A stretch of 64,000 bases of DNA. It comes from Mesonia phycicola. Its GTDB lineage: Bacteria > Bacteroidota > Bacteroidia > Flavobacteriales > Flavobacteriaceae. The stretch spans positions 62,001-126,000 of the forward strand of contig NZ_FQYY01000006.1 in assembly GCF_900141885.1 (NCBI RefSeq). The letters are read 5' to 3'. This document shows, piece by piece, positions 1-64,000 of the stretch (the first letter of the stretch is position 1; each line of letters opens with the position of its first letter). Below the pieces are notes generated by a model. It saw only the letters and a list, made by a program, of their open reading frames with translations, ran no database searches and was not told the DNA's origin. The translations under genes were made by a program, and so were the position numbers.

Positions 1-75
1 TTTACCTCAAAAAAAGAATACATACAAGAAGTAAGTAATATTCCATTAGAAACCGAAAAAGACGCTGCCTTATGA
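1..75 (+). CDS. ccoQ: cbb3 oxidase subunit CcoQ/FixQ, C-terminal end (partial)
   Basis: Only the last 24 codons and the TGA stop are in the window. The visible tail begins FTSKKEYIQEVSNIPL and ends EKDAAL, which fits the short charged cytoplasmic tail that follows the single membrane helix of flavobacterial CcoQ. Its stop overlaps the ATG of ccoP in an ATGA arrangement, so the two are translationally coupled. The identification rests mainly on this position directly ahead of ccoP and on remembered tails of the family, because the membrane helix lies outside the window. Confidence 0.75.
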   Translation, partial: FTSKKEYIQEVSNIPLETEKDAAL

Positions 76-1031
76 AGAATATAGTATCATACATTAGAGT
101 ATTCCTTTTCTTACTAATTGGGTACTTATTAATAGAATATACGGTAGAGGTAAAAGATGGTTCGGTGTTTACTACTTACCCATTAGCTTGGTTAGTTTTA
201 GGGATTGCAGGGTTATTTGCAGTAGCGGTAGAACTTTGTGTAGGAGCGTTGCAAAGTGTACTTTATAAATCGCTAGATGAAGAGGCTAAACAACGTTATT
301 TAGCGGCAGAGAAAGAAAGTGAAGCTAAACGTTATGTATGGTTTAAAAAAACTTACAAAAAACTGGTAGATACCAAACCAATAGAACAAGAGGGAGAAAT
401 TATACTAGATCACGATTACGATGGTATTAGAGAATTAGATAATAACTTACCACCTTGGTGGATATATGGATTCTATGCTTCTATTGTATTTGCTGCGGTT
501 TATTTATTACGTTTTCATGTGTTTAATGACTATAATCAGATTCAAGAATATGAAGCAGAAGTTGTAGAAGCTAAAATTGCAATTGCAGAATATAAAAAAA
601 CAGCTAAAAATCTAGTAGATATTAACACGGTAGAGTTACTTACAGAACCAGGAGATTTAGCAGCAGGTAAAAATATTTTCCAAACCAATTGCGCGGCTTG
701 CCATAAAGCTGATGGAGGTGGTGGTATTGGTCCTAACCTAACAGATAAATATTGGCTTTTAGGTGGCGGTATTAAAAATGTATTTAGAACCGTAACCGAA
801 GGTGGTCGTTCTGGTAAAGGAATGGTTGCTTGGGAGCAAACTCTAAAACCTGTAGAAAGAGCACAAGTAGCAAGTTATGTGCTATCTCTACAAGGTACCA
901 CACCAGCAGAACCTAAAGAACCGCAAGGAGAACTTTGGGTAGAAGAGGGTGACGCTCCAGAAGCTGAAAATACAGAAAGAGCAGAAAACACAACTTCTGT
1001 AGATACTATTCAAGTTACAGATGAAATATAA
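72..1031 (+). CDS. ccoP: cbb3-type cytochrome c oxidase subunit III (CcoP/FixP), mono-haem form
   Basis: This is the membrane-anchored c-type cytochrome that feeds electrons into the cbb3 terminal oxidase, used for respiration at low oxygen. Two hydrophobic segments near residues 5-25 and 38-60 are followed by a charged region, the CcoP signature LPPWWIYGFY near residue 126, and a further membrane helix. The cytochrome c domain has CAACH at residues 207-211 and a candidate axial Met251 in GKGMVAW. Only one CXXCH is present, whereas proteobacterial CcoP has two. The tail after residue 280 is acidic and Glu-rich. The start overlaps the preceding ccoQ stop. A hairpin terminator follows 13 bases after the stop. 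Confidence 0.95.
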   Translation: MKNIVSYIRVFLFLLIGYLLIEYTVEVKDGSVFTTYPLAWLVLGIAGLFAVAVELCVGALQSVLYKSLDEEAKQRYLAAEKESEAKRYVWFKKTYKKLVDTKPIEQEGEIILDHDYDGIRELDNNLPPWWIYGFYASIVFAAVYLLRFHVFNDYNQIQEYEAEVVEAKIAIAEYKKTAKNLVDINTVELLTEPGDLAAGKNIFQTNCAACHKADGGGGIGPNLTDKYWLLGGGIKNVFRTVTEGGRSGKGMVAWEQTLKPVERAQVASYVLSLQGTTPAEPKEPQGELWVEEGDAPEAENTERAENTTSVDTIQVTDEI

Positions 1032-1043
1032 TTAAGTAACCTC

Positions 1044-1078
1044 AAGCGGAGTCGAAAGGTCTCAACTCCGCTTTTTTT
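1044..1078 (+). terminator. Rho-independent terminator after ccoP, built from a dispersed repeat
   Basis: AAGCGGAGT (1044-1052) pairs perfectly with ACTCCGCTT (1065-1073) and is followed by a run of T. The stem belongs to the same GCGGAGTCGAAAG...CTCGACTCCGC repeat family found at 3.4-3.9, 4.7 and 6.2 kb, so a dispersed repeat appears to act as the terminator here. It may reduce rather than stop transcription into ccoG. Confidence 0.75.
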
Positions 1079-1250
1079 AAATTTTTTTCAATCCTTGCTT
1101 TGGTAAGAAGCAATTTCAAATTTTAGTCATGCTAAACTTGATTAACTACGTTGAATCTATGATTTCAGCATCTCATCCTGATTGATTTTGCTAACAGCAA
1201 GAAAAATTTTTCAAAATAAATTTAAAACAATAACCTAATACCTAAAAAAC

Positions 1251-2672
1251 GTGGAAGCTCCAGGCAACGAGAAATTTAGAGATTCTATAGGGACTGTTAA
1301 TCAAGAAGGGAAACGTTCTTGGGTATATCCTAAGAAACCTGAAGGTAAATTTTACAAATACAGAACTTGGGTAAGTTACGGTTTGTTGCTGTTTCTTTTT
1401 GCCGCACCTTTTATAAAAATAAATGGCAATCAGTTTTTAATGTTTAATGTCTTAGAGCGTCGTTTTAATATATTCGGGTTTCCGTTTTGGCCACAAGATT
1501 TTCACCTGTTTGTAATTTCAATGATTATAGGGGTGGTATTTATTATTCTGTTTACTGTTGCTTTTGGTAGAATTTTCTGCGGATGGATTTGCCCACAAAC
1601 TATTTTTTTAGAAATGGTTTTTCGCAGAATAGAATATTGGATTGATGGAGATAGAGGTAAACAAATACGTTTAGCAAAACAAGTCTGGAATGCCGAAAAA
1701 ATTAGAAAAAGAGCTTTAAAATGGATTATATTTTTCATGATAAGTTTTCTTATTGCTAACATTTTTCTAGCTTATTTAATAGGAAGCGATGAGCTGTTAA
1801 GATATATTACAGAAGGCCCCAAAACTCACACAAGCACACTTATATCTCTTTTGATATTTACCGGGGTCTTCTATTTTATTTTTGCTTGGTTTAGAGAGCA
1901 GGTATGCATTATTGCTTGTCCTTACGGGCGTTTACAAGGAGCTTTATTAGATAAAAAATCTATAGTGGTTGCTTACGATTATAAGCGAGGAGAAAAAGAA
2001 GCAGGAAGAGCAAAATTCAGAAAAAATGAAGACAGAGAAACAACTGGTAAAGGAGACTGTATAGATTGTGCGCAATGTGTACAAGTATGCCCAACCAATA
2101 TTGATATTAGAAATGGCACGCAGTTAGAGTGTGTAAACTGTACCGCTTGCATTGATGCCTGTGATGCCATGATGAAAAAAGTGAATTTACCAACAGGTTT
2201 AATACGTTATGCTAGCGAAGAAAATATTGCCGAAAAGAAAAAATTCACATTCAATCCACGTTTAAAAGCATATAGTGCAGTACTATTTATTTTGATGGGT
2301 GTTTTAGTAGGTATGCTTTTTTTACGTAATGATGTAGAAGCTACCGTGTTGAGGTTACCAGGACAACTGTATGAAAAGAAAGCAGATAATGTAATAAGAA
2401 ATGTTTATACGTTTAAACTAGTAAATAAAACAGTAGAACCTATTGAAGATGTTCATTTTAAATTGATTTCGCATAGCGGAAAAATTGAATTGGTAACACA
2501 CGAAAATTTTGAAGTTCCTAAGCAAGGTTTATCTGAAGGGACGTTATTTATAGATATTAATCAAGCTGCTTTAGAAAGTGACAAAGAACGATTGAAAATA
2601 GGTGTGTATAGTGGAGATAAATTAATAGAAACTACGGTAGCATCATTTTTAGGGCCACGTAGTTTTAGGTAG
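1251..2672 (+). CDS. ccoG: cbb3 oxidase accessory protein CcoG/FixG (polyferredoxin)
   Basis: A membrane-bound iron-sulfur protein required for cbb3 oxidase assembly; in other bacteria CcoG acts as a cupric reductase that supplies Cu(I) to the oxidase. The sequence shows about five membrane helices, CGWICP at 110-115, the CPYGRLQG signature starting at Cys223, and two classic 4Fe-4S motifs: Cys270/273/276/280 and Cys294/297/300/304. The C-terminal part from about residue 370 is an Ig-like periplasmic domain (IG_FixG). The start is a GTG; no Shine-Dalgarno is seen, as usual in this phylum. Length (473 aa) is normal. It sits between ccoP and fixH as in other flavobacterial cco clusters. Confidence 0.95.
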   Translation: MEAPGNEKFRDSIGTVNQEGKRSWVYPKKPEGKFYKYRTWVSYGLLLFLFAAPFIKINGNQFLMFNVLERRFNIFGFPFWPQDFHLFVISMIIGVVFIILFTVAFGRIFCGWICPQTIFLEMVFRRIEYWIDGDRGKQIRLAKQVWNAEKIRKRALKWIIFFMISFLIANIFLAYLIGSDELLRYITEGPKTHTSTLISLLIFTGVFYFIFAWFREQVCIIACPYGRLQGALLDKKSIVVAYDYKRGEKEAGRAKFRKNEDRETTGKGDCIDCAQCVQVCPTNIDIRNGTQLECVNCTACIDACDAMMKKVNLPTGLIRYASEENIAEKKKFTFNPRLKAYSAVLFILMGVLVGMLFLRNDVEATVLRLPGQLYEKKADNVIRNVYTFKLVNKTVEPIEDVHFKLISHSGKIELVTHENFEVPKQGLSEGTLFIDINQAALESDKERLKIGVYSGDKLIETTVASFLGPRSFR

Positions 2673-2819
2673 AATGCGTCATTTTATGCTGGATATGTAA
2701 TTTCTTCTTGAATTTAAAAACAGAAATAGGAAAGAGGAAACCCTGAAATTGAAGGTTTAACCCAGTAAAATAAGTTTGGGTTGACAATAGACATATAATA
2801 ATTATTTAAACATATAAAT

Positions 2820-3269
2820 ATGAAAAAAATAAATTGGGGAGTAGGTATTGTAATAGCTATAGCATGTTTTATGAGCTTTATAATTTTTTTAGGGGTAAAA
2901 ATGAGTACCGATAAAAAATTTGATCACGATCTGGTAACCGAAGAGTATTATCAACAAGAATTAGCTTACCAAGGAGAGTTAGATGCACAACAAAATTCTG
3001 CAAGTTTAACTAAAAATATACAAGTAGAACTTTCTGCGGAAGGAATTCAAATTGTATTTCCTTCAGAAAAGAGAAACATAGAAGGAGAAGTTAATTTATA
3101 CAGACCTTCTAACAAAAAGTTAGATATAGAAGTTCCAATTTCTTTAGAAAATCAACAAATGTTTATTCCTTCAGAAAAATTAGTAGAAGGGAAATACAAA
3201 CTTTCTATTAATTGGAAATCTAACGGAACCACTTATTTGTACAAAAAAGATTTACAGATTAGAAATTAA
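2820..3269 (+). CDS. ccoH: FixH/CcoH family protein
   Basis: A small single-pass membrane protein (149 aa) needed for maturation of the cbb3 oxidase. It has one N-terminal membrane helix (about residues 6-26), the conserved VTEEYYQQELAYQ stretch near residue 40 that marks the FixH family, and a beta-rich periplasmic domain. The gene is third in the assembly block after ccoP and ccoG, with a 147-base gap to ccoG. Family identity is clear from the YYxxELAYQ motif; the exact biochemical role of FixH is not firmly known in the family. Confidence 0.9.
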   Translation: MKKINWGVGIVIAIACFMSFIIFLGVKMSTDKKFDHDLVTEEYYQQELAYQGELDAQQNSASLTKNIQVELSAEGIQIVFPSEKRNIEGEVNLYRPSNKKLDIEVPISLENQQMFIPSEKLVEGKYKLSINWKSNGTTYLYKKDLQIRN

Positions 3270-3294
3270 ATATTTTGTTTCATTGCAGACTTAA

Positions 3295-3930
3295 TCTGAC
3301 ATGGATAAGAAGTGTCATTCCGGACTTGATCCGGAATCACATTCTAAAAAAAAATATTAGAGATGAGACCCTGAATCGAGTTCAGGCTGACGCAAAATCT
3401 AAGTGAATTTGTACCTCGAGTAAAGTCAAAAGTTTTTGAGCTTTTGTAGAGTTTCAAGATCTCGACTCCGCTCGATCTGACATGGATAAGGAGCGTCATT
3501 CTGTACTTGATCCGAAATCACATTCTAAACGAAAGATTTGGGTGATGAGACCCTGAATCGAGTTCAGGGTGACGATACTCGAAATAATTTATAAAAACGT
3601 TCAAAAGTTAATGAATTTGTCCCCTCGAGTAAAGTCGAAAGTTTTTGAGCTTTTGTAGAGTTTCAAGATCTCGACTCCGCTCGATCTGACATGGATAAGA
3701 AGCGTCATTCCGGACTTGATCCGGAATCACATTCTAAACGAAAGATTTGGGCGATGAGACCCTGAATCGAGTTCAGGGTGACGCAAAATCTAAGTGAATT
3801 TGTACCTCGAGTAAAGTCGAAAATTTTTGAGCTTTTGCAGAGTCTCAAGATCTCGACTCCGCTCGATCTGACATGGATAAGAAGCGTCATTCCAGACTTG
3901 ATCCGGAATCACATAAGAGTAAGTAATTTA
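3295..3930. repeat. Tandem array of a ~182-base composite palindromic repeat (three units plus a partial fourth)
   Basis: Units begin with TCTGACATGGATAAG at 3295, 3476, 3685 and 3867, giving periods of 181, 209 and 182 bases; the second unit carries about 27 extra bases. Each unit joins two inverted repeats. Part A reads TCATTCCGGACTTGATCCGGAATC and pairs loosely with the later CCTGAATCGAGTTCAGG. Part B runs from CCTCGAGTAAAGTCGAAAG to CTCGACTCCGCTCGATCTGAC. This fills most of the 686-base gap between ccoH and the next gene. No coding signal is seen; the open frame inside it simply follows the repeat. Confidence 0.9.
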
Positions 3931-3955
3931 ATAAGTTTTAACCATAAATAGAATT

Positions 3956-4678
3956 ATGCTTTATTCAGCTTTTATATTAGGTTTACTGGGGAGTTTTCAC
4001 TGCGTGGGAATGTGTGGGCCAATTGCATTTATGCTACCGCTGGATCGTAAAAGCAAGTTTAAAAAAATATTACAGTTAAGTCTTTACCATTTTGGTAGGT
4101 TAACTACATACAGCTTTATTGGTTTTTTATTTGGTCTTTTAGGTAAAGGCTTATTTCTGTTTGGTATTCAGCAGAAAATATCTATTGCAATAGGTGGGCT
4201 TATGATTTTGGTGGTAATTATTCCGCATGAAACTTTTAGCAAGTATAATTTTTCACGTCCTATTTATAAACTTATTTCTAAAGTGAAATCTGCTTTAGGT
4301 AAAGAGTTACAAAAGAAAACACCAGATACGTTTTTAACCATTGGCTTTTTAAATGGGTTTTTACCTTGTGGACTTTTATATATGGCCATTTTTGGATCTT
4401 TTGCTTACGAAAGTATAGCGATGAGTTCTTTATATATGATTGTTTTTGGTTTGGGAACTATCCCATTAATGACAATAATGGTATTGGCTGGTAACTTTTT
4501 AAGTACCGCATTTAGACAAAAAATACAAAAAGCCATTCCGGTTTTTGTGGTTATTGTAGGTTTATTATTTGTACTAAGAGGTTTAGGTTTAGGTATTCCG
4601 TATGTATCTCCCAAAGCAATTTATACTACAGAAAAAGTTTCTTCTCAAATAGACTGTCACGTTCCGCGCAAGGGATAG
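3956..4678 (+). CDS. DsbD_2/TauE-SafE-like membrane protein of the cco cluster
   Basis: A 240-aa protein with six hydrophobic segments, of the family usually labelled sulfite exporter TauE/SafE or DsbD-like transmembrane domain. Cysteines sit in FHCVGMCGP (Cys16, Cys20) and in FLPCGLL (Cys138), matching the paired membrane cysteines of DsbD/CcdA-type electron carriers. In flavobacteria this gene closes the cbb3 assembly cluster, so a role in copper delivery or thiol transfer during oxidase assembly is likely, but this is inference. The last codons and the stop lie inside a dispersed stem-loop repeat that begins about 4660, so the final residues (HVPRKG) are repeat-encoded. Confidence 0.85.
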   Translation: MLYSAFILGLLGSFHCVGMCGPIAFMLPLDRKSKFKKILQLSLYHFGRLTTYSFIGFLFGLLGKGLFLFGIQQKISIAIGGLMILVVIIPHETFSKYNFSRPIYKLISKVKSALGKELQKKTPDTFLTIGFLNGFLPCGLLYMAIFGSFAYESIAMSSLYMIVFGLGTIPLMTIMVLAGNFLSTAFRQKIQKAIPVFVVIVGLLFVLRGLGLGIPYVSPKAIYTTEKVSSQIDCHVPRKG

Positions 4679-4790
4679 TAGTGGCATCCTTTTTTGCTTT
4701 TGAAGACTTCTCAACTCTGCTCGAAGTGACCAGCAAAAAAGATATAACGAATAGCCCGACCCTTGTGGTTGCGCCCAATAAATTTTAATG
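4660..4790. repeat. Long imperfect stem-loop repeat, with a second repeat in its loop
   Basis: The left arm contains GCGCAAGGGATAGTAGTGGCATCCTTTTTTGC and the right arm GCAAAAAAGATATAACGAATAGCCCGACCCTTGTGGTTGCGCCC, which are imperfect inverted copies. The loop holds TCTCAACTCTGCTCGAAGTGACC, a member of the other repeat family (see 3295-3930). Two more members with the AGGGATnGTAGTG and AnAGCCCG ends lie near 13432 and 54176. It can form a terminator-like hairpin after the preceding gene. Confidence 0.75.
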
Positions 4791-4813
4791 GAAACTTATT
4801 TTTTATAGAAGTA

Positions 4814-4856
4814 TGCCAAATGTCATATTTTAAACTAGGTAGAGGTAATAGTTTTG
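4814..4856 (+). promoter_or_regulatory. Candidate Crp/FNR-type box plus -7 element before the CoA-transferase gene
   Basis: TGCCAAATGTCA (4814-4825, within the partial palindrome TATGCCAAATGTCATA) is followed after exactly 23 bases by TAGTTTTG (4849-4856), a full match to the Bacteroidetes -7 consensus TAnnTTTG. No -33 TTTG is present at the usual distance. The same box-N23-TAnnTTT layout occurs before 10357 and before 13339, which would place the box near -41.5, typical of activator-dependent promoters. The left half-site is degenerate, so the site alone would be weak. Confidence 0.5.
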
Positions 4857-4883
4857 TAAGAGAAATAGAAAATAAGAACACTT

Positions 4884-6152
4884 ATGTTAACTTTTATATC
4901 AGAAGAAGAGGCGGTATCTAATGTACAATCTGGCAATCGAGTATTTTTTCAAGGTGCAGCAATGACGCCCAAAGTAATTATTAAAGCTTTATGTGAACGC
5001 TACCAAGAATTAAAAGATGTAGAGTTGGTGCAAATGCATACAGAAGGAGATGCTTTATATGCGCAAGAGCCTTACAACCAAAGTTTTCATGTAAATAGTT
5101 GTTTTGTGGGAGGTAATGTGCGTAGAACGGTAAACTCTGAACACGGAGATTATATTCCTATTTTTTTAAGCGAAATGCACTTATTGTTTAAACGTGGTAT
5201 TTTACCTCTTGATGTTGCATTTATACAAGTTTCACCTCCCGACAAACACGGGTATTGCTCATTAGGAACCTCTATAGATGTAACTTTAACAGCAATACAA
5301 TGTGCAAAAAAAGTAATTGCTCAAGTAAATCCGCAAGTGCCAAGAACACACGGAGATGGTATTATACATATGAATAAAATTGATGCGGCGGTAATGGTAA
5401 ATGAGCCTATACATGAAGTATTTACCGTAGAACCCTCTGAGGTTGAAAAGCAAATTGGTTATCATGTGGCGCAATTAGTAGAAGATGGAGCAACTTTACA
5501 AATGGGAATAGGCGGAATACCTAACGTGGTTTTAAATAACTTACACAACCATAAAAACTTAGGAATACATACCGAAATGTTTTCTGATGGAGTGCTGCCT
5601 TTGATTGAAAAAGGAATTATTACCGGAGAAAATAAAATGGTGAAAAACGGAAAAATAGTAACTTGTTTTGCTATTGGCTCTCCTAAATTATATGATTTTT
5701 TAGATGACAACCCGTTAGTACATTTTAAAGAAGCAGCTTATACCAATGATACTTCTATTATTAGGCGAAACCCAAAAGTAACTGCAATTAATAGCGCTAT
5801 TGAAATTGATTTAACCGGACAGGTTTGCGCAGATACTATTGGGAAAATGCAATACTCTGGAGTGGGAGGACAAATGGATTTTATACGTGGAGCCTCACTT
5901 TCTGAAGGAGGAAAAGCAATTATTGCAATGCCTTCTATAACTGCTAAAGGAATTTCTAAAATTGTACCTTGTTTAAAAGAAGGTGCAGGAGTAACTACTA
6001 CTCGTGCGCACGTACATTATATTGCTACAGAAAATGGCGTGGTAAATTTATACGGAAAAAGTTTAAAGCAGCGTGCTAATGCTCTAATATCTATAGCGCA
6101 TCCTAATCATCAAGAGAGTTTAGAGAAAGCGATGTACGAACGTTTTAAATAA
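4884..6152 (+). CDS. Acetyl-CoA hydrolase / 4-hydroxybutyrate-type CoA-transferase family protein
   Basis: A 422-aa class I CoA-transferase of the Cat1/Ach1/AbfT family, which moves CoA between acetate and another acid or hydrolyses acetyl-CoA. The motif GIHTEMFSDG contains the expected active-site glutamate, Glu231. Other family marks are GNVRRTVN, the SPPDKHGYCSLG stretch near residue 120, GIGGIPN near 215, and GVGGQMDFIRGA near 330. Length is normal for the family. Substrate cannot be told from sequence; acetate or succinate are the likely partners. A candidate Crp/FNR-like promoter lies 28-70 bases upstream, suggesting use under oxygen limitation. A strong hairpin terminator follows. Confidence 0.88.
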   Translation: MLTFISEEEAVSNVQSGNRVFFQGAAMTPKVIIKALCERYQELKDVELVQMHTEGDALYAQEPYNQSFHVNSCFVGGNVRRTVNSEHGDYIPIFLSEMHLLFKRGILPLDVAFIQVSPPDKHGYCSLGTSIDVTLTAIQCAKKVIAQVNPQVPRTHGDGIIHMNKIDAAVMVNEPIHEVFTVEPSEVEKQIGYHVAQLVEDGATLQMGIGGIPNVVLNNLHNHKNLGIHTEMFSDGVLPLIEKGIITGENKMVKNGKIVTCFAIGSPKLYDFLDDNPLVHFKEAAYTNDTSIIRRNPKVTAINSAIEIDLTGQVCADTIGKMQYSGVGGQMDFIRGASLSEGGKAIIAMPSITAKGISKIVPCLKEGAGVTTTRAHVHYIATENGVVNLYGKSLKQRANALISIAHPNHQESLEKAMYERFK

Positions 6153-6154
6153 AA

Positions 6155-6240
6155 TGAATGTCACCTTGAGCGGAGTCGAAAGGTTTTTAACATCAATTTT
6201 TAGTATGAATTGAGTTCTCGACTCCGCTCGAACTGACCAA
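6155..6240. repeat. Dispersed palindromic repeat (GCGGAGTCGAAAG family)
   Basis: GTCACCTTGAGCGGAGTCGAAAGG and TTCTCGACTCCGCTCGAACTGACC form an inverted pair around an AT-rich loop. It is the same family as the terminator at 1044 and part B of the array at 3295-3930. Confidence 0.8.
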
Positions 6241-6243
6241 ACA

Positions 6244-6278
6244 AAAAAAATCCCTAGCTAAAAAACTAGGGTTTTTTT
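6244..6278 (+). terminator. Rho-independent terminator of the CoA-transferase gene
   Basis: CCCTAG (6252-6257) pairs with CTAGGG (6266-6271), followed by seven T; preceding A residues extend the stem on the other strand, so it could also serve the convergent gene on the minus strand. Confidence 0.75.
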
Positions 6279-6289
6279 ATTGATCTATT

Positions 6290-6380
6290 TTTCGTCATTC
6301 TGGACTTGATCCGGAATCTCATCTGGATGAGTAGAAGAGTTTGATGTGATTCTGAAATAAATTCAGAATGACGAAAAGTT
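6290..6380. repeat. Dispersed inverted repeat (TCATTCTGGACTTGATCCGGAATC family)
   Basis: TTCGTCATTCTGGACTTGATCCGGAATCTCATC and its inverted partner GATGTGATTCTGAAATAAATTCAGAATGACGAA make a long hairpin between two convergent genes. It matches part A of the tandem array at 3295-3930, here as a solitary copy with well matched outer arms. Confidence 0.8.
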
Positions 6381-6393
6381 ATATTTTAAAAAC

Positions 6394-7119
6394 TTATTTT
6401 CTATTTCCTAAAATACGTAGTAAGAATAAGAAAAGATTGATAAAGTCTAAGTATAAAGTTAAGGCTCCAATAATAGAAAGTTTTTGACCAGTTTCTGAGT
6501 TTTCGTTTCCTTCTACCGCAATTCTTTTTAATTTTTGGGTATCCCAAGCAGTTAAACCTACAAAAATTAATACTCCTGCATAGGTAACAATCCAATATAG
6601 TATTTCATTCTGAAGAAAAATATTTACGATAGAGGCTATTACAATACCAATAAGTGCCATAAAACATAAATTACCTATTTTGGTTAAATCTTGTTTAGTA
6701 AAATAACCATAAGCACTCATTGCGGCAAAAGTTGCAGCAGTAACAAAAAATGTAGAGGCAATAGAACCAGATGTGTATGCTAAAAACACAAAAGATAACG
6801 TTAAACCGTTAAAAGCAGCATAGGCAATAAATAATGCAATAGCGGTACTTGCAGACATATTTTTAATGGCAGAGGTTAAATAAGCAACCAAAGCAAATTC
6901 TCCAATAATAAGTCCGAAGAAAATAATTTTATTTCCAAACACTGCATTTAAAAGAGAAGGGGTAGAGACGGTAATAATTGCTACCAAACCAGTAATTACT
7001 AATGCTAAAGTCATCCAGCTATAGACTTTGGTAATAAAGCCAGCTTGCGCTTTTTTAATTTCGTCTTGTGTTAATACAGGAGCTTCATAAGTAGAAGCCT
7101 CAGAAAAATTAGAATTCAT
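6394..7119 (-). CDS. Bax inhibitor-1 / YccA family membrane protein
   Basis: A 241-aa integral membrane protein with seven predicted helices after a short polar N-terminus. The family hallmark is visible as FITKVYSWMTLALVITGLVA at the first helix and, near the C-terminus, the stretch VGLTAWDTQKLK, where the Asp is part of the pH-sensing pair known from BsYetJ. Members act as calcium leak channels or stress modulators; the bacterial role is poorly defined. The gene appears single, ending towards the repeat-rich gap at 6.3 kb. Confidence 0.92.
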   Translation of the reverse strand: MNSNFSEASTYEAPVLTQDEIKKAQAGFITKVYSWMTLALVITGLVAIITVSTPSLLNAVFGNKIIFFGLIIGEFALVAYLTSAIKNMSASTAIALFIAYAAFNGLTLSFVFLAYTSGSIASTFFVTAATFAAMSAYGYFTKQDLTKIGNLCFMALIGIVIASIVNIFLQNEILYWIVTYAGVLIFVGLTAWDTQKLKRIAVEGNENSETGQKLSIIGALTLYLDFINLFLFLLRILGNRK

Positions 7120-7270
7120 GAAAATTGGTTTTTAAGTAAAAATATAAGTTTTATTTAAAAATGAATTAATTAAGTTGTAAATTATTTAAATTAATCCTTT
7201 GTGTAAGGTAAATCGTATCGAAATAGGGTTTAAAATAATGAAATTTAAACTATAGTATAAGGTTAAAAAT

Positions 7271-7912
7271 TTATATTTTTTGACCTAACAAAATGGTATT
7301 AGTACCTTTTACGTGTTCTATCTTTTTAAATAAAAATATTTTTTTAGTTTGCTGAAGAAGGTTTTCAATTTCTTTGATGTGTTGCTGCCCAATACCAGCA
7401 TTAAAAATAACAGTAGCTTTTGTAGAAAGAAGCTTTGATAAGTTTTGCCAAAATACTAATTGAAAAAATGCTTCTGGTACTTTAATATCTATAAAAATAT
7501 CTACAATTACGGTTTCATATTTATGAGGATGTTGCTGAACAAATTGTGAGGCATCTTCACAAATTACTTCTATAGGAGCGTATTGTTGAATGTTAAATTC
7601 TGAATTTGCTACTTTAATAATAGCTTTATCTATCTCTACTGCAGTAATTTTTCCGTAAAAATTATATTTTTCTCTTAGAAGCTGTAAAATACTACCGCCA
7701 CCTAGGCCTAACACCAAAACCTGTCCGCTTCTGTCTGCATTAGTTTTTTCTAGAGCAATATCTAAAATTTCGTGTAAGGCTCCGTATGAGTAATTTGCGT
7801 TTTTAGTGTCCAGTATTTTTTTTCCATTAAGCCAAGTCACTTCTAAATCTCCGCTATAATCAGATTTTATTTTTTTAGTAAGTGGCCAAATATAGCTTAA
7901 GGTTTTTTTCAT
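7271..7912 (-). CDS. Spermidine synthase-like class I SAM-dependent methyltransferase
   Basis: A 213-aa protein with a Rossmann SAM/decarboxylated-SAM site, VLVLGLGGGSILQLL near residue 66, the acidic strand end TAVEID near 91, and VIVDIFID near 135, the pattern of the spermine/spermidine synthase superfamily. It is shorter than true SpeE (about 290 aa) and lacks its N-terminal beta domain, so polyamine synthesis should not be assumed. A TAGATTTG -7 element lies on the minus strand at 7951-7958, 39 bases ahead of the start. It follows the alpha/beta hydrolase gene by 52 bases. Confidence 0.75.
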   Translation of the reverse strand: MKKTLSYIWPLTKKIKSDYSGDLEVTWLNGKKILDTKNANYSYGALHEILDIALEKTNADRSGQVLVLGLGGGSILQLLREKYNFYGKITAVEIDKAIIKVANSEFNIQQYAPIEVICEDASQFVQQHPHKYETVIVDIFIDIKVPEAFFQLVFWQNLSKLLSTKATVIFNAGIGQQHIKEIENLLQQTKKIFLFKKIEHVKGTNTILLGQKI

Positions 7913-7964
7913 ATATATTAATAATTTTAGTGAAATAGGTTTTGTGAAAACAAATCTAAATATA

Positions 7965-9332
7965 TTAATTATTGGCTTGTTCTAATATCCATTGTGTAAT
8001 ATCTTGTAAAACTTGTGGAGCTGTGGTTTGCTCAATATCTCCATATTCTTGTACACTTCCAGTGGTTGCTTCTTGAAACAAATGATTTAAATTAGGATAT
8101 GTTTTAGTAGTGATTGGGGCGCCAGACTGTTTTACACTTTTTGTAATAGCATCTAAGTTTTCTTTTGCTAATACTTGTATATCTTTTTCTCCATTTAGAG
8201 CCAATACAGGGCAGCTCACCTTTGTAAGAAATTGAGTAGGATCTAACCTAATAAACTCTTTCATCCAATTAGAGTTTATTTGATTATTTATTTGCTCAAG
8301 TTCTGTATTACTAACCATAGCACCCCAGTGTTTTTTAAAAATATTTAAGGTTTTGGTTTTAGTCTCATTACTAGTTAAAGTAGTATCTAAAATTTCTTGG
8401 TATACCTCTTGAAATATAGCTTGACGTTGAGCGGTAGCCAGTGCATTTATACCTTGTATTTCTTCTAATTTTTTACGCTGCTGATTTAAAATTTTATCTC
8501 CTCTTAATCCAGGGCCAGCAAGTAAAACTATATAATCTACTTTGTTTTTGCTAGCAAGGGCAGGAGCAATAATACCACCTTCACTATGGCCAATTGCACC
8601 AATTTTTTGAGAATTAATTTCTGGTCGGGTTTTTAAGTAATTTACTGCAGCTTGCGCATCATCTATAAAGTTGTAAGTAGTAGCTGTGCTAAAATTTCCT
8701 TCAGAAGCAGCAGTACCACGGTCATCATAACGTAAAACAGCAATGCCATTATTGGTTAAGTAATCTGCTAACACCCAAAAAGGCTGATGGCCCAATATTT
8801 CTTCATTTCTATTTTGGGGTCCGCTACCAGAAATAAGCACCACTGCAGGAAATTTTTCTTTCCCTTTTGGTAAAGTTAAAGTCCCGTACAGGTTAATGTT
8901 ATCTATTTTATTTGTGAAATGTACTTCTTCAGAAGAGTATAAAAACGGTGCTTCTGGAGTTTGCGGCCTTTTGGGAGCTTCTGTAACAACTACTTTTTTA
9001 CTTAAAGTTAACGGGATGCTGTAACCTCTTTGTTTAAAAGTACCTACAAGTGTAGTATCTGGTTGTAATTCTGCTTCATAAATTATCTGAATAGATTTTT
9101 GCGTAATAGTTAATTTATTTTGAATAAAAGATACGCTATCTAGCGGAATACCATAAGCATTTTGACTAGGGCTATCCATCGTAGCACTAAAATCAGTATC
9201 TATTTTATTTATATGAAATACGGTAGGTAGTTTTGTATTCTGTATGCTTAGCTCACCGTACCAATCTCCTTCTATAGTTTGCGCAATACATAAATTGGTA
9301 ACCAAAAATAATAGTAGTAGTATCTTTTTCAT
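7965..9332 (-). CDS. Secreted alpha/beta hydrolase (serine esterase/peptidase-like)
   Basis: A 455-aa protein with a signal peptide (about residues 1-17, ending CIAQ), a lipocalin-like beta domain to about residue 115, then an alpha/beta hydrolase fold. The oxyanion region is VLISGSGPQNRNE, followed by YDDRGTAASEG, and the nucleophile elbow is GHSEGG with Ser250. A candidate acid is in LNGEKD and the histidine in NLNHLFQEA near the C-terminus. This matches the S9-related dienelactone hydrolase-type proteins common in Bacteroidetes. The substrate is unknown. It starts two bases after the stop of the upstream membrane protein, so it is part of the 10188-to-7965 operon. Confidence 0.88.
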   Translation of the reverse strand: MKKILLLLFLVTNLCIAQTIEGDWYGELSIQNTKLPTVFHINKIDTDFSATMDSPSQNAYGIPLDSVSFIQNKLTITQKSIQIIYEAELQPDTTLVGTFKQRGYSIPLTLSKKVVVTEAPKRPQTPEAPFLYSSEEVHFTNKIDNINLYGTLTLPKGKEKFPAVVLISGSGPQNRNEEILGHQPFWVLADYLTNNGIAVLRYDDRGTAASEGNFSTATTYNFIDDAQAAVNYLKTRPEINSQKIGAIGHSEGGIIAPALASKNKVDYIVLLAGPGLRGDKILNQQRKKLEEIQGINALATAQRQAIFQEVYQEILDTTLTSNETKTKTLNIFKKHWGAMVSNTELEQINNQINSNWMKEFIRLDPTQFLTKVSCPVLALNGEKDIQVLAKENLDAITKSVKQSGAPITTKTYPNLNHLFQEATTGSVQEYGDIEQTTAPQVLQDITQWILEQANN

Positions 9333-9334
9333 AA

Positions 9335-9922
9335 TTAATAATTTAATGTGTAAATACTAAGTTTAGAAGAAACTTCAGCAAGAAGAATTGCTATAATAAA
9401 AAATACTATAGGTTTAGCTCCTTTTGCATTGGTTGCAATTTTGTATCCTTTAAAAAGTAAATAGAAATAATAAACCAATAGCACTATAGAAAAGAGAGCA
9501 AAAATAACGATGTATAAAACATCTATAACACCTATAGAAATTGCTTGTGTGTTTTTTAATGTAATGTTTACTAATTGCTGTGTAATATCTAATAAGTAGT
9601 TATTAATGTTACCAAAACTTAGTAAGTAATATGGTAGTCTAGCAAGTATACAAGTTGCTAAAATATCTATAATTCTCGTTTTTTTATAGGTAAGAATGGC
9701 TGCTATAAAAAGAAAAATAGTAAGAAAAATAATGTTTATAAAGTTGTCTGTAAACGGAGCGTAAAAATGTAACTCATTTACAAAATGTAGATCTAAAACC
9801 CCATCAAACCTAGCATGAAAAGCAAAAGCGATAAGAGAACCTAATAATGTACCTGCTAGCCCAATACTAATTAGTTTGGTTTCAGAATAATTTTCAAAAG
9901 GCTGAAAGAATATTTTTTTCAT
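9335..9922 (-). CDS. YIP1-like multi-pass membrane protein
   Basis: A 195-aa protein with about five hydrophobic segments (residues 18-36, 58-80, 88-110, 130-155, 168-190) and an N-terminus FFQPFENYSETKL that resembles the Yip1-domain proteins found next to DUF2089 genes. It is packed between DUF2089 (two bases upstream) and the alpha/beta hydrolase (two bases downstream), so all three are co-transcribed. Function is unknown; the family assignment is moderate because the conserved Yip1 motifs are weak. Confidence 0.6.
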   Translation of the reverse strand: MKKIFFQPFENYSETKLISIGLAGTLLGSLIAFAFHARFDGVLDLHFVNELHFYAPFTDNFINIIFLTIFLFIAAILTYKKTRIIDILATCILARLPYYLLSFGNINNYLLDITQQLVNITLKNTQAISIGVIDVLYIVIFALFSIVLLVYYFYLLFKGYKIATNAKGAKPIVFFIIAILLAEVSSKLSIYTLNY

Positions 9923-9924
9923 TT

Positions 9925-10188
9925 TTATTTTGAATTTAGTTGAGCTATAATATCATCTAATTTATTTCTTACAGTAGGGTAGCTCTTTTCTAATTGCGCT
10001 GCCATTTTTTTTAAACTTCCGCCAGTTAAAACAAACTGAAGAATAAAATTTTGATCTTCTACAGATAATTGCATTAAAGCTGGTAAAGCATATTTACCAG
10101 AAATTACAGTTGCGCAATTATTACAAGAAAGCTGACTTACCTCTAAGGTGTTTTCACAACTAGGGCATTTTACAGGAAGTTGAGCCAT
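9925..10188 (-). CDS. DUF2089 zinc-ribbon/HTH protein
   Basis: An 87-aa protein with an N-terminal zinc ribbon (Cys8, Cys11, then CNNC near residues 22-25) and a C-terminal helix-turn-helix-like part ending SYPTVRNKLDDIIAQL, the clear DUF2089 signature. Family members are presumed transcription factors or regulators of the membrane protein encoded beside them. It is the first gene of a four-gene minus-strand series (DUF2089, YIP1-like, hydrolase, methyltransferase). It is divergent from the 10357 gene, and the palindromic box at 10289 could influence either side. Confidence 0.88.
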   Translation of the reverse strand: MAQLPVKCPSCENTLEVSQLSCNNCATVISGKYALPALMQLSVEDQNFILQFVLTGGSLKKMAAQLEKSYPTVRNKLDDIIAQLNSK

Positions 10189-10288
10189 TTTTAAATTTAT
10201 TAAACTTAATTTTAAATAAAATTAAACATAAAATGAATAAAATTAAAATTTTCATAGTTTTTTAGAGATAATTTTTTTTTTTGAAACC

Positions 10289-10331
10289 TGATAAATGTCA
10301 TTTTATAAACACTGCTTCGGTAGTAATTTTA
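10289..10331 (+). promoter_or_regulatory. Crp/FNR-type box plus -7-like element before the haemoglobin operon
   Basis: TGATAAATGTCA (10289-10300) differs by one base from a TGAT-N4-ATCA FNR palindrome. After exactly 23 bases comes TAATTTTA (10324-10331), one base off TAnnTTTG. The spacing equals that of the sites at 4814 and 13405. It lies 26-68 bases before the 10357 start. Confidence 0.6.
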
Positions 10332-10356
10332 TACTATAATTTAAAAACAATATAAG

Positions 10357-10650
10357 ATGTCAGTTTATCAAAAATATTACGGAGAGTTTAAAGAAATGTA
10401 TTACGGTAGTGCTGCTATAGGTATAATTGCTTCTAGTTGTTTAGGTGCTATTGCAGCAATGTTTATTTTAATGACAGGTCACGGATTTTTACAAATGATT
10501 CAATTATTTGCAGTAGTAATGATCTCTATGGGCTATAATACGGCAGTACTTTCTAATTTACCGTCTAAACAAGTTTTTAATTCGTTAGTAGCAAGTATAT
10601 CTGTAAATTTATTATTTATTTTGTACCACGGATTAATGATGTTGTTGTAA
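10357..10650 (+). CDS. Small membrane protein of unknown function
   Basis: I do not recognise this 97-aa protein. It has a polar, Tyr-rich N-terminus (VYQKYYGEFKEMYY) and three hydrophobic helices, about residues 18-40, 44-64 and 76-97. It ends six bases before the group III haemoglobin and sits behind the candidate Crp/FNR-like promoter at 10289, so it is probably co-expressed with the haemoglobin under low oxygen or nitrosative stress. No cysteine pairs or metal-binding motifs are evident beyond scattered histidines in the helices. Confidence 0.8.
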   Translation: MSVYQKYYGEFKEMYYGSAAIGIIASSCLGAIAAMFILMTGHGFLQMIQLFAVVMISMGYNTAVLSNLPSKQVFNSLVASISVNLLFILYHGLMMLL

Positions 10651-10656
10651 TAAAAT

Positions 10657-11040
10657 ATGAAACAAATAGAAAATAGAGACGATGTACAGTTACTTGTACA
10701 TCGGTTTTACGATAAAGTAAGAGCCAATCCCGAGATTGGCTCTTTTTTTAATGAAACCATAACAGATTGGAGCCACCACCTAGAAAAGTTGACCGATTTT
10801 TGGGAGAGTAATTTACTTTATGCAGGTAGCTATAGAGGCAGACCAGGTAGAGCACACATAGAAGTAGATTATAAATATAACCACCAAATAGAAGCAAAGC
10901 ATTTTGGAGTTTGGTTAAACCTTTGGGTAAATACCTTAGATGAGTATTTTGAAGGAGAATTGGCAGAAAGAGCAAAATTTAATGCTAGAAATATGGCAAC
11001 CAATTTTCAAATGAAAATTTTTATGGCAAGACCGAAGTAA
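10657..11040 (+). CDS. Group III truncated haemoglobin
   Basis: A 127-aa globin that binds oxygen or nitric oxide. The proximal histidine is His82 in KHFGVWL, matching HFDIWL of Campylobacter Ctb; Tyr18 in RFYDKV fits the B10 distal tyrosine. DWSHHLEKLTDFWESNLL and YRGRPGRAH are typical of the group III class. It lies six bases after a small membrane protein and converges on hemN, with a shared hairpin terminator between them. The context of cbb3 oxidase and hemN suggests a role in microaerobic or NO detoxifying metabolism. Confidence 0.93.
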   Translation: MKQIENRDDVQLLVHRFYDKVRANPEIGSFFNETITDWSHHLEKLTDFWESNLLYAGSYRGRPGRAHIEVDYKYNHQIEAKHFGVWLNLWVNTLDEYFEGELAERAKFNARNMATNFQMKIFMARPK

Positions 11041-11057
11041 TAGAGGTTTATCTAAAA

Positions 11058-11110
11058 AAGAAAAGCATCTCTTTCAGAATTTATTTATAAACTCTAGAGA
11101 TGCTTTTTCT
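11058..11110. terminator. Bidirectional hairpin terminator between haemoglobin and hemN
   Basis: AAAAGCATCTCT (from 11061) pairs with AGAGATGCTTTTT (ending about 11108) around a 23-base AT-rich loop. A runs and T runs flank both sides, so it can end transcription of both convergent genes. Confidence 0.8.
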
Positions 11111-11149
11111 AACCTACTAACTTAACTCAACCTACTTTCATTTTTACTT

Positions 11150-12514
11150 TTAAACCGTCATAGAAAATAATCTGGTTTCTGGTTTATTTCGTTGCAGGCG
11201 CAAATCAAACGCCATGCATATATTTCTTACAAAAGGTCTCCCTTTTTCTGTTATTTGTAACGTGTTATTGGTAATAGATAGAAGCCCATCATTTTTCATT
11301 TCTGTAAGGCGTTCTAATACTTCTGGCAGTTCTGTAAAATGCAAATCATTTTCTTGCCATTCTGTTTGTAAATGGCACATTAAATTTAAAATATGCTTTC
11401 TAAGTATTAAATCTTCTTGGTTTAATAAATGTCCTCTAAAAACTGGTAAAATACCATTGTTTACTAGCTCTTGGTATTCTTCAATACTCTTAGTGTTTTG
11501 AGCAAAACCATACCAACTATCACTAATAGAAGAAACCCCTAAACCAATCATTAATTTTGTTTTAGAAGCGGTATACCCCATAAAATTTCGGTGTAATTGT
11601 TTTGCCTCTAAAGATTGGTAAAGTAAATCTGTTTTTAGCGCAAAATGATCCATACCTATTTCTACATACCCCATTTCTTCTAACAGCTCTTTGCCTAATT
11701 GGTATTGTGCTCTTTTGGTTTCTGCAGAAGGTAAATCGGCTTCATGATAACCACGTTGCCCGTTTCCTTTAATCCAAGGTACGTGTGCATAGCTGTAAAA
11801 AGCAATGCGGTCTGGCATTAATTCTTTAGTTTTTAAAATAGTATTTTTAACAGCATCAATACTTTGAAAAGGTAAGCCAAATATAATATCATGACTTACA
11901 GAAGTATAACCAATCTCGCGAGCCAATTTGGTAGCCTCTTTTACTTTATTAAAAGGCTGTATTCTGTTTATTGCTTTTTGTACCGCTGCATCATAATCTT
12001 GCACGCCATAACTTACTCTGGTAAAACCTACTTCTTGCAAAGCTTCTAAATGTGCTTTGGTAGTATTATTTGGATGACCTTCAAAACTAAATTGATATGC
12101 TTCTGCCAAATTTACTTTTCTTAGAAGTTCTTTAATTAAGAACTTTAAATTCTCAGGAGAAAAAAAAGTTGGTGTGCCGCCACCTAAATGAATTTCTTTT
12201 ACTTTCACCTTTTTAGGTAAAATATCTAAGTAAAGCTCCCATTCTTTTAAAACCGAAGTTAAATACGGTAACTCTACCTCGTGGCGCTTAGTAATACGTT
12301 TATTACAACCACAAAATGTGCACATACTTTCACAGTATGGTAAATGTATGTAAAGGCTAATGCCTTCTGTTTCATTACTTTCTGTGAAAGAAGTGGTTAC
12401 CGATTGTTTCCAATCTTTTAAAGAAAAGCTAGAATTATCCCAATAAGGTACGGTTGGGTAACTGGTATATCTAGGACCAGGAATATTATATTTTTGAACA
12501 AGTGGTTGGCACAT
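11150..12514 (-). CDS. hemN: Oxygen-independent coproporphyrinogen III oxidase
   Basis: A radical SAM enzyme of haem synthesis that oxidatively decarboxylates coproporphyrinogen III without oxygen. The cluster motif has Cys61, Cys65, Cys68 plus Cys70 in YCESMCTFCGC, one residue off the E. coli HemN positions 62/66/69/71, which separates true HemN from HemW. LGGGTPTFF follows near residue 115, and N-terminal PRYTSYPTVPYW is also HemN-specific. Length (454 aa) is normal. It lies 12 bases after uspA and is expected to share the Crp/FNR-type promoter at 13363-13405. Confidence 0.96.
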   Translation of the reverse strand: MCQPLVQKYNIPGPRYTSYPTVPYWDNSSFSLKDWKQSVTTSFTESNETEGISLYIHLPYCESMCTFCGCNKRITKRHEVELPYLTSVLKEWELYLDILPKKVKVKEIHLGGGTPTFFSPENLKFLIKELLRKVNLAEAYQFSFEGHPNNTTKAHLEALQEVGFTRVSYGVQDYDAAVQKAINRIQPFNKVKEATKLAREIGYTSVSHDIIFGLPFQSIDAVKNTILKTKELMPDRIAFYSYAHVPWIKGNGQRGYHEADLPSAETKRAQYQLGKELLEEMGYVEIGMDHFALKTDLLYQSLEAKQLHRNFMGYTASKTKLMIGLGVSSISDSWYGFAQNTKSIEEYQELVNNGILPVFRGHLLNQEDLILRKHILNLMCHLQTEWQENDLHFTELPEVLERLTEMKNDGLLSITNNTLQITEKGRPFVRNICMAFDLRLQRNKPETRLFSMTV

Positions 12515-12526
12515 ATAGTTTGTAAA

Positions 12527-13339
12527 TTATTCGTGTAAAACTAAAAACGGAATCTCTTTATGATAGCTTATTTTTTTTGCCAAAGGGTGAAACAAAATGT
12601 GCTGAAAAAAGTTTAAATTTTTAGCCATCATAGTAATCATTTGTGTTTCGTGAGAAGTAACAAAAGACTGTACCGCTTCTTCTAGCGTGTTGTTTTGTGT
12701 AAAATGGAAACTATGTTCTAGCTCCATTAATTGCTCTTTCAAGTAGTTTTTATTACTCTCTTGAGATTCAGATAAATCTTCTTCTTTTTTAGATAAATAC
12801 AAAACACTTAATGCCGACTCATTAAAATGGCAAACCTGTTTTAAGGTATGAATTACTTTGTTTTTATAAGAAATATTAAAATCTGTAGGAAAGGTGATGC
12901 GTTTAGGTTCTGTATATCTAGCATCTTCTGGTATTACTAAAACCGGGCATTTAACTCTAGTAATAACATCTGTAGAGTGACTACCTACCGTTGCTTCTTT
13001 GTAACCACTAGCACCTTGCGTACCCATTACAATAAAATCTACCTCTTTATTTGTAACCTGCTCGCGTATAGCTTCTATAAAATTACCAGACTCTGTAGCC
13101 GTAAAAAACTGGTGTTTGTTATTTTTTTTCTCTTTAGCCAAACGTGTTAATAAAACCTGAAAAGACTGCTGGGTGTTGGTAGCAGTGCTTTGTGCAACCT
13201 TAACATCTGTCTCTTCCCAATCATTAGTTTCAATATTTAAAAAATAAAAATTGGTATATACATTCTGAAAAAACGATAACGCATAGCTAATAGCATTCCA
13301 AGAATTTTCAGAAAAATCTGTAGGCATTAAAATATTCAT
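12527..13339 (-). CDS. Universal stress protein, tandem UspA domains
   Basis: A 270-aa cytoplasmic protein made of two Usp domains. The first (residues 1-143) ends with the ATP-binding pattern GTQGASG...GSHSTDVI and the strand CPVLVIPED; the second half is more divergent and lacks a clear nucleotide motif. Usp proteins are typically induced by oxygen limitation or growth arrest. It is first in a two-gene operon with hemN. The upstream region holds a perfect TGAT-N4-ATCA box and a TACATTTG -7 element. Confidence 0.9.
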   Translation of the reverse strand: MNILMPTDFSENSWNAISYALSFFQNVYTNFYFLNIETNDWEETDVKVAQSTATNTQQSFQVLLTRLAKEKKNNKHQFFTATESGNFIEAIREQVTNKEVDFIVMGTQGASGYKEATVGSHSTDVITRVKCPVLVIPEDARYTEPKRITFPTDFNISYKNKVIHTLKQVCHFNESALSVLYLSKKEEDLSESQESNKNYLKEQLMELEHSFHFTQNNTLEEAVQSFVTSHETQMITMMAKNLNFFQHILFHPLAKKISYHKEIPFLVLHE

Positions 13340-13362
13340 CTTCCTCTACTTTTATGATAAAG

Positions 13363-13405
13363 CAAATGTAGAAGAAGAGAAGAGGGTGAAAAATGATAAA
13401 AATCA
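13363..13405 (-). promoter_or_regulatory. FNR-type promoter of uspA-hemN
   Basis: On the minus strand a perfect palindromic core TGAT-TTTT-ATCA (13405 to 13394) is followed after 23 bases by TACATTTG (13370 to 13363), a full match to the Bacteroidetes -7 consensus. Assuming transcription starts about four bases after the -7 element, the box centre is near -41.5, the class II activator position. The usual -33 TTTG is absent. Confidence 0.7.
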
Positions 13406-13429
13406 GTTTTCTATAAATTAGTAAAATAA

Positions 13430-13542
13430 TATGGGCGTTACCTTTTAGGTCGGGCTATGCGTTACAATTCCTCACAAGTTTGCACTCACGTTACAACTTG
13501 CTGCGGGATTTTCACTACTATCCCTAACGCAAAAAATGAAGT
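13430..13542. repeat. Long stem-loop repeat, second member
   Basis: Read on the minus strand it starts GCGTTAGGGATAGTAGTGAAAATCCCGCAGCAAG and ends TAACGCATAGCCCGACCTAAAAGGTAACGCCCA, the same end motifs as the element at 4660-4790. It sits just after the stop of the REC-Crp regulator gene at 13550, as expected for a 3'-end element. Confidence 0.75.
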
Positions 13543-13549
13543 GATAGCA

Positions 13550-14602
13550 TTACTCCATTACTTCTAACCCTTCTACATCAAGAATTTTAATATTTCTTCC
13601 TTCAATTTCTATAAGTCCATCTTTTTTAAAAGCAGAGAGTGTTCTTATTAAGCTTTCTGTAGCAATACCTGCTACACTTGCTAAATCTCCACGAGAAATT
13701 TTAATATTTTCAGAAGGATTTTTATCTAATACTTTAACAAACTGCAAAATGGTTTGTGCTGTTTTTCTTTTTACAGAGCTATAAGCCATTTGTAGTAATT
13801 GTTGTTTTATTTCAGATAAATTATCTGCAAGCACATTCATTAATTCTAAAGAAACTTTTTTGTTACTCTCTAAAATATCTTTTAATGTTTGTTTAGAAAT
13901 ACCTGCAAGTTCTGTTTTTTCTACTGCAGTAGCAGATTCTTGATAAGGAATGTTATCTTCAAAAGAAGTAAAGCCTAAAAACTCATCAGGTTTAAAAAGA
14001 GCGGTAATAAGTTCTTTTCCGTTTTCATCCATTTGGTGTGTTTTTACTACACCTTCTAAAATTAAATATACAAAATTAGAGTGATCTCCTTCTGTATAAA
14101 TAGATTCTCCTTTTTTGTAAGTAGTTATTTCCCCTTCATCATCAAACAAATTTTTAAGCTCATTTAAATTTCTAACACTATCTTCTTTTTCAACTTCAAC
14201 AGTAATTGGTTTAATAATATTTTCAGCTAAAATTTTTGCTTTAGCTAACCTACTTTCTATGGCACTAATTAGTTCTTCTTCATCAAAAGGTTTGGTTAAA
14301 TAATCATCTGCTCCCATATTCATGCCTTTGCGTATTTCTTTATGCTCTGTTTTAGCAGAAAGAAATATAAACGGAATATGTTGTGTAGAAGCATTTTTGG
14401 CTAAGGCAGCTAATACACCATAACCATCTACTTCTGGCATCATAATATCACAAACAATAATATCTGGTGTTAGTTGTAAGGCTTTATCTATTCCTATTCT
14501 TCCGTTAGGTGCGGTGGTAACTTGGTAATTAGAAAGTTCTAAGAGTTCTGCAGTATTTTCACGTAAAGCAGTATCATCTTCAATAAGAAGAATAGTTTTC
14601 AT
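13550..14602 (-). CDS. Receiver domain fused to a Crp/FNR-type transcription regulator
   Basis: A 350-aa protein in three parts. Residues 1-118 are a CheY-like receiver with EDD at 8-10, phospho-acceptor Asp52 in VCDIMMPEVDG, and the TKPF lysine. Residues about 145-255 are a cyclic-nucleotide-binding-type beta barrel (GESIYTEGDHSNFVYLILEG). Residues about 275-345 are a Crp winged helix, where ATESLIRTL aligns with the FNR recognition helix, keeping Glu316 and Arg320 (FNR Glu209 and Arg213) that read TGA half-sites. There is one cysteine only (Cys51), so no FNR-type iron-sulfur cluster. It is six bases after the partner kinase. It probably regulates nearby low-oxygen genes. Confidence 0.92.
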   Translation of the reverse strand: MKTILLIEDDTALRENTAELLELSNYQVTTAPNGRIGIDKALQLTPDIIVCDIMMPEVDGYGVLAALAKNASTQHIPFIFLSAKTEHKEIRKGMNMGADDYLTKPFDEEELISAIESRLAKAKILAENIIKPITVEVEKEDSVRNLNELKNLFDDEGEITTYKKGESIYTEGDHSNFVYLILEGVVKTHQMDENGKELITALFKPDEFLGFTSFEDNIPYQESATAVEKTELAGISKQTLKDILESNKKVSLELMNVLADNLSEIKQQLLQMAYSSVKRKTAQTILQFVKVLDKNPSENIKISRGDLASVAGIATESLIRTLSAFKKDGLIEIEGRNIKILDVEGLEVME

Positions 14603-14608
14603 AATAGA

Positions 14609-15841
14609 TTATTGATTTGAAGTTAGCGGAATTGTAACGGTAAATGTACTTCCTTTGTTAATTTCACTGGTAAAATTAATACTTCCGTTAAGGTTTTCCA
14701 AATGGCTTTTAATAATGTTTAAACCAATACCAGTACCTTGGTTTAGCAGTGCGTTTTCTGCTCTAAAGTACCTTTTAAATATAAATTTTTGTTCTTTTTC
14801 AGGAATACCAATACCTTCATCTTTTATAGTGATATAAAGAAGGTTATTTTTAGTAAATGCTTCAATATCTATGGTAGTATTTTCTAGAGAATATTTTATA
14901 GCATTATTAATTAAATTGGTAAGTACCAGCTCTAAAATCTTTTCATCAAAATCTAAATATATATCATCAATATTTGTAGGGTAGCTAATTTTTTGCCCTT
15001 CTTTTAAAAGCATATTAGCATCATAAATCACTTCGTTAGTTACTTTACTTAGCGGAAAATGGCTAAACTTATAACTTACTTTACCTGTTTCTAATCTTTC
15101 TACAGAAAGAAAATCATCTAAAATATTATTTAAGTATTTTACCTTACTTTTTATTGTTTTAAGGTGCTTGTCTCTTTTTTCTTGTTGTTCTGTTTGTGTG
15201 TATTTACCTATAAGAGTGGTAGAGGTTAAAATACCGCTAAGGGGAGTTTTAAACTCGTGAGAAACTAGAGAAAGAAATTTGGTTTTAAGTTCATTAAGTT
15301 CTCGTTCTTTACGTAGCGATTCTTTTATCTTATTTTCTGCCTCTTTACGTTTTGTAATCTCATCTTCTAGTTCTAATACAGTTTGGTGCAGCTCTTCTGT
15401 TCTTACTTCAATTTTGTGTTCTAGTTGGTTATTTAGTTCTAATATTTGTTTTTCTTGTGTTTTACGAATACTAATATCTATAACCATTGCCATCACGTAA
15501 TGATGACCTTCTAGTTCAAAAGGGTTTAATCCTGCTTCAACAGGAAATTGATGTCCGTCTTTTTTTAATCCGTACAAGTCTCTGCCGCTACCCATTTGGC
15601 GGTGGCTACTATGCTTCATAAAGCCATCTACTTGGCTTTGGTGGTTGTGTACATATTTTTGAGGAATTAAAACGTCTAAATGTTGCCCTTTTAATTCATC
15701 TTGTTTGTAACCAAACATTTGGTTGGCAGAATTATTACTGGCTACTATAATTTGGTTGCTATTAACAACAATAATTCCTTCAGAAACAGATTCAAATAAA
15801 ATTCCGAAGTTGTGTTTATTAAGTTCCTCAAAGTTTTTCAT
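14609..15841 (-). CDS. PAS-domain sensor histidine kinase, FixL-like
   Basis: A 410-aa soluble kinase without membrane segments. Residues 10-126 are a PAS domain; it aligns with the FixL haem PAS, placing His67 (KYVHNHQSQ) at the haem-binding His200 of Bradyrhizobium FixL and Arg87 (GSGRD) at Arg220, with the identical 20-residue spacing. A coiled coil follows (130-185), then the H box LVSHEFKTPLSG with phospho-acceptor His195, the N box NLINNAIKYS, and the G boxes DEGIGIP and GTGIGL. Many related PAS domains share these residues without proven haem, so oxygen sensing is inferred. TATTTTTG lies four bases before the ATG, suggesting a very short leader. Confidence 0.9.
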   Translation of the reverse strand: MKNFEELNKHNFGILFESVSEGIIVVNSNQIIVASNNSANQMFGYKQDELKGQHLDVLIPQKYVHNHQSQVDGFMKHSSHRQMGSGRDLYGLKKDGHQFPVEAGLNPFELEGHHYVMAMVIDISIRKTQEKQILELNNQLEHKIEVRTEELHQTVLELEDEITKRKEAENKIKESLRKERELNELKTKFLSLVSHEFKTPLSGILTSTTLIGKYTQTEQQEKRDKHLKTIKSKVKYLNNILDDFLSVERLETGKVSYKFSHFPLSKVTNEVIYDANMLLKEGQKISYPTNIDDIYLDFDEKILELVLTNLINNAIKYSLENTTIDIEAFTKNNLLYITIKDEGIGIPEKEQKFIFKRYFRAENALLNQGTGIGLNIIKSHLENLNGSINFTSEINKGSTFTVTIPLTSNQ

Positions 15842-15845
15842 AACT

Positions 15846-15853
15846 CAAAAATA
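15846..15853 (-). promoter_or_regulatory. -7 element of the sensor kinase gene
   Basis: TATTTTTG on the minus strand matches TAnnTTTG and ends four bases before the ATG, so the transcript is probably leaderless or nearly so. No -33 element or Crp-type box is seen at the expected distances. Confidence 0.45.
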
Positions 15854-15940
15854 GTAATTTTGAAGGTAGTATTTATTTTAGAAAATAGGATTGTTAAAGA
15901 ATGAAAGCTTATTTTTAAAGTATTATTAAATAGAAATAAA

Positions 15941-16246
15941 ATGAAAAGTAGTTTTAAAGAAATTATTAGTCAAGATAAATTAGTTTTGGTAGATTTTTTT
16001 GCAGATTGGTGTGGCCCTTGTAAAACATTAGCTCCAATTTTAAAGGAAGTGAAAGTAGAGATAGGAGAGCAATTAAAAATTGTGAAAATAGATGTAGATA
16101 AAAATCAAAATTTAGCTAGTAAATATCAAGTTAGGGGTGTGCCTACCATGATTTTATTTAAAGAAGGTAAGCAAGTGTGGCGTGAGTCTGGAGTTTTGTC
16201 AAAACAAAATTTAATATCTATTATTAATGAAAAAGGTAATAAATAG
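15941..16246 (+). CDS. Thioredoxin
   Basis: A 101-aa cytoplasmic thioredoxin with the WCGPC active site at residues 23-27 and the cis-proline stretch RGVPTMILF near residue 67. No signal peptide. It is a single-domain reductant protein, and being the first of three plus-strand genes it may serve the monooxygenase-like product that follows 43 bases downstream. A TAATTTTG sequence at 15855-15862 could be its -7 element, giving a leader of about 75 bases. Confidence 0.93.
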
Positions 16247-16289
16247 TTTTAACAAAATAAATTTATAGTTACTCTCCATAATATAATTA

Positions 16290-16997
16290 ATGAGCATATT
16301 TACCTATCATTTAATAAAAACCTCTTACTTATCTGCTTTTAAGGGAATAATTTTTAATCCTCTTTCAAAAAATATAAAAGGGTTAATTCACGCAGAATAT
16401 ATGACAGGAATGACGTTAGGATCTCCAGTTTTTTCAACTAAAAGAGTGTTGGTTAGACAGGTAGCAATTTTTGCTCAGTGGGAAAATGAACAGGCAATAG
16501 AAGATTTTTTAGCTAACGATAAATTTGGAAAAAAGCTAGCTAAAGGTTGGTACACTAAACTAAATTTTATTAGACAATGGGGAAAATTTGAAAAATTTAA
16601 AATACCTGATAATAAAGAATATTTACCTCAAGATTTGCCTGTTGTAGCAGTTACTATTGCAAGAATGAAATTTTTAGAAATACCAAGATTTATAAAGTGG
16701 GGAAGACCTGTAGAGAAATTGGTAAGAGATCATCCTGCAACTTTGTTATCTCTAGCTACAATTAGGTTACCAAAAACCGTTTCTACCTTTTCTATTTGGG
16801 AGTCTGAAAAAAAAATGAGAGATATGGTACATGGTCATAGTTCTGTACCTTACCCTAAAAGACATTTTCAGGCCATGGAAGAGAGAGAACGTAAAAATTT
16901 TCATTTTGAATTTACCACGTTACGCTTTTATCCAATTTCTGAGTTTGGAGAGTGGGAAGGAAAGAAAAATATTATTTCTAATTTTATTAAAAGCTAA
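16290..16997 (+). CDS. Spheroidene monooxygenase (CrtA)-like protein
   Basis: A 235-aa protein that looks like a duplicated ferredoxin-like (antibiotic monooxygenase type) fold. Two repeats are visible: VRQVAIFAQWENEQAIEDFL in the first half and VSTFSIWESEKKMRDMVHG in the second, the second preceded by LSLATIRLP. This layout resembles CrtA, a haem-dependent carotenoid ketolase of purple bacteria. HPATLL and HGHS supply candidate haem or metal histidines. No carotenoid genes are present in this window, so the substrate is open and the CrtA name marks resemblance only. It is followed six bases later by an unknown gene. Confidence 0.6.
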   Translation: MSIFTYHLIKTSYLSAFKGIIFNPLSKNIKGLIHAEYMTGMTLGSPVFSTKRVLVRQVAIFAQWENEQAIEDFLANDKFGKKLAKGWYTKLNFIRQWGKFEKFKIPDNKEYLPQDLPVVAVTIARMKFLEIPRFIKWGRPVEKLVRDHPATLLSLATIRLPKTVSTFSIWESEKKMRDMVHGHSSVPYPKRHFQAMEERERKNFHFEFTTLRFYPISEFGEWEGKKNIISNFIKS

Positions 16998-17003
16998 TTT
17001 AAC

Positions 17004-17870
17004 ATGGCATTTGCCTATCCCGTACAACGTTTGCAAGATTGGTTAACCCAGCAATGGGTAATTAGTTTTGGAAAAAAAATAAATATAAATAAACACTCTT
17101 GGTTAATAGGGCCATTTGGGAGTTTAAATATTACAGGAGAAGGTTTTATTAATCAACTTGCAGAAAAAGAAAATTTAGTTTTAGAGAGAGAATTGCCAAA
17201 TTGTGGTTTAATTAGAAATATAGAGCAGTTGAATTTACCTGAAGAGCAGGTAGAAAAACTATCTAAAAAAGTTATTGATTTTTATGTGAATACTTCTAAT
17301 TATAATTTAGGTTTAAAAGTTACTTGGAATCCGTTTTTTAAAATATTTGGTTTTTTACTGCAATTTTTATTTAGCAATCGTTTAAAGCAATTAAATATTC
17401 CTACAAAAACTATTAAAGATACAGATTCTTTAAAAAGTGAAATTATTAATCTTGTAAACCCAATTACTAAACGTATTAAGTATACTTTTTGGTATAGAAC
17501 ATTTAAAACTAGTGGAGAGGTTATTTATTCTGGTATTTATGGTACTTGTACTATCCCTTCAGGAAAAACTTGTATAAAGGCAATTTTTCCGCTTCCTAAT
17601 GGTAATGCTACCGTAATTTTAGAGCCTTATGTAGGAGAAAAAGGTGAGTTAATTTTAAAATCGTCTGGTAAAAAAGTTGGAGATAGTGGTTTTTACTTTC
17701 TATTAAAAGATGTAAATAATACTTTATGGTTAAAGTATATTAAGTCTTTTAAAGATCAATTAATTGTGAGTGAAATAGAAGGGGAGCTCATAGTAGAGCA
17801 AAAATTGACTCTTTGGGGAATTAATGTATTGAAATTTAATTATTTAATACAAAAAAAGCAATCTTGTTAG
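17004..17870 (+). CDS. Conserved-looking protein of unknown function
   Basis: I do not recognise this 288-aa protein. It has no signal peptide; a hydrophobic stretch near residues 112-122 (IFGFLLQFLF) is the only possible membrane contact. The C-terminal half is rich in beta strands, with KTCIKAIFPLPNGNATVILEP and a FYFLLKD segment. Its start is six bases after the CrtA-like gene, so the two are co-expressed and probably act on the same compound, possibly a lipid. The stop codon lies in the loop of the terminator hairpin. Confidence 0.75.
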   Translation: MAFAYPVQRLQDWLTQQWVISFGKKININKHSWLIGPFGSLNITGEGFINQLAEKENLVLERELPNCGLIRNIEQLNLPEEQVEKLSKKVIDFYVNTSNYNLGLKVTWNPFFKIFGFLLQFLFSNRLKQLNIPTKTIKDTDSLKSEIINLVNPITKRIKYTFWYRTFKTSGEVIYSGIYGTCTIPSGKTCIKAIFPLPNGNATVILEPYVGEKGELILKSSGKKVGDSGFYFLLKDVNNTLWLKYIKSFKDQLIVSEIEGELIVEQKLTLWGINVLKFNYLIQKKQSC

Positions 17871-17885
17871 AGATTGCTTTTTTTG
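17851..17885 (+). terminator. Rho-independent terminator
   Basis: GCAATCT (17858-17864) pairs with AGATTGC (17871-17877), flanked by A and T runs. It ends the thioredoxin/CrtA-like operon and also fits the convergent Omp28-type gene. Confidence 0.85.
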
Positions 17886-17903
17886 TAATTTTAAAATTAA
17901 AAT

Positions 17904-18962
17904 TTAAATCTGTTCAAAATATTGTGTTTCGTTAGTACCAGATTTTCTAACGTTTATAACTGTACCATTTTCATCTATAACAAATGCAACAAATTCTATA
18001 TTTTCACTGTTACTTACATTCTCAGGAATTGAGAAGGTGTAATTTGTTGTATAAATGTTGTCTTCATCAAAGTTAGAAATATTTATAGTATCTCCAGTAA
18101 GATTAGTGATAGAAGATCTTAATACGTGGTTGTGCTCAAACCCTTCAATTGGGTTTTCTCCATCAAAATATTGAGTATAGTTTTTTTGCTCGTAAATAAG
18201 TCCGTTTTCTAAAACATATACTACTAATTTTAGTTCTGTAAAAGTTTTAGCAATTTTTACATTTATATCAAGACTAACGCTATTATTTTCTATAGTATTA
18301 GTTAGAGCAAGACCTAATTTAGGGTTTTCTCCTTGTGTAAGATCTAAAACTTGACTAACGTGTTCTGGTTCTGGACTTTCCCATAATATATTTCTATTTA
18401 AATAACCTTTAGGGTAGCCAACAGCTTCTAAATCTTCTTCAATAGAAGAGGTGTCATAGTTGTAAGGATCATATGTAGCATCGTTAGGGTTAGAGCTGTC
18501 TCTATGTATACCTACTAAAACAGCATTAGAAGTATTTTCTAATACCTGCTCTACTGCATAAGCAACTCGTGCACAATACCCACACCAAGTACCTGTATAG
18601 TCTTCAATTAAAACTCTTTTTTTAAAGTTTACCTCTGTACCGTTATGGTATTCAATTACTAAAGTTTCAGAAGTAATTTCTTGATAAGTTGCTGTTACAG
18701 AAAATTCTCCAACTTCGTTAGAATTATAGGTGTTACCATCTATAGGCTCGCCGTTTACTTGAAAAATAGCTTCATCTGTAATATCTTCTCCATCTTGTGT
18801 AGCTTTTAAAATAACAGGGTTACCAATTATACTTAATGTATTATCTGAAGAGATAAGTACTGGGTTAATGGAAGGTATTATTTCGTAATTTTCACTACAA
18901 CTTTGAATGGTAAGAATAGTAAATAATAAAAGTAAAACAGATAATCTTTTATTTTTTAGCAT
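17904..18962 (-). CDS. Omp28-related lipoprotein with a thioredoxin-like CGYC motif
   Basis: A 352-aa exported lipoprotein: hydrophobic leader and lipobox ILTIQSC with Cys22 as the lipid site. Residues about 30-105 are an Ig-like domain; then RVLIEDYTGTWCGYCARVAY begins the Omp28 domain, where the CXXC pair resembles a thioredoxin active site. The remaining part is beta-rich. It is last of three minus-strand genes with a second Omp28-type protein. The family founder, P. gingivalis Omp28, is an outer-membrane adhesin-like protein; whether the CXXC is redox-active is not known. Confidence 0.85.
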   Translation of the reverse strand: MLKNKRLSVLLLLFTILTIQSCSENYEIIPSINPVLISSDNTLSIIGNPVILKATQDGEDITDEAIFQVNGEPIDGNTYNSNEVGEFSVTATYQEITSETLVIEYHNGTEVNFKKRVLIEDYTGTWCGYCARVAYAVEQVLENTSNAVLVGIHRDSSNPNDATYDPYNYDTSSIEEDLEAVGYPKGYLNRNILWESPEPEHVSQVLDLTQGENPKLGLALTNTIENNSVSLDINVKIAKTFTELKLVVYVLENGLIYEQKNYTQYFDGENPIEGFEHNHVLRSSITNLTGDTINISNFDEDNIYTTNYTFSIPENVSNSENIEFVAFVIDENGTVINVRKSGTNETQYFEQI

Positions 18963-18972
18963 TTTTATTTAA

Positions 18973-19704
18973 TTATTTTTTGACTATCTTTTTAGCTGCT
19001 CTATATCCTTTTTCTGTAACAAATTCTATAATATAAATACCGCTGCTCAATTTTGAAGTAGAAACTACTTGTTCTCCATTATTGAAGTTTCTTTCATATA
19101 CTTTTTTACCTGTAAGGCTATATATTTTTAAAGTAGTAGATTCTTCTGTGTTAAATTTAAATTGATCACTAACCATCGAAGAGTAAACAGTGATACCAAT
19201 ATTCTCTAAATTGTATTTTTTAGTACTTAGGGTTTTGTCGTAAGTGTAAGAAAAAGAAACAATATCCCCTAATTCATTACCTGAAGCATCTACTTCATAA
19301 AATCTAAATTCATACACTACAGGCTGGCTTGGGTCATTACCATCATAATTATTAAAGAAATGATCATAATCACCATTACTTTCACCAGGAGCTAATGTTA
19401 ATGGTGTAGTAAGTGGGTAAGATGTAGCAGAAGTAATTGTTGCGTAACAAACCTCTGCAAGACAAAATTGTAAATTACTACCAGAGGCGTTAGACATGCT
19501 AACAACTTCACCTAGTATATATGCATCTGAGCTGCCATTATTGGTGATTTTAATTCCTACTTCAGCAAAAAGCTGTCCTAATTCTGAAAATTTAAATTCT
19601 TGACCATTAGTTATTGCGTTACCGCTATGATCAGTAATACTAATCTGTGCAATTGCAGGAATAGTTAAAATAGTAGTGAATAAAAGTAATAGTATCTTTT
19701 TCAT
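18973..19704 (-). CDS. Secreted protein with T9SS type A sorting domain
   Basis: A 243-aa protein with a signal peptide (residues 1-19, ending PAIAQ) and a C-terminal type IX sorting domain from about residue 165, seen in the KIYSLTGKKVYERNF and LSSGIYIIEFVTEKG strands and the basic end KKIVKK. The middle (20-160) is a beta-rich domain that I do not recognise, with a CLAEVC cysteine pair. It lies between the two Omp28-type genes, 10 bases from one and 61 from the other, so it is likely a partner or cargo expressed with them. Confidence 0.88.
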   Translation of the reverse strand: MKKILLLLFTTILTIPAIAQISITDHSGNAITNGQEFKFSELGQLFAEVGIKITNNGSSDAYILGEVVSMSNASGSNLQFCLAEVCYATITSATSYPLTTPLTLAPGESNGDYDHFFNNYDGNDPSQPVVYEFRFYEVDASGNELGDIVSFSYTYDKTLSTKKYNLENIGITVYSSMVSDQFKFNTEESTTLKIYSLTGKKVYERNFNNGEQVVSTSKLSSGIYIIEFVTEKGYRAAKKIVKK

Positions 19705-19765
19705 ATTTTTCTTTTTAAAATAGAAGAAAGAGAATTTTATAAAATCTCTTTCTTCTTAGGTTTAT

Positions 19766-21511
19766 TTATTCTTTAATTAATTTTATTGTTTTTTGTGTAT
19801 TTTCAGATTTTAAATTTACGAAATAAACTCCTGTTTCTAAACTTTCGATGTTAATTGGAGTATTATTTTTTAAATTTTTAGCAGTTAATACAGATACACC
19901 TCTAACGTCGGCAATACTAATGTCAAAATTATCTAAGTTACTTACAAATAACTTACCAGTCGATGGGTTAGGATAAATAGTTATAGCTTTTAAATCATTT
20001 TGATCTACAGCAAGTGTTGAGTTAGCTCTAAATGCTCCTGCAATTTCTAATTCTGATCCAAAGTTACTACCGTCAATAGTGTACAATAAATTACTTCCAG
20101 AATATATATCAAATCCAGCCGTAGGAACAGTGCTATCCCAAAAAGCCCAACCATCACCGTAAGAATCTAATAGTTTTACCGTATAACAATCTGCTTGTGG
20201 TAAAGTAACTGAGTGTGATTTGGTTGTAAATGCGTCTTGACCGCCACCAGAACCATTTGTATTACCAACGTATGGACCTCCGCTAGCAACTAAAGTTTCT
20301 GCACTGTCGTATATCTCCCAAGTCATTTCACCAGGAAAATAATCTGTACGTACCTCTACTGTAATATTTCTAGTACCTTCTAAAGAAGTATTAAAAGAAA
20401 TAGAGTTAGTATTATTGCTTGTATCTTCATCAGTTGGGATAGAAATATTTACGATATTTGATTGTTGAATGCTTGCTACCTGTTCAGGTAAAGTAATAGT
20501 CTCATTTTGAGCAAGAACTAAGTTACCTGTCCAAGTATAAGAATAGGTAGTGCCGTTATTGATATTATAATCAATAATTAATGAAGTTAGAGGGGTATTA
20601 CCTAAGTTAGAAATGGTAATTTCTGGTGTAATATGACCATCACAAGAATCTTCAATTTCACTTACACTAAAAAGAGAAATTTCATTGTTGTAGCTTGAGC
20701 TATAAGTTACATCTGTACCATGGCCATTAATAATTTCTTGGTTACCTTCGGTTACAAAAGCAACAACTTCTAATTCACTTAATTCTACACCTATATCATT
20801 ATAATCTTTTGGTATTGTATAAGTGTAAGTTTTAGAAATAAAAGATCCTTGAGAGGTAGTAGTAATATCTTCTCCCCATTGCCCTGTAATTAAATGTACC
20901 AGTCTATGTTGATGAACATAGTTATCTCCCATATTACCGCCAGTTTGTGGTCCTTCGGTATTATTTTGTAGTAAAGCTAAATTTAGTTTGTTTGTAGAGT
21001 TGCCATTAGCAGTAAAATAAGCTTCTACTAAAACTGTAATTTCTCTAGTAGCCACATCTACATTAGCTTGGGTGGCTACATTTACATAAGAACTTTGTGT
21101 TAATATTTGATTAGCTGCAGATTGCCAATTGCCTCTACTCATCGCTGTACCTCCAGAAGTCATTTCTAGACCAGAGAATACGTGTCTATTAACTGTTCCA
21201 GAAGGGTATCCCGTTAAGTTAGATTGACTAGCTAGAGCAGATCCAAAACTTGTAGTAAAATCTGGTTGTTCAGCAGAAGGAATTGCATAACCACCAGTAT
21301 GTACATTGATTAAAAAAACATCGTTAGGGTTAGAACTTCTAATACTTTCTGCAATTGCATGACCTGAAGGGCAATAGACACAGTTTATACCAGTAAATTC
21401 TTCTAGAATAACATTTTTGTTTTCTGGAGTTGTAGACACAATTGTTTGTGACTGGATAGCTAAGCTACTAATTAAAGCAAATGCAGAAGTAAGTAGTAAT
21501 TTTTTCTTCAT
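19766..21511 (-). CDS. Omp28-related T9SS-sorted protein
   Basis: About 581 aa from the chosen ATG at 21511, which directly precedes a normal signal peptide (KKKLLLTSAF...); the open frame extends 10 codons further upstream but those residues do not fit a leader. The N-terminal domain has NVILEEFTGINCVYCPSGH, the Omp28 CXXC site. The middle contains beta domains with GDGWAFWD, a motif of secreted adhesion/binding modules. The last 75 residues are a T9SS type A sorting domain (IYPNPSTGKLFV...GVYFVNLKS). A TATATTTG -7 element lies at 21546-21539 on the minus strand. Confidence 0.88.
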   Translation of the reverse strand: MKKKLLLTSAFALISSLAIQSQTIVSTTPENKNVILEEFTGINCVYCPSGHAIAESIRSSNPNDVFLINVHTGGYAIPSAEQPDFTTSFGSALASQSNLTGYPSGTVNRHVFSGLEMTSGGTAMSRGNWQSAANQILTQSSYVNVATQANVDVATREITVLVEAYFTANGNSTNKLNLALLQNNTEGPQTGGNMGDNYVHQHRLVHLITGQWGEDITTTSQGSFISKTYTYTIPKDYNDIGVELSELEVVAFVTEGNQEIINGHGTDVTYSSSYNNEISLFSVSEIEDSCDGHITPEITISNLGNTPLTSLIIDYNINNGTTYSYTWTGNLVLAQNETITLPEQVASIQQSNIVNISIPTDEDTSNNTNSISFNTSLEGTRNITVEVRTDYFPGEMTWEIYDSAETLVASGGPYVGNTNGSGGGQDAFTTKSHSVTLPQADCYTVKLLDSYGDGWAFWDSTVPTAGFDIYSGSNLLYTIDGSNFGSELEIAGAFRANSTLAVDQNDLKAITIYPNPSTGKLFVSNLDNFDISIADVRGVSVLTAKNLKNNTPINIESLETGVYFVNLKSENTQKTIKLIKE

Positions 21512-21595
21512 CTCTATATGATTTGTGGTTAATTGTAACAAATATAAATTATTTTATGATTAATTAATAATTAAGAGTATTTAATATTTATAGGA

Positions 21596-21625
21596 TTGTT
21601 AATGCCTTAAAAATATATATATTTG
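21596..21625 (+). promoter_or_regulatory. Promoter of the TlpA-like gene
   Basis: TTG (21596-21598), 19 bases, then TATATTTG (21618-21625): a complete -33/-7 pair of the Bacteroidetes primary sigma factor, 28 bases before the start codon at 21654. Confidence 0.65.
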
Positions 21626-21653
21626 ATGCATATTAACTAAATTTTAATAAATA

Positions 21654-22133
21654 ATGAAGAATATATTTGTTTTCTTAATTTGCTTAACCCCTTTGTTTAT
21701 AAACGCTCAATCTCAAATGCCAAATGTTAGGCTGAAAAATCTAGATAATGATTATAAAAATGTTTATGAAGATTACAACAAGAAAGATAAAGTATATGTA
21801 TTTTCATTTTGGGCTACTTGGTGTGCACCATGTTTAAGTGAATTAGAATCTATCTCAGAGAATATTGAAGAATGGAAAGAAGAAGTAGATTTTGATGTAA
21901 TAGCAGTATCTGTAGATGATGCTAGAACAGTAAAAAGAGTGAAACCTTTAATTAATGGTAAAGATTGGGATTATGAAGTTCTGTTAGATACAAATCAAGA
22001 ATTAAAGAGAACACTGCAGATTTCTAACGTGCCTCATGTAATTGTAGTAAAAAACAAAAAAGTTGTTTATGTACATAATGGTTATGTAGAAGGGGCAGAA
22101 GAAGAATTATTTGAAGAAATAAAATCACTTTAA
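21654..22133 (+). CDS. TlpA-like periplasmic thioredoxin
   Basis: A 159-aa exported thioredoxin-fold protein with a signal peptide (residues 1-18, ending INAQ). The active site is WCAPC in FWATWCAPCLSELES near residue 55, and the cis-proline loop is SNVPHVIVV near 128. The spacing and the VSVDDARTV insert mark the TlpA/ResA class, which reduces or delivers thiols to exported proteins. The stop shares one base with the start of the outer-membrane protein gene downstream. It is divergent from the Omp28 genes, themselves CXXC proteins, suggesting a shared thiol system. Confidence 0.9.
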   Translation: MKNIFVFLICLTPLFINAQSQMPNVRLKNLDNDYKNVYEDYNKKDKVYVFSFWATWCAPCLSELESISENIEEWKEEVDFDVIAVSVDDARTVKRVKPLINGKDWDYEVLLDTNQELKRTLQISNVPHVIVVKNKKVVYVHNGYVEGAEEELFEEIKSL

Positions 22134-23839
22134 TGAGAAAAATATTACTCTTTGTAATTGTTTTGGTAGCTACTTTTACTTCTAATGCTCAAGATTCAAT
22201 TCAGAAAAAAGAAAAAATTAAAGGTCGTTTTTTTGGTGGTGTTGAAAGTAATTCTCAATACTATATAGATGATAGTAAGTTAGGTGATTTTAATTACGAT
22301 AATCATTTTAGATCTAATAGTTACATTAACGCCAATTATAATTATGGTAAGTTTACAGCGGGAGTTCAAGTTGAGGCTTATGAGCCCAATGCACTTCTAA
22401 ACTACAACCCTAAGTTTGAGGGGACTAATTTAGCTACTTACTACCTAAACTATAAATCTGATAAAATAGATGCTACTGCTGGTTATTTTTACGAACAATT
22501 TGGTAGCGGGTTATTACTTAGGTTTTGGGAAGATAGAGCACTAGGTATAAATAATGCATTGCGCGGAGGTAAAATAATTTACAGACCTACAAATGAAATT
22601 ACTCTAAAAGCAATCTATGGTCAACAACGTACCGGGTTTGACGTAGCAAATAGTGATATTTTTGGATTTGACTCTGAATTTTACCTAACAGATTGGTTAA
22701 ATTTTGAAACATCAGATTTATCTGTGGGAGCTTCTTATGTGGGGAGATATGAAAAAATAGACGAAGCAGATTTAGAAAACCCAGATTTTAATGAGTTAAC
22801 TAACGCCTTTGGTGTAAGAGTTAATTATTCTCAAAATTCTTTTTATTTAAATGGAGAAGCTAACTTTAAATCTAAAGATGCTGCTTTAAGTTTACAAAAT
22901 ACTATTAGTAATGAGTTAGTAAAATCTGGTAGTGCATATCTATTAAACTTTGGTTATACCAAAAGTGGTTTAGGCGTAGACGTTATGCTTAGAAGATTAG
23001 AAAATATGACTTTTTTGTCTGAACGTGAGCCAGAAAGAATAGATGCTAATAACACAAGTTTAAACTACAATGATAAAATTTTAAATTATGTACCTGGTTT
23101 AACCAAACAACATCATTCTAACCTAGCTAACATCTATGTATATCAAGCTCAATATCAAGTAAGTTATTTAGGAGAAGATAAAATGAAATCTGGAGAAACA
23201 GGTGGGCAAATAGATGTTTATTATAGATTTAAAAAAGGTACTTCATTAGGAGGTAAATATGGTACTCGTGTAGCGGTAAATTTAGCAAGTTGGTATAATT
23301 TACCAGGTAAGTATAGATATTTTCCGAGAGAATATGATACAGAATTTTTTGGGGTAGGTCAACGATATTTCTCAGATTACAATATTGAAATAAAAAAGAG
23401 AATTAAAAAGAACTGGAGAACTGGTTTTTACTATATCCACCAATATTATGATAAAAGTTTAATTGAAGGTGGAGATGTTGTAAATGCAGATATATTATCT
23501 TTAGAAAGTACGTGGTCTTTTCAAAATTCAAAATCTATTAGAGTAGAAATGGAGCATATGTGGGCAGATGCAGATAGAGGAAATTGGGCAGGAGGTACTG
23601 TAGAGTATAATTTTAATAATAGCCTTTCTATGTATGTTTGGGATATTTATAATTACGGGGCACATTACGAAACAGATAAAAACCATTACTATAATATTGG
23701 TGGAGCTTACCGTTTTGGGGCATCTAGATTGGCTGTGAATTTTGGTAGACAAAGAGGTGGTTTAGTATGCGTAGGAGGTGTATGTAGGTATGTACCGCAA
23801 AATACTGGCTTTACATTAAATTTTTCTACTTCGTTCTAA
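22133..23839 (+). CDS. Outer-membrane beta-barrel protein, DUF6029-like
   Basis: A 568-aa protein with a signal peptide (ending SNAQ) followed by alternating amphipathic strands throughout, rich in Tyr and Asn, ending in an aromatic residue (FSTSF), typical of outer-membrane barrels. I believe it matches DUF6029, which in flavobacteria is encoded next to a TlpA-like gene, but this rests on memory of gene order rather than on a diagnostic motif. It has CVGGVC near the end, two cysteines that could be substrates for the coupled TlpA. No TonB box or plug domain is seen. Confidence 0.75.
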   Translation: MRKILLFVIVLVATFTSNAQDSIQKKEKIKGRFFGGVESNSQYYIDDSKLGDFNYDNHFRSNSYINANYNYGKFTAGVQVEAYEPNALLNYNPKFEGTNLATYYLNYKSDKIDATAGYFYEQFGSGLLLRFWEDRALGINNALRGGKIIYRPTNEITLKAIYGQQRTGFDVANSDIFGFDSEFYLTDWLNFETSDLSVGASYVGRYEKIDEADLENPDFNELTNAFGVRVNYSQNSFYLNGEANFKSKDAALSLQNTISNELVKSGSAYLLNFGYTKSGLGVDVMLRRLENMTFLSEREPERIDANNTSLNYNDKILNYVPGLTKQHHSNLANIYVYQAQYQVSYLGEDKMKSGETGGQIDVYYRFKKGTSLGGKYGTRVAVNLASWYNLPGKYRYFPREYDTEFFGVGQRYFSDYNIEIKKRIKKNWRTGFYYIHQYYDKSLIEGGDVVNADILSLESTWSFQNSKSIRVEMEHMWADADRGNWAGGTVEYNFNNSLSMYVWDIYNYGAHYETDKNHYYNIGGAYRFGASRLAVNFGRQRGGLVCVGGVCRYVPQNTGFTLNFSTSF

Positions 23840-23857
23840 TAAACAAAATAATAAAAA

Positions 23858-23892
23858 ATAAAAAAGCGGTCTTTTTAGATCGCTTTTTTTAT
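23858..23892 (+). terminator. Rho-independent terminator after the barrel gene
   Basis: AAAAAGCGGTCT pairs with AGATCGCTTTTT (one G-T pair) around five T, followed by a long T run. Confidence 0.85.
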
Positions 23893-23925
23893 TTTTTTAA
23901 ATTTATATCTACTAAATAATATATA

Positions 23926-24726
23926 ATGAACGCACACGAAATAGATTACGAAGTTTTTGGAGAAGAAATGCAATATGTAGAAATAGAATTAGATCCCAAT
24001 GAAGGTGTAGTAGCAGAAGCTGGAGCTTTAATGATGATGGATGAGGGAATTAAAATGGATACTATTTTAGGAGATGGGTCTTCTAAAGACAATAGTTTTA
24101 TGGGTAAAATTTTTGGAGCAGGAAAAAGATTAATTACTGGAGAGAGTTTATTTATGACGGCTTTTTACAACACTGTTCCTGGTAAGAAAAAATTAAGTTT
24201 TGCTTCTCCATATCCCGGTAAGATAATACCTATAGATTTAAATTATTTTAAAGGGAAATTTATTTGTCAAAAAGATGCCTTTCTATGTGCTGCTAAAGGA
24301 GTTTCAATAGGTATTGAATTTTCTCGTAAACTAGGAAGAGGTTTTTTTGGTGGTGAAGGGTTTATCATGCAGAAGTTAGAAGGAGACGGGATGGCTTTTG
24401 TTCATGCAGGAGGTACAACGGCAGTAAGATATTTAAATGCAGGGGAGCGTCTAAAAGTAGATACTGGTTGTATTATTGGTTTTGAGTCTACTGTAGATTA
24501 TAATATAGAATTTGTAGGTGGAATTAAAAATACACTTTTTGGAGGAGAGGGACTCTATTTTGCAACCTTAACAGGCCCTGGTACTGTTTATATTCAGTCA
24601 TTACCGTTTAGTAGATTGGCTAGTCGTGTTTTTGCTGCAGCTCCACAGAGCGGAAACAAACAAAGAGGAGAAGGTAGTATTTTGGGTGGATTAGGAAATT
24701 TATTAGACGGAGATAACAGTTTTTAA
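23926..24726 (+). CDS. AIM24 / TIGR00266 family protein
   Basis: A 266-aa protein of the AIM24 family, a double-stranded beta-helix related to tryptophan RNA-binding attenuation protein folds. Visible marks are the glycine-rich segments GEGFIMQKLEGDGMAFVHAGG near residue 145, LKVDTGCIIGFESTVDYNIEFVGG near 185, and LFFATLTGPGTVYIQSLPF-like end strands. The N-terminus lacks a signal peptide. The biochemical function is unknown in bacteria. It is a single gene between two strong terminators. Confidence 0.92.
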   Translation: MNAHEIDYEVFGEEMQYVEIELDPNEGVVAEAGALMMMDEGIKMDTILGDGSSKDNSFMGKIFGAGKRLITGESLFMTAFYNTVPGKKKLSFASPYPGKIIPIDLNYFKGKFICQKDAFLCAAKGVSIGIEFSRKLGRGFFGGEGFIMQKLEGDGMAFVHAGGTTAVRYLNAGERLKVDTGCIIGFESTVDYNIEFVGGIKNTLFGGEGLYFATLTGPGTVYIQSLPFSRLASRVFAAAPQSGNKQRGEGSILGGLGNLLDGDNSF

Positions 24727-24740
24727 TAAAACTATTTTCT

Positions 24741-24774
24741 AAAAAAAAGCCCTGATACAATCAGGGCTTTTTTG
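24741..24774. terminator. Bidirectional Rho-independent terminator
   Basis: AAAAAAAGCCCTGA pairs perfectly with TCAGGGCTTTTTTT around a five-base loop, between the convergent AIM24 gene and the 66-aa gene. Confidence 0.92.
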
Positions 24775-24789
24775 TGAATTTAAATAAGG

Positions 24790-24990
24790 TTATTTTTTAT
24801 TTTTTAACTTAAAAAAACCAATACCTGCACCTATTAATACAGCCAAGGGTATTAACCCTGTAATGGGTGCGCCAGGGTTATCTATAACATCTCCATCATC
24901 AGTAGGTAGTCCTTGACTATAACTTTGTTGGAAAAAACACATTAATGCAATAATTAATAGGTTTTTTGATCTTTTCTTAAATCTTTTCAT
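24790..24990 (-). CDS. Small exported protein with a CTERM-like C-terminal anchor
   Basis: A 66-aa protein: basic N-terminus, signal peptide ending SYSQG, a short acidic linker (DDGDVID), then a Pro/Gly-marked hydrophobic helix (PITGLIPLAVLIGAGIGFF) and a basic tail KLKNKK. This three-part end resembles the PID-CTERM or other CTERM sorting signals processed by exosortase-like enzymes in Bacteroidetes, though the exact PIDGG motif is not present. It lies 20 bases downstream of the 1124-aa T9SS gene on the same strand, so they are probably co-transcribed. Function unknown. Confidence 0.75.
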   Translation of the reverse strand: MKRFKKRSKNLLIIALMCFFQQSYSQGLPTDDGDVIDNPGAPITGLIPLAVLIGAGIGFFKLKNKK

Positions 24991-25010
24991 AGTTTAAAAA
25001 AATTATATTT

Positions 25011-28000
25011 TTATTTTATAATTAATTTTTGTGTATAAGTTTCATCTTCAACGTTTAATTTAATTAAGTAAACACCGCTGCTGATGGATTGATTAAATTC
25101 AATTTTTAGTGCTTTATTATCAAAACGATGATCTTCTTTATAAACTTGCTTACCTAATATAGAGTAGATAGCTACATTTACATCTTTACCAGATAATTTA
25201 GAAGATTCAATAGTGAAATAATTTTCTGTAATTGGGTTTGGATGAACAACAAAATTTAGAAAATCTTCATTAGTGTTGCTTAAAGTTTCATTAGTTACTA
25301 TTAATTCAAATCTATTAGAGTTAGAAGAATCATCATTTAAATCAATATTAAATTCGTATAAATTTACTTCGTCATTTAAATTGATAATTTTATTTAAATA
25401 ATTATCTTTTATAGCAAAATTTAATCCGTTTTGATCTCTAATAATAACTTCAAATTTATAATTTGAATTTCTGTAGTTAATTAAACTAAAAGGATAAACT
25501 TTACTGTCATTAGGAGCTGGTTCACTTACAATGGCAAAATCTTCACTGTTATTAACTAGTGCAAAGGTTTCATCAAAGTTTTCAGATTTGTAAATATCTC
25601 CGTTGTCTTTATTAAATGAAAAATTATTACTTAAGTTCAGTTTAACCCCATCAATTAATTCAGTTGAATTTTTGTATAGATTTATTCTAATAGAATTATC
25701 TATGTTTGAAGCAGAAGGTCTAAAAATAACATCATTTGTAGAGGTATTAGTTTTATGACTTTCTTTAAATGTTACTTTTGCGATTCCACCATCAGAATCT
25801 GTAAATATAAATGCTGCTTGACCAGGCTGTAAATATTGGTCTACAGAAGAAGGAGGTACAGAGCTCCCATCGGTTACATCTACAATTACATATGCTCCAT
25901 TTGTATTTAAGTGTGGATTATATACTTGGTAGCTTGTGGTGTTTACATTTTCACTTTCTGTATCATTAAGAACTAAATTCATATCAACAGGAGACTGGTA
26001 CGGGTTTCCAATAAAATTATAATTATTTGCTACAGGACTTAAACTTGTAGGATTAAATACAAAATCACAAATATTTAAATGTCCACTTGCTCTTAATATG
26101 GTATTGGTAGGTGTTGGATTGTTAATTTCTGTATTAATAGATCTATCACCTCTTACCATTAATAAATATGCGCTACCAGGTGTTATTGTGGTAGTTACCG
26201 TACTAGTAACCGATACCCAACTTTGGGAAATGTTATTATATGTAAATAACGAGGGGTTTGTAGTTGCAGTAACATCAAACCCTGTTGTTGCAATGTTGCT
26301 ACCTGTTATATGAGTACCATAACCTGGATTTGGGTTTTGGTTATTACTATAACTACTAGTTAAATTTTGAGCACCTTCTTGCCAATTATTTTTTATAGGG
26401 TTAATACAATTAACGGGAGCAGTTAATCCTCTAAAAGCTCTTTTAGCTTTGATAAATCTTTCTACAGTAACTCGCCCTGCAGAGCCTGCTAAACCTAAAT
26501 AATTGATAGTGGTATTAGTACAATCTGCAACTTCTCCAAAAATAGCTGTTTTGTTTAAAGAACTTTTAAATACAAGATTAGCACCATTATTTAAATTTAA
26601 ATCTCCACTAGTTATAGTAAAATTATCTATAATGTTTATTTCATTATAGGCATCTAATTCCGTATCTACATCTTTATTAACCTCTATAATATTTAAAGTA
26701 TTATCAACAAAATCATTACCATCTAAAACTTGTGTAGCTTCACCTAATAATGTTACAGATCCTTCTTTTGCATCTATAGAGTGATCATTTGTAGCGTCAA
26801 TAGAACCGTAAAGGTCAATATTGTCATTATTTTTTAATTCTATTACTACACCTGAGTTAATAAATAAACTATCTACAGCTATTCCTCCTCCATCTATATC
26901 TGAGGTATAATCACCAGTAACTAAAACATCATCAGATCCATTTGTATTTGGGCCAGTTGTATTATTCCAAGCAGAACCATTCCAAGTTACAAAATCTGTT
27001 GTAAAACTTTCAACTTCTCCATATATATTATAAGTTGTGCCTGAGCTAATTGTAGAATAAGCTCTAAAGTAATAAGTTTCATGAGCGTTTAAGCCAGTTA
27101 AGTCGTTACTAAAACTTCCACTAGCTAAATTTGTAACAGGAATTTGAGTGCCACTTCCTGGTTCAAAATTTGGATCTGTACTATATTCAAAACCATAAGA
27201 AGTAACACAATCTATATTGATCATATCAGCATTTAAAGTAGCACCATCTGTATGAATTGCTGTTGCTGCTTGGGTGGTTAATTCTGTTGGGTTTTTAGAG
27301 ACATCATATAACCTTAAACTAGAAGTAAGAGATACATTTGCTAATGATGACATTCTGATAGTAATTCTATCAATAGCACTTGTTGGAGTATAAGGAATAG
27401 AAATTATGCCGTTAGATTGAAATAAACCAAGTAAATCTAAATCTAATAAACTTGAAAGTGAAGTTGAATCTACTAAGGTAGAACCGTTATAACCTATAAT
27501 ATCAACATTATTAATTAAGTTTAAACTTACAACGTCTGCAGTACTAGCAAGATTTATTTGATAGTTAGAGCTAGAAGCTCCATCAAAATAAACAGTTTGT
27601 TCTACACTACCAGCAACAGAAAGTGTCGGTAAACTCAATTTAGAATATGTAGTAAGGTCATTATCTATAACATTTTCAGGATTGTCAACTCCACCAGATC
27701 CAAGAAGAGAAACACTTAATAATCCTCCATTTGCAGACCAAGACGTATACTCTGCTCCTCCACAAGATGTAGAAGAGGTAGTATAAAACGCACCATATAG
27801 GTATATTTCTGTTTCATCTAGTAAACCAACAGTACCTGTTAAATCATGGTGTATTTGAATATATTTATAATCTAGTGGCGGGGTAAAAGCTAAAAAATAC
27901 TCACCTGCAGCATTAGATACTACTCTCGCTTCTTCACTATCTATATCATTAGAACTTTTAACTAAAACTGGATTCTGAGATGCGTCATACGCAGAGAATG

Positions 28001-28385
28001 TAACAGTTTGAAATCCAAATAAAACATTTTCTAATAAAGCTCCTACGTCAGAGCTACCTAATAAATTATTTAGTAAAGTTGTATTACCTCCTAATTTAAA
28101 ATATGTAGTTGTTCCTCCAGGAACAATAGTTGGGTATTCTAAGGCTTGTAAACCGTCATAAGCTCCAATACCTAAGGCTAATCCAGAGTTTGCTTTAATT
28201 GTTGAATATGTAGAGAGATTTCCTCGCGGATCTACAAAATCTAAGTCTATTGCATTAGTAGAGTTATCTACATTTATAGCTGTGTGAACACTTGTTGCCC
28301 TTTGATAAGTTTGAGCGTGAACGCTCATGGTAAATAGGTAGCAAAATACCCCTATAAAGATGGATGTAGTAGTAGATGTTTTCAT
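25011..28385 (-). CDS. Large secreted protein with T9SS type A sorting domain
   Basis: A 1124-aa exported protein (signal peptide 1-24, ending VHAQ). The N-terminal 370 residues are two related beta-rich, jelly-roll-like domains with similar LDLDLLGLF and LLNNLLGSSDVG segments. A fibronectin type III-like domain follows (about 370-465; HTDGATLNADMINIDC to EVESFTT), and a further part has short Asn/Asp/Gly-rich strands like those of Bacteroidetes surface proteins. The last 80 residues are the T9SS sorting domain (VHPNPITENYF...SGVYLIKLNVE). No catalytic motif was recognised; adhesion or matrix is a guess. A TAATTTTG -7 element is at 28438-28431. Confidence 0.88.
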   Translation of the reverse strand: MKTSTTTSIFIGVFCYLFTMSVHAQTYQRATSVHTAINVDNSTNAIDLDFVDPRGNLSTYSTIKANSGLALGIGAYDGLQALEYPTIVPGGTTTYFKLGGNTTLLNNLLGSSDVGALLENVLFGFQTVTFSAYDASQNPVLVKSSNDIDSEEARVVSNAAGEYFLAFTPPLDYKYIQIHHDLTGTVGLLDETEIYLYGAFYTTSSTSCGGAEYTSWSANGGLLSVSLLGSGGVDNPENVIDNDLTTYSKLSLPTLSVAGSVEQTVYFDGASSSNYQINLASTADVVSLNLINNVDIIGYNGSTLVDSTSLSSLLDLDLLGLFQSNGIISIPYTPTSAIDRITIRMSSLANVSLTSSLRLYDVSKNPTELTTQAATAIHTDGATLNADMINIDCVTSYGFEYSTDPNFEPGSGTQIPVTNLASGSFSNDLTGLNAHETYYFRAYSTISSGTTYNIYGEVESFTTDFVTWNGSAWNNTTGPNTNGSDDVLVTGDYTSDIDGGGIAVDSLFINSGVVIELKNNDNIDLYGSIDATNDHSIDAKEGSVTLLGEATQVLDGNDFVDNTLNIIEVNKDVDTELDAYNEINIIDNFTITSGDLNLNNGANLVFKSSLNKTAIFGEVADCTNTTINYLGLAGSAGRVTVERFIKAKRAFRGLTAPVNCINPIKNNWQEGAQNLTSSYSNNQNPNPGYGTHITGSNIATTGFDVTATTNPSLFTYNNISQSWVSVTSTVTTTITPGSAYLLMVRGDRSINTEINNPTPTNTILRASGHLNICDFVFNPTSLSPVANNYNFIGNPYQSPVDMNLVLNDTESENVNTTSYQVYNPHLNTNGAYVIVDVTDGSSVPPSSVDQYLQPGQAAFIFTDSDGGIAKVTFKESHKTNTSTNDVIFRPSASNIDNSIRINLYKNSTELIDGVKLNLSNNFSFNKDNGDIYKSENFDETFALVNNSEDFAIVSEPAPNDSKVYPFSLINYRNSNYKFEVIIRDQNGLNFAIKDNYLNKIINLNDEVNLYEFNIDLNDDSSNSNRFELIVTNETLSNTNEDFLNFVVHPNPITENYFTIESSKLSGKDVNVAIYSILGKQVYKEDHRFDNKALKIEFNQSISSGVYLIKLNVEDETYTQKLIIK

Positions 28386-28714
28386 AACAATTGTAGTTTT
28401 TTAACACATATAACGAGTTTGTTGAGTACTCAAAATTAGTTTATTTTAAATCAAAAAACACACTTAATCGGAAATATTTTACGCTTAATCGTTTAAGCAT
28501 GTGTTTTATCTATAAATATTTTATGTTTTTTTTATAAATATTATTACTCTATAGAGTGGTTTATTCTAGTTTAGAATTGTGGCGATATGTTATAATATTG
28601 CTAATGTTAAAGTGAAGATTTTACGTTTTACAGAATATTTCCGATATTACCATAATGATGATTTTATGACTTAAATCATCTTTTTTACTCAATTCTATAA
28701 ATCAAATCATTCAA
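28386..28714. promoter_or_regulatory. Divergent intergenic region with inverted repeats
   Basis: This 329-base gap separates the large T9SS gene from pyruvate carboxylase. It holds a 15-base inverted pair, ATCGGAAATATTTTA (28467-28481) and CAGAATATTTCCGAT (28631-28645), matching at 13 of 15 positions, and an internal palindrome GCTTAA-N4-TTAAGC (28483-28498). A -7 match for the T9SS gene is at 28431-28438. No small gene is seen. The arms could be operator sites for a regulator acting on both genes. Confidence 0.5.
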
Positions 28715-31700
28715 ATGAAAATCAAAAAAGTTCTTGTTGCCAATAGAGGTGAAATTGCTATTAGAATATTTAGAGCATGTACAGAAATGGGGTTACGTAC
28801 GGTAGGTATTTATACTTATGAAGATCGTTATTCTTTGCATAGATATAAAGCAGATGAAGCTTATCAAATAGGAGATGATAGTGAGCCTTTAAAACCTTAC
28901 TTAGATATAGATAAAATTATAGAAATTGCTAAAGAGAATGATATTGATGCTATTCACCCTGGGTATGGTTTTCTTTCAGAGAATTCTAGTTTTGCTCAAG
29001 CCTGTGAAGATAATGGTATCACTTTTATTGGTCCTAAAGTTTCTGTATTAAAATCTTTAGGAGATAAAGTTACTGCTAAAGAAGTAGCAGTAAAAAATAA
29101 TGTACCAGTAATAGAGAGTAATAAAGAAGCGCTTACTAGTATAGATATAGCTTTAAAAGAAGCTAAAAATATTGGTTACCCTATTATGTTAAAAGCAGCT
29201 TCTGGAGGTGGAGGCCGTGGGATGAGGGTAATTAGAACAGAAGACGAACTTAAAAAAGCATTTCCAGAATCTAAACGTGAAGCAGGTAATGCTTTTGGAG
29301 ACGATACGGTTTTTATTGAAAAATTTGTAGAAAATCCAAAACATATAGAGATTCAGATTTTGGCAGATAACCACGGAAATATGGTACATCTGTTTGAGAG
29401 AGATTGCTCTGTGCAACGTCGCTACCAAAAGGTAATAGAAATAGCTCCATCTTTAGGGTTAAATGAAGAAACCAAAAATAAACTCTATCAATACGCATTA
29501 TCAATTTGCCAAGCAGTAAATTATAACAATGCTGGTACAGTAGAATTTCTGGTAGACGATGATGGTAGTATTTATTTTATAGAAGTAAACCCAAGAATAC
29601 AAGTAGAACATACAGTTACAGAAGTTGTAACTGGTATAGATGTTGTGAAATCTCAAATATATATTGCAGAAGGTCACCAATTATCTGACGAAGAAATAAA
29701 TATAGAAAGTCAAGAAAAATTATCTACAGAAGGTTTTGCTGTACAATGTAGAATTACTACAGAAGACCCTACTAATGATTTTAAACCAGATTACGGTACA
29801 ATTTCTACCTATAGAAGTGCCTCTGGATTCGGAATTCGTTTAGATGCGGGGAGTGTTTATCAAGGAGTGAGTATTTCTCCATTTTTTGACTCTATGTTGG
29901 TAAAAGTTACCGCTAATAGCGGTACTTTAGAAGGTGCTTGTAGAAAAATGCGTAGAGCTTTAGCAGAGTTTAGAGTTCGTGGTGTAAAAACCAATATGGC
30001 TTTTCTAGATAATATATTAAAAGATGAAACTTTTAGAGAAGGTAAGGTTACTGTAAATTACATTAAAAATACTCCTAAGTTATTTGAAATTCAGCAACCT
30101 CGTAACAGAGCTACCAAAATGGTGAATTTTTTAGGAGATGTAACTGTAAATGGAAATGTAGATGTAAAATACACAGACCCAACCAAAAAATTAATCACCC
30201 CAACAGTACCAAAGTTTGATACTAAGAGTCCTTACCAAAAAGGAACAAAAGACTTATTAACAGATTTAGGTCCAGAAGATTTTTCTAAATGGTTAAGTGA
30301 AGAGAAAAAAATTCACTTTACAGATACCACATTAAGAGATGCGCACCAAAGTTTATTAGCAACTAGAATGCGTACTTATGATATGATGAAAGTAGCAGAA
30401 GGTTTTGCTAAAAATCATCCAGAAGTATTTAGTATGGAAGTTTGGGGAGGAGCCACTTTTGATGTTTGTATGAGGTTTTTAAAAGAAAACCCTTGGGAGC
30501 GTTTACAAAAACTTAGAAAAGCAATTCCTAACATACTGTTTCAAATGTTGCTTAGAGGTTCTAATGGTGTGGGGTATACTGCTTACCCAGATAATTTAAT
30601 TGAAAAATTTGTAGAACAAGCTTGGGAAAATGGAGTAGATATTTTTAGAATATTTGATTCTCAAAACTGGATGCAATCTATTGCACCTTGTATAGAATAT
30701 GTAAGAAAAAATACAAAAGGTCTTGCAGAAGCTTCTATGTGTTACACGGGAGATATTCTTCAAACTAAAAACAATAAGTATAGCTTAGATTACTACCTGC
30801 AATTAGCTAAAGATTTAGAAAACGCTGGGGCACATATTTTAGCAATTAAAGATATGGCTGGCTTGTTAAAGCCTTATGCCGCGTCAGAATTAGTTTCTGC
30901 ATTAAAAAGTGAAATTTCTATTCCAATTCACTTACATACGCATGATACTTCTTCTATACAATCTGCAACCTACATTAAAGCAATAGAAGCAGGAGTAGAT
31001 GTGGTAGATGTTTCTTTAGCAGGGATGTCTGGATTAACATCACAACCAAACTTCAATTCATTAGTAGAGGCAATGAATTATCACGAACGTGAAAATAAAA
31101 TGAATGTTCAAAAATTAAATGAATATTCTAATTATTGGACTACCGTGAGAGATTATTACTATCCGTTTGAGTCGGGCTTAAAAGCAGGTACAGGAGAAGT
31201 GTATAAGCATGAAATTCCAGGAGGTCAATATTCAAATTTAGTGCCTCAAGCAGAGTCACTAGGGCTAAAAGATCGTTTTCATGAAATTACAGATATGTAC
31301 GGAAAAGTAAATGAACTTTTTGGAGATGTAATAAAAGTAACCCCTAGTAGTAAAGTGGTAGGAGATATGGCTCAGTTTTTAGTGAGCAACGATTTAACAA
31401 TTGATGATTTTTATAAAAAAGGTAATACCCTTTCTTTTCCAGAGTCTGTAAAAAGTTTCTTTAGAGGAGATTTAGGTCAGCCAGTTGGTGGTTTTCCTAA
31501 AGAGGTTCAAAAAATAATTTTAAGAGACGAAAAACCTTATACAGATAGACCAAATGCTCACTTAGAGCCGGTAGATTTTGATAAAGAATTTGCAGAGTTT
31601 AAAAAAGAGTTTTCAGAAGGATTAGATAGAGAATTGTTAATTACAGATTTTCTTTCCTATAAACTTTATCCAAAAGTGTTTACAGATTTATATGAGCACT

Positions 31701-32167
31701 ATAAAAAGTATGGTAAGGTGATGAATATACCTACCAAAGATTTTTTCTACGGAATGGAGATTGGAGAAGAAATTATTGTTGAGCTTGATAGAGGTAAAAC
31801 TTTATTAATTACCTTAATTTCTACTACGGCACCAGATGAAGCTGGTATGGTTACTGTTTTCTTTAAAGTAAACGGACAAACTAGAAACATTCAGGTGAAA
31901 GACAAATCTGTTAAAGTTGAAAAAGTAGAACACGTAAAAGCAGATAAATCTAACGAGAAACACGTGGCTGCTCCGTTACAAGGCTCACTTTCAGAAATGA
32001 TGGTAAAAGAGGGTGATACGGTAACTAAAAATCAACCTTTATTTGTGATTGAAGCCATGAAAATGGGAACTACCATTACTTCTAATGGAGAAGGTACAGT
32101 TAAAAAAATCTATCTAAAACCAGGTACTATGGTGTTTAGTGAAGATTTAGTAGTTGAGTTGAAGTAA
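28715..32167 (+). CDS. pyc: Pyruvate carboxylase
   Basis: A full-length (1150 aa) biotin-dependent enzyme that makes oxaloacetate from pyruvate, bicarbonate and ATP. Domains in order: biotin carboxylase (about 1-450; KVLVANRGEIAIRIF, the ATP loop AASGGGGRGMR, EVNPRIQVEHTVTE), carboxyltransferase (about 530-830; FTDTTLRDAHQSLLATRMRT, the metal-binding IHLHTHDTS), the PYC central domain, and a biotinyl domain whose target lysine is Lys1116 in EAMKMG. Single-chain form. It lies alone between the inverted-repeat region upstream and a degenerate repeat and terminator downstream. Confidence 0.97.
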   Translation: MKIKKVLVANRGEIAIRIFRACTEMGLRTVGIYTYEDRYSLHRYKADEAYQIGDDSEPLKPYLDIDKIIEIAKENDIDAIHPGYGFLSENSSFAQACEDNGITFIGPKVSVLKSLGDKVTAKEVAVKNNVPVIESNKEALTSIDIALKEAKNIGYPIMLKAASGGGGRGMRVIRTEDELKKAFPESKREAGNAFGDDTVFIEKFVENPKHIEIQILADNHGNMVHLFERDCSVQRRYQKVIEIAPSLGLNEETKNKLYQYALSICQAVNYNNAGTVEFLVDDDGSIYFIEVNPRIQVEHTVTEVVTGIDVVKSQIYIAEGHQLSDEEINIESQEKLSTEGFAVQCRITTEDPTNDFKPDYGTISTYRSASGFGIRLDAGSVYQGVSISPFFDSMLVKVTANSGTLEGACRKMRRALAEFRVRGVKTNMAFLDNILKDETFREGKVTVNYIKNTPKLFEIQQPRNRATKMVNFLGDVTVNGNVDVKYTDPTKKLITPTVPKFDTKSPYQKGTKDLLTDLGPEDFSKWLSEEKKIHFTDTTLRDAHQSLLATRMRTYDMMKVAEGFAKNHPEVFSMEVWGGATFDVCMRFLKENPWERLQKLRKAIPNILFQMLLRGSNGVGYTAYPDNLIEKFVEQAWENGVDIFRIFDSQNWMQSIAPCIEYVRKNTKGLAEASMCYTGDILQTKNNKYSLDYYLQLAKDLENAGAHILAIKDMAGLLKPYAASELVSALKSEISIPIHLHTHDTSSIQSATYIKAIEAGVDVVDVSLAGMSGLTSQPNFNSLVEAMNYHERENKMNVQKLNEYSNYWTTVRDYYYPFESGLKAGTGEVYKHEIPGGQYSNLVPQAESLGLKDRFHEITDMYGKVNELFGDVIKVTPSSKVVGDMAQFLVSNDLTIDDFYKKGNTLSFPESVKSFFRGDLGQPVGGFPKEVQKIILRDEKPYTDRPNAHLEPVDFDKEFAEFKKEFSEGLDRELLITDFLSYKLYPKVFTDLYEHYKKYGKVMNIPTKDFFYGMEIGEEIIVELDRGKTLLITLISTTAPDEAGMVTVFFKVNGQTRNIQVKDKSVKVEKVEHVKADKSNEKHVAAPLQGSLSEMMVKEGDTVTKNQPLFVIEAMKMGTTITSNGEGTVKKIYLKPGTMVFSEDLVVELK

Positions 32168-32285
32168 ATGTTACCTCGAGCGGGATAGAGAGATTAAAAC
32201 TCATGTCACCTCAAGAGTTTTAGAGGTTTAATGAGAATCAAAATAAAGTTCAGCATCTTTTTACTCCGCCCGATCTAATAAATAA
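32168..32285. repeat. Degenerate dispersed repeat after pyc
   Basis: Fragments such as TTACCTCGAGCGGGATAGAG, GTCACCTCAAGAG and ACTCCGCCCGATCTAATA resemble part B of the repeats at 1044, 3295-3930 and 6155, but are eroded. No coding signal. Confidence 0.5.
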
Positions 32286-32324
32286 CCAAAAAGAACCTTT
32301 CAGTATTTGGAAGGTTCTTTTATA
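32286..32324 (+). terminator. Rho-independent terminator after pyc
   Basis: AAAAGAACCTT pairs with AAGGTTCTTTT around an 11-base loop, followed by TA-rich sequence. Confidence 0.8.
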
Positions 32325-32347
32325 TTCAATATTAAAAAAGAAAAATT

Positions 32348-33007
32348 TTGTTTAAGCACACGCATCCTTATGCTCCATATATTCCTAAAGAAACAAAAAA
32401 GTTAATAGTTGGTACATTGCCACCACCTAGGTTTACAACGGGAGAATTAAAAGATGGCGATGTAGATTTTTGCTACGGAAGCCGTGACGGACAGTTATGG
32501 ATTATTTTAGATAGAATTTTTAATCTAAATCTTCAATTTGAAACGACTCAAGAAGCAATTCAGCAAAGAAAAAATTTTTTAAAGAACAACCATATTGGTA
32601 TTTGTGATATGGTAGATTATGCATTGCGAGAAAAAATAGATGCTTCAGATTTAGGAATGAAAGAAGTGAAACTACGGAATATGATACAGATCTTAAAAGA
32701 AAACCCATCTGTAGAAACATTACTCTTCACCGGTGGAAACAGCAAAAACGGTCCGGAGTATTTTTTTAGAAAACATATTCGTGACCATAAAGAAATTCAA
32801 CTTAAAAAAGTGAGTGATGAGGTACCTAGAATACATCAATTTAATTTAGATAATCGAGTGATTACCACTGTGTCTCTAACAGCGCCGTCTGGAGCTGCAA
32901 ATAGAGCAGTTGGCGGGATGCAGTATTACAAATATTTAAAACAGAAAAACCCAGAAATGAGTACGTTAGATTTTAGAGTGTTACAGTATCAACCTTATTT
33001 TAAATAA
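32348..33007 (+). CDS. Uracil-DNA glycosylase superfamily protein
   Basis: A 219-aa protein with the UDG-fold marks LIVGTLPPPRF (motif A position) near residue 19, CDMVDYA near 86, LLFTGGNSKNG near 123, and TVSLTAPSGAANRA near 176 where the family's second active-site loop lies. Such proteins remove uracil or hypoxanthine from DNA; the exact class cannot be told here. The start is a TTG; no ATG is available nearby, and residues right after it (FKHTHPYAPYIP) fit the family N-terminus. It stands between two terminators as a single gene. Confidence 0.78.
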   Translation: MFKHTHPYAPYIPKETKKLIVGTLPPPRFTTGELKDGDVDFCYGSRDGQLWIILDRIFNLNLQFETTQEAIQQRKNFLKNNHIGICDMVDYALREKIDASDLGMKEVKLRNMIQILKENPSVETLLFTGGNSKNGPEYFFRKHIRDHKEIQLKKVSDEVPRIHQFNLDNRVITTVSLTAPSGAANRAVGGMQYYKYLKQKNPEMSTLDFRVLQYQPYFK

Positions 33008-33021
33008 TTAAATGTTATCCA

Positions 33022-33056
33022 ACAAAAAAAGGCTACCAATAGGTAGCCTTTTTTAT
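33022..33056. terminator. Bidirectional Rho-independent terminator
   Basis: AAAAAGGCTACC pairs with GGTAGCCTTTTT around AATA, between the UDG-like gene and the convergent OmpA gene. Confidence 0.9.
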
Positions 33057-33071
33057 ATTAGTTGAGGGTGA

Positions 33072-33929
33072 TTACTTCTGTTCAGAAGCTTTTTTCATTC
33101 CGTCTTCAATCATACTGTAAAATTGATCTAACTTAGGTAGAACCACAATTCTAGTTCTACGGTTAGCAGCTTTACCAGCAGCAGTATCGTTAGATTCTAA
33201 TGGAATATATTCACTTCTACCAGCAGCAGTCATTCTTGCAGGATCTACACCAAAATCATTTTGTAGAATTCTAACAATAGAAGTTGCTCTTTTAGTACTT
33301 AAATCCCAGTTATCTTGAATACATTCTGTTTTAATTGGGTCGGCATCTGTATGTCCTTCAACCATAAATTCAAATTCTGGTTTGTTTTTCACAACAGTTG
33401 CAACTTTACCTAACACTTCTCTTGCACGGTTAGATACTTGGTAACTACCACTTCTAAACAAAAGTTTGTCAGAGATAGAAACAAATACTACTCCTTTTTC
33501 AACATTAATTTCAATATCTTCATCGTTAATATTACCTAGAGCGCCTTTTAAGCTAGTAACTAAAGCTAGAGTAACAGAATCTTTTTTATTGATTGCGTCA
33601 CGCATTGTTTTAATTTGTAAATCTTTCTCTTTAATACTTTCTAAAGATCTTTCTAAATTTTCAGCACCTTTTTTAGATAAGGTAGCTAAATCACCTTGAT
33701 TAGTTAATAAGGCATTGTTTGTTTTCTTTAATGTGTTTACTTGATCTTGTAAATAAGAAACCTTGGTTTCTTTATCTTCTAAACAAGAGTTAAGCTTTAC
33801 GGTTGCTGTGTTTAGCAAATCCTGAGTCTCCTTTTGTTTATCTTCAAGCTCAGTATATTTCTTTTTAGATACACAAGAAGTGAACATTAGTACTGATAGT
33901 ACAGAAAATAAAAAAACTCTATTCATCAT
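33072..33929 (-). CDS. OmpA family lipoprotein
   Basis: A 285-aa outer-membrane lipoprotein with lipobox FTSC (Cys at residue 19), a coiled-coil region at about 25-130 and a C-terminal peptidoglycan-binding OmpA domain (about 150-270). The domain carries LLFRSGSYQV, VEGHTDADPI and the arginine-bearing KAANRRTRIVV. It links the outer membrane to the cell wall. Two ATGs are adjacent; the second (33926) is equally likely. A TAGCTTTG -7 element at 33964-33957 gives a short leader. Confidence 0.93.
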   Translation of the reverse strand: MMNRVFLFSVLSVLMFTSCVSKKKYTELEDKQKETQDLLNTATVKLNSCLEDKETKVSYLQDQVNTLKKTNNALLTNQGDLATLSKKGAENLERSLESIKEKDLQIKTMRDAINKKDSVTLALVTSLKGALGNINDEDIEINVEKGVVFVSISDKLLFRSGSYQVSNRAREVLGKVATVVKNKPEFEFMVEGHTDADPIKTECIQDNWDLSTKRATSIVRILQNDFGVDPARMTAAGRSEYIPLESNDTAAGKAANRRTRIVVLPKLDQFYSMIEDGMKKASEQK

Positions 33930-34002
33930 AGTTATTTTTAAAATTAATTATGGGTTCAAAGCTATTAAAAATGCAAGATGGTATTTAAGGATTAACAATT
34001 AT

Positions 34003-35007
34003 TTAGCTTACATTTTTTAATTGACTAAATTTTGTTTTCTTCTTAATAAAATAAAGCCATACAATAGATTTTAACGAGGTAAAATTTTCTTTATTGTTAT
34101 AGCTAGACTTTCTTTTTTTTATCATTTTAGGTAAATGAATGTAAAAACTAAAATGAGCTTTTAAAATTGCGAGAAAATGTTTTGGCTTTAATTCTATTAA
34201 AAACTTACCTCCAGCAAGTGCGTCTAAAATCATTCTAGTAAAAACACTAAAAAAAACATTTCTTTTTTTGTTTTTCACAAGATTAAAAAGACTATTTCTA
34301 AAATTTAAAAATGTTTTTTTTGGGTGCATTGCGTGTAAAGTACCTCCGCCTAAGTGATAAACCGTAGAGGTTGGAATTGCCCAGATTTCGTAATTTAAAT
34401 GGTGTACGCGCCAACATAAATCTATTTCTTCTTGGTGCGCAAAATAATCTTCATCTAGTTGTCCTGCTTCAAAAAACACCTCTTTTTTAATTGCTAGACA
34501 AGCACCACTTGCCCAACTAATTTTGCACGCATTATTGTACTGTTCTGTATCTTTTTCTAAAGTTTGAAAAATTCTTCCTCTACAAAAAGGGTAACCTAAA
34601 CTATCTATAAAACCACCACTGCCACCAGCATAATCAAACGTAGATTTTTGCTGATGGTTTAAAATTTTAGGTTGTACAATTGCGGTATTTGTATGTTTTT
34701 CAAAATGAGAAATAATAGGAATTAACCAATTAGGAGTTACTTCTACATCACTATTTAAAAGAATAAAAATGTCTTCATTTAAATATTGCAACGCATCATT
34801 GTAGCCTTTGGCATAGCCTCCGTTAGTTTTATTTTGAATGATATTAACCTGCGGAAAAGTTTTTTTAACATAAGCTACAGAGTCATCTTCTGAAGCATTA
34901 TCTGCTACATAAATTCTAGCTTCTTTAGAGTAATTTACCACAGACGGTAAAAAAGTTTCCAGAAGTTTTCTTCCGTTCCAGTTTAGTATAACAATGGCTA
35001 TTTTCAC
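34003..35007 (-). CDS. Family 2 glycosyltransferase
   Basis: A 334-aa GT-A fold enzyme. AIVILNWNGRKLLETFLPSV opens the nucleotide-binding domain, VADNASEDDSV follows near residue 35, and the DxD-type motif is NSDVEVTP near residue 90. HQEEIDLCWRVHHLNYEIW near 190 and STVYHLGGGTLHAM near 215 match rhamnosyl-transferase-like members that build cell-surface sugars. The C-terminal end is basic with a weak hydrophobic segment, suggesting membrane association. Acceptor and sugar unknown. It starts 9 bases after the stop of the HsdR_N-like gene. Confidence 0.9.
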   Translation of the reverse strand: MKIAIVILNWNGRKLLETFLPSVVNYSKEARIYVADNASEDDSVAYVKKTFPQVNIIQNKTNGGYAKGYNDALQYLNEDIFILLNSDVEVTPNWLIPIISHFEKHTNTAIVQPKILNHQQKSTFDYAGGSGGFIDSLGYPFCRGRIFQTLEKDTEQYNNACKISWASGACLAIKKEVFFEAGQLDEDYFAHQEEIDLCWRVHHLNYEIWAIPTSTVYHLGGGTLHAMHPKKTFLNFRNSLFNLVKNKKRNVFFSVFTRMILDALAGGKFLIELKPKHFLAILKAHFSFYIHLPKMIKKRKSSYNNKENFTSLKSIVWLYFIKKKTKFSQLKNVS

Positions 35008-35016
35008 AATTGCAAA

Positions 35017-35463
35017 TTAAAGGGAATAAGCTGAGATTTCTCGTAAAAAATGATATTTTTCTAACTCATAATCTAGTTGGCAATAATAATGAGATAAACC
35101 ATTGGTTACCATTAATTGCTCTGCTTGTAAAGAAAGGTTATATCTCGCAATTTGATCAAAAGTCTCTTGTGTAATTTTTACAGAAGGTGCTTTACATTCT
35201 ACAATTAAATTAATACTACCGTTTGGGTTGTAGCCAACAATATCGTAACGTCTGGTTAACTTATTCACTTTAAGTTGTTTTTCTGCGTTAAGTAATTGTT
35301 TAGGGTAGTTTTTCTCGTGAATTAAATATTGAATAGTGTGTTGTCGTACCCATTCTTCTGGAGTAAGAATGACAAATTTTTTTCTTAGTACATCAAATAT
35401 AGCCGTTTTATTTTCGCTATTTTTGAAGCGAAATTGATAAGGCGGAAAGTTAAGTTTTACCAT
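35017..35463 (-). CDS. Stand-alone type I restriction HsdR N-terminal-like nuclease domain
   Basis: A 148-aa single-domain protein with a PD-(D/E)XK nuclease core: RRYDIVGYN supplies the Asp and LIVECKAPSV the Glu-X-Lys. It matches the HSDR_N_2 family, which flavobacteria encode as a free protein next to holA. No methylase, specificity subunit or helicase is nearby, so this is not a restriction system; a role in DNA repair or replication is possible because of its neighbour. It is divergent from holA with a 36-base gap, and co-directional with the glycosyltransferase. Confidence 0.8.
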   Translation of the reverse strand: MVKLNFPPYQFRFKNSENKTAIFDVLRKKFVILTPEEWVRQHTIQYLIHEKNYPKQLLNAEKQLKVNKLTRRYDIVGYNPNGSINLIVECKAPSVKITQETFDQIARYNLSLQAEQLMVTNGLSHYYCQLDYELEKYHFLREISAYSL

Positions 35464-35499
35464 TGGTTAAAATTACATCATTCAGATTAAAAACCCTTC

Positions 35500-36510
35500 A
35501 TGGAGCAAGTAAAGAAAATTGTAGCAGATATAAAAAAAGGAGAAGTAAAACCTATTTATTTTTTAATGGGAGAAGAGCCTTACTATATAGATGTTATTTC
35601 TAAATATTTTGAAGAACATTTGCTAACAGAAGAAGAAAAAGGGTTTAACCAATCTGTTTTGTACGGTAGAGACGTGAGTGTAGAAGATATTATTTCTTCT
35701 GCAAAGCGTTTTCCTATGATGGCTCAATACCAGTTAGTAATTGTAAAAGAAGCACAAGATTTATCTCGTACTATAGAAAAGCTAGCCAAATATGCAGAAA
35801 ATCCGCAGCCATCTACAATTTTGGTATTCTGTTATAAATATAAAAAGTTAGACAAACGTAAAGCTCTTTACAAAACTCTAAACAAAGTAGGTGTTGTTTT
35901 TGAAAGCAAACCTTTGTATGAAAACCAAATACCAGATTGGATAAGTAAAGTGTTACAGGGAAAAAACTATAGTATTACCCCTAAAGCATCTTTATTATTA
36001 GTTGAGTTTTTGGGTACAGATTTAGGTAAAATTAATAATGAATTACAAAAGTTACAGTTAATTTTACCTGAAGGCTCTCAAATTACACCAGAACTTATTG
36101 AAGAGAATATAGGGATTAGTAAAGACTTCAATAATTTTGAGTTACAAAAGGCATTGGGAGGTAAAGATTTTAAAAAAGCATTCCGTATCATAGATTATTT
36201 CTCACAAAACCCTAGAGAGCATCCTGTTTTATTAACTACAGGTATTCTATTTAACTTTTTCACTAAAATTTTAAAATACCATAGTTTAGCTAACCACGAT
36301 AAAGCAAATGTGGCTAAGACCTTGGGGGTAAATCCGTTTTTTGTAAAAGATTATGCTATTGCTGCTAAAAATTATAAAATGAAAGAAGTAAGTGGTATTG
36401 TAGAAAAACTAAGAGAAGTAGATGCTAAAGGAAAAGGAGTAGGGGCTAATAGCGCAAATACGGCAGACTTATTTAAAGAGATATTAATAAAAGCATCAAT
36501 AGGAAGATAA
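35500..36510 (+). CDS. holA: DNA polymerase III subunit delta
   Basis: A 336-aa clamp-loader subunit that opens the sliding clamp. The N-terminal part (IYFLMGEEPYYIDVISKYFE; KRFPMMAQYQLVIVKEAQ) and the middle NELQKLQLILP are the HolA pattern; the C-terminal helical domain ends with KEILIKASIG. The Walker A motif is degenerate, as normal for delta. The stop shares one base with the menA start, so they are coupled. The start ATG lies after a short divergent gap. Confidence 0.94.
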   Translation: MEQVKKIVADIKKGEVKPIYFLMGEEPYYIDVISKYFEEHLLTEEEKGFNQSVLYGRDVSVEDIISSAKRFPMMAQYQLVIVKEAQDLSRTIEKLAKYAENPQPSTILVFCYKYKKLDKRKALYKTLNKVGVVFESKPLYENQIPDWISKVLQGKNYSITPKASLLLVEFLGTDLGKINNELQKLQLILPEGSQITPELIEENIGISKDFNNFELQKALGGKDFKKAFRIIDYFSQNPREHPVLLTTGILFNFFTKILKYHSLANHDKANVAKTLGVNPFFVKDYAIAAKNYKMKEVSGIVEKLREVDAKGKGVGANSANTADLFKEILIKASIGR

Positions 36511-37412
36511 TGGGAGTTAAATTTAAAACTTGGGTAGCAGCAGCAAGATTACGAACATTGCCATTATCTGTCGCAGGAATAATCACTGGTACAGCACTTG
36601 CTATAGAATACCAGGCTTTCTCTTGGCAAATATTTGTATTTGCTATACTTACTACATTAGGTTTACAAGTACTTTCAAACTTTGCCAACGATTATGGCGA
36701 TGGGGTAAAAGGCACAGATAATGAAGAAAGAGTAGGGCCAATGCGTGCTTTACAGAGCGGAATTATTACCGATAAAGAAATGAAAAAAGCAATGGTAATT
36801 ACCTCTGTAATAACTATGATTTTTGCTTTGATTTTAATCTATTTAGCTTTTGGAAAAGAAAATTTTTTATACTCGGTTTTATTTTTTGTTTTAGGGCTAG
36901 CCTCTATTGGAGCAGCCATAAAATATACAGTTGGCAAAAGTGCTTATGGTTACAGAGGTTTAGGTGATGTATTTGTCTTTTTATTTTTTGGTTTATTAAG
37001 CGTTTTAGGTAGCTTCTTTTTGTATCGTCAAAATTTATCTTTATTACTAGTTTTACCAGCCATAAGCGTAGGTTTATTAAGTACCGCGGTACTCAATTTA
37101 AATAATATGAGAGACCGTATTAGTGATAAAAACTCAGGGAAAAATACCCTAGTAGTTATGCTAGGTAAAGACAAGGCTAAAATTTATCACTATTCTCTTA
37201 TTTTGGTGAGTTTATTAGCGCAATTAATTTATATTTTTTCAACAAAATATTATATGCTTAGTCTTACGTTTGTTGCGTTTATTCCTTTACTTATTCATTT
37301 AAAAAAGGTAGCAGGTAACCAAGTACCAAAAGAGTTAGATCCAGAATTAAAAAAAGTAGCTTTAAGTACTTTTTTATTTTCGATTCTCTTTTTAATAGCG
37401 GTGCATCTATAA
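36510..37412 (+). CDS. menA: 1,4-dihydroxy-2-naphthoate polyprenyltransferase
   Basis: A 300-aa UbiA-family membrane enzyme that prenylates dihydroxynaphthoate in menaquinone synthesis. About eight to nine helices; the first Asp-rich prenyl-diphosphate site is NFANDYGDGVKGTDN near residue 53, and the second is NNMRDRISDKNSGK near 197. AARLRTLPLSVAGIITG at the start is typical of MenA. It is coupled to holA and begins a run towards menC and menE, with a metal-dependent hydrolase and a CPBP protease between them. Confidence 0.94.
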   Translation: MGVKFKTWVAAARLRTLPLSVAGIITGTALAIEYQAFSWQIFVFAILTTLGLQVLSNFANDYGDGVKGTDNEERVGPMRALQSGIITDKEMKKAMVITSVITMIFALILIYLAFGKENFLYSVLFFVLGLASIGAAIKYTVGKSAYGYRGLGDVFVFLFFGLLSVLGSFFLYRQNLSLLLVLPAISVGLLSTAVLNLNNMRDRISDKNSGKNTLVVMLGKDKAKIYHYSLILVSLLAQLIYIFSTKYYMLSLTFVAFIPLLIHLKKVAGNQVPKELDPELKKVALSTFLFSILFLIAVHL

Positions 37413-37516
37413 TTAAAAATATTCTTTTATTTAGATATGTTATTAAAGTGTGAATAAGAATAAAAAAACAGACTAAATTTTATTAATTTACACAGAAAAA
37501 ATTAAATCAATTTGTT

Positions 37517-38197
37517 ATGAAAATTACATTTTACGGTCAAAATTCATTAGCCTTAGAAGTAGCTGGTAAACATATAATTATAGATCCTTTTATTACAGGA
37601 AGCGATCTAGCAAAAGATAAAGTAGATATTAAAAAGCTAAAAGCAGATTATATCTTTTTAACGCATGCGCACCAAGACCATACGCTAGATGCAGAAGCAA
37701 TAGCCAAAAACACCGGCGCTAAAATTGTAAGTAATTTTGAAATAGCGAACCATTACGAAGAAAAAGGCATAGAAGTTCACCCAATGAATCACGGCGGAAG
37801 CTGGCAATTTGAGTTTGGAACAGTAAAATATGTAAATGCAATACACACCAGTTCTTTTCCAGACGGAAGCTATGGCGGGCAACCAGGTGGTTTTGTTTTT
37901 GAAACGGAAGAAGGTAATATTTATGTAGCGGGAGATACAGCTTTAACAATGGATATGAAACTTATCCCGATGAGAACTAAATTAGATCTAGCGGTATTAC
38001 CAATTGGAGATAACTTTACCATGGGAGTAGATGATGCTGTAATTGCTAGTGATTTTGTAGAATGTGATACTATTTTGGGCTGTCATTACGATACGTTTGG
38101 TTATATTGAAATTGATCACGATTTAGCCAAAGAAAAATTTAAAATGAAAGAAAAAACACTTCATTTATTAGCAATTGGTGAGAGTATAGAAATTTAA
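37517..38197 (+). CDS. UPF0173 metal-dependent hydrolase
   Basis: A 226-aa metallo-beta-lactamase-fold protein. The metal motif is THAHQDHTLDAE (HxHxDH) near residue 48, with further ligands in IHTSSFPDGSYGG and GDTALTMDM and the final CHYDTFG histidine. It matches UPF0173/UlaG-like proteins of unknown substrate. Its stop shares one base with the menC start, so it is co-expressed with menaquinone genes, a recurring arrangement in flavobacteria, but no direct role in the pathway is established. Confidence 0.92.
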   Translation: MKITFYGQNSLALEVAGKHIIIDPFITGSDLAKDKVDIKKLKADYIFLTHAHQDHTLDAEAIAKNTGAKIVSNFEIANHYEEKGIEVHPMNHGGSWQFEFGTVKYVNAIHTSSFPDGSYGGQPGGFVFETEEGNIYVAGDTALTMDMKLIPMRTKLDLAVLPIGDNFTMGVDDAVIASDFVECDTILGCHYDTFGYIEIDHDLAKEKFKMKEKTLHLLAIGESIEI

Positions 38198-39237
38198 TGA
38201 AAGCAACATACAAAAAGTACATTTTAAACTTTAAACGCCCTAGCGGAACCTCAAGAGGTGTACTGAGAACCAAAGAAACTTGGTTTCTAATTTTACAAGA
38301 AGGAGAAAAAATAGGCGTTGGAGAATGCGGGATTTTAAGAACCTTAAGTATTGACGATCGTCCAGATTATGAAGAAAAAATACAATGGGTTTGTGAAAAT
38401 ATACATTTACCTCTAGAAGATTTACTAGCGCAGCTTGTAGAATTTCCCTCTATTCAATTTGGGGTAGAGATGGCTTTAAAATCTTTTGAAGCTCAAGATC
38501 CTTTTCAGTTATTTCCTTCAGCATTTACAGAAGGAAAAAAAGGCATAAAAATTAATGGTTTAATTTGGATGGGAGAAGAGGCTTTTATGCTAGAGCAAAT
38601 TCAGCAGAAATTAGAACAAGGGTTTTCGTGCATTAAATTGAAAATTGGAGCCATTGATTTTGAAAAAGAAATAGCTTTACTTCAATCTATAAGAAAAAAA
38701 TATTCAGCCTTAGAAATAGAATTACGTGTAGATGCTAATGGAGCATTTTCTACCAAAGAAGCTTTACAAAAACTTAAACTCTTAAGCGAGTTAGACTTAC
38801 ATAGTATAGAGCAACCAATAAAACAAGGTCAAATTACAGAAATGGCGCAACTTTGTGCCACAACTCCATTGCCTATTGCCTTAGATGAAGAATTAATAGG
38901 TGTTTTTTCTGCTTCAGATAAAGACAAGTTACTTGCAAGCATTCTGCCTCAATATATTATTTTAAAACCAAGCTTAATTGGTGGATTTAAAGGTACACAA
39001 GAGTGGATAGATTTAGCAGAAAAGCATAAAATAGGTTGGTGGGTAACTAGTGCTTTAGAAAGTAATATAGGTCTTAATGCTATTAGCCAATATACTTTTA
39101 TGCAAGACAGCCATATGCCACAAGGTTTAGGTACTGGTAGTTTGTACACCAATAATATAGAAAGCCCACTACAGATAAAAGGAGAAACTATTACTTATAA
39201 TCCCAAAGAAAATTGGGACATTAATTCAATTTTATAA
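38197..39237 (+). CDS. menC: o-Succinylbenzoate synthase
   Basis: A 346-aa enolase-superfamily enzyme that dehydrates SHCHC to o-succinylbenzoate in menaquinone synthesis. Active-site lysine motif CIKLKIG near residue 146, metal ligands in RVDANGAF, SIEQPI and LDEELIG (Asp, Glu, Asp in order), and the second lysine in ILKPSLIGG near 253. The C-terminal SALESNIGLNAI is typical. The MLE-type dipeptide epimerase is an alternative, but the men neighbours (menA before, menE after) support MenC. The CPBP gene starts two bases after the stop. Confidence 0.9.
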   Translation: MKATYKKYILNFKRPSGTSRGVLRTKETWFLILQEGEKIGVGECGILRTLSIDDRPDYEEKIQWVCENIHLPLEDLLAQLVEFPSIQFGVEMALKSFEAQDPFQLFPSAFTEGKKGIKINGLIWMGEEAFMLEQIQQKLEQGFSCIKLKIGAIDFEKEIALLQSIRKKYSALEIELRVDANGAFSTKEALQKLKLLSELDLHSIEQPIKQGQITEMAQLCATTPLPIALDEELIGVFSASDKDKLLASILPQYIILKPSLIGGFKGTQEWIDLAEKHKIGWWVTSALESNIGLNAISQYTFMQDSHMPQGLGTGSLYTNNIESPLQIKGETITYNPKENWDINSIL

Positions 39238-39239
39238 AT

Positions 39240-40187
39240 ATGTTTATAGCGCAAGCATTTAAGTATTATCACCAATTTTGGAGATATTTAATAGGTTCTT
39301 TAATAATTATTGTAGCCTCTGTAATTGGCCAGTTGCCATTTACATTTGCCATATTATATAAAAAAGGATTTGGTATTTTAGGAGCTACAGAAGCAGATTT
39401 AATGCAGGTATTAGATTCTAATTTAAACCTGTTTCTATTACTATTGTCTTTTGTATTTGCTATGGGCGGAATAGTTTTAGTTACTAAATTTTTACACCAT
39501 CAACCTTTTGTAAAACTTACTACTAGTAGAGAAAAAATTGATTGGAAACGAATAGCATTTGGTTTTACATTAATCGCACTTTTTACCATTATAAGTACAT
39601 ATTGGGATTACAGTAATAATCCAGAACATTATGTACTAAACTTTAAACCAGTATCTTTTGCAATACTATGTGTCATAGCTATTTTAATGGTACCTATACA
39701 AACTAGTGTAGAAGAATATGTGTTTAGAGGCTACTTAATGCAAGGTTTCGGGATTTTAGCCAAGAATAGATGGTTTCCTTTATTGCTTACTTCTGTGATT
39801 TTTGGAGGGTTACATTTTTTTAATCCTGAAGTAGATAAACTAGGTAATATTATCATGATTTATTACATAGGTACTGGTTTGTTATTAGGAATTATGACAC
39901 TTATGGATGAGGGTATGGAGCTTGCGCTAGGTTTTCATGCGGGTAATAATCTGGTTGGAGTGTTATTAGTAACTGCAGATTGGACTGCTTTTCAAACAGA
40001 ATCTATTTTAAAAGATGTTTCTACTCCTACAGCAGGATTTCAGGTGATTTTACCAGTAATCATTATCTATCCTATTTTTCTGTTAATTATGGCAAAAGTA
40101 TACAAATGGAAAAATTGGAAAGAAAAATTAATAGGTACTATTGAGTTGCCAGAAAATACAGAAGACTCAGTATTAAACGAAATTTAA
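39240..40187 (+). CDS. CPBP family intramembrane glutamic endopeptidase
   Basis: A 315-aa integral membrane protein with about eight helices and the CPBP (CAAX/Rce1-like) motifs: EEYVFRGYLMQ near residue 160, FGGLHFFNP near 196, and GFHAGNN near 238. These supply the two glutamates, arginine and histidines of the active site, so it is a likely functional protease. Its substrate is unknown. Placed between menC and menE with only two bases after menC, it is part of the men operon by position only. Confidence 0.9.
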   Translation: MFIAQAFKYYHQFWRYLIGSLIIIVASVIGQLPFTFAILYKKGFGILGATEADLMQVLDSNLNLFLLLLSFVFAMGGIVLVTKFLHHQPFVKLTTSREKIDWKRIAFGFTLIALFTIISTYWDYSNNPEHYVLNFKPVSFAILCVIAILMVPIQTSVEEYVFRGYLMQGFGILAKNRWFPLLLTSVIFGGLHFFNPEVDKLGNIIMIYYIGTGLLLGIMTLMDEGMELALGFHAGNNLVGVLLVTADWTAFQTESILKDVSTPTAGFQVILPVIIIYPIFLLIMAKVYKWKNWKEKLIGTIELPENTEDSVLNEI

Positions 40188-40242
40188 AAGTAACTTCATC
40201 TTTTAGTAACGCTAATTTATAATTGAAAATGCATATTTGGTA

Positions 40243-41346
40243 ATGACAGAAATTAATAACTATTACTCACCGAGATTGCACGAAGATTTTCAATTTAATA
40301 AGAATCAATTAAATGAAGCTGGATTAATTCAGCTAGCTAATTTATATATTAATGAAGGAGAACCTTATGAAGAGCAAATAGGGGAGTTTATTTTAGATTG
40401 GCTTGATGAAAAAGATTATGTAGAAGTAAAAACTTCTGGTTCTACTGGTACTCCCAAAATAATTAAAGTTAGTAAAGAGCATATGGTAAATAGTGCCAAA
40501 GCCACAGGTAAGTTTTTTAAACTACCAGAGCAAACTACGGCATTGTTATGTTTACCAGCTTCTTATATTGCAGGTAAAATGATGTTGGTGCGTGCTATGG
40601 TTTTAGGTTGGCATATAGATAGTGTGCAGCCAAAATCAAATCCGTTAGATCAGGTGTATAAACGTTATGATTTTTGTGCTATGACTCCTTTTCAATTAGA
40701 TAATTCTTTAGGGAGACTTCATTTAATACAAAAATTAATTGTTGGTGGTGGCGCAGTGTCGGTTCATTTAAAAAGATTAGTGCAAGGTATACCTACTAAA
40801 ATTTACGAAACTTACGGAATGACAGAGACGGTTACTCATATTGCAGCACGCCGTATAAATTCTAAAAAAAGTCGAAAAAAACAACTTCCATTTAAGGTGC
40901 TTAACAATGTAACTATAGCACAAGATGATAGAAATTGTTTATTGATAAAAGCACCAGCAGTAGCAGATGAGGTTGTGGTTACTAATGATGTGGTAGAGTT
41001 AATTACCTATAAAAAATTCTTTTGGAAAGGAAGAGTAGACCACGTAATTAATAGTGGAGGCGTAAAAATACATCCAGAAGAAGTAGAGAAAAAATTACAG
41101 AAAATTATTTTACAACGCTTTTTTGTCACTTCTCTTCCAGATGATGCTTTGGGAGAAAAATTAGTTTTGTTTATAGAAGCAGAATTTAATGAAGAAGAAT
41201 TGAAGCATCTTCAAAAAGAAATTCAACATTCTAAAGAATTAGATAAATTTGAAAGACCTAAGAAAATTTATTTTGTAGAAAAGTTTGAAGAAACGCACAC
41301 TGGTAAAATAAATCGAATAAATACATTAAAGGCACGTTTAGCTTAA
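40243..41346 (+). CDS. menE: o-Succinylbenzoate-CoA ligase-like AMP-binding protein
   Basis: A 367-aa acyl-adenylate enzyme. The P-loop-like signature is SGSTGTPKIIKVS near residue 65, followed by TYGMTETVTHIA near 193 and KINRINTLKAR at the end with the catalytic lysine. It is much shorter than the 450-500 aa usual for MenE because the N-terminal region ahead of the P-loop is reduced; this short form is typical in Bacteroidetes. I chose ATG at 40243, as the frame's upstream TTG adds only two residues. Its place in the men cluster supports the MenE call. Confidence 0.85.
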   Translation: MTEINNYYSPRLHEDFQFNKNQLNEAGLIQLANLYINEGEPYEEQIGEFILDWLDEKDYVEVKTSGSTGTPKIIKVSKEHMVNSAKATGKFFKLPEQTTALLCLPASYIAGKMMLVRAMVLGWHIDSVQPKSNPLDQVYKRYDFCAMTPFQLDNSLGRLHLIQKLIVGGGAVSVHLKRLVQGIPTKIYETYGMTETVTHIAARRINSKKSRKKQLPFKVLNNVTIAQDDRNCLLIKAPAVADEVVVTNDVVELITYKKFFWKGRVDHVINSGGVKIHPEEVEKKLQKIILQRFFVTSLPDDALGEKLVLFIEAEFNEEELKHLQKEIQHSKELDKFERPKKIYFVEKFEETHTGKINRINTLKARLA

Positions 41347-41376
41347 TTTTTTCATTGTAAAGTAAGTGATTAAGGC

Positions 41377-43020
41377 TTATTTTATTTCTGCCAAATTAGT
41401 AGTGATGTAAAACTTTTTTAAATTTATTTCAAAATCTTTTTTAGCAATTTTCTTACTTAATTTTTGCCAAGTATTGTTAGGGTAAATTCTTGTATTTTGG
41501 TTATTAGTAACTAAATCTACCGGCATATTGAAATTATTTTGATTGGCTTGCCAACGATAATAAATCTGGTTGCTTTCTTTTTTAAACTGAAGTTTTGGTA
41601 TTTGCGCATAACGTAAATATTCATTAAAAAAAGCTGTTAACTCTATACCTGTTTCTTTTTCAAAAAACTGAATAACATTTGAGGTATCTGTAGTGGTGTG
41701 TTTAAACTGCGTGGTAAATTTCTTTAATATATTCCACCATTTTTCATCATCGTTAATAATAAAGCGTAAGGTGTTAATCATATTAGCACCTTTAAAATAC
41801 ATATCTCCAGAACCTTCGCTATTTACACCATAATCTCCAATAATAGAAGAGTGGTTAGTTACCATTGTTTGTTTAGTACCATTTAAGTATGTTAAAGCAT
41901 CTTCTAAACCCCAACGACACTCAATATAAATAGCTTCTGTGTAAGAAGTAAAAGACTCGTGAATCCACATATCTGCAATGTCTTTTGCAGTTATGCTATT
42001 GCCAAACCACTCGTGTCCAGATTCGTGAATAATAATATAATCCCATTTTAAACCTACCCCAGTGGCAGATAAATCTCTACCCATATAACCTTTGGTGTAA
42101 AAATTACCATAGGCTACAGCGCTTTGATGCTCCATACCTAAAAAAGGAGTTTCTACTAATTTATAAGAGTCTTCTGGGAAAGGGTAAGGACCTATTTTAT
42201 CGTAAAAACAATCCATCATTGGGATTACTTCTTTAAAAGATTTTTTAGCTTTTTCTAGGTTATAAGAGAGAACGTAATAATCTAGATCTAAATCTTTATA
42301 TTGATCAGAAAAGTTTACATAATCTCCAATATTCAAAATGATGTTGTAGTTGTTAATAGGGTTGGTCACTTTCCAGTTCCATACGGTGTAATTATCATCT
42401 ATTTTTTCTTTACCTAAAAACCTTCCGTTAGAAACATTCATTAAACCATTTGGTGCTGCTACGTGAATTTCTACTTCATCCGGTTCATCACTTAAATGAT
42501 CTTTATTTGGGTACCATAAACTTGCTCCTGTACCCTGTACTGCTACACTTACCCAATCTTTACCATTTTGGTCTTTTGTGAAAATAAAACCACCATCCCA
42601 AGGTGGGTTATTTGCTACAATTGGTTTTCCTGAGAAATAAAAATCTATGGTATGCTCTTTATTTTTTTGGATAGATTCTTCAAAAGTGATGAAAACTGCA
42701 TTAAACTCTCTAGTATATTTTAAGTTTTTTCCGCGGTATTTAATAGAGTCTATTTGCATATTTTCAAATAAATCTAGTTGCATTTTCTTAAGGTTATTTA
42801 CCGTACGGAAAGAAATTTTATTTACTCCAGAAATAAATTTATTGTCAATATCAACTTTTACATATAGGTTGTATTTTAATACATCATAATTGGTTCTTTC
42901 TGGTCTTAAAGAGCCTCGAAGACTATCTGCTCTAGTGTATACACCGTTTTTGTGGCTTAGTACTTGCGCAAAATTTGTTTGAGTTACAAGTAAAAATAAT
43001 AGTAAGAAAAAAAACCTCAT
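41377..43020 (-). CDS. M1 family metallopeptidase (exported)
   Basis: About 547 aa from the ATG at 43020, which starts a signal peptide ending NFAQ; an upstream TTG adds six residues and is less likely. The zinc site HESGH (residues 332-336) is followed by the third ligand Glu355 after 18 residues, as in M1 aminopeptidases, and LGMEHQSAVAYGN near 286 is a GxMEN-like exopeptidase motif in which the asparagine is replaced by His. No T9SS sorting domain, so it is probably periplasmic. The beta-rich N-terminal domain is typical. Peptide substrate unknown. Confidence 0.92.
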   Translation of the reverse strand: MRFFFLLLFLLVTQTNFAQVLSHKNGVYTRADSLRGSLRPERTNYDVLKYNLYVKVDIDNKFISGVNKISFRTVNNLKKMQLDLFENMQIDSIKYRGKNLKYTREFNAVFITFEESIQKNKEHTIDFYFSGKPIVANNPPWDGGFIFTKDQNGKDWVSVAVQGTGASLWYPNKDHLSDEPDEVEIHVAAPNGLMNVSNGRFLGKEKIDDNYTVWNWKVTNPINNYNIILNIGDYVNFSDQYKDLDLDYYVLSYNLEKAKKSFKEVIPMMDCFYDKIGPYPFPEDSYKLVETPFLGMEHQSAVAYGNFYTKGYMGRDLSATGVGLKWDYIIIHESGHEWFGNSITAKDIADMWIHESFTSYTEAIYIECRWGLEDALTYLNGTKQTMVTNHSSIIGDYGVNSEGSGDMYFKGANMINTLRFIINDDEKWWNILKKFTTQFKHTTTDTSNVIQFFEKETGIELTAFFNEYLRYAQIPKLQFKKESNQIYYRWQANQNNFNMPVDLVTNNQNTRIYPNNTWQKLSKKIAKKDFEINLKKFYITTNLAEIK

Positions 43021-43065
43021 AAAAAATTTTATTGTCAATAGTAATAATAAAATGTAGAAACAGAG

Positions 43066-44022
43066 TTACAATACAACTCCTTCTATTTGTTTTGCTTTTT
43101 TAGGCATATTTGGGTCTCCCATCATTTCTTTTAAATTACCTTCTATTGTAATACTTATAGCGGTTAATGGAGTATCGTCCATTCTATTTTCAAAAGGATC
43201 TTCTGTACGTTCTCCAATTTGATCTAAGGCTAAAAATATAAAGTTAATAATTAATGATAACGGAATGTTTAACCAACCTAACTCTTCTATAAAAGCAAAG
43301 GGAACTAATGTACCGTGTAAATACACAAAAACTCTAGAAAAGAAACTGTATGGTCTAGGTAGGGGAGTGTTTTTTATACGTTCACTCATCCCTTGGTGGT
43401 TATTAAATTGCGTTAAGGTTTCGTCTAGTTTTACAAATCTATAGTCTGAAAGCCATCCTCTTTTATATGCATACTTTAAATCTTCTGTTTGCAGCAATAA
43501 TAAATAATTAGGCGGATTTTCTTTTTTTATAAAATCTAAATATTCTTCTTTAGACACAAAATCATCTATATCTTCATATCTGTTAGAGTCTTCAATAATT
43601 TCTGAAGAGATTTTATTATAAGCGTGTCTAATTCTTAAAAATACTCTCAGCGCATGTACAAAAGCTATGTGTCTATAAATTACTTTCTTTTTCCAGGCTT
43701 TTAATTCGGGTTCTTCTTCTTTATTGGTAGTAATGGCAAAATTTAAAACTTCACGACCCCACGCTCTGCTATAATTTACCAGTAAGCCCCATATTTTTCT
43801 AGCTTCCCACCAACGATCATAAGCACTATTATTTTTAAAACCTAAGTAAATGGCTAGAGCAGTACTAAGTGTGGCTACCGCATTAAACGGAATACTTAAA
43901 AACTCATACCCAAACTCTACGTGAAGAATGTACACACAAATAGATAAACAAAGAAAGTAAAGTAAGCTCTTCCAAGTATAAAATAATACGTGTTTCCATT
44001 TTAAATTCTTTGTTACAATCAT
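43066..44022 (-). CDS. Bestrophin-like ion channel protein
   Basis: A 318-aa membrane protein of the bestrophin/UPF0187 family, forming pentameric ion channels. NNSAYDRWWEARKIWGLLVNYSRAWGREV near residue 63 is the diagnostic stretch, and the C-terminal GERTEDPFENRMDDTPLTAI motif matches the cytoplasmic end. Four hydrophobic helices can be seen (about 12-32, 36-58, 215-235, 238-258). Bacterial members conduct cations or anions depending on pore residues, which cannot be decided here. It precedes the M1 peptidase by 45 bases on the same strand. Confidence 0.93.
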   Translation of the reverse strand: MIVTKNLKWKHVLFYTWKSLLYFLCLSICVYILHVEFGYEFLSIPFNAVATLSTALAIYLGFKNNSAYDRWWEARKIWGLLVNYSRAWGREVLNFAITTNKEEEPELKAWKKKVIYRHIAFVHALRVFLRIRHAYNKISSEIIEDSNRYEDIDDFVSKEEYLDFIKKENPPNYLLLLQTEDLKYAYKRGWLSDYRFVKLDETLTQFNNHQGMSERIKNTPLPRPYSFFSRVFVYLHGTLVPFAFIEELGWLNIPLSLIINFIFLALDQIGERTEDPFENRMDDTPLTAISITIEGNLKEMMGDPNMPKKAKQIEGVVL

Positions 44023-44262
44023 ATAAAAATATTTTCTTCGAAAAATAACAAATAAACTTGAACTTTAAAGCTAACAAGAATTACTTTATGTAATATTTAT
44101 GAGTAATTATATGGGGGAATAAATTTTTTTAATTACGAAATTTTTTGATATATGTTTAAATCGTAGGTAAGAAGATGATTGGGCTAATTTTTTTTCTTAC
44201 TATATATTTTAAAAGCTATATAAACGGTAGCAACTAAAAGGCTATCTAAAAATAACTTCTGT

Positions 44263-44270
44263 TATCTTTG
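44263..44270 (+). promoter_or_regulatory. -7 element before the 171-aa gene
   Basis: TATCTTTG matches TAnnTTTG and lies 24 bases before the TTG start at 44295. No clear -33 TTTG. The wider 272-base gap (44023-44294) shows nothing else of note. Confidence 0.45.
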
Positions 44271-44294
44271 TTCTGAAAAAAAAACAATTAATAA

Positions 44295-44810
44295 TTGAAA
44301 GCACAACAGTTACCTACCCGTTTATACATTTTATTTTTTATCATTTCTTTTTTTATTTATAACCCAGCATTTTCACAAGATAATTTTGAAGATACTAAAA
44401 TTGTTAAAAATGTATTTAAAGCTTTTAAAAAGAAGAAAGAAAAGATAATTTTAAAGAGCTTGTCTAATAAAAAAGATGTTAACTACATTATTCTGTTAGC
44501 TAAAGCTAAAAAACCTGAAGAAAAAATTCCTTCTGCAGATACAATTATAGCTGATTTTAAAAGGGATTTAAGTGTAAATTTTAAAAAGATAATTAAAAAG
44601 GGAGAGTCTTTTGGTGTAGCTTGGGAAAATATGGTTCTAACAAAGATAAGTTACGCTTCTAACCCAGATCGTTATATAGATGTTGAGAGAGGAGATATTA
44701 CTTTAGAATGCGAAAGTGATAATAAGAAATTTCTTATAATATTAAAAAAGTCATATAAAATACGTGGTAGTTGGCGGTTAATGAATAATATAAAGTTTTC
44801 TCTATTGTAA
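44295..44810 (+). CDS. Exported protein of unknown function
   Basis: I do not recognise this 171-aa protein. A TTG start is used, since no ATG lies near and the following 25 residues form a good signal peptide ending PAFSQD. The mature part is very lysine-rich (KAFKKKKEKIILKSLSNKK) with a mixed alpha/beta pattern, resembling the nuclear-transport-factor-like lipoproteins of Bacteroidetes, but this is a loose impression. A TATCTTTG -7 element lies 24 bases upstream, supporting transcription. No cysteines after the leader except one (LECES). Confidence 0.75.
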   Translation: MKAQQLPTRLYILFFIISFFIYNPAFSQDNFEDTKIVKNVFKAFKKKKEKIILKSLSNKKDVNYIILLAKAKKPEEKIPSADTIIADFKRDLSVNFKKIIKKGESFGVAWENMVLTKISYASNPDRYIDVERGDITLECESDNKKFLIILKKSYKIRGSWRLMNNIKFSLL

Positions 44811-44924
44811 TTAAAGTAAATGAAGATTTACAATAACTTAAATACACTTTTAATAAAGTTTTAGAAATTCTACTTTATACTAATTGAGAGAAATAATAAT
44901 TGGATAAAAAAATGAATTTTAAAA

Positions 44925-45008
44925 TGCCCAGAATGGGAGTCGAACCCACACGCCCTAATGGACACATGGCCCTCAACCATGCCTGTCTACCAATTCCAGC
45001 ACCTGGGC
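44925..45008 (-). tRNA. tRNA-Leu (anticodon GAG)
   Basis: 84 bases on the minus strand. The acceptor arms GCCCAGG and TCTGGGC pair, the discriminator is A, the T loop is GGTTCGACTCC, and the anticodon stem CATGG/CCATG encloses TTGAGGG, giving GAG. The long variable arm (after CCATG) fits the leucine class II shape. No encoded CCA. Confidence 0.92.
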
Positions 45009-45050
45009 TTAATGAGGGGTTCTAATTAATAAGAAGATAAATTAGAAAAG

Positions 45051-45123
45051 TGATCTGGCTGGGGCTCGAACCCAGGACCCTCTCCTTAAAAGGGAGATGC
45101 TCTACCAACTGAGCTACCAGATC
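45051..45123 (-). tRNA. tRNA-Lys (anticodon TTT), copy 1
   Basis: 73 bases on the minus strand. Acceptor arms GATCTGG and CCAGATC pair, D arm has AGCTCAGTTGGTAGAGC, anticodon stem TCTCC/GGAGA encloses CTTTTAA, giving TTT, and the T arm has GGGTTCGAGCCCC. Identical to the next copy. Confidence 0.94.
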
Positions 45124-45149
45124 ATAATGTGTAAAGAACAATAAAAAAG

Positions 45150-45222
45150 TGATCTGGCTGGGGCTCGAACCCAGGACCCTCTCCTTAAAAGGGAGATGCT
45201 CTACCAACTGAGCTACCAGATC
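45150..45222 (-). tRNA. tRNA-Lys (anticodon TTT), copy 2
   Basis: 73 bases, identical in sequence to the copy at 45051-45123, 26 bases away. Its discriminator base A and stems are the same. The two make a tandem duplicate transcribed together with tRNA-Leu. Confidence 0.94.
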
Positions 45223-45343
45223 AATAATATTCGTTTTGCTAACGCGGGTGCAAATATAAGTAGTTTTCTCAATTTATCAAGACATTTTTGAGTTTATTTT
45301 GAAATTTCTAAAAAAAAGTTGACTTTTGGATAAATTGGAAATT

Positions 45344-45865
45344 ATGAAAATTGCGTTGTGTGGGTATATGGGTTGTGGTAAAAGTACTGTAAGCCAGTTA
45401 ATAGCAAGTAAAAAAGGTTTAAATTTTGTAGAAACAGATCTTAAAATAGAAAAACAAGAAAATTTGTCTATTTCTGAAATATTTACTCAAAAAGGGGAGA
45501 TATACTTTAGAAAACAAGAAAATTTAATCTTGAAAAACTTATTAGATAACTTAGATGAATCTGTTCTTTCTTTAGGAGGAGGTACTCCTTGTTATGCAAA
45601 TAATTTGCAAATGCTAAAAGAAACACAAGATTTGAAATTGGTTTACTTAAAACTTACCGCAGCAAATTTAACCAATCGATTATGGAGTGAAACTCATCAG
45701 CGTCCACTAATAAGTCATCTTTCTAGTAAAGAATTGCTAGATGAGTATGTAAGAAAGCATCTTTTTGAGAGACAATACTATTACTTACAAAGTGATTATA
45801 TTATAGACGCTAATGATAAAAGTGCTGAAGAATTAAGTGATGAAATTATCAACTTATTCTACTAA
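45344..45865 (+). CDS. aroK: Shikimate kinase
   Basis: About 173 aa from the ATG at 45344; a TTG upstream would add six residues that do not fit the family. The P-loop is GYMGCGKST near residue 6, the substrate-binding Asp and Arg lie in ETDLKIE and FRKQENLIL, and LGGGTPCY is the shikimate motif GGG. LWSETHQRPLI holds the lid arginines. It phosphorylates shikimate in aromatic amino acid synthesis. The stop overlaps the convergent phosphoribosyltransferase gene by 12 bases. Confidence 0.94.
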   Translation: MKIALCGYMGCGKSTVSQLIASKKGLNFVETDLKIEKQENLSISEIFTQKGEIYFRKQENLILKNLLDNLDESVLSLGGGTPCYANNLQMLKETQDLKLVYLKLTAANLTNRLWSETHQRPLISHLSSKELLDEYVRKHLFERQYYYLQSDYIIDANDKSAEELSDEIINLFY

Positions 45866-46360
45866 AACAGCTTTATTGGTCTTGCCAAAACTAACTTTAA
45901 CCATTTCATTTAAAGAAGTAGATAGAGAAATACCTTTTACATCTGCTTTTACCGGATATTTTTTATGGCTTCTATCAATTAAGACAACTGTCTTAAACTT
46001 TTTTAATGGTACTTCTAGAAAATGCTTTACTCCGTAAATTAATGTAGAGCCAGAGTTAAGAACGTCATCTACTAAAATAATAGATTTCTCTTTATATTCT
46101 TCTACGGGTAAAGATGTTTTTACACCACTTAACGGGTTTTTTTTATCTAATTTAACTTCACAAAGCTTGATTTTTAAATCTGAAATCTCTAAAAGTTGTT
46201 GGTAAAGTTTTTCAGCTAAAATAAATCCGTTTTTTGCTATTCCTGCTAAAATAATTTCAGACTCATGAACATTGCTTTCATAAATTTGAAAAGCCATTCT
46301 TTTTATTTTATGTTCAATCTCTTCGTGATTTAAGATTAATGTAGTTTTAGCTGTTGTCAT
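45854..46360 (-). CDS. Phosphoribosyltransferase (PyrR/Hpt-like)
   Basis: 168 aa from the ATG at 46360, chosen because MTTAKTTLILNHEEIE fits the family start; 17 upstream codons are a frame extension into the S4 gene. The PRPP-binding signature is IILVDDVLNSGSTLIYG near residue 95. IILAGIAKNGFILAEKL near 43 and KKYPVKADVKGISL near 140 agree with the PyrR/hypoxanthine transferase class. It probably uses a purine or pyrimidine base; which one cannot be told. It overlaps aroK at its 3' end and the S4 gene at its 5' end. Confidence 0.88.
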   Translation of the reverse strand: MTTAKTTLILNHEEIEHKIKRMAFQIYESNVHESEIILAGIAKNGFILAEKLYQQLLEISDLKIKLCEVKLDKKNPLSGVKTSLPVEEYKEKSIILVDDVLNSGSTLIYGVKHFLEVPLKKFKTVVLIDRSHKKYPVKADVKGISLSTSLNEMVKVSFGKTNKAVLVE

Positions 46361-46766
46361 CTTTTTTATTTTGTTCTGTTGTTTCTTGTTTGCTATCTGT
46401 GTCTTCTTCAAACCAATCGTCTAATTCTCTTCGGTCTTTTTTAGTAGGCCTTCCTGTTCCTTTTTTTCTATAGTAATCTTGAGAGTATTTTAAAAGATCT
46501 AGTTTCTCTAAATTTTCTTTTGGAGTAATATCTACTAAATATATATTAACCAATTTAGCTCCAACTCTAGAAGCAGGTAAATCTAAAACTTCTATTATAT
46601 AATTAATTTGATTTTTTCTAATTTCAATCTTATCTGTAGGGTAAACATCTCTAGAGGGTTTAACAATATCTCCATTTACTCTAACGTGTCCTTTTTTACA
46701 AGCGTTAGTGGCAATACTTCTAGTTTTATAATAGCGTACACACCATAAATATTTATCTACTCGCAT
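46347..46766 (-). CDS. S4-domain RNA-binding protein (Hsp15/HslR-like)
   Basis: A 139-aa basic protein with an N-terminal S4 domain, MRVDKYLWCVRYYKTRSIA and KGHVRVNGDIVKPSRDV, the pattern of Hsp15, which binds stalled 50S subunits carrying peptidyl-tRNA. The C-terminal part has YYRKKGTGRPTKKDRRELDDW, typical of this family, and then an acidic end. Its last codons overlap the phosphoribosyltransferase start by 14 bases, so translation is probably coupled. Confidence 0.92.
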   Translation of the reverse strand: MRVDKYLWCVRYYKTRSIATNACKKGHVRVNGDIVKPSRDVYPTDKIEIRKNQINYIIEVLDLPASRVGAKLVNIYLVDITPKENLEKLDLLKYSQDYYRKKGTGRPTKKDRRELDDWFEEDTDSKQETTEQNKKDDNS

Positions 46767-46876
46767 ATAAAGTACTTTTTATTAGTAGTACAAAAATATA
46801 AGAAAAATGTGTTTTGTGAGCTATATTTTATCTAATGCTGCAAAAGGGAGTGAACTGGGTACTCATTTATTTAATA

Positions 46877-46912
46877 TTAAAAAAGCCCTATTGAAAAATC
46901 AATAGGGCTTAG
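46877..46912 (-). terminator. Rho-independent terminator of amt
   Basis: AAGCCCTATTG (46883-46893) pairs perfectly with CAATAGGGCTT (46900-46910) around AAAAAT; read on the minus strand a run of T follows. It ends amt before the S4 gene promoter. Confidence 0.9.
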
Positions 46913-46930
46913 AGTTTGTTTATTTTAGGC

Positions 46931-48208
46931 TTAATCTACACTTTCTCCGTGTTGAGATAAATCTAAACCTTGTAATTCTTTGTCTTCTGCTACTCTAATA
47001 GGAGTAATCATATCTACAATTTTATATAAAAGTAAGCTTCCAAAGAAGGTAAAAATACCAACCCCTAAAAGAGCAATTATATGATGAATAAAAGTAGTAG
47101 TTTGTCCATAAATTAATCCTACATCTTTAGCAAAAACAGCAGTTAAAATCATTCCAGATACACCTCCAATTCCGTGACAAGGAAAAACATCAAGCGTATC
47201 ATCTAAACCAGATTTGTTTTTAATTTGTACCGCATACCAACTAATTATAGCAGAAATAAAACCTATAAAAATACTTTGCCCAATGGTTACAAATCCTGCA
47301 GCAGGAGTAATTGCAACTAACCCAACTACCGCACCTATACAAGCTCCAGTAGCAGACATTTTTTTCTTGTTAAACATATCAAAGAAAATCCAGGCAGTCA
47401 TAGCTGCGGCAGAGGCAAAATTAGTATTAGCAAAAGCACTTACAGCATCTAAATTAGCACCTAAAGCAGATCCTGCATTAAAACCAAACCACCCAAACCA
47501 TAAAAGAGCAGTACCTAAAATTATATAAGGTACTTGAGATGGGTTGTGTATGTTTTTACGTCTTTTACCTAAAAATACAGCTCCGGCTAATGCTGCAAAC
47601 CCAGCAGACATGTGTACTACTGTACCACCCGCAAAATCTAATACATCCCAATTTCTTAATAACCCGTCAGGGTGCCAAGTCATGTGTGCTAACGGAGTGT
47701 AAATAATAAGAACAAAAAACACCATAAAAAGAATATAGCTTCTAAATCTTACTCTCTCTGCAAAACTACCAGTAATTAATGCAGGTGTTATAATAGCAAA
47801 TTTTAACTGAAATAAAGCGAATAATAAAAACGGTATAGTTTCAGCAAAATCTGGATTTGGAGCTAAAGAAACACCGTTAAAGTTAAAATACGTCATTGGG
47901 TTTCCTATAATACCTCCTATACTATCTCCAAAAGCCAAACTAAACCCGACAGTAACCCATAAAATACTTACCACACCTAATGCAACAAAACTTTGAAGCA
48001 TAGTGGATATAATATTTTTTTTGCTCACCATTCCTCCGTAAAAAAATGCAAGTCCTGGTGTCATTAATAAAACTAATGCAGCAGAAACTAACATCCAAGC
48101 AGTATCACCAGTGTCTATATTTGCCGCTTCTTCTGGAGATCCTGGAAGGTGGAACAGATTGATAATCACTAAAATTGTAAGAACAATAAAGTATATCTTC
48201 TTTTTCAT
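46931..48208 (-). CDS. amt: Ammonium transporter
   Basis: A 425-aa Amt-family channel with a cleavable-looking N-terminus (residues 1-25) and eleven helices. Family signatures include DTAWMLVSAALVLLMTPGLAFFYGGM, the periplasmic gate FNFNGV, the pore-lining histidine motif DFAGGTVVHMSAGFAALAGA and the second histidine in CHGIGGVSGMILTA. It conducts ammonium/ammonia. No glnB/glnK gene follows it here, unlike in many bacteria. The gap upstream is long (316 bases) and shared with divergent porQ. Confidence 0.95.
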   Translation of the reverse strand: MKKKIYFIVLTILVIINLFHLPGSPEEAANIDTGDTAWMLVSAALVLLMTPGLAFFYGGMVSKKNIISTMLQSFVALGVVSILWVTVGFSLAFGDSIGGIIGNPMTYFNFNGVSLAPNPDFAETIPFLLFALFQLKFAIITPALITGSFAERVRFRSYILFMVFFVLIIYTPLAHMTWHPDGLLRNWDVLDFAGGTVVHMSAGFAALAGAVFLGKRRKNIHNPSQVPYIILGTALLWFGWFGFNAGSALGANLDAVSAFANTNFASAAAMTAWIFFDMFNKKKMSATGACIGAVVGLVAITPAAGFVTIGQSIFIGFISAIISWYAVQIKNKSGLDDTLDVFPCHGIGGVSGMILTAVFAKDVGLIYGQTTTFIHHIIALLGVGIFTFFGSLLLYKIVDMITPIRVAEDKELQGLDLSQHGESVD

Positions 48209-48524
48209 GGGTTAAGTTTTAATTATTCTGAAATTGTTAAAAAATTAAGAAAGCAATTTAATAATTTATTGTAAGTATTTGAAATATAATTACTCACATA
48301 AATTCTAGATTAACGATTTATGAAAATTTGAGGTTTAAAAAATGAATATTTTGATTTTTGGTTAAAAAAAATCAAAATACCATATTAAAAGGTGTTTTTT
48401 TGCGGCGTTTTTTGTTGAAAAAATTTTCGCACAATTGCTTCTTTATAATTGGTAATCTTTACATTTTAAAAATAATACCAAAACATTTCCGTTAAAGAAA
48501 TGTAAAATAATTACTTTTGCCGCT
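48209..48524. promoter_or_regulatory. amt/porQ divergent gap with the porQ -7 element
   Basis: The 316-base gap is AT-rich. TACTTTTG (48512-48519) matches TAnnTTTG and ends five bases before the porQ ATG, which implies an almost leaderless transcript. ATTTTGATTTTTGGTTAAAAAAAATCAAAAT near 48350 is an inverted repeat (ATTTTGATTTTT against AAAAAAATCAAAAT) that might act as an operator for amt. No gene seen. Confidence 0.5.
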
Positions 48525-49544
48525 ATGCCGAGATTTTGGGTTTATTTACTACTAATATTCACTACTTGCGAAGCTTATTCGCAAATAGGAGGTCAGAGTA
48601 CCTATCAGTTTCTAAATCTAGTAGCAGGTCCACGTCAAGCTGCATTAGGTGGTAAAAATATTACCATTTACGATTATGACCCAACTTCAGGGATCTACAA
48701 TCCGTCTACCATTAATTACCAGATGGATAATAATGTCTCTTTAAACTATGTTAATTATATAGGTGATGTTAATTACGGTACAGCATCTTATGCTTATTTA
48801 ATAGATAGAAGAACTCAAGTAATTCATGCAGGAGTAACTTATGTAAATTATGGTACATTTAATGGTTATGATGAAACTGGGGAAGCAACAGGTGATTTTA
48901 GCGGAGGTGAAGCAGCATTATCTGTAGGGTACGCGTACAACATACCTTGGTCAGATTTTTACGTAGGTGCTAATGTAAAGTTAATATCTTCTAAGCTAGA
49001 GCAATATAGTTCTTTTGGAGGAGCAATAGATTTAGGAGTTACTTATTTATATGATGACTGGGATTTAGTTGTTTCTGGTGTGGTTAGAAATATAGGTACG
49101 CAGTTTACTCCCTATTATGAAACTCATGAAGATTTACCCTTAGAAGTAGATGTTGGGATATCTCAATTAGCAGAAGGTGTGCCTATAAGATGGCATCTTA
49201 CATTAGAAAATTTACAACAATGGAATATAGCATTTAGTAATAGTGCTAGAGATGAAACAGATTTAGACGGTAATACTATTGCAGACGATCCTGGTTTTTT
49301 TAATAATATACTAAGACATACCATTGTAGGAGCAGAGCTTTTTCCTGAAGGAGGCTTTAATATAAGATTAGGGTATAACTTTAGAAGAGGGGAAGAGTTA
49401 AGAATTGTAGACCAACGATCTTTTGCTGGTTTAAGCGGTGGCTTTTCTGTGAAATTTAATAAATTAAGGTTGAGTTACACCTATGCTCGCTATAGTAGTG
49501 CTGCTAATTCAAGTTTTTTTGGACTTAATTTAGACTTAAATTAA
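48525..49544 (+). CDS. porQ: Type IX secretion system protein PorQ
   Basis: A 339-aa outer-membrane barrel protein with a signal peptide (ending AYSQ), of the PorV/FadL-like family. FLNLVAGPRQAALGGKNITIYDYDPTSGIYNPSTI is the PorQ N-terminal pattern. In P. gingivalis PorQ is part of the attachment complex that releases and anchors type IX cargo at the cell surface. Its linkage to cmk is conserved in Bacteroidetes. Several proteins in this window (18973, 19766, 25011) carry the sorting domain that this system reads. Confidence 0.93.
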   Translation: MPRFWVYLLLIFTTCEAYSQIGGQSTYQFLNLVAGPRQAALGGKNITIYDYDPTSGIYNPSTINYQMDNNVSLNYVNYIGDVNYGTASYAYLIDRRTQVIHAGVTYVNYGTFNGYDETGEATGDFSGGEAALSVGYAYNIPWSDFYVGANVKLISSKLEQYSSFGGAIDLGVTYLYDDWDLVVSGVVRNIGTQFTPYYETHEDLPLEVDVGISQLAEGVPIRWHLTLENLQQWNIAFSNSARDETDLDGNTIADDPGFFNNILRHTIVGAELFPEGGFNIRLGYNFRRGEELRIVDQRSFAGLSGGFSVKFNKLRLSYTYARYSSAANSSFFGLNLDLN

Positions 49545-49729
49545 TTTTAGAATCTTCATTTCAGTATAAATCATTTCAAATACTACGAGCAGCTTTTCTA
49601 TGTAACAATAGTAAAAGTTTAACGAGGTAGTTGCTTGGTTTTTTATATTTTCGCAAGGCTAATACTACTTAAAGTAGCACTTTTTAAAGTGTATTTGCAT
49701 CGTTCTAAAATACAGCCAAAAAAATACAG

Positions 49730-50419
49730 ATGAAAAAAATTATTATTGCCATAGATGGGTATTCTTCTACCGGAAAAAGTACCGTAGCTAAACAATTAGC
49801 AAAAACCTTAGGTTATGTGTATGTAGATACTGGGGCAATGTATAGAGCAGTTACTTTATACGCAATGCGTAATAATTTAATAACAGATAATTTTTTTGAT
49901 AAAACTAAGTTGGTAGAAAGTTTAGTAAACATTCAACTAAAATTTCAATTTAACCCAGAAAAAGGCTTTGCAGAAATTTATTTGAATGGAGAAAATGTAG
50001 AAAATGAAATTAGAACTTTAAACGTATCTAACTTTGTAAGTCAGGTAGCAACGGTACCAGAAGTAAGAAAAAAGCAAGTAGAACAACAACATTTACTAGG
50101 GCAAGAAAAAGGAATTGTCATGGATGGTCGTGATATTGGCACGGTTGTTTTTCCAGAAGCAGAGCTTAAACTGTTTATGACTGCTTCTGCAGAAACTAGA
50201 GCACAACGAAGGTTTGATGAGCTAAAACAAAAAGGAGAAGAAGTTACTTATGAAGATGTTTTTGAAAATGTAAAAAGCAGAGATCATATAGATTCTACCA
50301 GAAAAGACTCCCCGTTAATTAAAGCAAAAGACGCTGTAGTGATAGATAATTCTGCGTTAAGCTTGGAAGAGCAATTTGAAAAAATTCTTTCTTTGGCTAA
50401 AAATATTATAGACCAATAG
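49730..50419 (+). CDS. cmk: Cytidylate kinase
   Basis: A 229-aa kinase that phosphorylates CMP and dCMP. The P-loop is GYSSTGKST near residue 9, the CMP site is YVDTGAMYRAVTLYA, and MDGRDIGTVVFPEAELKLFMTASAETRAQRR is the conserved lid region. RDHIDSTRKDSPL near 186 completes the family set. It follows porQ after 185 bases and precedes the MFS transporter by 10 bases, as is frequent in flavobacteria. Confidence 0.96.
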   Translation: MKKIIIAIDGYSSTGKSTVAKQLAKTLGYVYVDTGAMYRAVTLYAMRNNLITDNFFDKTKLVESLVNIQLKFQFNPEKGFAEIYLNGENVENEIRTLNVSNFVSQVATVPEVRKKQVEQQHLLGQEKGIVMDGRDIGTVVFPEAELKLFMTASAETRAQRRFDELKQKGEEVTYEDVFENVKSRDHIDSTRKDSPLIKAKDAVVIDNSALSLEEQFEKILSLAKNIIDQ

Positions 50420-50429
50420 AGTAATATAA

Positions 50430-51605
50430 ATGCCGTCACAAAAACTTTCTAATTCTTTATTGTATTTAATGGCTATTGGCGCTGGTTTAGTAGTGGCTAA
50501 TAATTATTACAATCAACCTCTTTTAAGTTTAATAGCTCAAACATTTAAAGTATCAGAGTCTGCGGTAAGTAATATACCACTATTCACACAGCTAGGTTAT
50601 GCTTTTGGTTTGTTATTTATTATTCCGCTAGGAGATAAATTCAATAGAAAAAAGCTAATCTTAATAGATTTTATTGCCATTATTGCTTCTTTGTTAGTAG
50701 CAGCAATTTCTTCTTCCTTATTTATTCTAACAATTGCTAGTTTCTGTATAGGTTTTTCTTCTGTGGTACCGCAATTATTTGTGCCTATGGCAGCACAATT
50801 AGCAGGAAAAAAAGATAAAGGAAGAGCTATAGGTATTGTAATGAGTGGTTTGTTAATAGGTATTTTAGGTAGTAGATCTATTAGTGGTTATGTGGGAGAA
50901 TATTTAGGATGGCGTGAAATGTACTTTATTGCTAGCGGAATTATGCTACTGTATGCTATTGTATTAATTTTTAAACTTCCCAATCTTACTTCAGATTTTA
51001 CAGGTAGTTATGGTCAATTAATGAATTCTCTTTGGGATTATTTTAAAACCGAAAGTTCTGTTAGGTTAGCAGCGTTAAGAGGAGGGTTGGGTTTTGCAGG
51101 TTTTAGCGCCTTTTGGACCACCTTGGTTTTTCTAATGGAAGATTCTTTTAATTACGGAAGTGGCGTAGCAGGTACCTTTGGGCTCTTAGGTATTGGCGGT
51201 GCTTTAGCTGCAACTTGGGCAGGGAAATTAAGTGATAAAATAAATAAAAACCGATTAATTACGATAGCAATTCTGGTTATGATTGTAGCTTGGAGTGTTT
51301 TTGAGTTTTCAGGTAACTCTATAGTAGGTTTAGTAATAGGTGTTGTTTTTATAGATATGGGTTTACAATCTCTACATATAACCAATCAAAATATTATTTT
51401 TTCTAAAAATCCAGAAGCAAGAAATAGAATAAATACCATTTATATGGTAGGTTATTTTATTGGTGGTGCGGTAGGTACAACTACTGGAGCTTACGCTTGG
51501 GAAATTTATAAATGGACGGGAGTAGCTACTTTAGGCTTAATTTATACCTTGCTAATACTAGTGGTTCATCTATTCTTTAAAAAACCAATAGAAGTAGATA
51601 GCTAA
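50430..51605 (+). CDS. MFS transporter
   Basis: A 391-aa transporter with twelve membrane helices of the major facilitator family. NYYNQPLL near residue 25 and the loop 2-3 signature GDKFNRKKLI near 70 are visible, followed by a repeat GKLSDKINKNRLI at helix 8-9, together marking a drug:H+ antiporter-type member of the YhjX/YnfM class. Substrate unknown. It starts 10 bases after cmk and ends before the rpsA promoter. Confidence 0.9.
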   Translation: MPSQKLSNSLLYLMAIGAGLVVANNYYNQPLLSLIAQTFKVSESAVSNIPLFTQLGYAFGLLFIIPLGDKFNRKKLILIDFIAIIASLLVAAISSSLFILTIASFCIGFSSVVPQLFVPMAAQLAGKKDKGRAIGIVMSGLLIGILGSRSISGYVGEYLGWREMYFIASGIMLLYAIVLIFKLPNLTSDFTGSYGQLMNSLWDYFKTESSVRLAALRGGLGFAGFSAFWTTLVFLMEDSFNYGSGVAGTFGLLGIGGALAATWAGKLSDKINKNRLITIAILVMIVAWSVFEFSGNSIVGLVIGVVFIDMGLQSLHITNQNIIFSKNPEARNRINTIYMVGYFIGGAVGTTTGAYAWEIYKWTGVATLGLIYTLLILVVHLFFKKPIEVDS

Positions 51606-51676
51606 TTGTTTGAAAATCAATATTTAGTTAAAATTTATAAATACAATAATTTCATTAAAATGTATTTGTGTAATTA

Positions 51677-51707
51677 TTTGAATATCAAAAAATAAAATGT
51701 ATTTTTG
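51677..51707 (+). promoter_or_regulatory. rpsA promoter
   Basis: TTTG (51677-51680), 19 bases, then TATTTTTG (51700-51707): an exact match to the Bacteroidetes -33/-7 consensus. The predicted leader is about 120 bases long, long enough to hold an S1 autoregulatory site. Confidence 0.75.
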
Positions 51708-51831
51708 CAACCCCTTTTTAATGGCTTTATCGGAAAGAGAAAAGGAAAGATAAAAATAATTTATTAAAACTTCTATGTTTTAGCTAAATAATTCTTCCGA
51801 AGAATATAGAATACAAATTTATTTATCAGCA

Positions 51832-53643
51832 ATGGCTGAAGAAAACAAAGATTTAGAAGTAAAGAATGTAGCTGGAATGGCTGCAGACTCTCAACCAAAA
51901 ACAGAAAACGCTGAAAAGTTTTTAGCAGAATTCAACTGGCACAATTACGAAGAAGGAATTGACCCTATTGATGATGAAAAACTAGAAGAGTTTGAAAAGT
52001 TAGTAGCAGAAAACTTTGTAGATACTTTAGATGATGAAGTAGTTATAGGTACAGTAATCAACATTACAGATCGTGATGCAATTATTGATATCAACGCAAA
52101 GAGTGAGGGAGTTATTTCTCTTAACGAATTTCGTTACAACCCAGATTTAAAAGTAGGAGATAAAGTAGAAGTACTTATTGATGTGCGTGAAGATGCAACA
52201 GGTCAATTAGTTCTTTCTCACCGTAAAGCTCGTGTTATCAAAGCTTGGGATCGTGTTAATGCAGCACATGAAGAAGCTACTATTGTTAACGGATTCGTTA
52301 AATGTCGTACTAAAGGTGGTATGATTGTAGACGTATTTGGTATCGAAGCTTTCTTACCAGGTTCTCAAATAGATGTGAAGCCAATTAGAGATTACGATGC
52401 TTACGTAGGTAAAACAATGGAATTCAAAGTTGTGAAAATCAACCACGAATTTAAAAACGTTGTTGTATCTCATAAAGCACTTATTGAGGCTGATATTGAA
52501 GAGCAGAAAAAAGAAATTATTGGTCAATTAGAAAAAGGTCAAGTATTAGAAGGTACTGTGAAGAATATTACTTCTTACGGTGTGTTTGTTGATCTTGGTG
52601 GAGTTGACGGTTTAGTTCACATTACAGATCTTTCTTGGTCTAGAATCAACCATCCAAACGAGATTGTTGAGTTAGATCAGAAATTGAATGTAGTAATCTT
52701 AGACTTTGATGAGGCTAAGACAAGAATTCAATTAGGTCTTAAACAATTAAACAAACATCCTTGGGAAGCTTTAGATGAAGACTTAAAAGTTGGAGATAAA
52801 GTAAAAGGTAAAGTAGTTGTAATTGCAGATTACGGTGCATTTATTGAAGTAGCAGAAGGTGTAGAAGGGTTAATCCACGTTTCAGAAATGTCTTGGAGTA
52901 CTCACTTACGTTCAGCTCAAGATTTTGTAAATGTAGGTGATGAGGTAGAAGCGCAAATCTTAACTTTAGATAGAGAAGAGCGTAAAATGTCTCTTGGTAT
53001 TAAGCAATTAACTCCAGACCCTTGGACAGATATTACTACTAAATACCCAGTTGGTTCTCGTCACACAGGTATCGTGAGAAACTTCACTAACTTTGGTGTG
53101 TTTGTAGAATTAGAAGAAGGTATCGACGGTTTAATTTACATCTCAGACCTTTCTTGGACTAAGAAAATTAAGCACCCATCAGAATTCTGTAACGTAGGAG
53201 ATAAGTTAGAAGTTGTTGTTCTTGAACTTGATGTTGAAGGACGTAAACTAAGCTTAGGTCACAAACAAACAGAAGAAAACCCTTGGGATAAATACGAAAC
53301 TGAATTTGCTGTAGGTACTAAACATACTGCAACAATTGATGAAATGGTAGACAAAGGAGCAACTATCGAGTTTAACGAAGATATTACTGCTTTTGTACCA
53401 ACACGTCACTTAGAGAAAGAAGATGGTTCTAAACTTGGTAAAGGTGATGAAGCAGAATTCTTAATCATTGAATTCAATAAAGAATTTAAAAGAGTGGTAG
53501 CATCTCATATGTCTATTCATAAAGAAGAAGAGGCTAAGATTGTTAAGCAAGCAGCTAAAAAAGCACAAGAAGATAGCAAGCCAACATTAGGTGATGCTAA
53601 CGCAGATCTTCAAGCTTTAAAAGATAAAATGGAAGGGAAATAA
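51832..53643 (+). CDS. rpsA: 30S ribosomal protein S1
   Basis: A 603-aa protein with six S1 RNA-binding repeats. Repeats three to five are the most regular, marked by YGVFVDLGGVDGLVHITDLSW, YGAFIEVAEGVEGLIHVSEMSW and FGVFVELEEGIDGLIYISDLSW; the first two (ribosome-binding) and the sixth are diverged. The extra N-terminal acidic segment of about 45 residues is usual for the phylum. It brings mRNA to the ribosome, though Bacteroidetes mRNAs lack Shine-Dalgarno sites. A strong promoter and long leader precede it; a hairpin follows. Confidence 0.96.
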   Translation: MAEENKDLEVKNVAGMAADSQPKTENAEKFLAEFNWHNYEEGIDPIDDEKLEEFEKLVAENFVDTLDDEVVIGTVINITDRDAIIDINAKSEGVISLNEFRYNPDLKVGDKVEVLIDVREDATGQLVLSHRKARVIKAWDRVNAAHEEATIVNGFVKCRTKGGMIVDVFGIEAFLPGSQIDVKPIRDYDAYVGKTMEFKVVKINHEFKNVVVSHKALIEADIEEQKKEIIGQLEKGQVLEGTVKNITSYGVFVDLGGVDGLVHITDLSWSRINHPNEIVELDQKLNVVILDFDEAKTRIQLGLKQLNKHPWEALDEDLKVGDKVKGKVVVIADYGAFIEVAEGVEGLIHVSEMSWSTHLRSAQDFVNVGDEVEAQILTLDREERKMSLGIKQLTPDPWTDITTKYPVGSRHTGIVRNFTNFGVFVELEEGIDGLIYISDLSWTKKIKHPSEFCNVGDKLEVVVLELDVEGRKLSLGHKQTEENPWDKYETEFAVGTKHTATIDEMVDKGATIEFNEDITAFVPTRHLEKEDGSKLGKGDEAEFLIIEFNKEFKRVVASHMSIHKEEEAKIVKQAAKKAQEDSKPTLGDANADLQALKDKMEGK

Positions 53644-53663
53644 TTTTCTCAACATTTAATCCT

Positions 53664-53702
53664 CAAAAATCCCTTTCGTTTACTCGGAAGGGATTTTTTT
53701 TA
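53664..53702 (+). terminator. Rho-independent terminator of rpsA
   Basis: AAAAATCCCTT pairs with AAGGGATTTTTTT around a 12-base loop, followed by T-rich sequence. Confidence 0.88.
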
Positions 53703-53833
53703 TTCAAGCTATTTTAAAACTCTATTAGCTCATTCAAAATGCAAAAAAGAATAATTTGTTTTTATATTATTCTTTTTTGTATTTTTATACTTCTCTTAAA
53801 TAAATTAGATATAATTAATATAAGAATTTTAAA

Positions 53834-54007
53834 ATGATAAAAAAAGATGTTTTTGTAATTGTAACCACTGTCATTATTTTTTCACTTATGGCTTTTATTT
53901 TAGGTGAAATATACAATTCTGAGCCTTTTTGGGGTGCAGGAATAGGCGGTGCTTTAGGTTGGTTAGGTTTCTATTATTATAGAAGAAAAAAAGTAATCAA
54001 TAATTAA
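53834..54007 (+). CDS. Small two-helix membrane protein
   Basis: A 57-aa open frame from ATG at 53834 to TAA, not overlapping any other gene. It translates to a short Lys-rich start (IKKDVF), helix one (VIVTTVIIFSLMAFILG), a polar loop with EIYNSEPFWGAG, helix two (IGGALGWLGFYYY), and a basic end RRKKVINN. This has the look of real coding sequence with a balanced topology and follows a terminator, though I do not recognise a family. It is the only gene in the 677-base gap after rpsA. Confidence 0.6.
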   Translation: MIKKDVFVIVTTVIIFSLMAFILGEIYNSEPFWGAGIGGALGWLGFYYYRRKKVINN

Positions 54008-54175
54008 TTTTTAGACATTTAATCCTCAGTATTACTTTCGTTCATTTTTATGAGTTTTTTATCTCATATATTTTGAGCTTTTAATGCTCTTTAGATGTCG
54101 TGAAGTATGAAGTTATCTGCCATCATAAATAGATTACCTTCAGCTAAAAATTAATGCTGCTAACTATTTTTCTGT

Positions 54176-54318
54176 TCGAGCCGGGCTTTCCGTTACAAGT
54201 ACGCAGCAAAAGCATTAAAAAAATAAAGCCCTTTAAAAAGCTTCTATTGTCGCTTTCTAAAAGGCAAATTTTTTAAGATATTTTGCTTTGCGGGCTTTTC
54301 ACTACAATCCCTAACAGT
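54176..54318. repeat. Long stem-loop repeat, third member
   Basis: Read on the minus strand it starts GTTAGGGATTGTAGTGAAAAGCCCGCAAAGC and ends TAACGGAAAGCCCGGCTCGAACA, the end motifs seen at 4660-4790 and 13430-13542. The centre contains complementary AAAGCCTTTT-like segments. It lies directly after the stop of the 54321 lipoprotein gene. The stretch 54008-54175 before it shows nothing coding. Confidence 0.75.
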
Positions 54319-54320
54319 TT

Positions 54321-54857
54321 TTAAATTTGCTGAGAAGAAGTAGTAAATTTTGTTTTTTCAGTTTCAACCTCGTCTTCAGCAGGTGTTTCGGTAGAAGGCT
54401 GGTCTTCGTAAAACTCTAACTCATCTGATAAGTTTTGATCACCAAAAAACTGAGCTTGCATTTTCTGCATACGCTCCATCATTTTCTTTCTCATTTCAGC
54501 AGGATTCATACTCATCATCGATTCTCCAAAAAAATCATTTTCAAAAGAACTGTCAAAGCCAAAATTGCTAAAACTTTGCATATGCGCTTGCATCATTTTT
54601 CTGGCATTTACCATTAAGCTATCCATTTCTTGCGGATTTACTTGTTTGCCATTTACAGATGACCAAGAATAAGAATAAGTAGAGTCTTTTCTAACAAGAT
54701 TTCCGTGTTCGTCAAACTCTTTGTGTACTTCCCAATTACCGTTAGGGCTTGTACCTTTTACGTCTTCATAATTGTTAAGAGTATTAGCTTTATCTGTCTG
54801 TGAATTACAAGAAGAGAAAAAGCCTAAACTCAATAAGATTACTGCTAACTTTTTCAT
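54321..54857 (-). CDS. Methionine-rich lipoprotein of unknown function
   Basis: A 178-aa exported lipoprotein with lipobox FFSSC (Cys16). The first third contains NGNWEVHKEFDEHGNLVRKDSTYSYSW, a repeat-like charged strand pattern. The middle, about residues 80-135, holds 13 methionines, including MSMNPAEMRKKMMERMQKM, an unusual density. The C-terminus is acidic. Met-rich exported segments sometimes bind Cu(I) or act as oxidant sinks; this is only a possibility. No family recognised. Its stop abuts the stem-loop repeat at 54176-54318. Confidence 0.8.
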   Translation of the reverse strand: MKKLAVILLSLGFFSSCNSQTDKANTLNNYEDVKGTSPNGNWEVHKEFDEHGNLVRKDSTYSYSWSSVNGKQVNPQEMDSLMVNARKMMQAHMQSFSNFGFDSSFENDFFGESMMSMNPAEMRKKMMERMQKMQAQFFGDQNLSDELEFYEDQPSTETPAEDEVETEKTKFTTSSQQI

Positions 54858-54966
54858 GATAATAACTGTTTTTAAAAATTAAGTATCAAAAAAAATACCA
54901 TTTTTAAAAATGTCAGTTATTAAAATTTAAGAAGTAGTAGTTTATAGGTGTTTAGAAATAAAAGGG

Positions 54967-55833
54967 TTATTTTTTTAATTTCATAACAAGTTTAATTACC
55001 AATAAGCAAAGAAAACCAACAATTAAACCTACCACAAATTCTGCAACTATAGAAGGTACAGCGTGTGGTATTAAATGGTGTATAAAATCTAAATTATGAA
55101 CAAATATGCCTCCAGATACAAGTACAAGAGCAATGGTACCAACAATGGTTAAGCCTTTTATTACTTTAGGTAGTGCTGCAACTAAAAGCTTACCTAATTT
55201 AGCTTTAAAGCTAGTTTTTGTATCACTATTTTCTATTAAATAATACCCTGCTTCATCCATTCTAACAATAAGAGCAACAATACCATAAACGCCGACAGTA
55301 GCTACAAGAGCAATAATACTTACAACAATACTTTGTTCTAAAATAGGCTCTCCAACCACAGTACCCAATGCTATAATTATAATTTCTACAGATAGTATAA
55401 AATCTGTTAAAATTGCAGATTTTACTCTCTCTTTCTCAATAGCAAGAATTTCTTTTTTTGTTTTAGCTTCTTGTATTTCTTCTTTTTTAGAATTGTGATG
55501 TGGGACAAAAAAATGATAAATTTTTTCTGCTCCCTCATAACCTAAATACAAACCACCTAATAGTAAAATTATGGTTATTGCTATGGGTAAAAATGCGCTT
55601 AATAAAAACGCAATAGGCAAAATAATAAGTTTATTAAGTAATGAGCCTTTGGTAATTTGCCAAAGTACCGGTATTTCTCTAGAAGAGGCAAAACCAGATG
55701 CTTTTTCAGCATTTACGGCTAAATCGTCTCCTAGAATACCGGCAGTTTTTTTAGCTGCTACTTTACTCATTACAGCTACATCGTCCATCAATGCGGCAAT
55801 ATCATCTAATATTGCAAAAATTCCTGAGGCCAT
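54967..55833 (-). CDS. DUF808 family membrane protein
   Basis: A 288-aa membrane protein of the DUF808 (YedI-like) family. The N-terminus SGIFAILDDIAALMDDVAVMSKVAAKKTAGILGDDLAVNAEK is diagnostic. About seven hydrophobic helices follow. Function unknown; the family is conserved in many bacteria. It is a single gene lying 33 bases after the DUF349 gene's stop and co-directional with it. Confidence 0.9.
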   Translation of the reverse strand: MASGIFAILDDIAALMDDVAVMSKVAAKKTAGILGDDLAVNAEKASGFASSREIPVLWQITKGSLLNKLIILPIAFLLSAFLPIAITIILLLGGLYLGYEGAEKIYHFFVPHHNSKKEEIQEAKTKKEILAIEKERVKSAILTDFILSVEIIIIALGTVVGEPILEQSIVVSIIALVATVGVYGIVALIVRMDEAGYYLIENSDTKTSFKAKLGKLLVAALPKVIKGLTIVGTIALVLVSGGIFVHNLDFIHHLIPHAVPSIVAEFVVGLIVGFLCLLVIKLVMKLKK

Positions 55834-55866
55834 TTAAAAAGAATAAAAGTTATTTAAATTTTAAAA

Positions 55867-57903
55867 TTAAAGAGATTTTATTTTTTTCAATTTAGCTTTC
55901 CAAGTATCTAATTGATCTTTGTGCTTTTGTATGTTTTTTAATACATCTCTTACTAACGGGTTAGTTTCGTCTACATTAGAGAAAAATTGCAAGTTATTTT
56001 CTAGTTGCGTGATTTCTGCTTTTGTTTCTCCTATTTTTTTGCGTAAGAAATATTCTTCTTTTTCAATTTGTCTGCTATCATCAGCTTCATCTAAGGCTTG
56101 CACACGATTTTCGTATTTCATCATTTCTGCCTCTTTTCTGCCAATATCAAGCTTATTAAATAATTGATCTAAAACTTTATTAAACTTACCTTCAATATAA
56201 CGCTTGTTAAAAGATACTCTCCCTAACTCTTTCCATTCAGAAATTTTAGATTTAATTAGTTTTAAATCTTCATTAGGTTCTCCTTTTAATTCAATAGCTT
56301 TTACCTCTTCTAAAAGAGCTTTCTTTTTATCAAAAGCTTCATTTTCTTCTTTATTTTCTTCGTTTTTAACAGCGTGTACTCTATCAAAATAGTGGTTACA
56401 AGCATCTTTAAAACGTTTCCAGATTTTATCACTGTCTTTTCTAGGTACATGGCCAATCTGTTTCCAATTAGACTGGATTTTTTTCATGATTGGAGTAGTA
56501 GCTTTAAAATCTTCATTATTCTTGTTGTCTTCTGCAATTTCAACAAGTTCTAGTTTCATTTCTAGATTTTTGTACTGTTCTTTTTTCAGATTTTTGTAGT
56601 AAGCATTTTTCTTGCGGTTAAAGCTTCTTACATTTTCTTTAAAAGCTTTCCAGGTATCTTCATTAACTTTTAATGGTACTTTACCTGCTTTAAAAAATTG
56701 ATCTCTTAAAGATTCAATTTTCTTAATTTGTTGTTGTGCTTGGTTGTGAGAGGTAATCTCTTTATCTGCAATTGCTTTTAAAGACTCAATTATTTGAAGT
56801 TTTACTTCTAGATTTTTTTCTTTTTCTTTATCTAACTCACTAAAATGAGCTTGACGGTTTTCGTGAATTTTTTTAGTGGCAGCACTAAATTTTTCCCAAA
56901 TATCTTCTCTATACTCTTTAGCTACAGGGCCAACATCTTCTTTCCACATTTTATGAAGCATTTGCAGCTCTCTAAATGCACGGTTAATGTTAGTTTCTTC
57001 TGCAAGTTCTTCTGCACGAGCAATCATTTTTAATTTTTGCTCTAGGTTATGTTTAAAATCCATGTCCCTAAACTCACGATCTAAGTGTAAAAAATCATAA
57101 AAATTTTCTACGTGATGGTGGTAGGTGTTCCAAACAGTTTTGTATTCTTCTCTTGGTACTGGACCTGCTTTTTTCCAACGTTCTTGCAGCTCTTTAAATT
57201 GGTTAAAATTGGCTCCCATATCTGCGCCAGAACCAATCATACCTTTTAACTCTTCAATAATAGCTAAACGCTCTTCTAGGTTTTTGTTAAGATTTTGCTT
57301 TAGTTGTTGGTAGTAGTTGTTTCGTTTTTCACGATAATCAAAATAAACAGAATTAAACTCTTTTTTTACAGGGCTAGAGTAGTGAAAGTCTATAATATTG
57401 CCACCTTCTTCTAAGAAATCTTCTTTTTTCTGCTCCATTTCTTCTTCAAATTTCGCATCAAATTCTATTTTAATTTCTTGTACGTGGTCTTTTATATGTT
57501 GTACTTTTTCATTTTTAACTAAAGAGGAAAGCTCATCGATTAATTCTTGCATAGTCATGGCGTGGTAATCTTTCATTTCTATACCGTGACGCTCATGAGA
57601 ATCTTCATCTTCACTATCTTCTGCAATTGCGCTTTCTAGCTCATCATGATGAGAAGCATCTTCTTTTTCTTCTGAAGTACTTTCTGTTTCGGCGTTTTCT
57701 TCTTCTAAAGAGCCTTGAGTTGTAAGTTCTTCATTATTATTATCTACTGGTTTTTTCTGAGATTCATCAATCATAGATTGTTCTATTTCAGAATTATCTG
57801 CTGTAGTGTTTTGCTGATTTTCAGTAGATTCTGTAGAAGTTTGTTCTTTTTTATTCTCGATTTCTTGTTCTTGAGACTTTTCCTTTTCAGACATATCTTT
57901 CAA
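55867..57903 (-). CDS. DUF349 repeat protein
   Basis: A 678-aa cytoplasmic protein with a disordered, Glu/Ser/Thr-rich N-terminus (1-110) and about five to six DUF349 repeats, each having the WKxxGPVPRxxxxxxWxxY/F pattern (for example ELQERWKKAGPVPREEYKTVWN and SNWKQIGHVPRKDSDKIWKRFKDA), ending in a coiled coil. The acidic stretch may be a linker. The DUF349 name is that of a helical domain of unknown function. Two possible starts, residues 1 and 4, are equivalent. It lies next to aroE, as in other flavobacteria. Confidence 0.9.
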   Translation of the reverse strand: MKDMSEKEKSQEQEIENKKEQTSTESTENQQNTTADNSEIEQSMIDESQKKPVDNNNEELTTQGSLEEENAETESTSEEKEDASHHDELESAIAEDSEDEDSHERHGIEMKDYHAMTMQELIDELSSLVKNEKVQHIKDHVQEIKIEFDAKFEEEMEQKKEDFLEEGGNIIDFHYSSPVKKEFNSVYFDYREKRNNYYQQLKQNLNKNLEERLAIIEELKGMIGSGADMGANFNQFKELQERWKKAGPVPREEYKTVWNTYHHHVENFYDFLHLDREFRDMDFKHNLEQKLKMIARAEELAEETNINRAFRELQMLHKMWKEDVGPVAKEYREDIWEKFSAATKKIHENRQAHFSELDKEKEKNLEVKLQIIESLKAIADKEITSHNQAQQQIKKIESLRDQFFKAGKVPLKVNEDTWKAFKENVRSFNRKKNAYYKNLKKEQYKNLEMKLELVEIAEDNKNNEDFKATTPIMKKIQSNWKQIGHVPRKDSDKIWKRFKDACNHYFDRVHAVKNEENKEENEAFDKKKALLEEVKAIELKGEPNEDLKLIKSKISEWKELGRVSFNKRYIEGKFNKVLDQLFNKLDIGRKEAEMMKYENRVQALDEADDSRQIEKEEYFLRKKIGETKAEITQLENNLQFFSNVDETNPLVRDVLKNIQKHKDQLDTWKAKLKKIKSL

Positions 57904-57992
57904 TGTTTAAGTTCATTATTGTTTAGTCTTGAAAGATAGTAACTCCGTAGCTACTCTGCAAAAAAAAGTAAGATTCTTACCGAATTTAATAA

Positions 57993-58724
57993 TTAGGCTT
58001 CTTTCCAAATTTGCCAAGAACGTTCTGCTTGGTATTCTAGCATTTTTTGTCCGTTGCATAATTTGCTTCCTCTTGCTTTACCATTTGCAAGAAAAGTACT
58101 TAGTGGTGGGTTGTAAACCAAATCAAAAAGAAGGTGACGGTGATCTAAAAATTGATATGGTATTGCAGGGGCTTCATTTAAATTTGGATAGGTGCCTAGT
58201 GGTGTGCAGTTAATAATTAAGAATTTTTTATTTAAAATTTCTTCTGTTATTTCTGCATAACTCAAATTGCCTTTTGAAGGGTTTCTAGATACAAATGTGT
58301 ATTCTATCTCTAAAGATTTTAATGCATAACAAATTGCTTTAGAGGCTCCGCCAGTGCCTAAAATTAAAGCATCTGTATGTTGTTTTTCTAGTAAAGGGAA
58401 TAGAGATTTCATAAAACCAAAACAATCTGTATTGTAGCCAACTAACCTTCTGTTTTTTATTTGAATAGTATTTACTGCGCCTATATTTGCAGCTTGTTCA
58501 TCTATTTGGTCTAAAAATGGAAGAATGGCTTCTTTATAGGGAATAGTGACATTTAACCCTTTTAGATTAGCTTCTTTAGAAATAATATCTCTAAAGTTGT
58601 TTAAGCTTGGTAAATCAAAATTTTGATAGCTTGCGGTTATTTGTTCTTTTTCAAATTTATTTTTGAAATAATCTCTTGAAAAAGAATATGAAATATCTTT
58701 ACCAACTAATCCGTATTTATCCAT
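57993..58724 (-). CDS. aroE: Shikimate dehydrogenase
   Basis: A 243-aa enzyme that reduces 3-dehydroshikimate to shikimate. The shikimate-binding motif SYSFSRDYF opens the protein, catalytic Lys64 is in LNVTIPYKEAI, and the NADP fold is LGTGGASKAICYAL near residue 127. NCTPLGTYPN and DLVYNPPLSTFL are also typical. It is slightly shorter than the 270-aa average because of a reduced C-terminal domain. The start overlaps the upstream DUF368 gene by eight bases. Confidence 0.95.
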   Translation of the reverse strand: MDKYGLVGKDISYSFSRDYFKNKFEKEQITASYQNFDLPSLNNFRDIISKEANLKGLNVTIPYKEAILPFLDQIDEQAANIGAVNTIQIKNRRLVGYNTDCFGFMKSLFPLLEKQHTDALILGTGGASKAICYALKSLEIEYTFVSRNPSKGNLSYAEITEEILNKKFLIINCTPLGTYPNLNEAPAIPYQFLDHRHLLFDLVYNPPLSTFLANGKARGSKLCNGQKMLEYQAERSWQIWKEA

Positions 58725-59739
58725 TTACTTTAACGTTTTTATTACCGTAGCGTTCTAAACCAACTACAATTAATATTCCTAAAATTATAAAAACTATAGC
58801 AACCCACGTAGAGATTTCATTTAAATGTGGTAAATATCTGTCATAATTATCAAGAATTAAATTACCGTTGGCATCTTTTAAAAAATTACCGTTACTTTCG
58901 GTTTTAAATACTTTTTCTTTCCAAGGCCAAACTACCCCAAGAGAACCTGTAATAAAACCAATAATAATGGCATTTGTAGTATTTTTAAAATGTTTTAATA
59001 CATAACCCAATACGTGAGAAAGAGTAACAAGGCCAACCACAGAACCAGTTGTAAAAGAGGTTAATACTTTTAGTAAGTTTATTCTTTCTGTATTTTGCGT
59101 GAAAGAAAAATCTAGTTTTGCGATGTCTGTTAAAGTGTCAAATAGAGCATTTACAGAGTCTACTAAAAGTAAAACATAATTACCAATAAGAATAAGGATA
59201 AAAGATCCTGATAGTCCAGGAAGTGTCATTCCAGATACACCTATAACTCCACATAGAAAAACAAACCAAAGATTGTCATTTTCTGTAGCAGGCTCCATTA
59301 AACTTATAGCAACACCAGCAATAATACCAAATAGTATAAATAATAAATTACTAAGAGATTTTAATTTAAATGATTTGGAGATAAAGTAGATAGAGCCTAT
59401 AATCATCCCAAAGAAAGCTGACCAGACATAAAGTTCAAAACGATCAATAAGATAATCTAGAATTTTAGAAACACTAAAATAACTAATAAGCATTCCTAGA
59501 ATTAGTAGGCTTAAAAATTTACCATTAATATAATGATAAAAACTTTTAAACTTCCCATTTAATAGTAAAAGAAAAGCTTTGTAATTTACTTTTTGTAGAG
59601 AATAAATAAACTCTTCATAAAAACCTGCTACATAGGCAACTACACCGCCAGATACTCCAGGCACTTTATTGGCCGCTCCCATAGCTAAACCTTTAAGTAC
59701 TAAGAAGAATTTATCTTTAAATGTTCGGGTTTGCTGCAT
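58717..59739 (-). CDS. DUF368 membrane protein (paralogue A)
   Basis: A 340-aa protein with about nine membrane helices. KGLAMGAANKVPGVSGGVVAYVAGFYEEF near residue 14 is the DUF368 signature, and LPGLSGSFILILIGNYVLLL near 172 its internal repeat. DUF368 (PopT-like) proteins have been linked to undecaprenyl phosphate recycling, so a cell-envelope carrier lipid role is likely but unproven for this copy. In this copy the signature has AANKVPGVSGG, where the other has AADTVPGVSGG. It overlaps its paralogue by 23 bases. Confidence 0.9.
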   Translation of the reverse strand: MQQTRTFKDKFFLVLKGLAMGAANKVPGVSGGVVAYVAGFYEEFIYSLQKVNYKAFLLLLNGKFKSFYHYINGKFLSLLILGMLISYFSVSKILDYLIDRFELYVWSAFFGMIIGSIYFISKSFKLKSLSNLLFILFGIIAGVAISLMEPATENDNLWFVFLCGVIGVSGMTLPGLSGSFILILIGNYVLLLVDSVNALFDTLTDIAKLDFSFTQNTERINLLKVLTSFTTGSVVGLVTLSHVLGYVLKHFKNTTNAIIIGFITGSLGVVWPWKEKVFKTESNGNFLKDANGNLILDNYDRYLPHLNEISTWVAIVFIILGILIVVGLERYGNKNVKVNG

Positions 59740-60661
59740 TTTCTTCAGGCTTCTGTTCTGCTAATTTCTCTAAAATAAGAATTAATAAGAAACCAGCAAT
59801 CATTAAAAGTACCGCAAATAAAAGTTGTTGCTCTCCTTCAAAATTCCAAGGTAAAACAGATTTTTCTTCCAGCACAATTACTTTCTCTTCTAGCGTAATG
59901 CTGTCTAATACTTTTTTCCAAGGCCAAATTTTGTTTAAAGATCCAGCTATAAAACCTGTTAGAACAGCTAATGTTGTATTTCTATAATTACCAAATAACC
60001 ATTTTAATATTTTAGAGAAAGCTAATAAACCTATTATGGCTCCCAAAGCAACTACAGCTACTTTTTTTAAATCAAAATCGTGAACTGCTTGTGTAATATT
60101 TCTATAAGCTCCCATTAGTACTAAAATAAAGGCACCAGAAATTCCTGGTAATATCATTGCACAAACGGCTACAGCACCACAAAGCAATAGGTAGAAATAA
60201 CTATCTGAAGATGTTGTAGGAGGTAGGGAAGTAATTAAATAAGCTATTACTGCACCTAAAGTGGTAAAAATAATTGTAGAAATTTTCCATTTTTCAATTT
60301 GTTTGGCTACAAACCAAATACTTGCTAAAACTAGTCCAAAAAAGAAAGACCAAATTAATATAGGGTATTCTTTTAATAGGTAGTTAGCTAAACGCATAAA
60401 TGTAAAAACGCTAAATAAAATACCAAGAAGAAGGGAGAGAATAAACCCCCCATTAAGTTGTTGCCAAAAAGCTTTAAAACCTGATTTTTTCCAGGTTTTA
60501 ATAAGAGAGGTGTCTATGTTGCTAATAGTGGTTATTAACTCTTCGTAAATACCAGAAATAAAAGCAATAGTACCTCCAGAAACACCAGGAACAGTGTCTG
60601 CTGCTCCCATAGCCACACCTTTTAGGGCTATTATTAAATAGTCTTTAATACTTCTTTGCAT
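59717..60661 (-). CDS. DUF368 membrane protein (paralogue B)
   Basis: A 314-aa paralogue of the next gene, with the canonical AADTVPGVSGGTIAFISGIYEEL signature near residue 20 and LPGISGAFILVLMGAYRNI near 170. The same nine-helix layout is seen. Having two adjacent copies suggests either a heteromeric carrier or split substrate use. The 23-base overlap with paralogue A at the 3' end indicates co-translation. It follows the TPR gene after 69 bases. Confidence 0.9.
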   Translation of the reverse strand: MQRSIKDYLIIALKGVAMGAADTVPGVSGGTIAFISGIYEELITTISNIDTSLIKTWKKSGFKAFWQQLNGGFILSLLLGILFSVFTFMRLANYLLKEYPILIWSFFFGLVLASIWFVAKQIEKWKISTIIFTTLGAVIAYLITSLPPTTSSDSYFYLLLCGAVAVCAMILPGISGAFILVLMGAYRNITQAVHDFDLKKVAVVALGAIIGLLAFSKILKWLFGNYRNTTLAVLTGFIAGSLNKIWPWKKVLDSITLEEKVIVLEEKSVLPWNFEGEQQLLFAVLLMIAGFLLILILEKLAEQKPEENAANPNI

Positions 60662-60730
60662 ACGCTAAATTAAAAAGTAAAAGTACTAAAATTACTTTTG
60701 AACAAAGCGTATTCTTATAAAGTTGTTTGT

Positions 60731-62122
60731 TTAATTGGAGTTTTTTTCAATTAAAGCCTTGATGCTGTTTCTTTTAAAAATCTCTGGAAATAACTCTTCT
60801 ATAATGATAGAATATTCAGCGTCAATTTTTAATGCATTTTTTAAATGATAATAACCTCTTTCGCCTTGGTTAAGGCAAAAATAAAGTCCGGCTAATCTAT
60901 ATTCTATTTCTGCAGTTTCAGGATAAAATTCTACTGCTTGGTACATAGTATCTAATGCAGTTTCAAACTCACCTAGTTTAATAAGTAGGTCACATCTAGT
61001 AATCCAAGTTTCTAGCTCGTAATTGCCTAAATCTAACGCTTTTTTATAGCCTTTTTCTGCTTCTTCAATAAAATTAAGTCGCTTGTTTATTTTGGCAAAA
61101 CGCTTCCAGTATAGAACATTTTCGCTATCTATACTGATGGCTTTATTGATATAATATAATGCTTTTTGGTAATTTAATTTTTTAAGATAAAAGTCTGTAA
61201 TAGCAATCCACGGTTTGTCTAATAAAGGGTCTTCATCTATTGCTTTGGTGTAAAAATCTAAAGCTAGTTTTGGTTGCTTTGTTTTTTCATAACATTTACC
61301 AATTCTTAAATATGCAAAAGCAGTAGGGTCATCTAATTCTAGTGTGATATGATAATTTTCTATAGCTTCTTCATACCTTTCTAGTTTTTCTAAAACTTTA
61401 CCTTTTTCCATATAAGCTCCTACAAAATAATCATCAGAAATAATGGCAAAATCAAATGCTGTAAGTGCTTTTTTGTATTGTTTTAAATCAAAATATTGTT
61501 TTCCAATTTGGTGCCAAGCAACCTCAGAGTAAGGGTGTTTGTCTAAAAATAAATTTAGAAAATCTATTGCTTCTTCTCGTTGTTCTAAAAAGTCAAAACA
61601 ATAAATAATATTGTACAAGGCTGCATAATCATCGTCTTCTAATTCAAGACATTTCATGTAATAGAGTTTTGCATTTTCATAGTCTTCCATGAACATGTAC
61701 TCCATCGCCATTAATGAGTATATTTCAGCTTCTTCTGTAGAGAATTCTAAGGCAGTCTCTAAAGTTTCAATAGCCATTTTGTGGTTATCTCTTTTAGAGA
61801 ATATATTGGCTTTTTGAATGTAAATTTCATCATTAGACGGTTCTAATCTATGTAATTCATTTAAAAGTAAATCTGCTTCTGAAAGTTTGTCTTCAAAAAT
61901 TAAGATTTCTACTCTAAATAATTTAAGTACGCTTGCGTCTGGGTGCTGCTCTAAGCCCAGTTTAACGGCTTTTTTTGCCAATGCAAACTTACCGGTTTCT
62001 AGATAATGAAAGATAATTCCTTCAAATTCATTAGAGTCAAAGAATAAAACATCATTTGTTTTAAGCATAGACTCAAATTTTGAAAGAGAGAAATTGTGGT
62101 CTTCGTTTTGACTTAATTGCAT
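60731..62122 (-). CDS. TPR repeat protein
   Basis: A 463-aa cytoplasmic protein made almost wholly of about eleven tetratricopeptide repeats (for example AIYSLMAMEYMFMEDYENAKLYYMKCLELEDDD-type units). No signal peptide or other domain. Repeats like this act as protein docking surfaces. It is flanked by an aminotransferase and DUF368 genes on the same strand. A palindrome at 62172-62191 (TACGAT-N8-ATCGTA) lies upstream of its start. Function unknown. Confidence 0.9.
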   Translation of the reverse strand: MQLSQNEDHNFSLSKFESMLKTNDVLFFDSNEFEGIIFHYLETGKFALAKKAVKLGLEQHPDASVLKLFRVEILIFEDKLSEADLLLNELHRLEPSNDEIYIQKANIFSKRDNHKMAIETLETALEFSTEEAEIYSLMAMEYMFMEDYENAKLYYMKCLELEDDDYAALYNIIYCFDFLEQREEAIDFLNLFLDKHPYSEVAWHQIGKQYFDLKQYKKALTAFDFAIISDDYFVGAYMEKGKVLEKLERYEEAIENYHITLELDDPTAFAYLRIGKCYEKTKQPKLALDFYTKAIDEDPLLDKPWIAITDFYLKKLNYQKALYYINKAISIDSENVLYWKRFAKINKRLNFIEEAEKGYKKALDLGNYELETWITRCDLLIKLGEFETALDTMYQAVEFYPETAEIEYRLAGLYFCLNQGERGYYHLKNALKIDAEYSIIIEELFPEIFKRNSIKALIEKNSN

Positions 62123-62220
62123 ACACGAAATTTTACTTATTTCTACTGTATTAAATTTACTATGTAAAACGTACGATTAGCAATCATCGTATTTTTGTTG
62201 TTAACAAAGTAATTAACAGC

Positions 62221-63405
62221 CTATTTTTGTTGAATTTTATCTAAAATAGATAAAATTATATTGCATCCTTTTTTTATTTCTTCTTCAGAAATAGTTAGCG
62301 GTGGAGTTATTCTAATGGCTTTATTCTCAAATAATAACCAAAATAAAATTAAACCTTGCTCTTTAGCTTCTAAAATTACTTGATTGGCAATTTCTTCTGA
62401 TTTTACTATTGCGGCAAGCATTAATCCTTTACCTCTAATTTCACTTATCAAAGGATGAGCCAAAAGCTTTCTAAATAATTTTTCTTTTTGAAGTGTTTCT
62501 GTAATTAATGAAGTGTTGCAAATTTCTTTTAGAGTAGCAAGTGCGGCAGCAGCTATTACTGGATTGCCACCAAAGGTGGTAATGTGTCCCATTTTTGGAT
62601 TGTTACTCAGACTATCCATTATTTCTTCTGATGCTACAAATGCACCTACAGGAAGCCCACCTGCCATACCTTTACCAATTACTAGTATGTCTGGTGTAAT
62701 ATCAAAATGCTCGTAAGCAAATAATTTTCCTGTTCTACCAAAACCAGGTTGAATTTCATCTAGTATTAAAAGAGCGCCTACTTCTTTACATTTTTGTTTA
62801 ATTTTTTTTAAAAAATTATTTTTAGGCAAAATAAAACCAGCGCCGCCTTGTATGGTTTCTAAGATAACAGCTGCTGTTTTGTCAGTAATACTATTTAAAC
62901 TTTCTTCGTTGTTAAATTCTATAAATGAAATACCAGGAAGTAAAGGTCTAAATGGTTTTTTACGTTCTTCAAAATTCATTAAACTCAAAGAACCCATGGT
63001 GTTACCGTGGTATGCATTTTTGGCAGCAATAATTTCTTGTTTACCTGTATATCTTCTTGCTAGTTTTAGAGCACCTTCAATAGCTTCTGTACCACTATTT
63101 ACTAAATAAGTTTTTGCATTTGGTATGCTTACTTTTTGGTGCAAAAATTTTGTGTAATTTATGGCTGGAGATTGGGCGTATTCTCCATAAACCATTACGT
63201 GCAAGTAATTATTGGCTTGTTGCTGTATTGCTTTAATTACTTTTGGATGGCAGTGCCCTAAACTACATGCAGAAACACCCGCAACAAAATCTAAATGAGA
63301 CTTGCCATCTGTAGTGTAAATGTAACTTCCTTTGGCAGATTGAACTTCTAGCCCCAAAGGATGAGGACTTGTTTGAGCTTGGTATTTTAAAAAATCTTTA
63401 TTCAA
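62221..63405 (-). CDS. Class III (ornithine/acetylornithine-type) aminotransferase
   Basis: A 394-aa PLP enzyme of subgroup II. Motifs are SGTEAIEGALKLARR near residue 105, DEIQPGFGRTGKLFA near 215, and the PLP lysine Lys245 in GKGMAGGLPVGAF. GHITTFGGNPVIAAAALATL near 275 completes the family set. ArgD-like or ornithine-delta aminotransferase activity is most likely; substrate cannot be told apart from sequence alone and no other arg genes are nearby. It starts three bases after the OstA-like gene. Confidence 0.9.
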   Translation of the reverse strand: MNKDFLKYQAQTSPHPLGLEVQSAKGSYIYTTDGKSHLDFVAGVSACSLGHCHPKVIKAIQQQANNYLHVMVYGEYAQSPAINYTKFLHQKVSIPNAKTYLVNSGTEAIEGALKLARRYTGKQEIIAAKNAYHGNTMGSLSLMNFEERKKPFRPLLPGISFIEFNNEESLNSITDKTAAVILETIQGGAGFILPKNNFLKKIKQKCKEVGALLILDEIQPGFGRTGKLFAYEHFDITPDILVIGKGMAGGLPVGAFVASEEIMDSLSNNPKMGHITTFGGNPVIAAAALATLKEICNTSLITETLQKEKLFRKLLAHPLISEIRGKGLMLAAIVKSEEIANQVILEAKEQGLILFWLLFENKAIRITPPLTISEEEIKKGCNIILSILDKIQQK

Positions 63406-63408
63406 AAG

Positions 63409-63999
63409 TTATGGAGTCTTTTGTTTAAATTGTAAAATATTTTTCTTTTTTACAGAAGTACTATCTTGTTCTCTATGCTGAAGTAGTTTGGGATCTAATC
63501 TAGAGTTTTTATGTAGCAATTCAGGGTCTTCACTATCTCTATCTTCAAAAAAGTTGCTGTCTTCTTCGGGGAGCGGAATGCCTTTGATTTTAGGTAAATT
63601 TAAAGGGCCTTCATCTCTAAATAAATCTTCTTTACTAGTTATTTGCTCATCACCACGCCAATTAAACCCTCTTAACTTTCGGGCATTTTTTGGGAAATCA
63701 CTTTCTTGGTATAAAATATTTTCTACATCTCTGTAATAGTAAATATCTGTAATAGATTTATCACCAAAAAGTAATTTTATAGAAGAAGAAATTGCTTTAT
63801 TAATACCTATTAAAGAACCATCATCATTTCTACTATAGTAGATAGTTTCTGTATTTTTTATAAAGTTAGCTTCAGAGATTTGGTTGTCATCTCCAAATAA
63901 CCCATACATTTCTTTTCCTTTTACTTGGTTATAGCCTTCAATACTATCTTTTTGAATCATAAAAGCATTGTAAAATACTTTTAGGGTATCCATTTTTTC
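63409..63999 (-). CDS. OstA-like protein, C-terminal part (runs off the window)
   Basis: The frame stays open to the window edge (two further codons precede the internal Met at 63993), so this is the C-terminal part of a longer protein. About 196 residues are visible. VKGKEMYGLFGDDNQISEANFIKNTETIYYSRNDDGSLIGINKA matches the C-terminal half of Bacteroidetes OstA/LptA-like proteins, beta-jellyroll proteins thought to move lipopolysaccharide. Its linkage to the aminotransferase and TPR genes is common in flavobacteria. Confidence 0.8.
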   Translation of the reverse strand, partial: EKMDTLKVFYNAFMIQKDSIEGYNQVKGKEMYGLFGDDNQISEANFIKNTETIYYSRNDDGSLIGINKAISSSIKLLFGDKSITDIYYYRDVENILYQESDFPKNARKLRGFNWRGDEQITSKEDLFRDEGPLNLPKIKGIPLPEEDSNFFEDRDSEDPELLHKNSRLDPKLLQHREQDSTSVKKKNILQFKQKTP

Positions 64000-64000
64000 T

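Follow-up and report, generated by a model that had tools for sequence, protein, structure and literature searches.

A FixL-like kinase and a receiver-CRP fusion as the probable regulators of FNR-type class II promoters in Mesonia phycicola

In Mesonia phycicola, a FixL-like histidine kinase and an activator that fuses FixJ-like and FixK-like parts probably serve the class II promoters of FNR, the two-component pair replacing FNR in this organism; we put the probability of this reading at about 0.68. The proposal is built on an observed promoter layout and its conservation, on the domain content of the two proteins, on haem-ligand residues and on the lack of an FNR match in the organism's own genome, with binding, phosphotransfer, haem, oxygen response, expression and transcription start sites being inferred.

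In the mechanism envisaged, the PAS domain of the kinase would hold haem as in FixL and DosP and would sense oxygen. When oxygen is scarce the kinase would phosphorylate the receiver, and the fusion would then activate its promoters, a dimer binding a box centred at -41.5 and recruiting the housekeeping RNA polymerase, which would itself read TAnnTTTR at -12 to -5. The coaT, smp, usp and ccoS promoters would be class II activator promoters of a low-oxygen regulon, the fusion's targets being the cbb3 oxidase, usp-hemN, smp-haemoglobin and CoA-transferase genes. For many other members of the family, promoters of this layout would be served by an iron-sulphur FNR, for which the two-component pair would stand in here.

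Box promoters and the genes behind them

The window, the whole 64,000-nucleotide stretch of DNA analysed, contains three putative class II promoters. All three boxes claimed in the preliminary description lie exactly 23 bases before a -7 element, as follows.

4814 to 4856, plus strand: promoter of coaT (CoA-transferase), box TGCCAAATGTCA, N23, TAGTTTTG
10289 to 10331, plus strand: promoter of smp-haemoglobin, box TGATAAATGTCA, N23, TAATTTTA, exact form
13363 to 13405, minus strand: promoter of usp-hemN, box TGATTTTTATCA, N23, TACATTTG, exact form

The genes concerned are these.

72 to 4678, plus strand: ccoP, ccoG, ccoH and a DsbD_2-type gene, the distal part of the cbb3 gene cluster
4884 to 6152, plus strand: coaT, acetyl-CoA hydrolase/transferase family (Pfam PF13336, PF02550)
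10357 to 10650, plus strand: smp, small membrane protein of 97 aa
10657 to 11040, plus strand: group III truncated haemoglobin (sole solved-structure match 2ig3, E 3.2e-12)
11150 to 12514, minus strand: hemN, oxygen-independent coproporphyrinogen III oxidase (NCBIfam TIGR00538, above cut-off)
12527 to 13339, minus strand: usp, universal stress protein (Pfam PF00582)

The best NCBIfam match of coaT is a CoA-transferase, below its cut-off, while Pfam and NCBIfam gave no match for smp; hemN begins 12 bases after usp.

That the fixed spacing exceeds chance, as had been supposed, was borne out by shuffling the window. The exact form TGAY-N4-RTCA-N23-TAnnTTTR occurs twice (10289-10331 on the plus strand and 13405-13363 on the minus strand) against 0.01 expected from 100 shuffles, and freeing the third box position gives three N23 sites against 0.04 expected. 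When gaps of 15 to 31 were scanned, the window held two exact boxes with TAnnTTT, both at gap 23. A wider scan covered the window plus 540 kb of stretches from the organism's own genome, 604 kb together (18% of the genome, the other 82% lying outside the scan). It contained just three exact gap-23 boxes, the two window sites and one before ccoS-ccoNO, and the refuting outcome foreseen earlier, box-N23 combinations before random genes, did not appear among these exact sites, which serve ccoS, smp-haemoglobin and usp-hemN alone. The ccoS promoter (cbb3 oxidase) is outside the window, 2.6 kb to its left; we infer that the cbb3 cluster from this promoter through 72 to 4678 is one transcript. The preliminary description did not include this operon, which would be the regulon's fourth target.

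The CoA-transferase site is weaker. Its box is of the TGCC type, matching at 7/8 positions and one base off the exact form. Across the 604 kb, gap 23 shows no excess of 7/8 boxes (5, compared with about 4 at other gaps). This site rests on conservation. No box was found in the fusion gene's own promoter or in the window's kinase promoter.

In Flavobacterium psychrophilum, the -7 element spans -12 to -5 (PMC9723704). By inference from that start map, a gap of 23 to TAnnTTTR would place the centre of the activator box at -41.5. It had also been remarked that none of the three promoters has TTTG at -33; this is true but carries little weight, since TTTG is rare at the usual distance before other TAnnTTTG elements too (19 bases before TA in 10 of 1725 of these in loci of relatives, against 1 of 213 box promoters).

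Conservation of the layout in relatives

Across 80 named loci of relatives, gap 23 has 439 boxes, whereas other gaps have about 3.5 and eight decoys give 0 to 2. The spacing is kept at each of the four promoters. A gap-23 site with an 8/8 box is present in 107 of 109 usp orthologues and in 19 of 21 smp orthologues, the other two having a 7/8 box, and ccoS has the site in 58 of 60 relatives, one of the 58 with a 7/8 box. For coaT, gap 23 is found in all five scorable orthologues, albeit with boxes of 8, 7, 6, 6 and 6 of 8, which is weak; a sixth orthologue (L033) was left out as its start was unaligned. The layout is not conserved at eight control genes in relatives. The hundreds of gap-23 sites, the near-zero decoys and the orthologous promoters support the earlier conclusion of a real low-oxygen regulon with a class II box. 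The usp site is missing in 15 of 170 loci, many of them from one FNR-bearing clade.

At ccoS the layout is equally frequent in genomes with the fusion (29 of 30) and without it (29 of 30). Being common to genomes with FNR and without the fusion, it is not specific to the fusion regulator, and gap 23 as a mark of that protein was rejected. Base -48 of the ccoS promoter was also considered as a regulator mark. In FNR-only genomes it is A in 22, C in 5 and T in 1, with one locus lacking the site; in fusion-only genomes it is C in 10, A in 2 and T in 1, with two loci lacking it. This candidate was discarded, as the base tracks lineage more than FNR status on the fusion's tree.

The kinase, the fusion and the fate of FNR

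Two adjacent genes encode the proposed pair.

13550 to 14602, minus strand: receiver-CRP fusion, 350 aa (Pfam PF00072, PF00027, PF13545)
14609 to 15841, minus strand: PAS histidine kinase, 410 aa (Pfam)

The fusion, which the preliminary description had missed, is the probable regulator of the boxes, although there are no binding data. It comprises a receiver (PF00072, residues 4-116), a cNMP-binding fold and a Crp-type helix-turn-helix (PF13545). Its recognition helix, ATESLIR, may be compared with ATESAIR in many FNRs, and alignment with FNR shows that it carries the Glu and Arg that in FNR accompany a TGAY-N4-RTCA box; binding of that box is inferred. The protein's one Cys is located in the receiver (1 to 3 in those relatives' fusions that were inspected), and no iron-sulphur cluster is therefore expected. 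A box promoter directly adjoins the fusion gene in 155 of 170 loci. At E 1e-30 the fusion was matched in 115 of 249 genomes of the family, some matches being a paralogue or the receiver alone.

The kinase gene lies 6 bases before the fusion gene in the same operon, and a kinase-sized open reading frame immediately precedes the fusion gene in 169 of 170 loci. Of 18 sequence matches to the PAS domain, the 13 best were DosP or FixL. For fold matching this domain was modelled by itself, since a model of the whole kinase found chiefly kinase cores and LOV kinases; the 27 best fold matches were haem PAS domains. Among 169 kinases (relatives including the window), 164 have His67 and 140 have Arg87, the distal Arg being missing in 29. 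The features of a FixL-type kinase, namely PAS fold, haem His, distal Arg and kinase core, are all present. So too are those of a two-component pair, a phospho-His in the kinase (His195, invariant across the 42 kinases aligned) and a phospho-Asp in the receiver (Asp52, read from the sequence together with the other receiver residues). We propose that the kinase is a haem oxygen sensor, haem binding and inhibition by oxygen being predicted by analogy. An apparent division into two kinase classes was rejected as an artefact of clipped starts in two-PAS kinases.

Among ccoS-bearing relatives without the fusion, 35 of 37 possess an FNR of the iron-sulphur type, whose recognition helix is nearly identical to that of the fusion, and their promoters have the same layout. 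The other 2 of these 37 lack FNR, whereas 27 of the 57 ccoS-bearing genomes that have the fusion do so (counts uncorrected for relatedness). Mapped on the tree of the fusion, FNR presence switches at least 10 times. No FNR was found in the organism's own genome at 1e-30, and none of its four cNMP-domain matches is FNR-like.

Could the boxes instead be bound by another CRP-family protein, with the receiver-CRP pair controlling few or none of them? Two such proteins are encoded in the genome, one of 195 aa (C37:128741) whose helix, PESLSR, has the Glu and Arg of TGA-reading helices, and one of 211 aa (C37:327185), and the layout does exist without the fusion. The helix of the longer protein, SSRVVISR, however lacks the Glu, the fusion gene adjoins a box promoter at most loci, and the fusion has a helix much like that of the FNR whose gene neighbours cco genes in other genomes, leaving this reading possible but unlikely. 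An FNR overlooked through an incomplete assembly or a diverged gene is very improbable as the true regulator: the assembly is in 43 contigs, but its completeness is 99.95%, the searches described above yielded no FNR-type protein, and no FNR match was found in a second genome of the genus (G053) either.

Improbable, too, is a pair that does read the boxes but responds to a signal other than oxygen, for example nitric oxide, carbon monoxide or redox state. Haem PAS domains also bind NO and CO, as in solved forms of FixL, and the kinases without a distal Arg are compatible with such a signal, but the best PAS matches are oxygen sensors and the targets include the cbb3 oxidase and the oxygen-independent hemN. 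Chance matches in AT-rich DNA are scarcely tenable as an account of the three sites. Single 7/8 boxes are common and unenriched at gap 23 in this genome, for which reason the CoA-transferase site alone could be fortuitous, but the shuffles, decoys and orthologous promoters speak against chance and already exclude it for the usp and smp sites.

Relation to known systems and wider meaning

The proposed system of kinase and fusion resembles that of FNR in the box TGAY-N4-RTCA centred at -41.5, in a recognition helix near-identical to that of flavobacterial FNR and in the common cbb3 and hemN targets. It differs in that the fusion, with one Cys, does not have the cysteines of an iron-sulphur protein, has a receiver joined on and is accompanied by a kinase in its operon. 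In the FixL-FixJ-FixK system of rhizobia, a haem PAS kinase, a receiver and a CRP-type activator control the cbb3 oxidase. The same parts and the same target recur here, but receiver and activator form one protein, with no second transcription step: the LuxR-type helix-turn-helix output of FixJ is replaced by the Crp-type PF13545, while FixK is a stand-alone CRP-type protein without the receiver PF00072. The DosR-DosS/T dormancy regulon also has haem kinases, and its targets include universal stress proteins and small heat-shock proteins, as do the downstream genes in relatives; its GAF haem domains, NarL-type regulator and different box set it apart from the PAS kinase and CRP fusion. NmpRSTU of Myxococcus xanthus likewise places a haem-dependent kinase over the cbb3 oxidase, hemN and a universal stress protein, but is described with a globin-type sensor, an NtrC-like regulator and a multi-step relay (PMC11841059). 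No description of the fusion, the kinase or the promoter layout in Flavobacteriaceae was found at the level of titles and the starts of abstracts, most subscription journals and supplements lying outside the search.

We lean, if only slightly, towards a broader interpretation in which the oxygen sensor was swapped on a frozen promoter. Flavobacteriaceae would have lost the iron-sulphur FNR repeatedly, the class II regulon passing to a phosphorylation-driven receiver-CRP fusion commanded by a haem kinase of the FixL type. The box core, the recognition helix and the 23-base spacing would have been kept, and two proteins would now do the work of FixL, FixJ and FixK. If true, box-N23-TAnnTTTR would be a family-wide promoter code for reading low-oxygen regulons and would demonstrate class II activation on the unusual -7 promoter of Bacteroidota. 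The family would also offer a natural experiment, iron-sulphur cluster against haem kinase as oxygen sensor on one promoter layout, with genomes that have one oxygen-sensing chemistry, the other, or both available for comparison.

Spacing between the box and the -7 element

The preliminary description had placed a Crp/FNR-type box exactly 23 bases before a -7 element at three promoters: those of a CoA-transferase gene (coaT, 4814-4856), of the genes for a small membrane protein (smp) and haemoglobin (10289-10331) and of usp-hemN (minus strand, 13405-13363). All three sites were confirmed at these positions and with this spacing. Exact matches to TGAY-N4-RTCA-N23-TAnnTTTR number two in the window, against 0.01 expected, and three against 0.04 when box position 3 is left free. 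The inferred regulon was also supported by scanning 604 kb (18%) of the organism's own genome, where the exact combination occurs only before smp-haemoglobin, usp-hemN and ccoS, the first gene of the cbb3 oxidase cluster. There a COX1-FixO fusion gene comes next after ccoS, and ccoP, ccoG and ccoH follow inside the window; gene names in this genome are based on family matches. At L118:17679-19877 cbb3 subunits I and II form a single fused protein of 732 aa (COX1 + FixO). Inspection by eye shows that the intergenic stretches 4660-4780 and 13425-13545 have words such as AGCCCGACC and GGTCGGGCT in common, in opposite orientation, perhaps representing an intergenic repeat.

In Flavobacterium psychrophilum TAnnTTTG lies at -12 to -5 (PMC9723704), and a box 23 bases upstream would therefore be centred at -41.5, in agreement with the class II position originally proposed.

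Comparison was made with 80 loci from relatives, taken from one genome scan (1.6 Mb; nearest Mesonia and Salegentibacter) and all centred on counterparts of the window's receiver-CRP gene, so that they are not a random genome sample. The exact box (TGAY-N4-RTCA) lies 23 bases before TAnnTTT[AG] in 439 cases, compared with a mean of 3.5 per gap at other gaps from 5 to 60 (22-24 excluded); the next highest counts are at gaps 24 (18) and 25 (13), and eight decoy palindromes yielded 0-2 cases each at gap 23. For all but 10 of the 439 sites a 60-aa ORF is present no more than 300 bases away. Universal stress proteins are the commonest downstream genes (194 sites), followed by TerB-like (57), HPF-like (23) and lipoprotein-like (22) genes, ccoS and the smp family (20 each), Hsp20 (8), thioredoxin (6) and others, names being assigned by eye except for usp, smp, trx, hemN and coaT. 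This set (L033-L112), with its many universal stress proteins, Hsp20 and HPF-like genes, resembles a dormancy programme, of which the DosR regulon is an example. The logo of 386 non-redundant sites is A-rich from -51 to -49, has C/A at -48 and continues through TGAY, W-W-W-T, R and TCA to T at -35 (97%), a T-rich stretch and TAnnTTTR. The -35 T and T-rich stretch lie at the position that a -33 element would take, whether or not polymerase reads them.

The boxes also proved to be conserved in orthologous upstream regions. The 23-base site has an 8/8 box in 107 of 109 usp loci and in 19 of 21 smp loci (7/8 in the other two), and is present in 5/5 coaT loci with boxes scoring 8, 7, 6, 6 and 6 of 8. 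Taken over the window, the 80 loci above and 89 others, 155 of the 170 loci carry the usp site; many of those lacking it belong to one FNR-bearing clade. Such sites precede hemN in 2/33 and thioredoxin in 6/56 cases, and none with a box of at least 6/8 was found in the orthologous promoters of ccoG, ccoH, ccoP, dsbD2, the fusion gene, globin, bax1 or duf2089.

The fusion protein and its putative sensor kinase

The proposed activator and its neighbour are encoded as follows.

13550-14602, minus strand, receiver + CRP-type protein (the fusion)
14609-15841, minus strand, PAS histidine kinase, 6 bases from the fusion gene

Kinase, fusion and usp were all matched in 109/109 loci, in that order in every one except L086, and in 169/170 loci the fusion gene is immediately preceded by an ORF of kinase size. 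Among 18 matches of the PAS sequence to solved structures the 13 best are DosP or FixL. For its predicted fold (pLDDT 80) the top 27 hits are all haem PAS domains, from DosP, FixL and FG214. His67 is present in 164 of 169 kinases (three gaps, two other residues) and Arg87 in 140; these we take to be the FixL haem ligands, consistent with the R97A DosP entries and R220A FixL entry among the fold matches. In relatives, 55 of 85 kinase promoters (e.g. L004, L016, L052) carry an 8/8 box, which mostly lies at a gap of 24 or 25 from TAnnTTT[AG] and has a G after it, as against T at the 23-base sites; the window's kinase promoter has no box.

Low oxygen would empty the haem of the kinase, which would then phosphorylate the receiver of the fusion, whose dimer would occupy the box and contact RNA polymerase from -41.5. 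Haem, phosphotransfer, binding, start sites and the oxygen response are all inferred here, and activity in the absence of O2 is presumed from the FixL analogy and the target genes.

FNR and the fusion across the family

Four proteins of the organism's own genome match the cNMP-binding domain (the fusion and proteins of 211, 195 and 156 aa); the FNR cysteines are absent from all four, and CRP proteins other than the fusion are not excluded as readers of the boxes. A DUF6134 gene stands where relatives carry FNR adjoining ccoI. In a tree including 13 fusions, these form one clade separate from the Fe-S FNRs (support 100/99). A second receiver-CRP family, often beside the first, is seen in relatives (L237, L243, L259; rows at 39-49% identity).

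Among 249 family genomes the fusion was matched in 115 (E 1e-30), some only via a paralogue or the receiver, and Fe-S-type FNR in 154 (E below 1e-50). Cys 4, 7, 53 and 106 recur in most aligned FNR rows (L220 and L224 differ), and Cys 4, 7 and 106 pair with cysteines of solved FNR. Where the fusion is absent FNR goes with ccoS, being present in 35/37 genomes with ccoS vs 2/23 without; 29 of those 37 have their FNR-like gene no more than 3.7 kb away from ccoS (counted by eye from coordinates). Where the fusion is present, 27 of 57 ccoS-bearing genomes lack FNR. These counts ignore relatedness; to account for FNR status on the fusion's tree takes 16 changes, of which well-supported branches force at least 10, a pattern that fits repeated loss. 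Upstream of fnr in genomes without the fusion, 16 of 30 loci (L203-L232) have the same box just 9 bases before TAnnTTT[AG], overlying the promoter core, an arrangement that fits negative autoregulation by FNR.

The ccoS promoter has the 23-base gap in 29/30 genomes without the fusion and 29/30 with it (one having a 7/8 box), and the layout is therefore family-wide and independent of the fusion.
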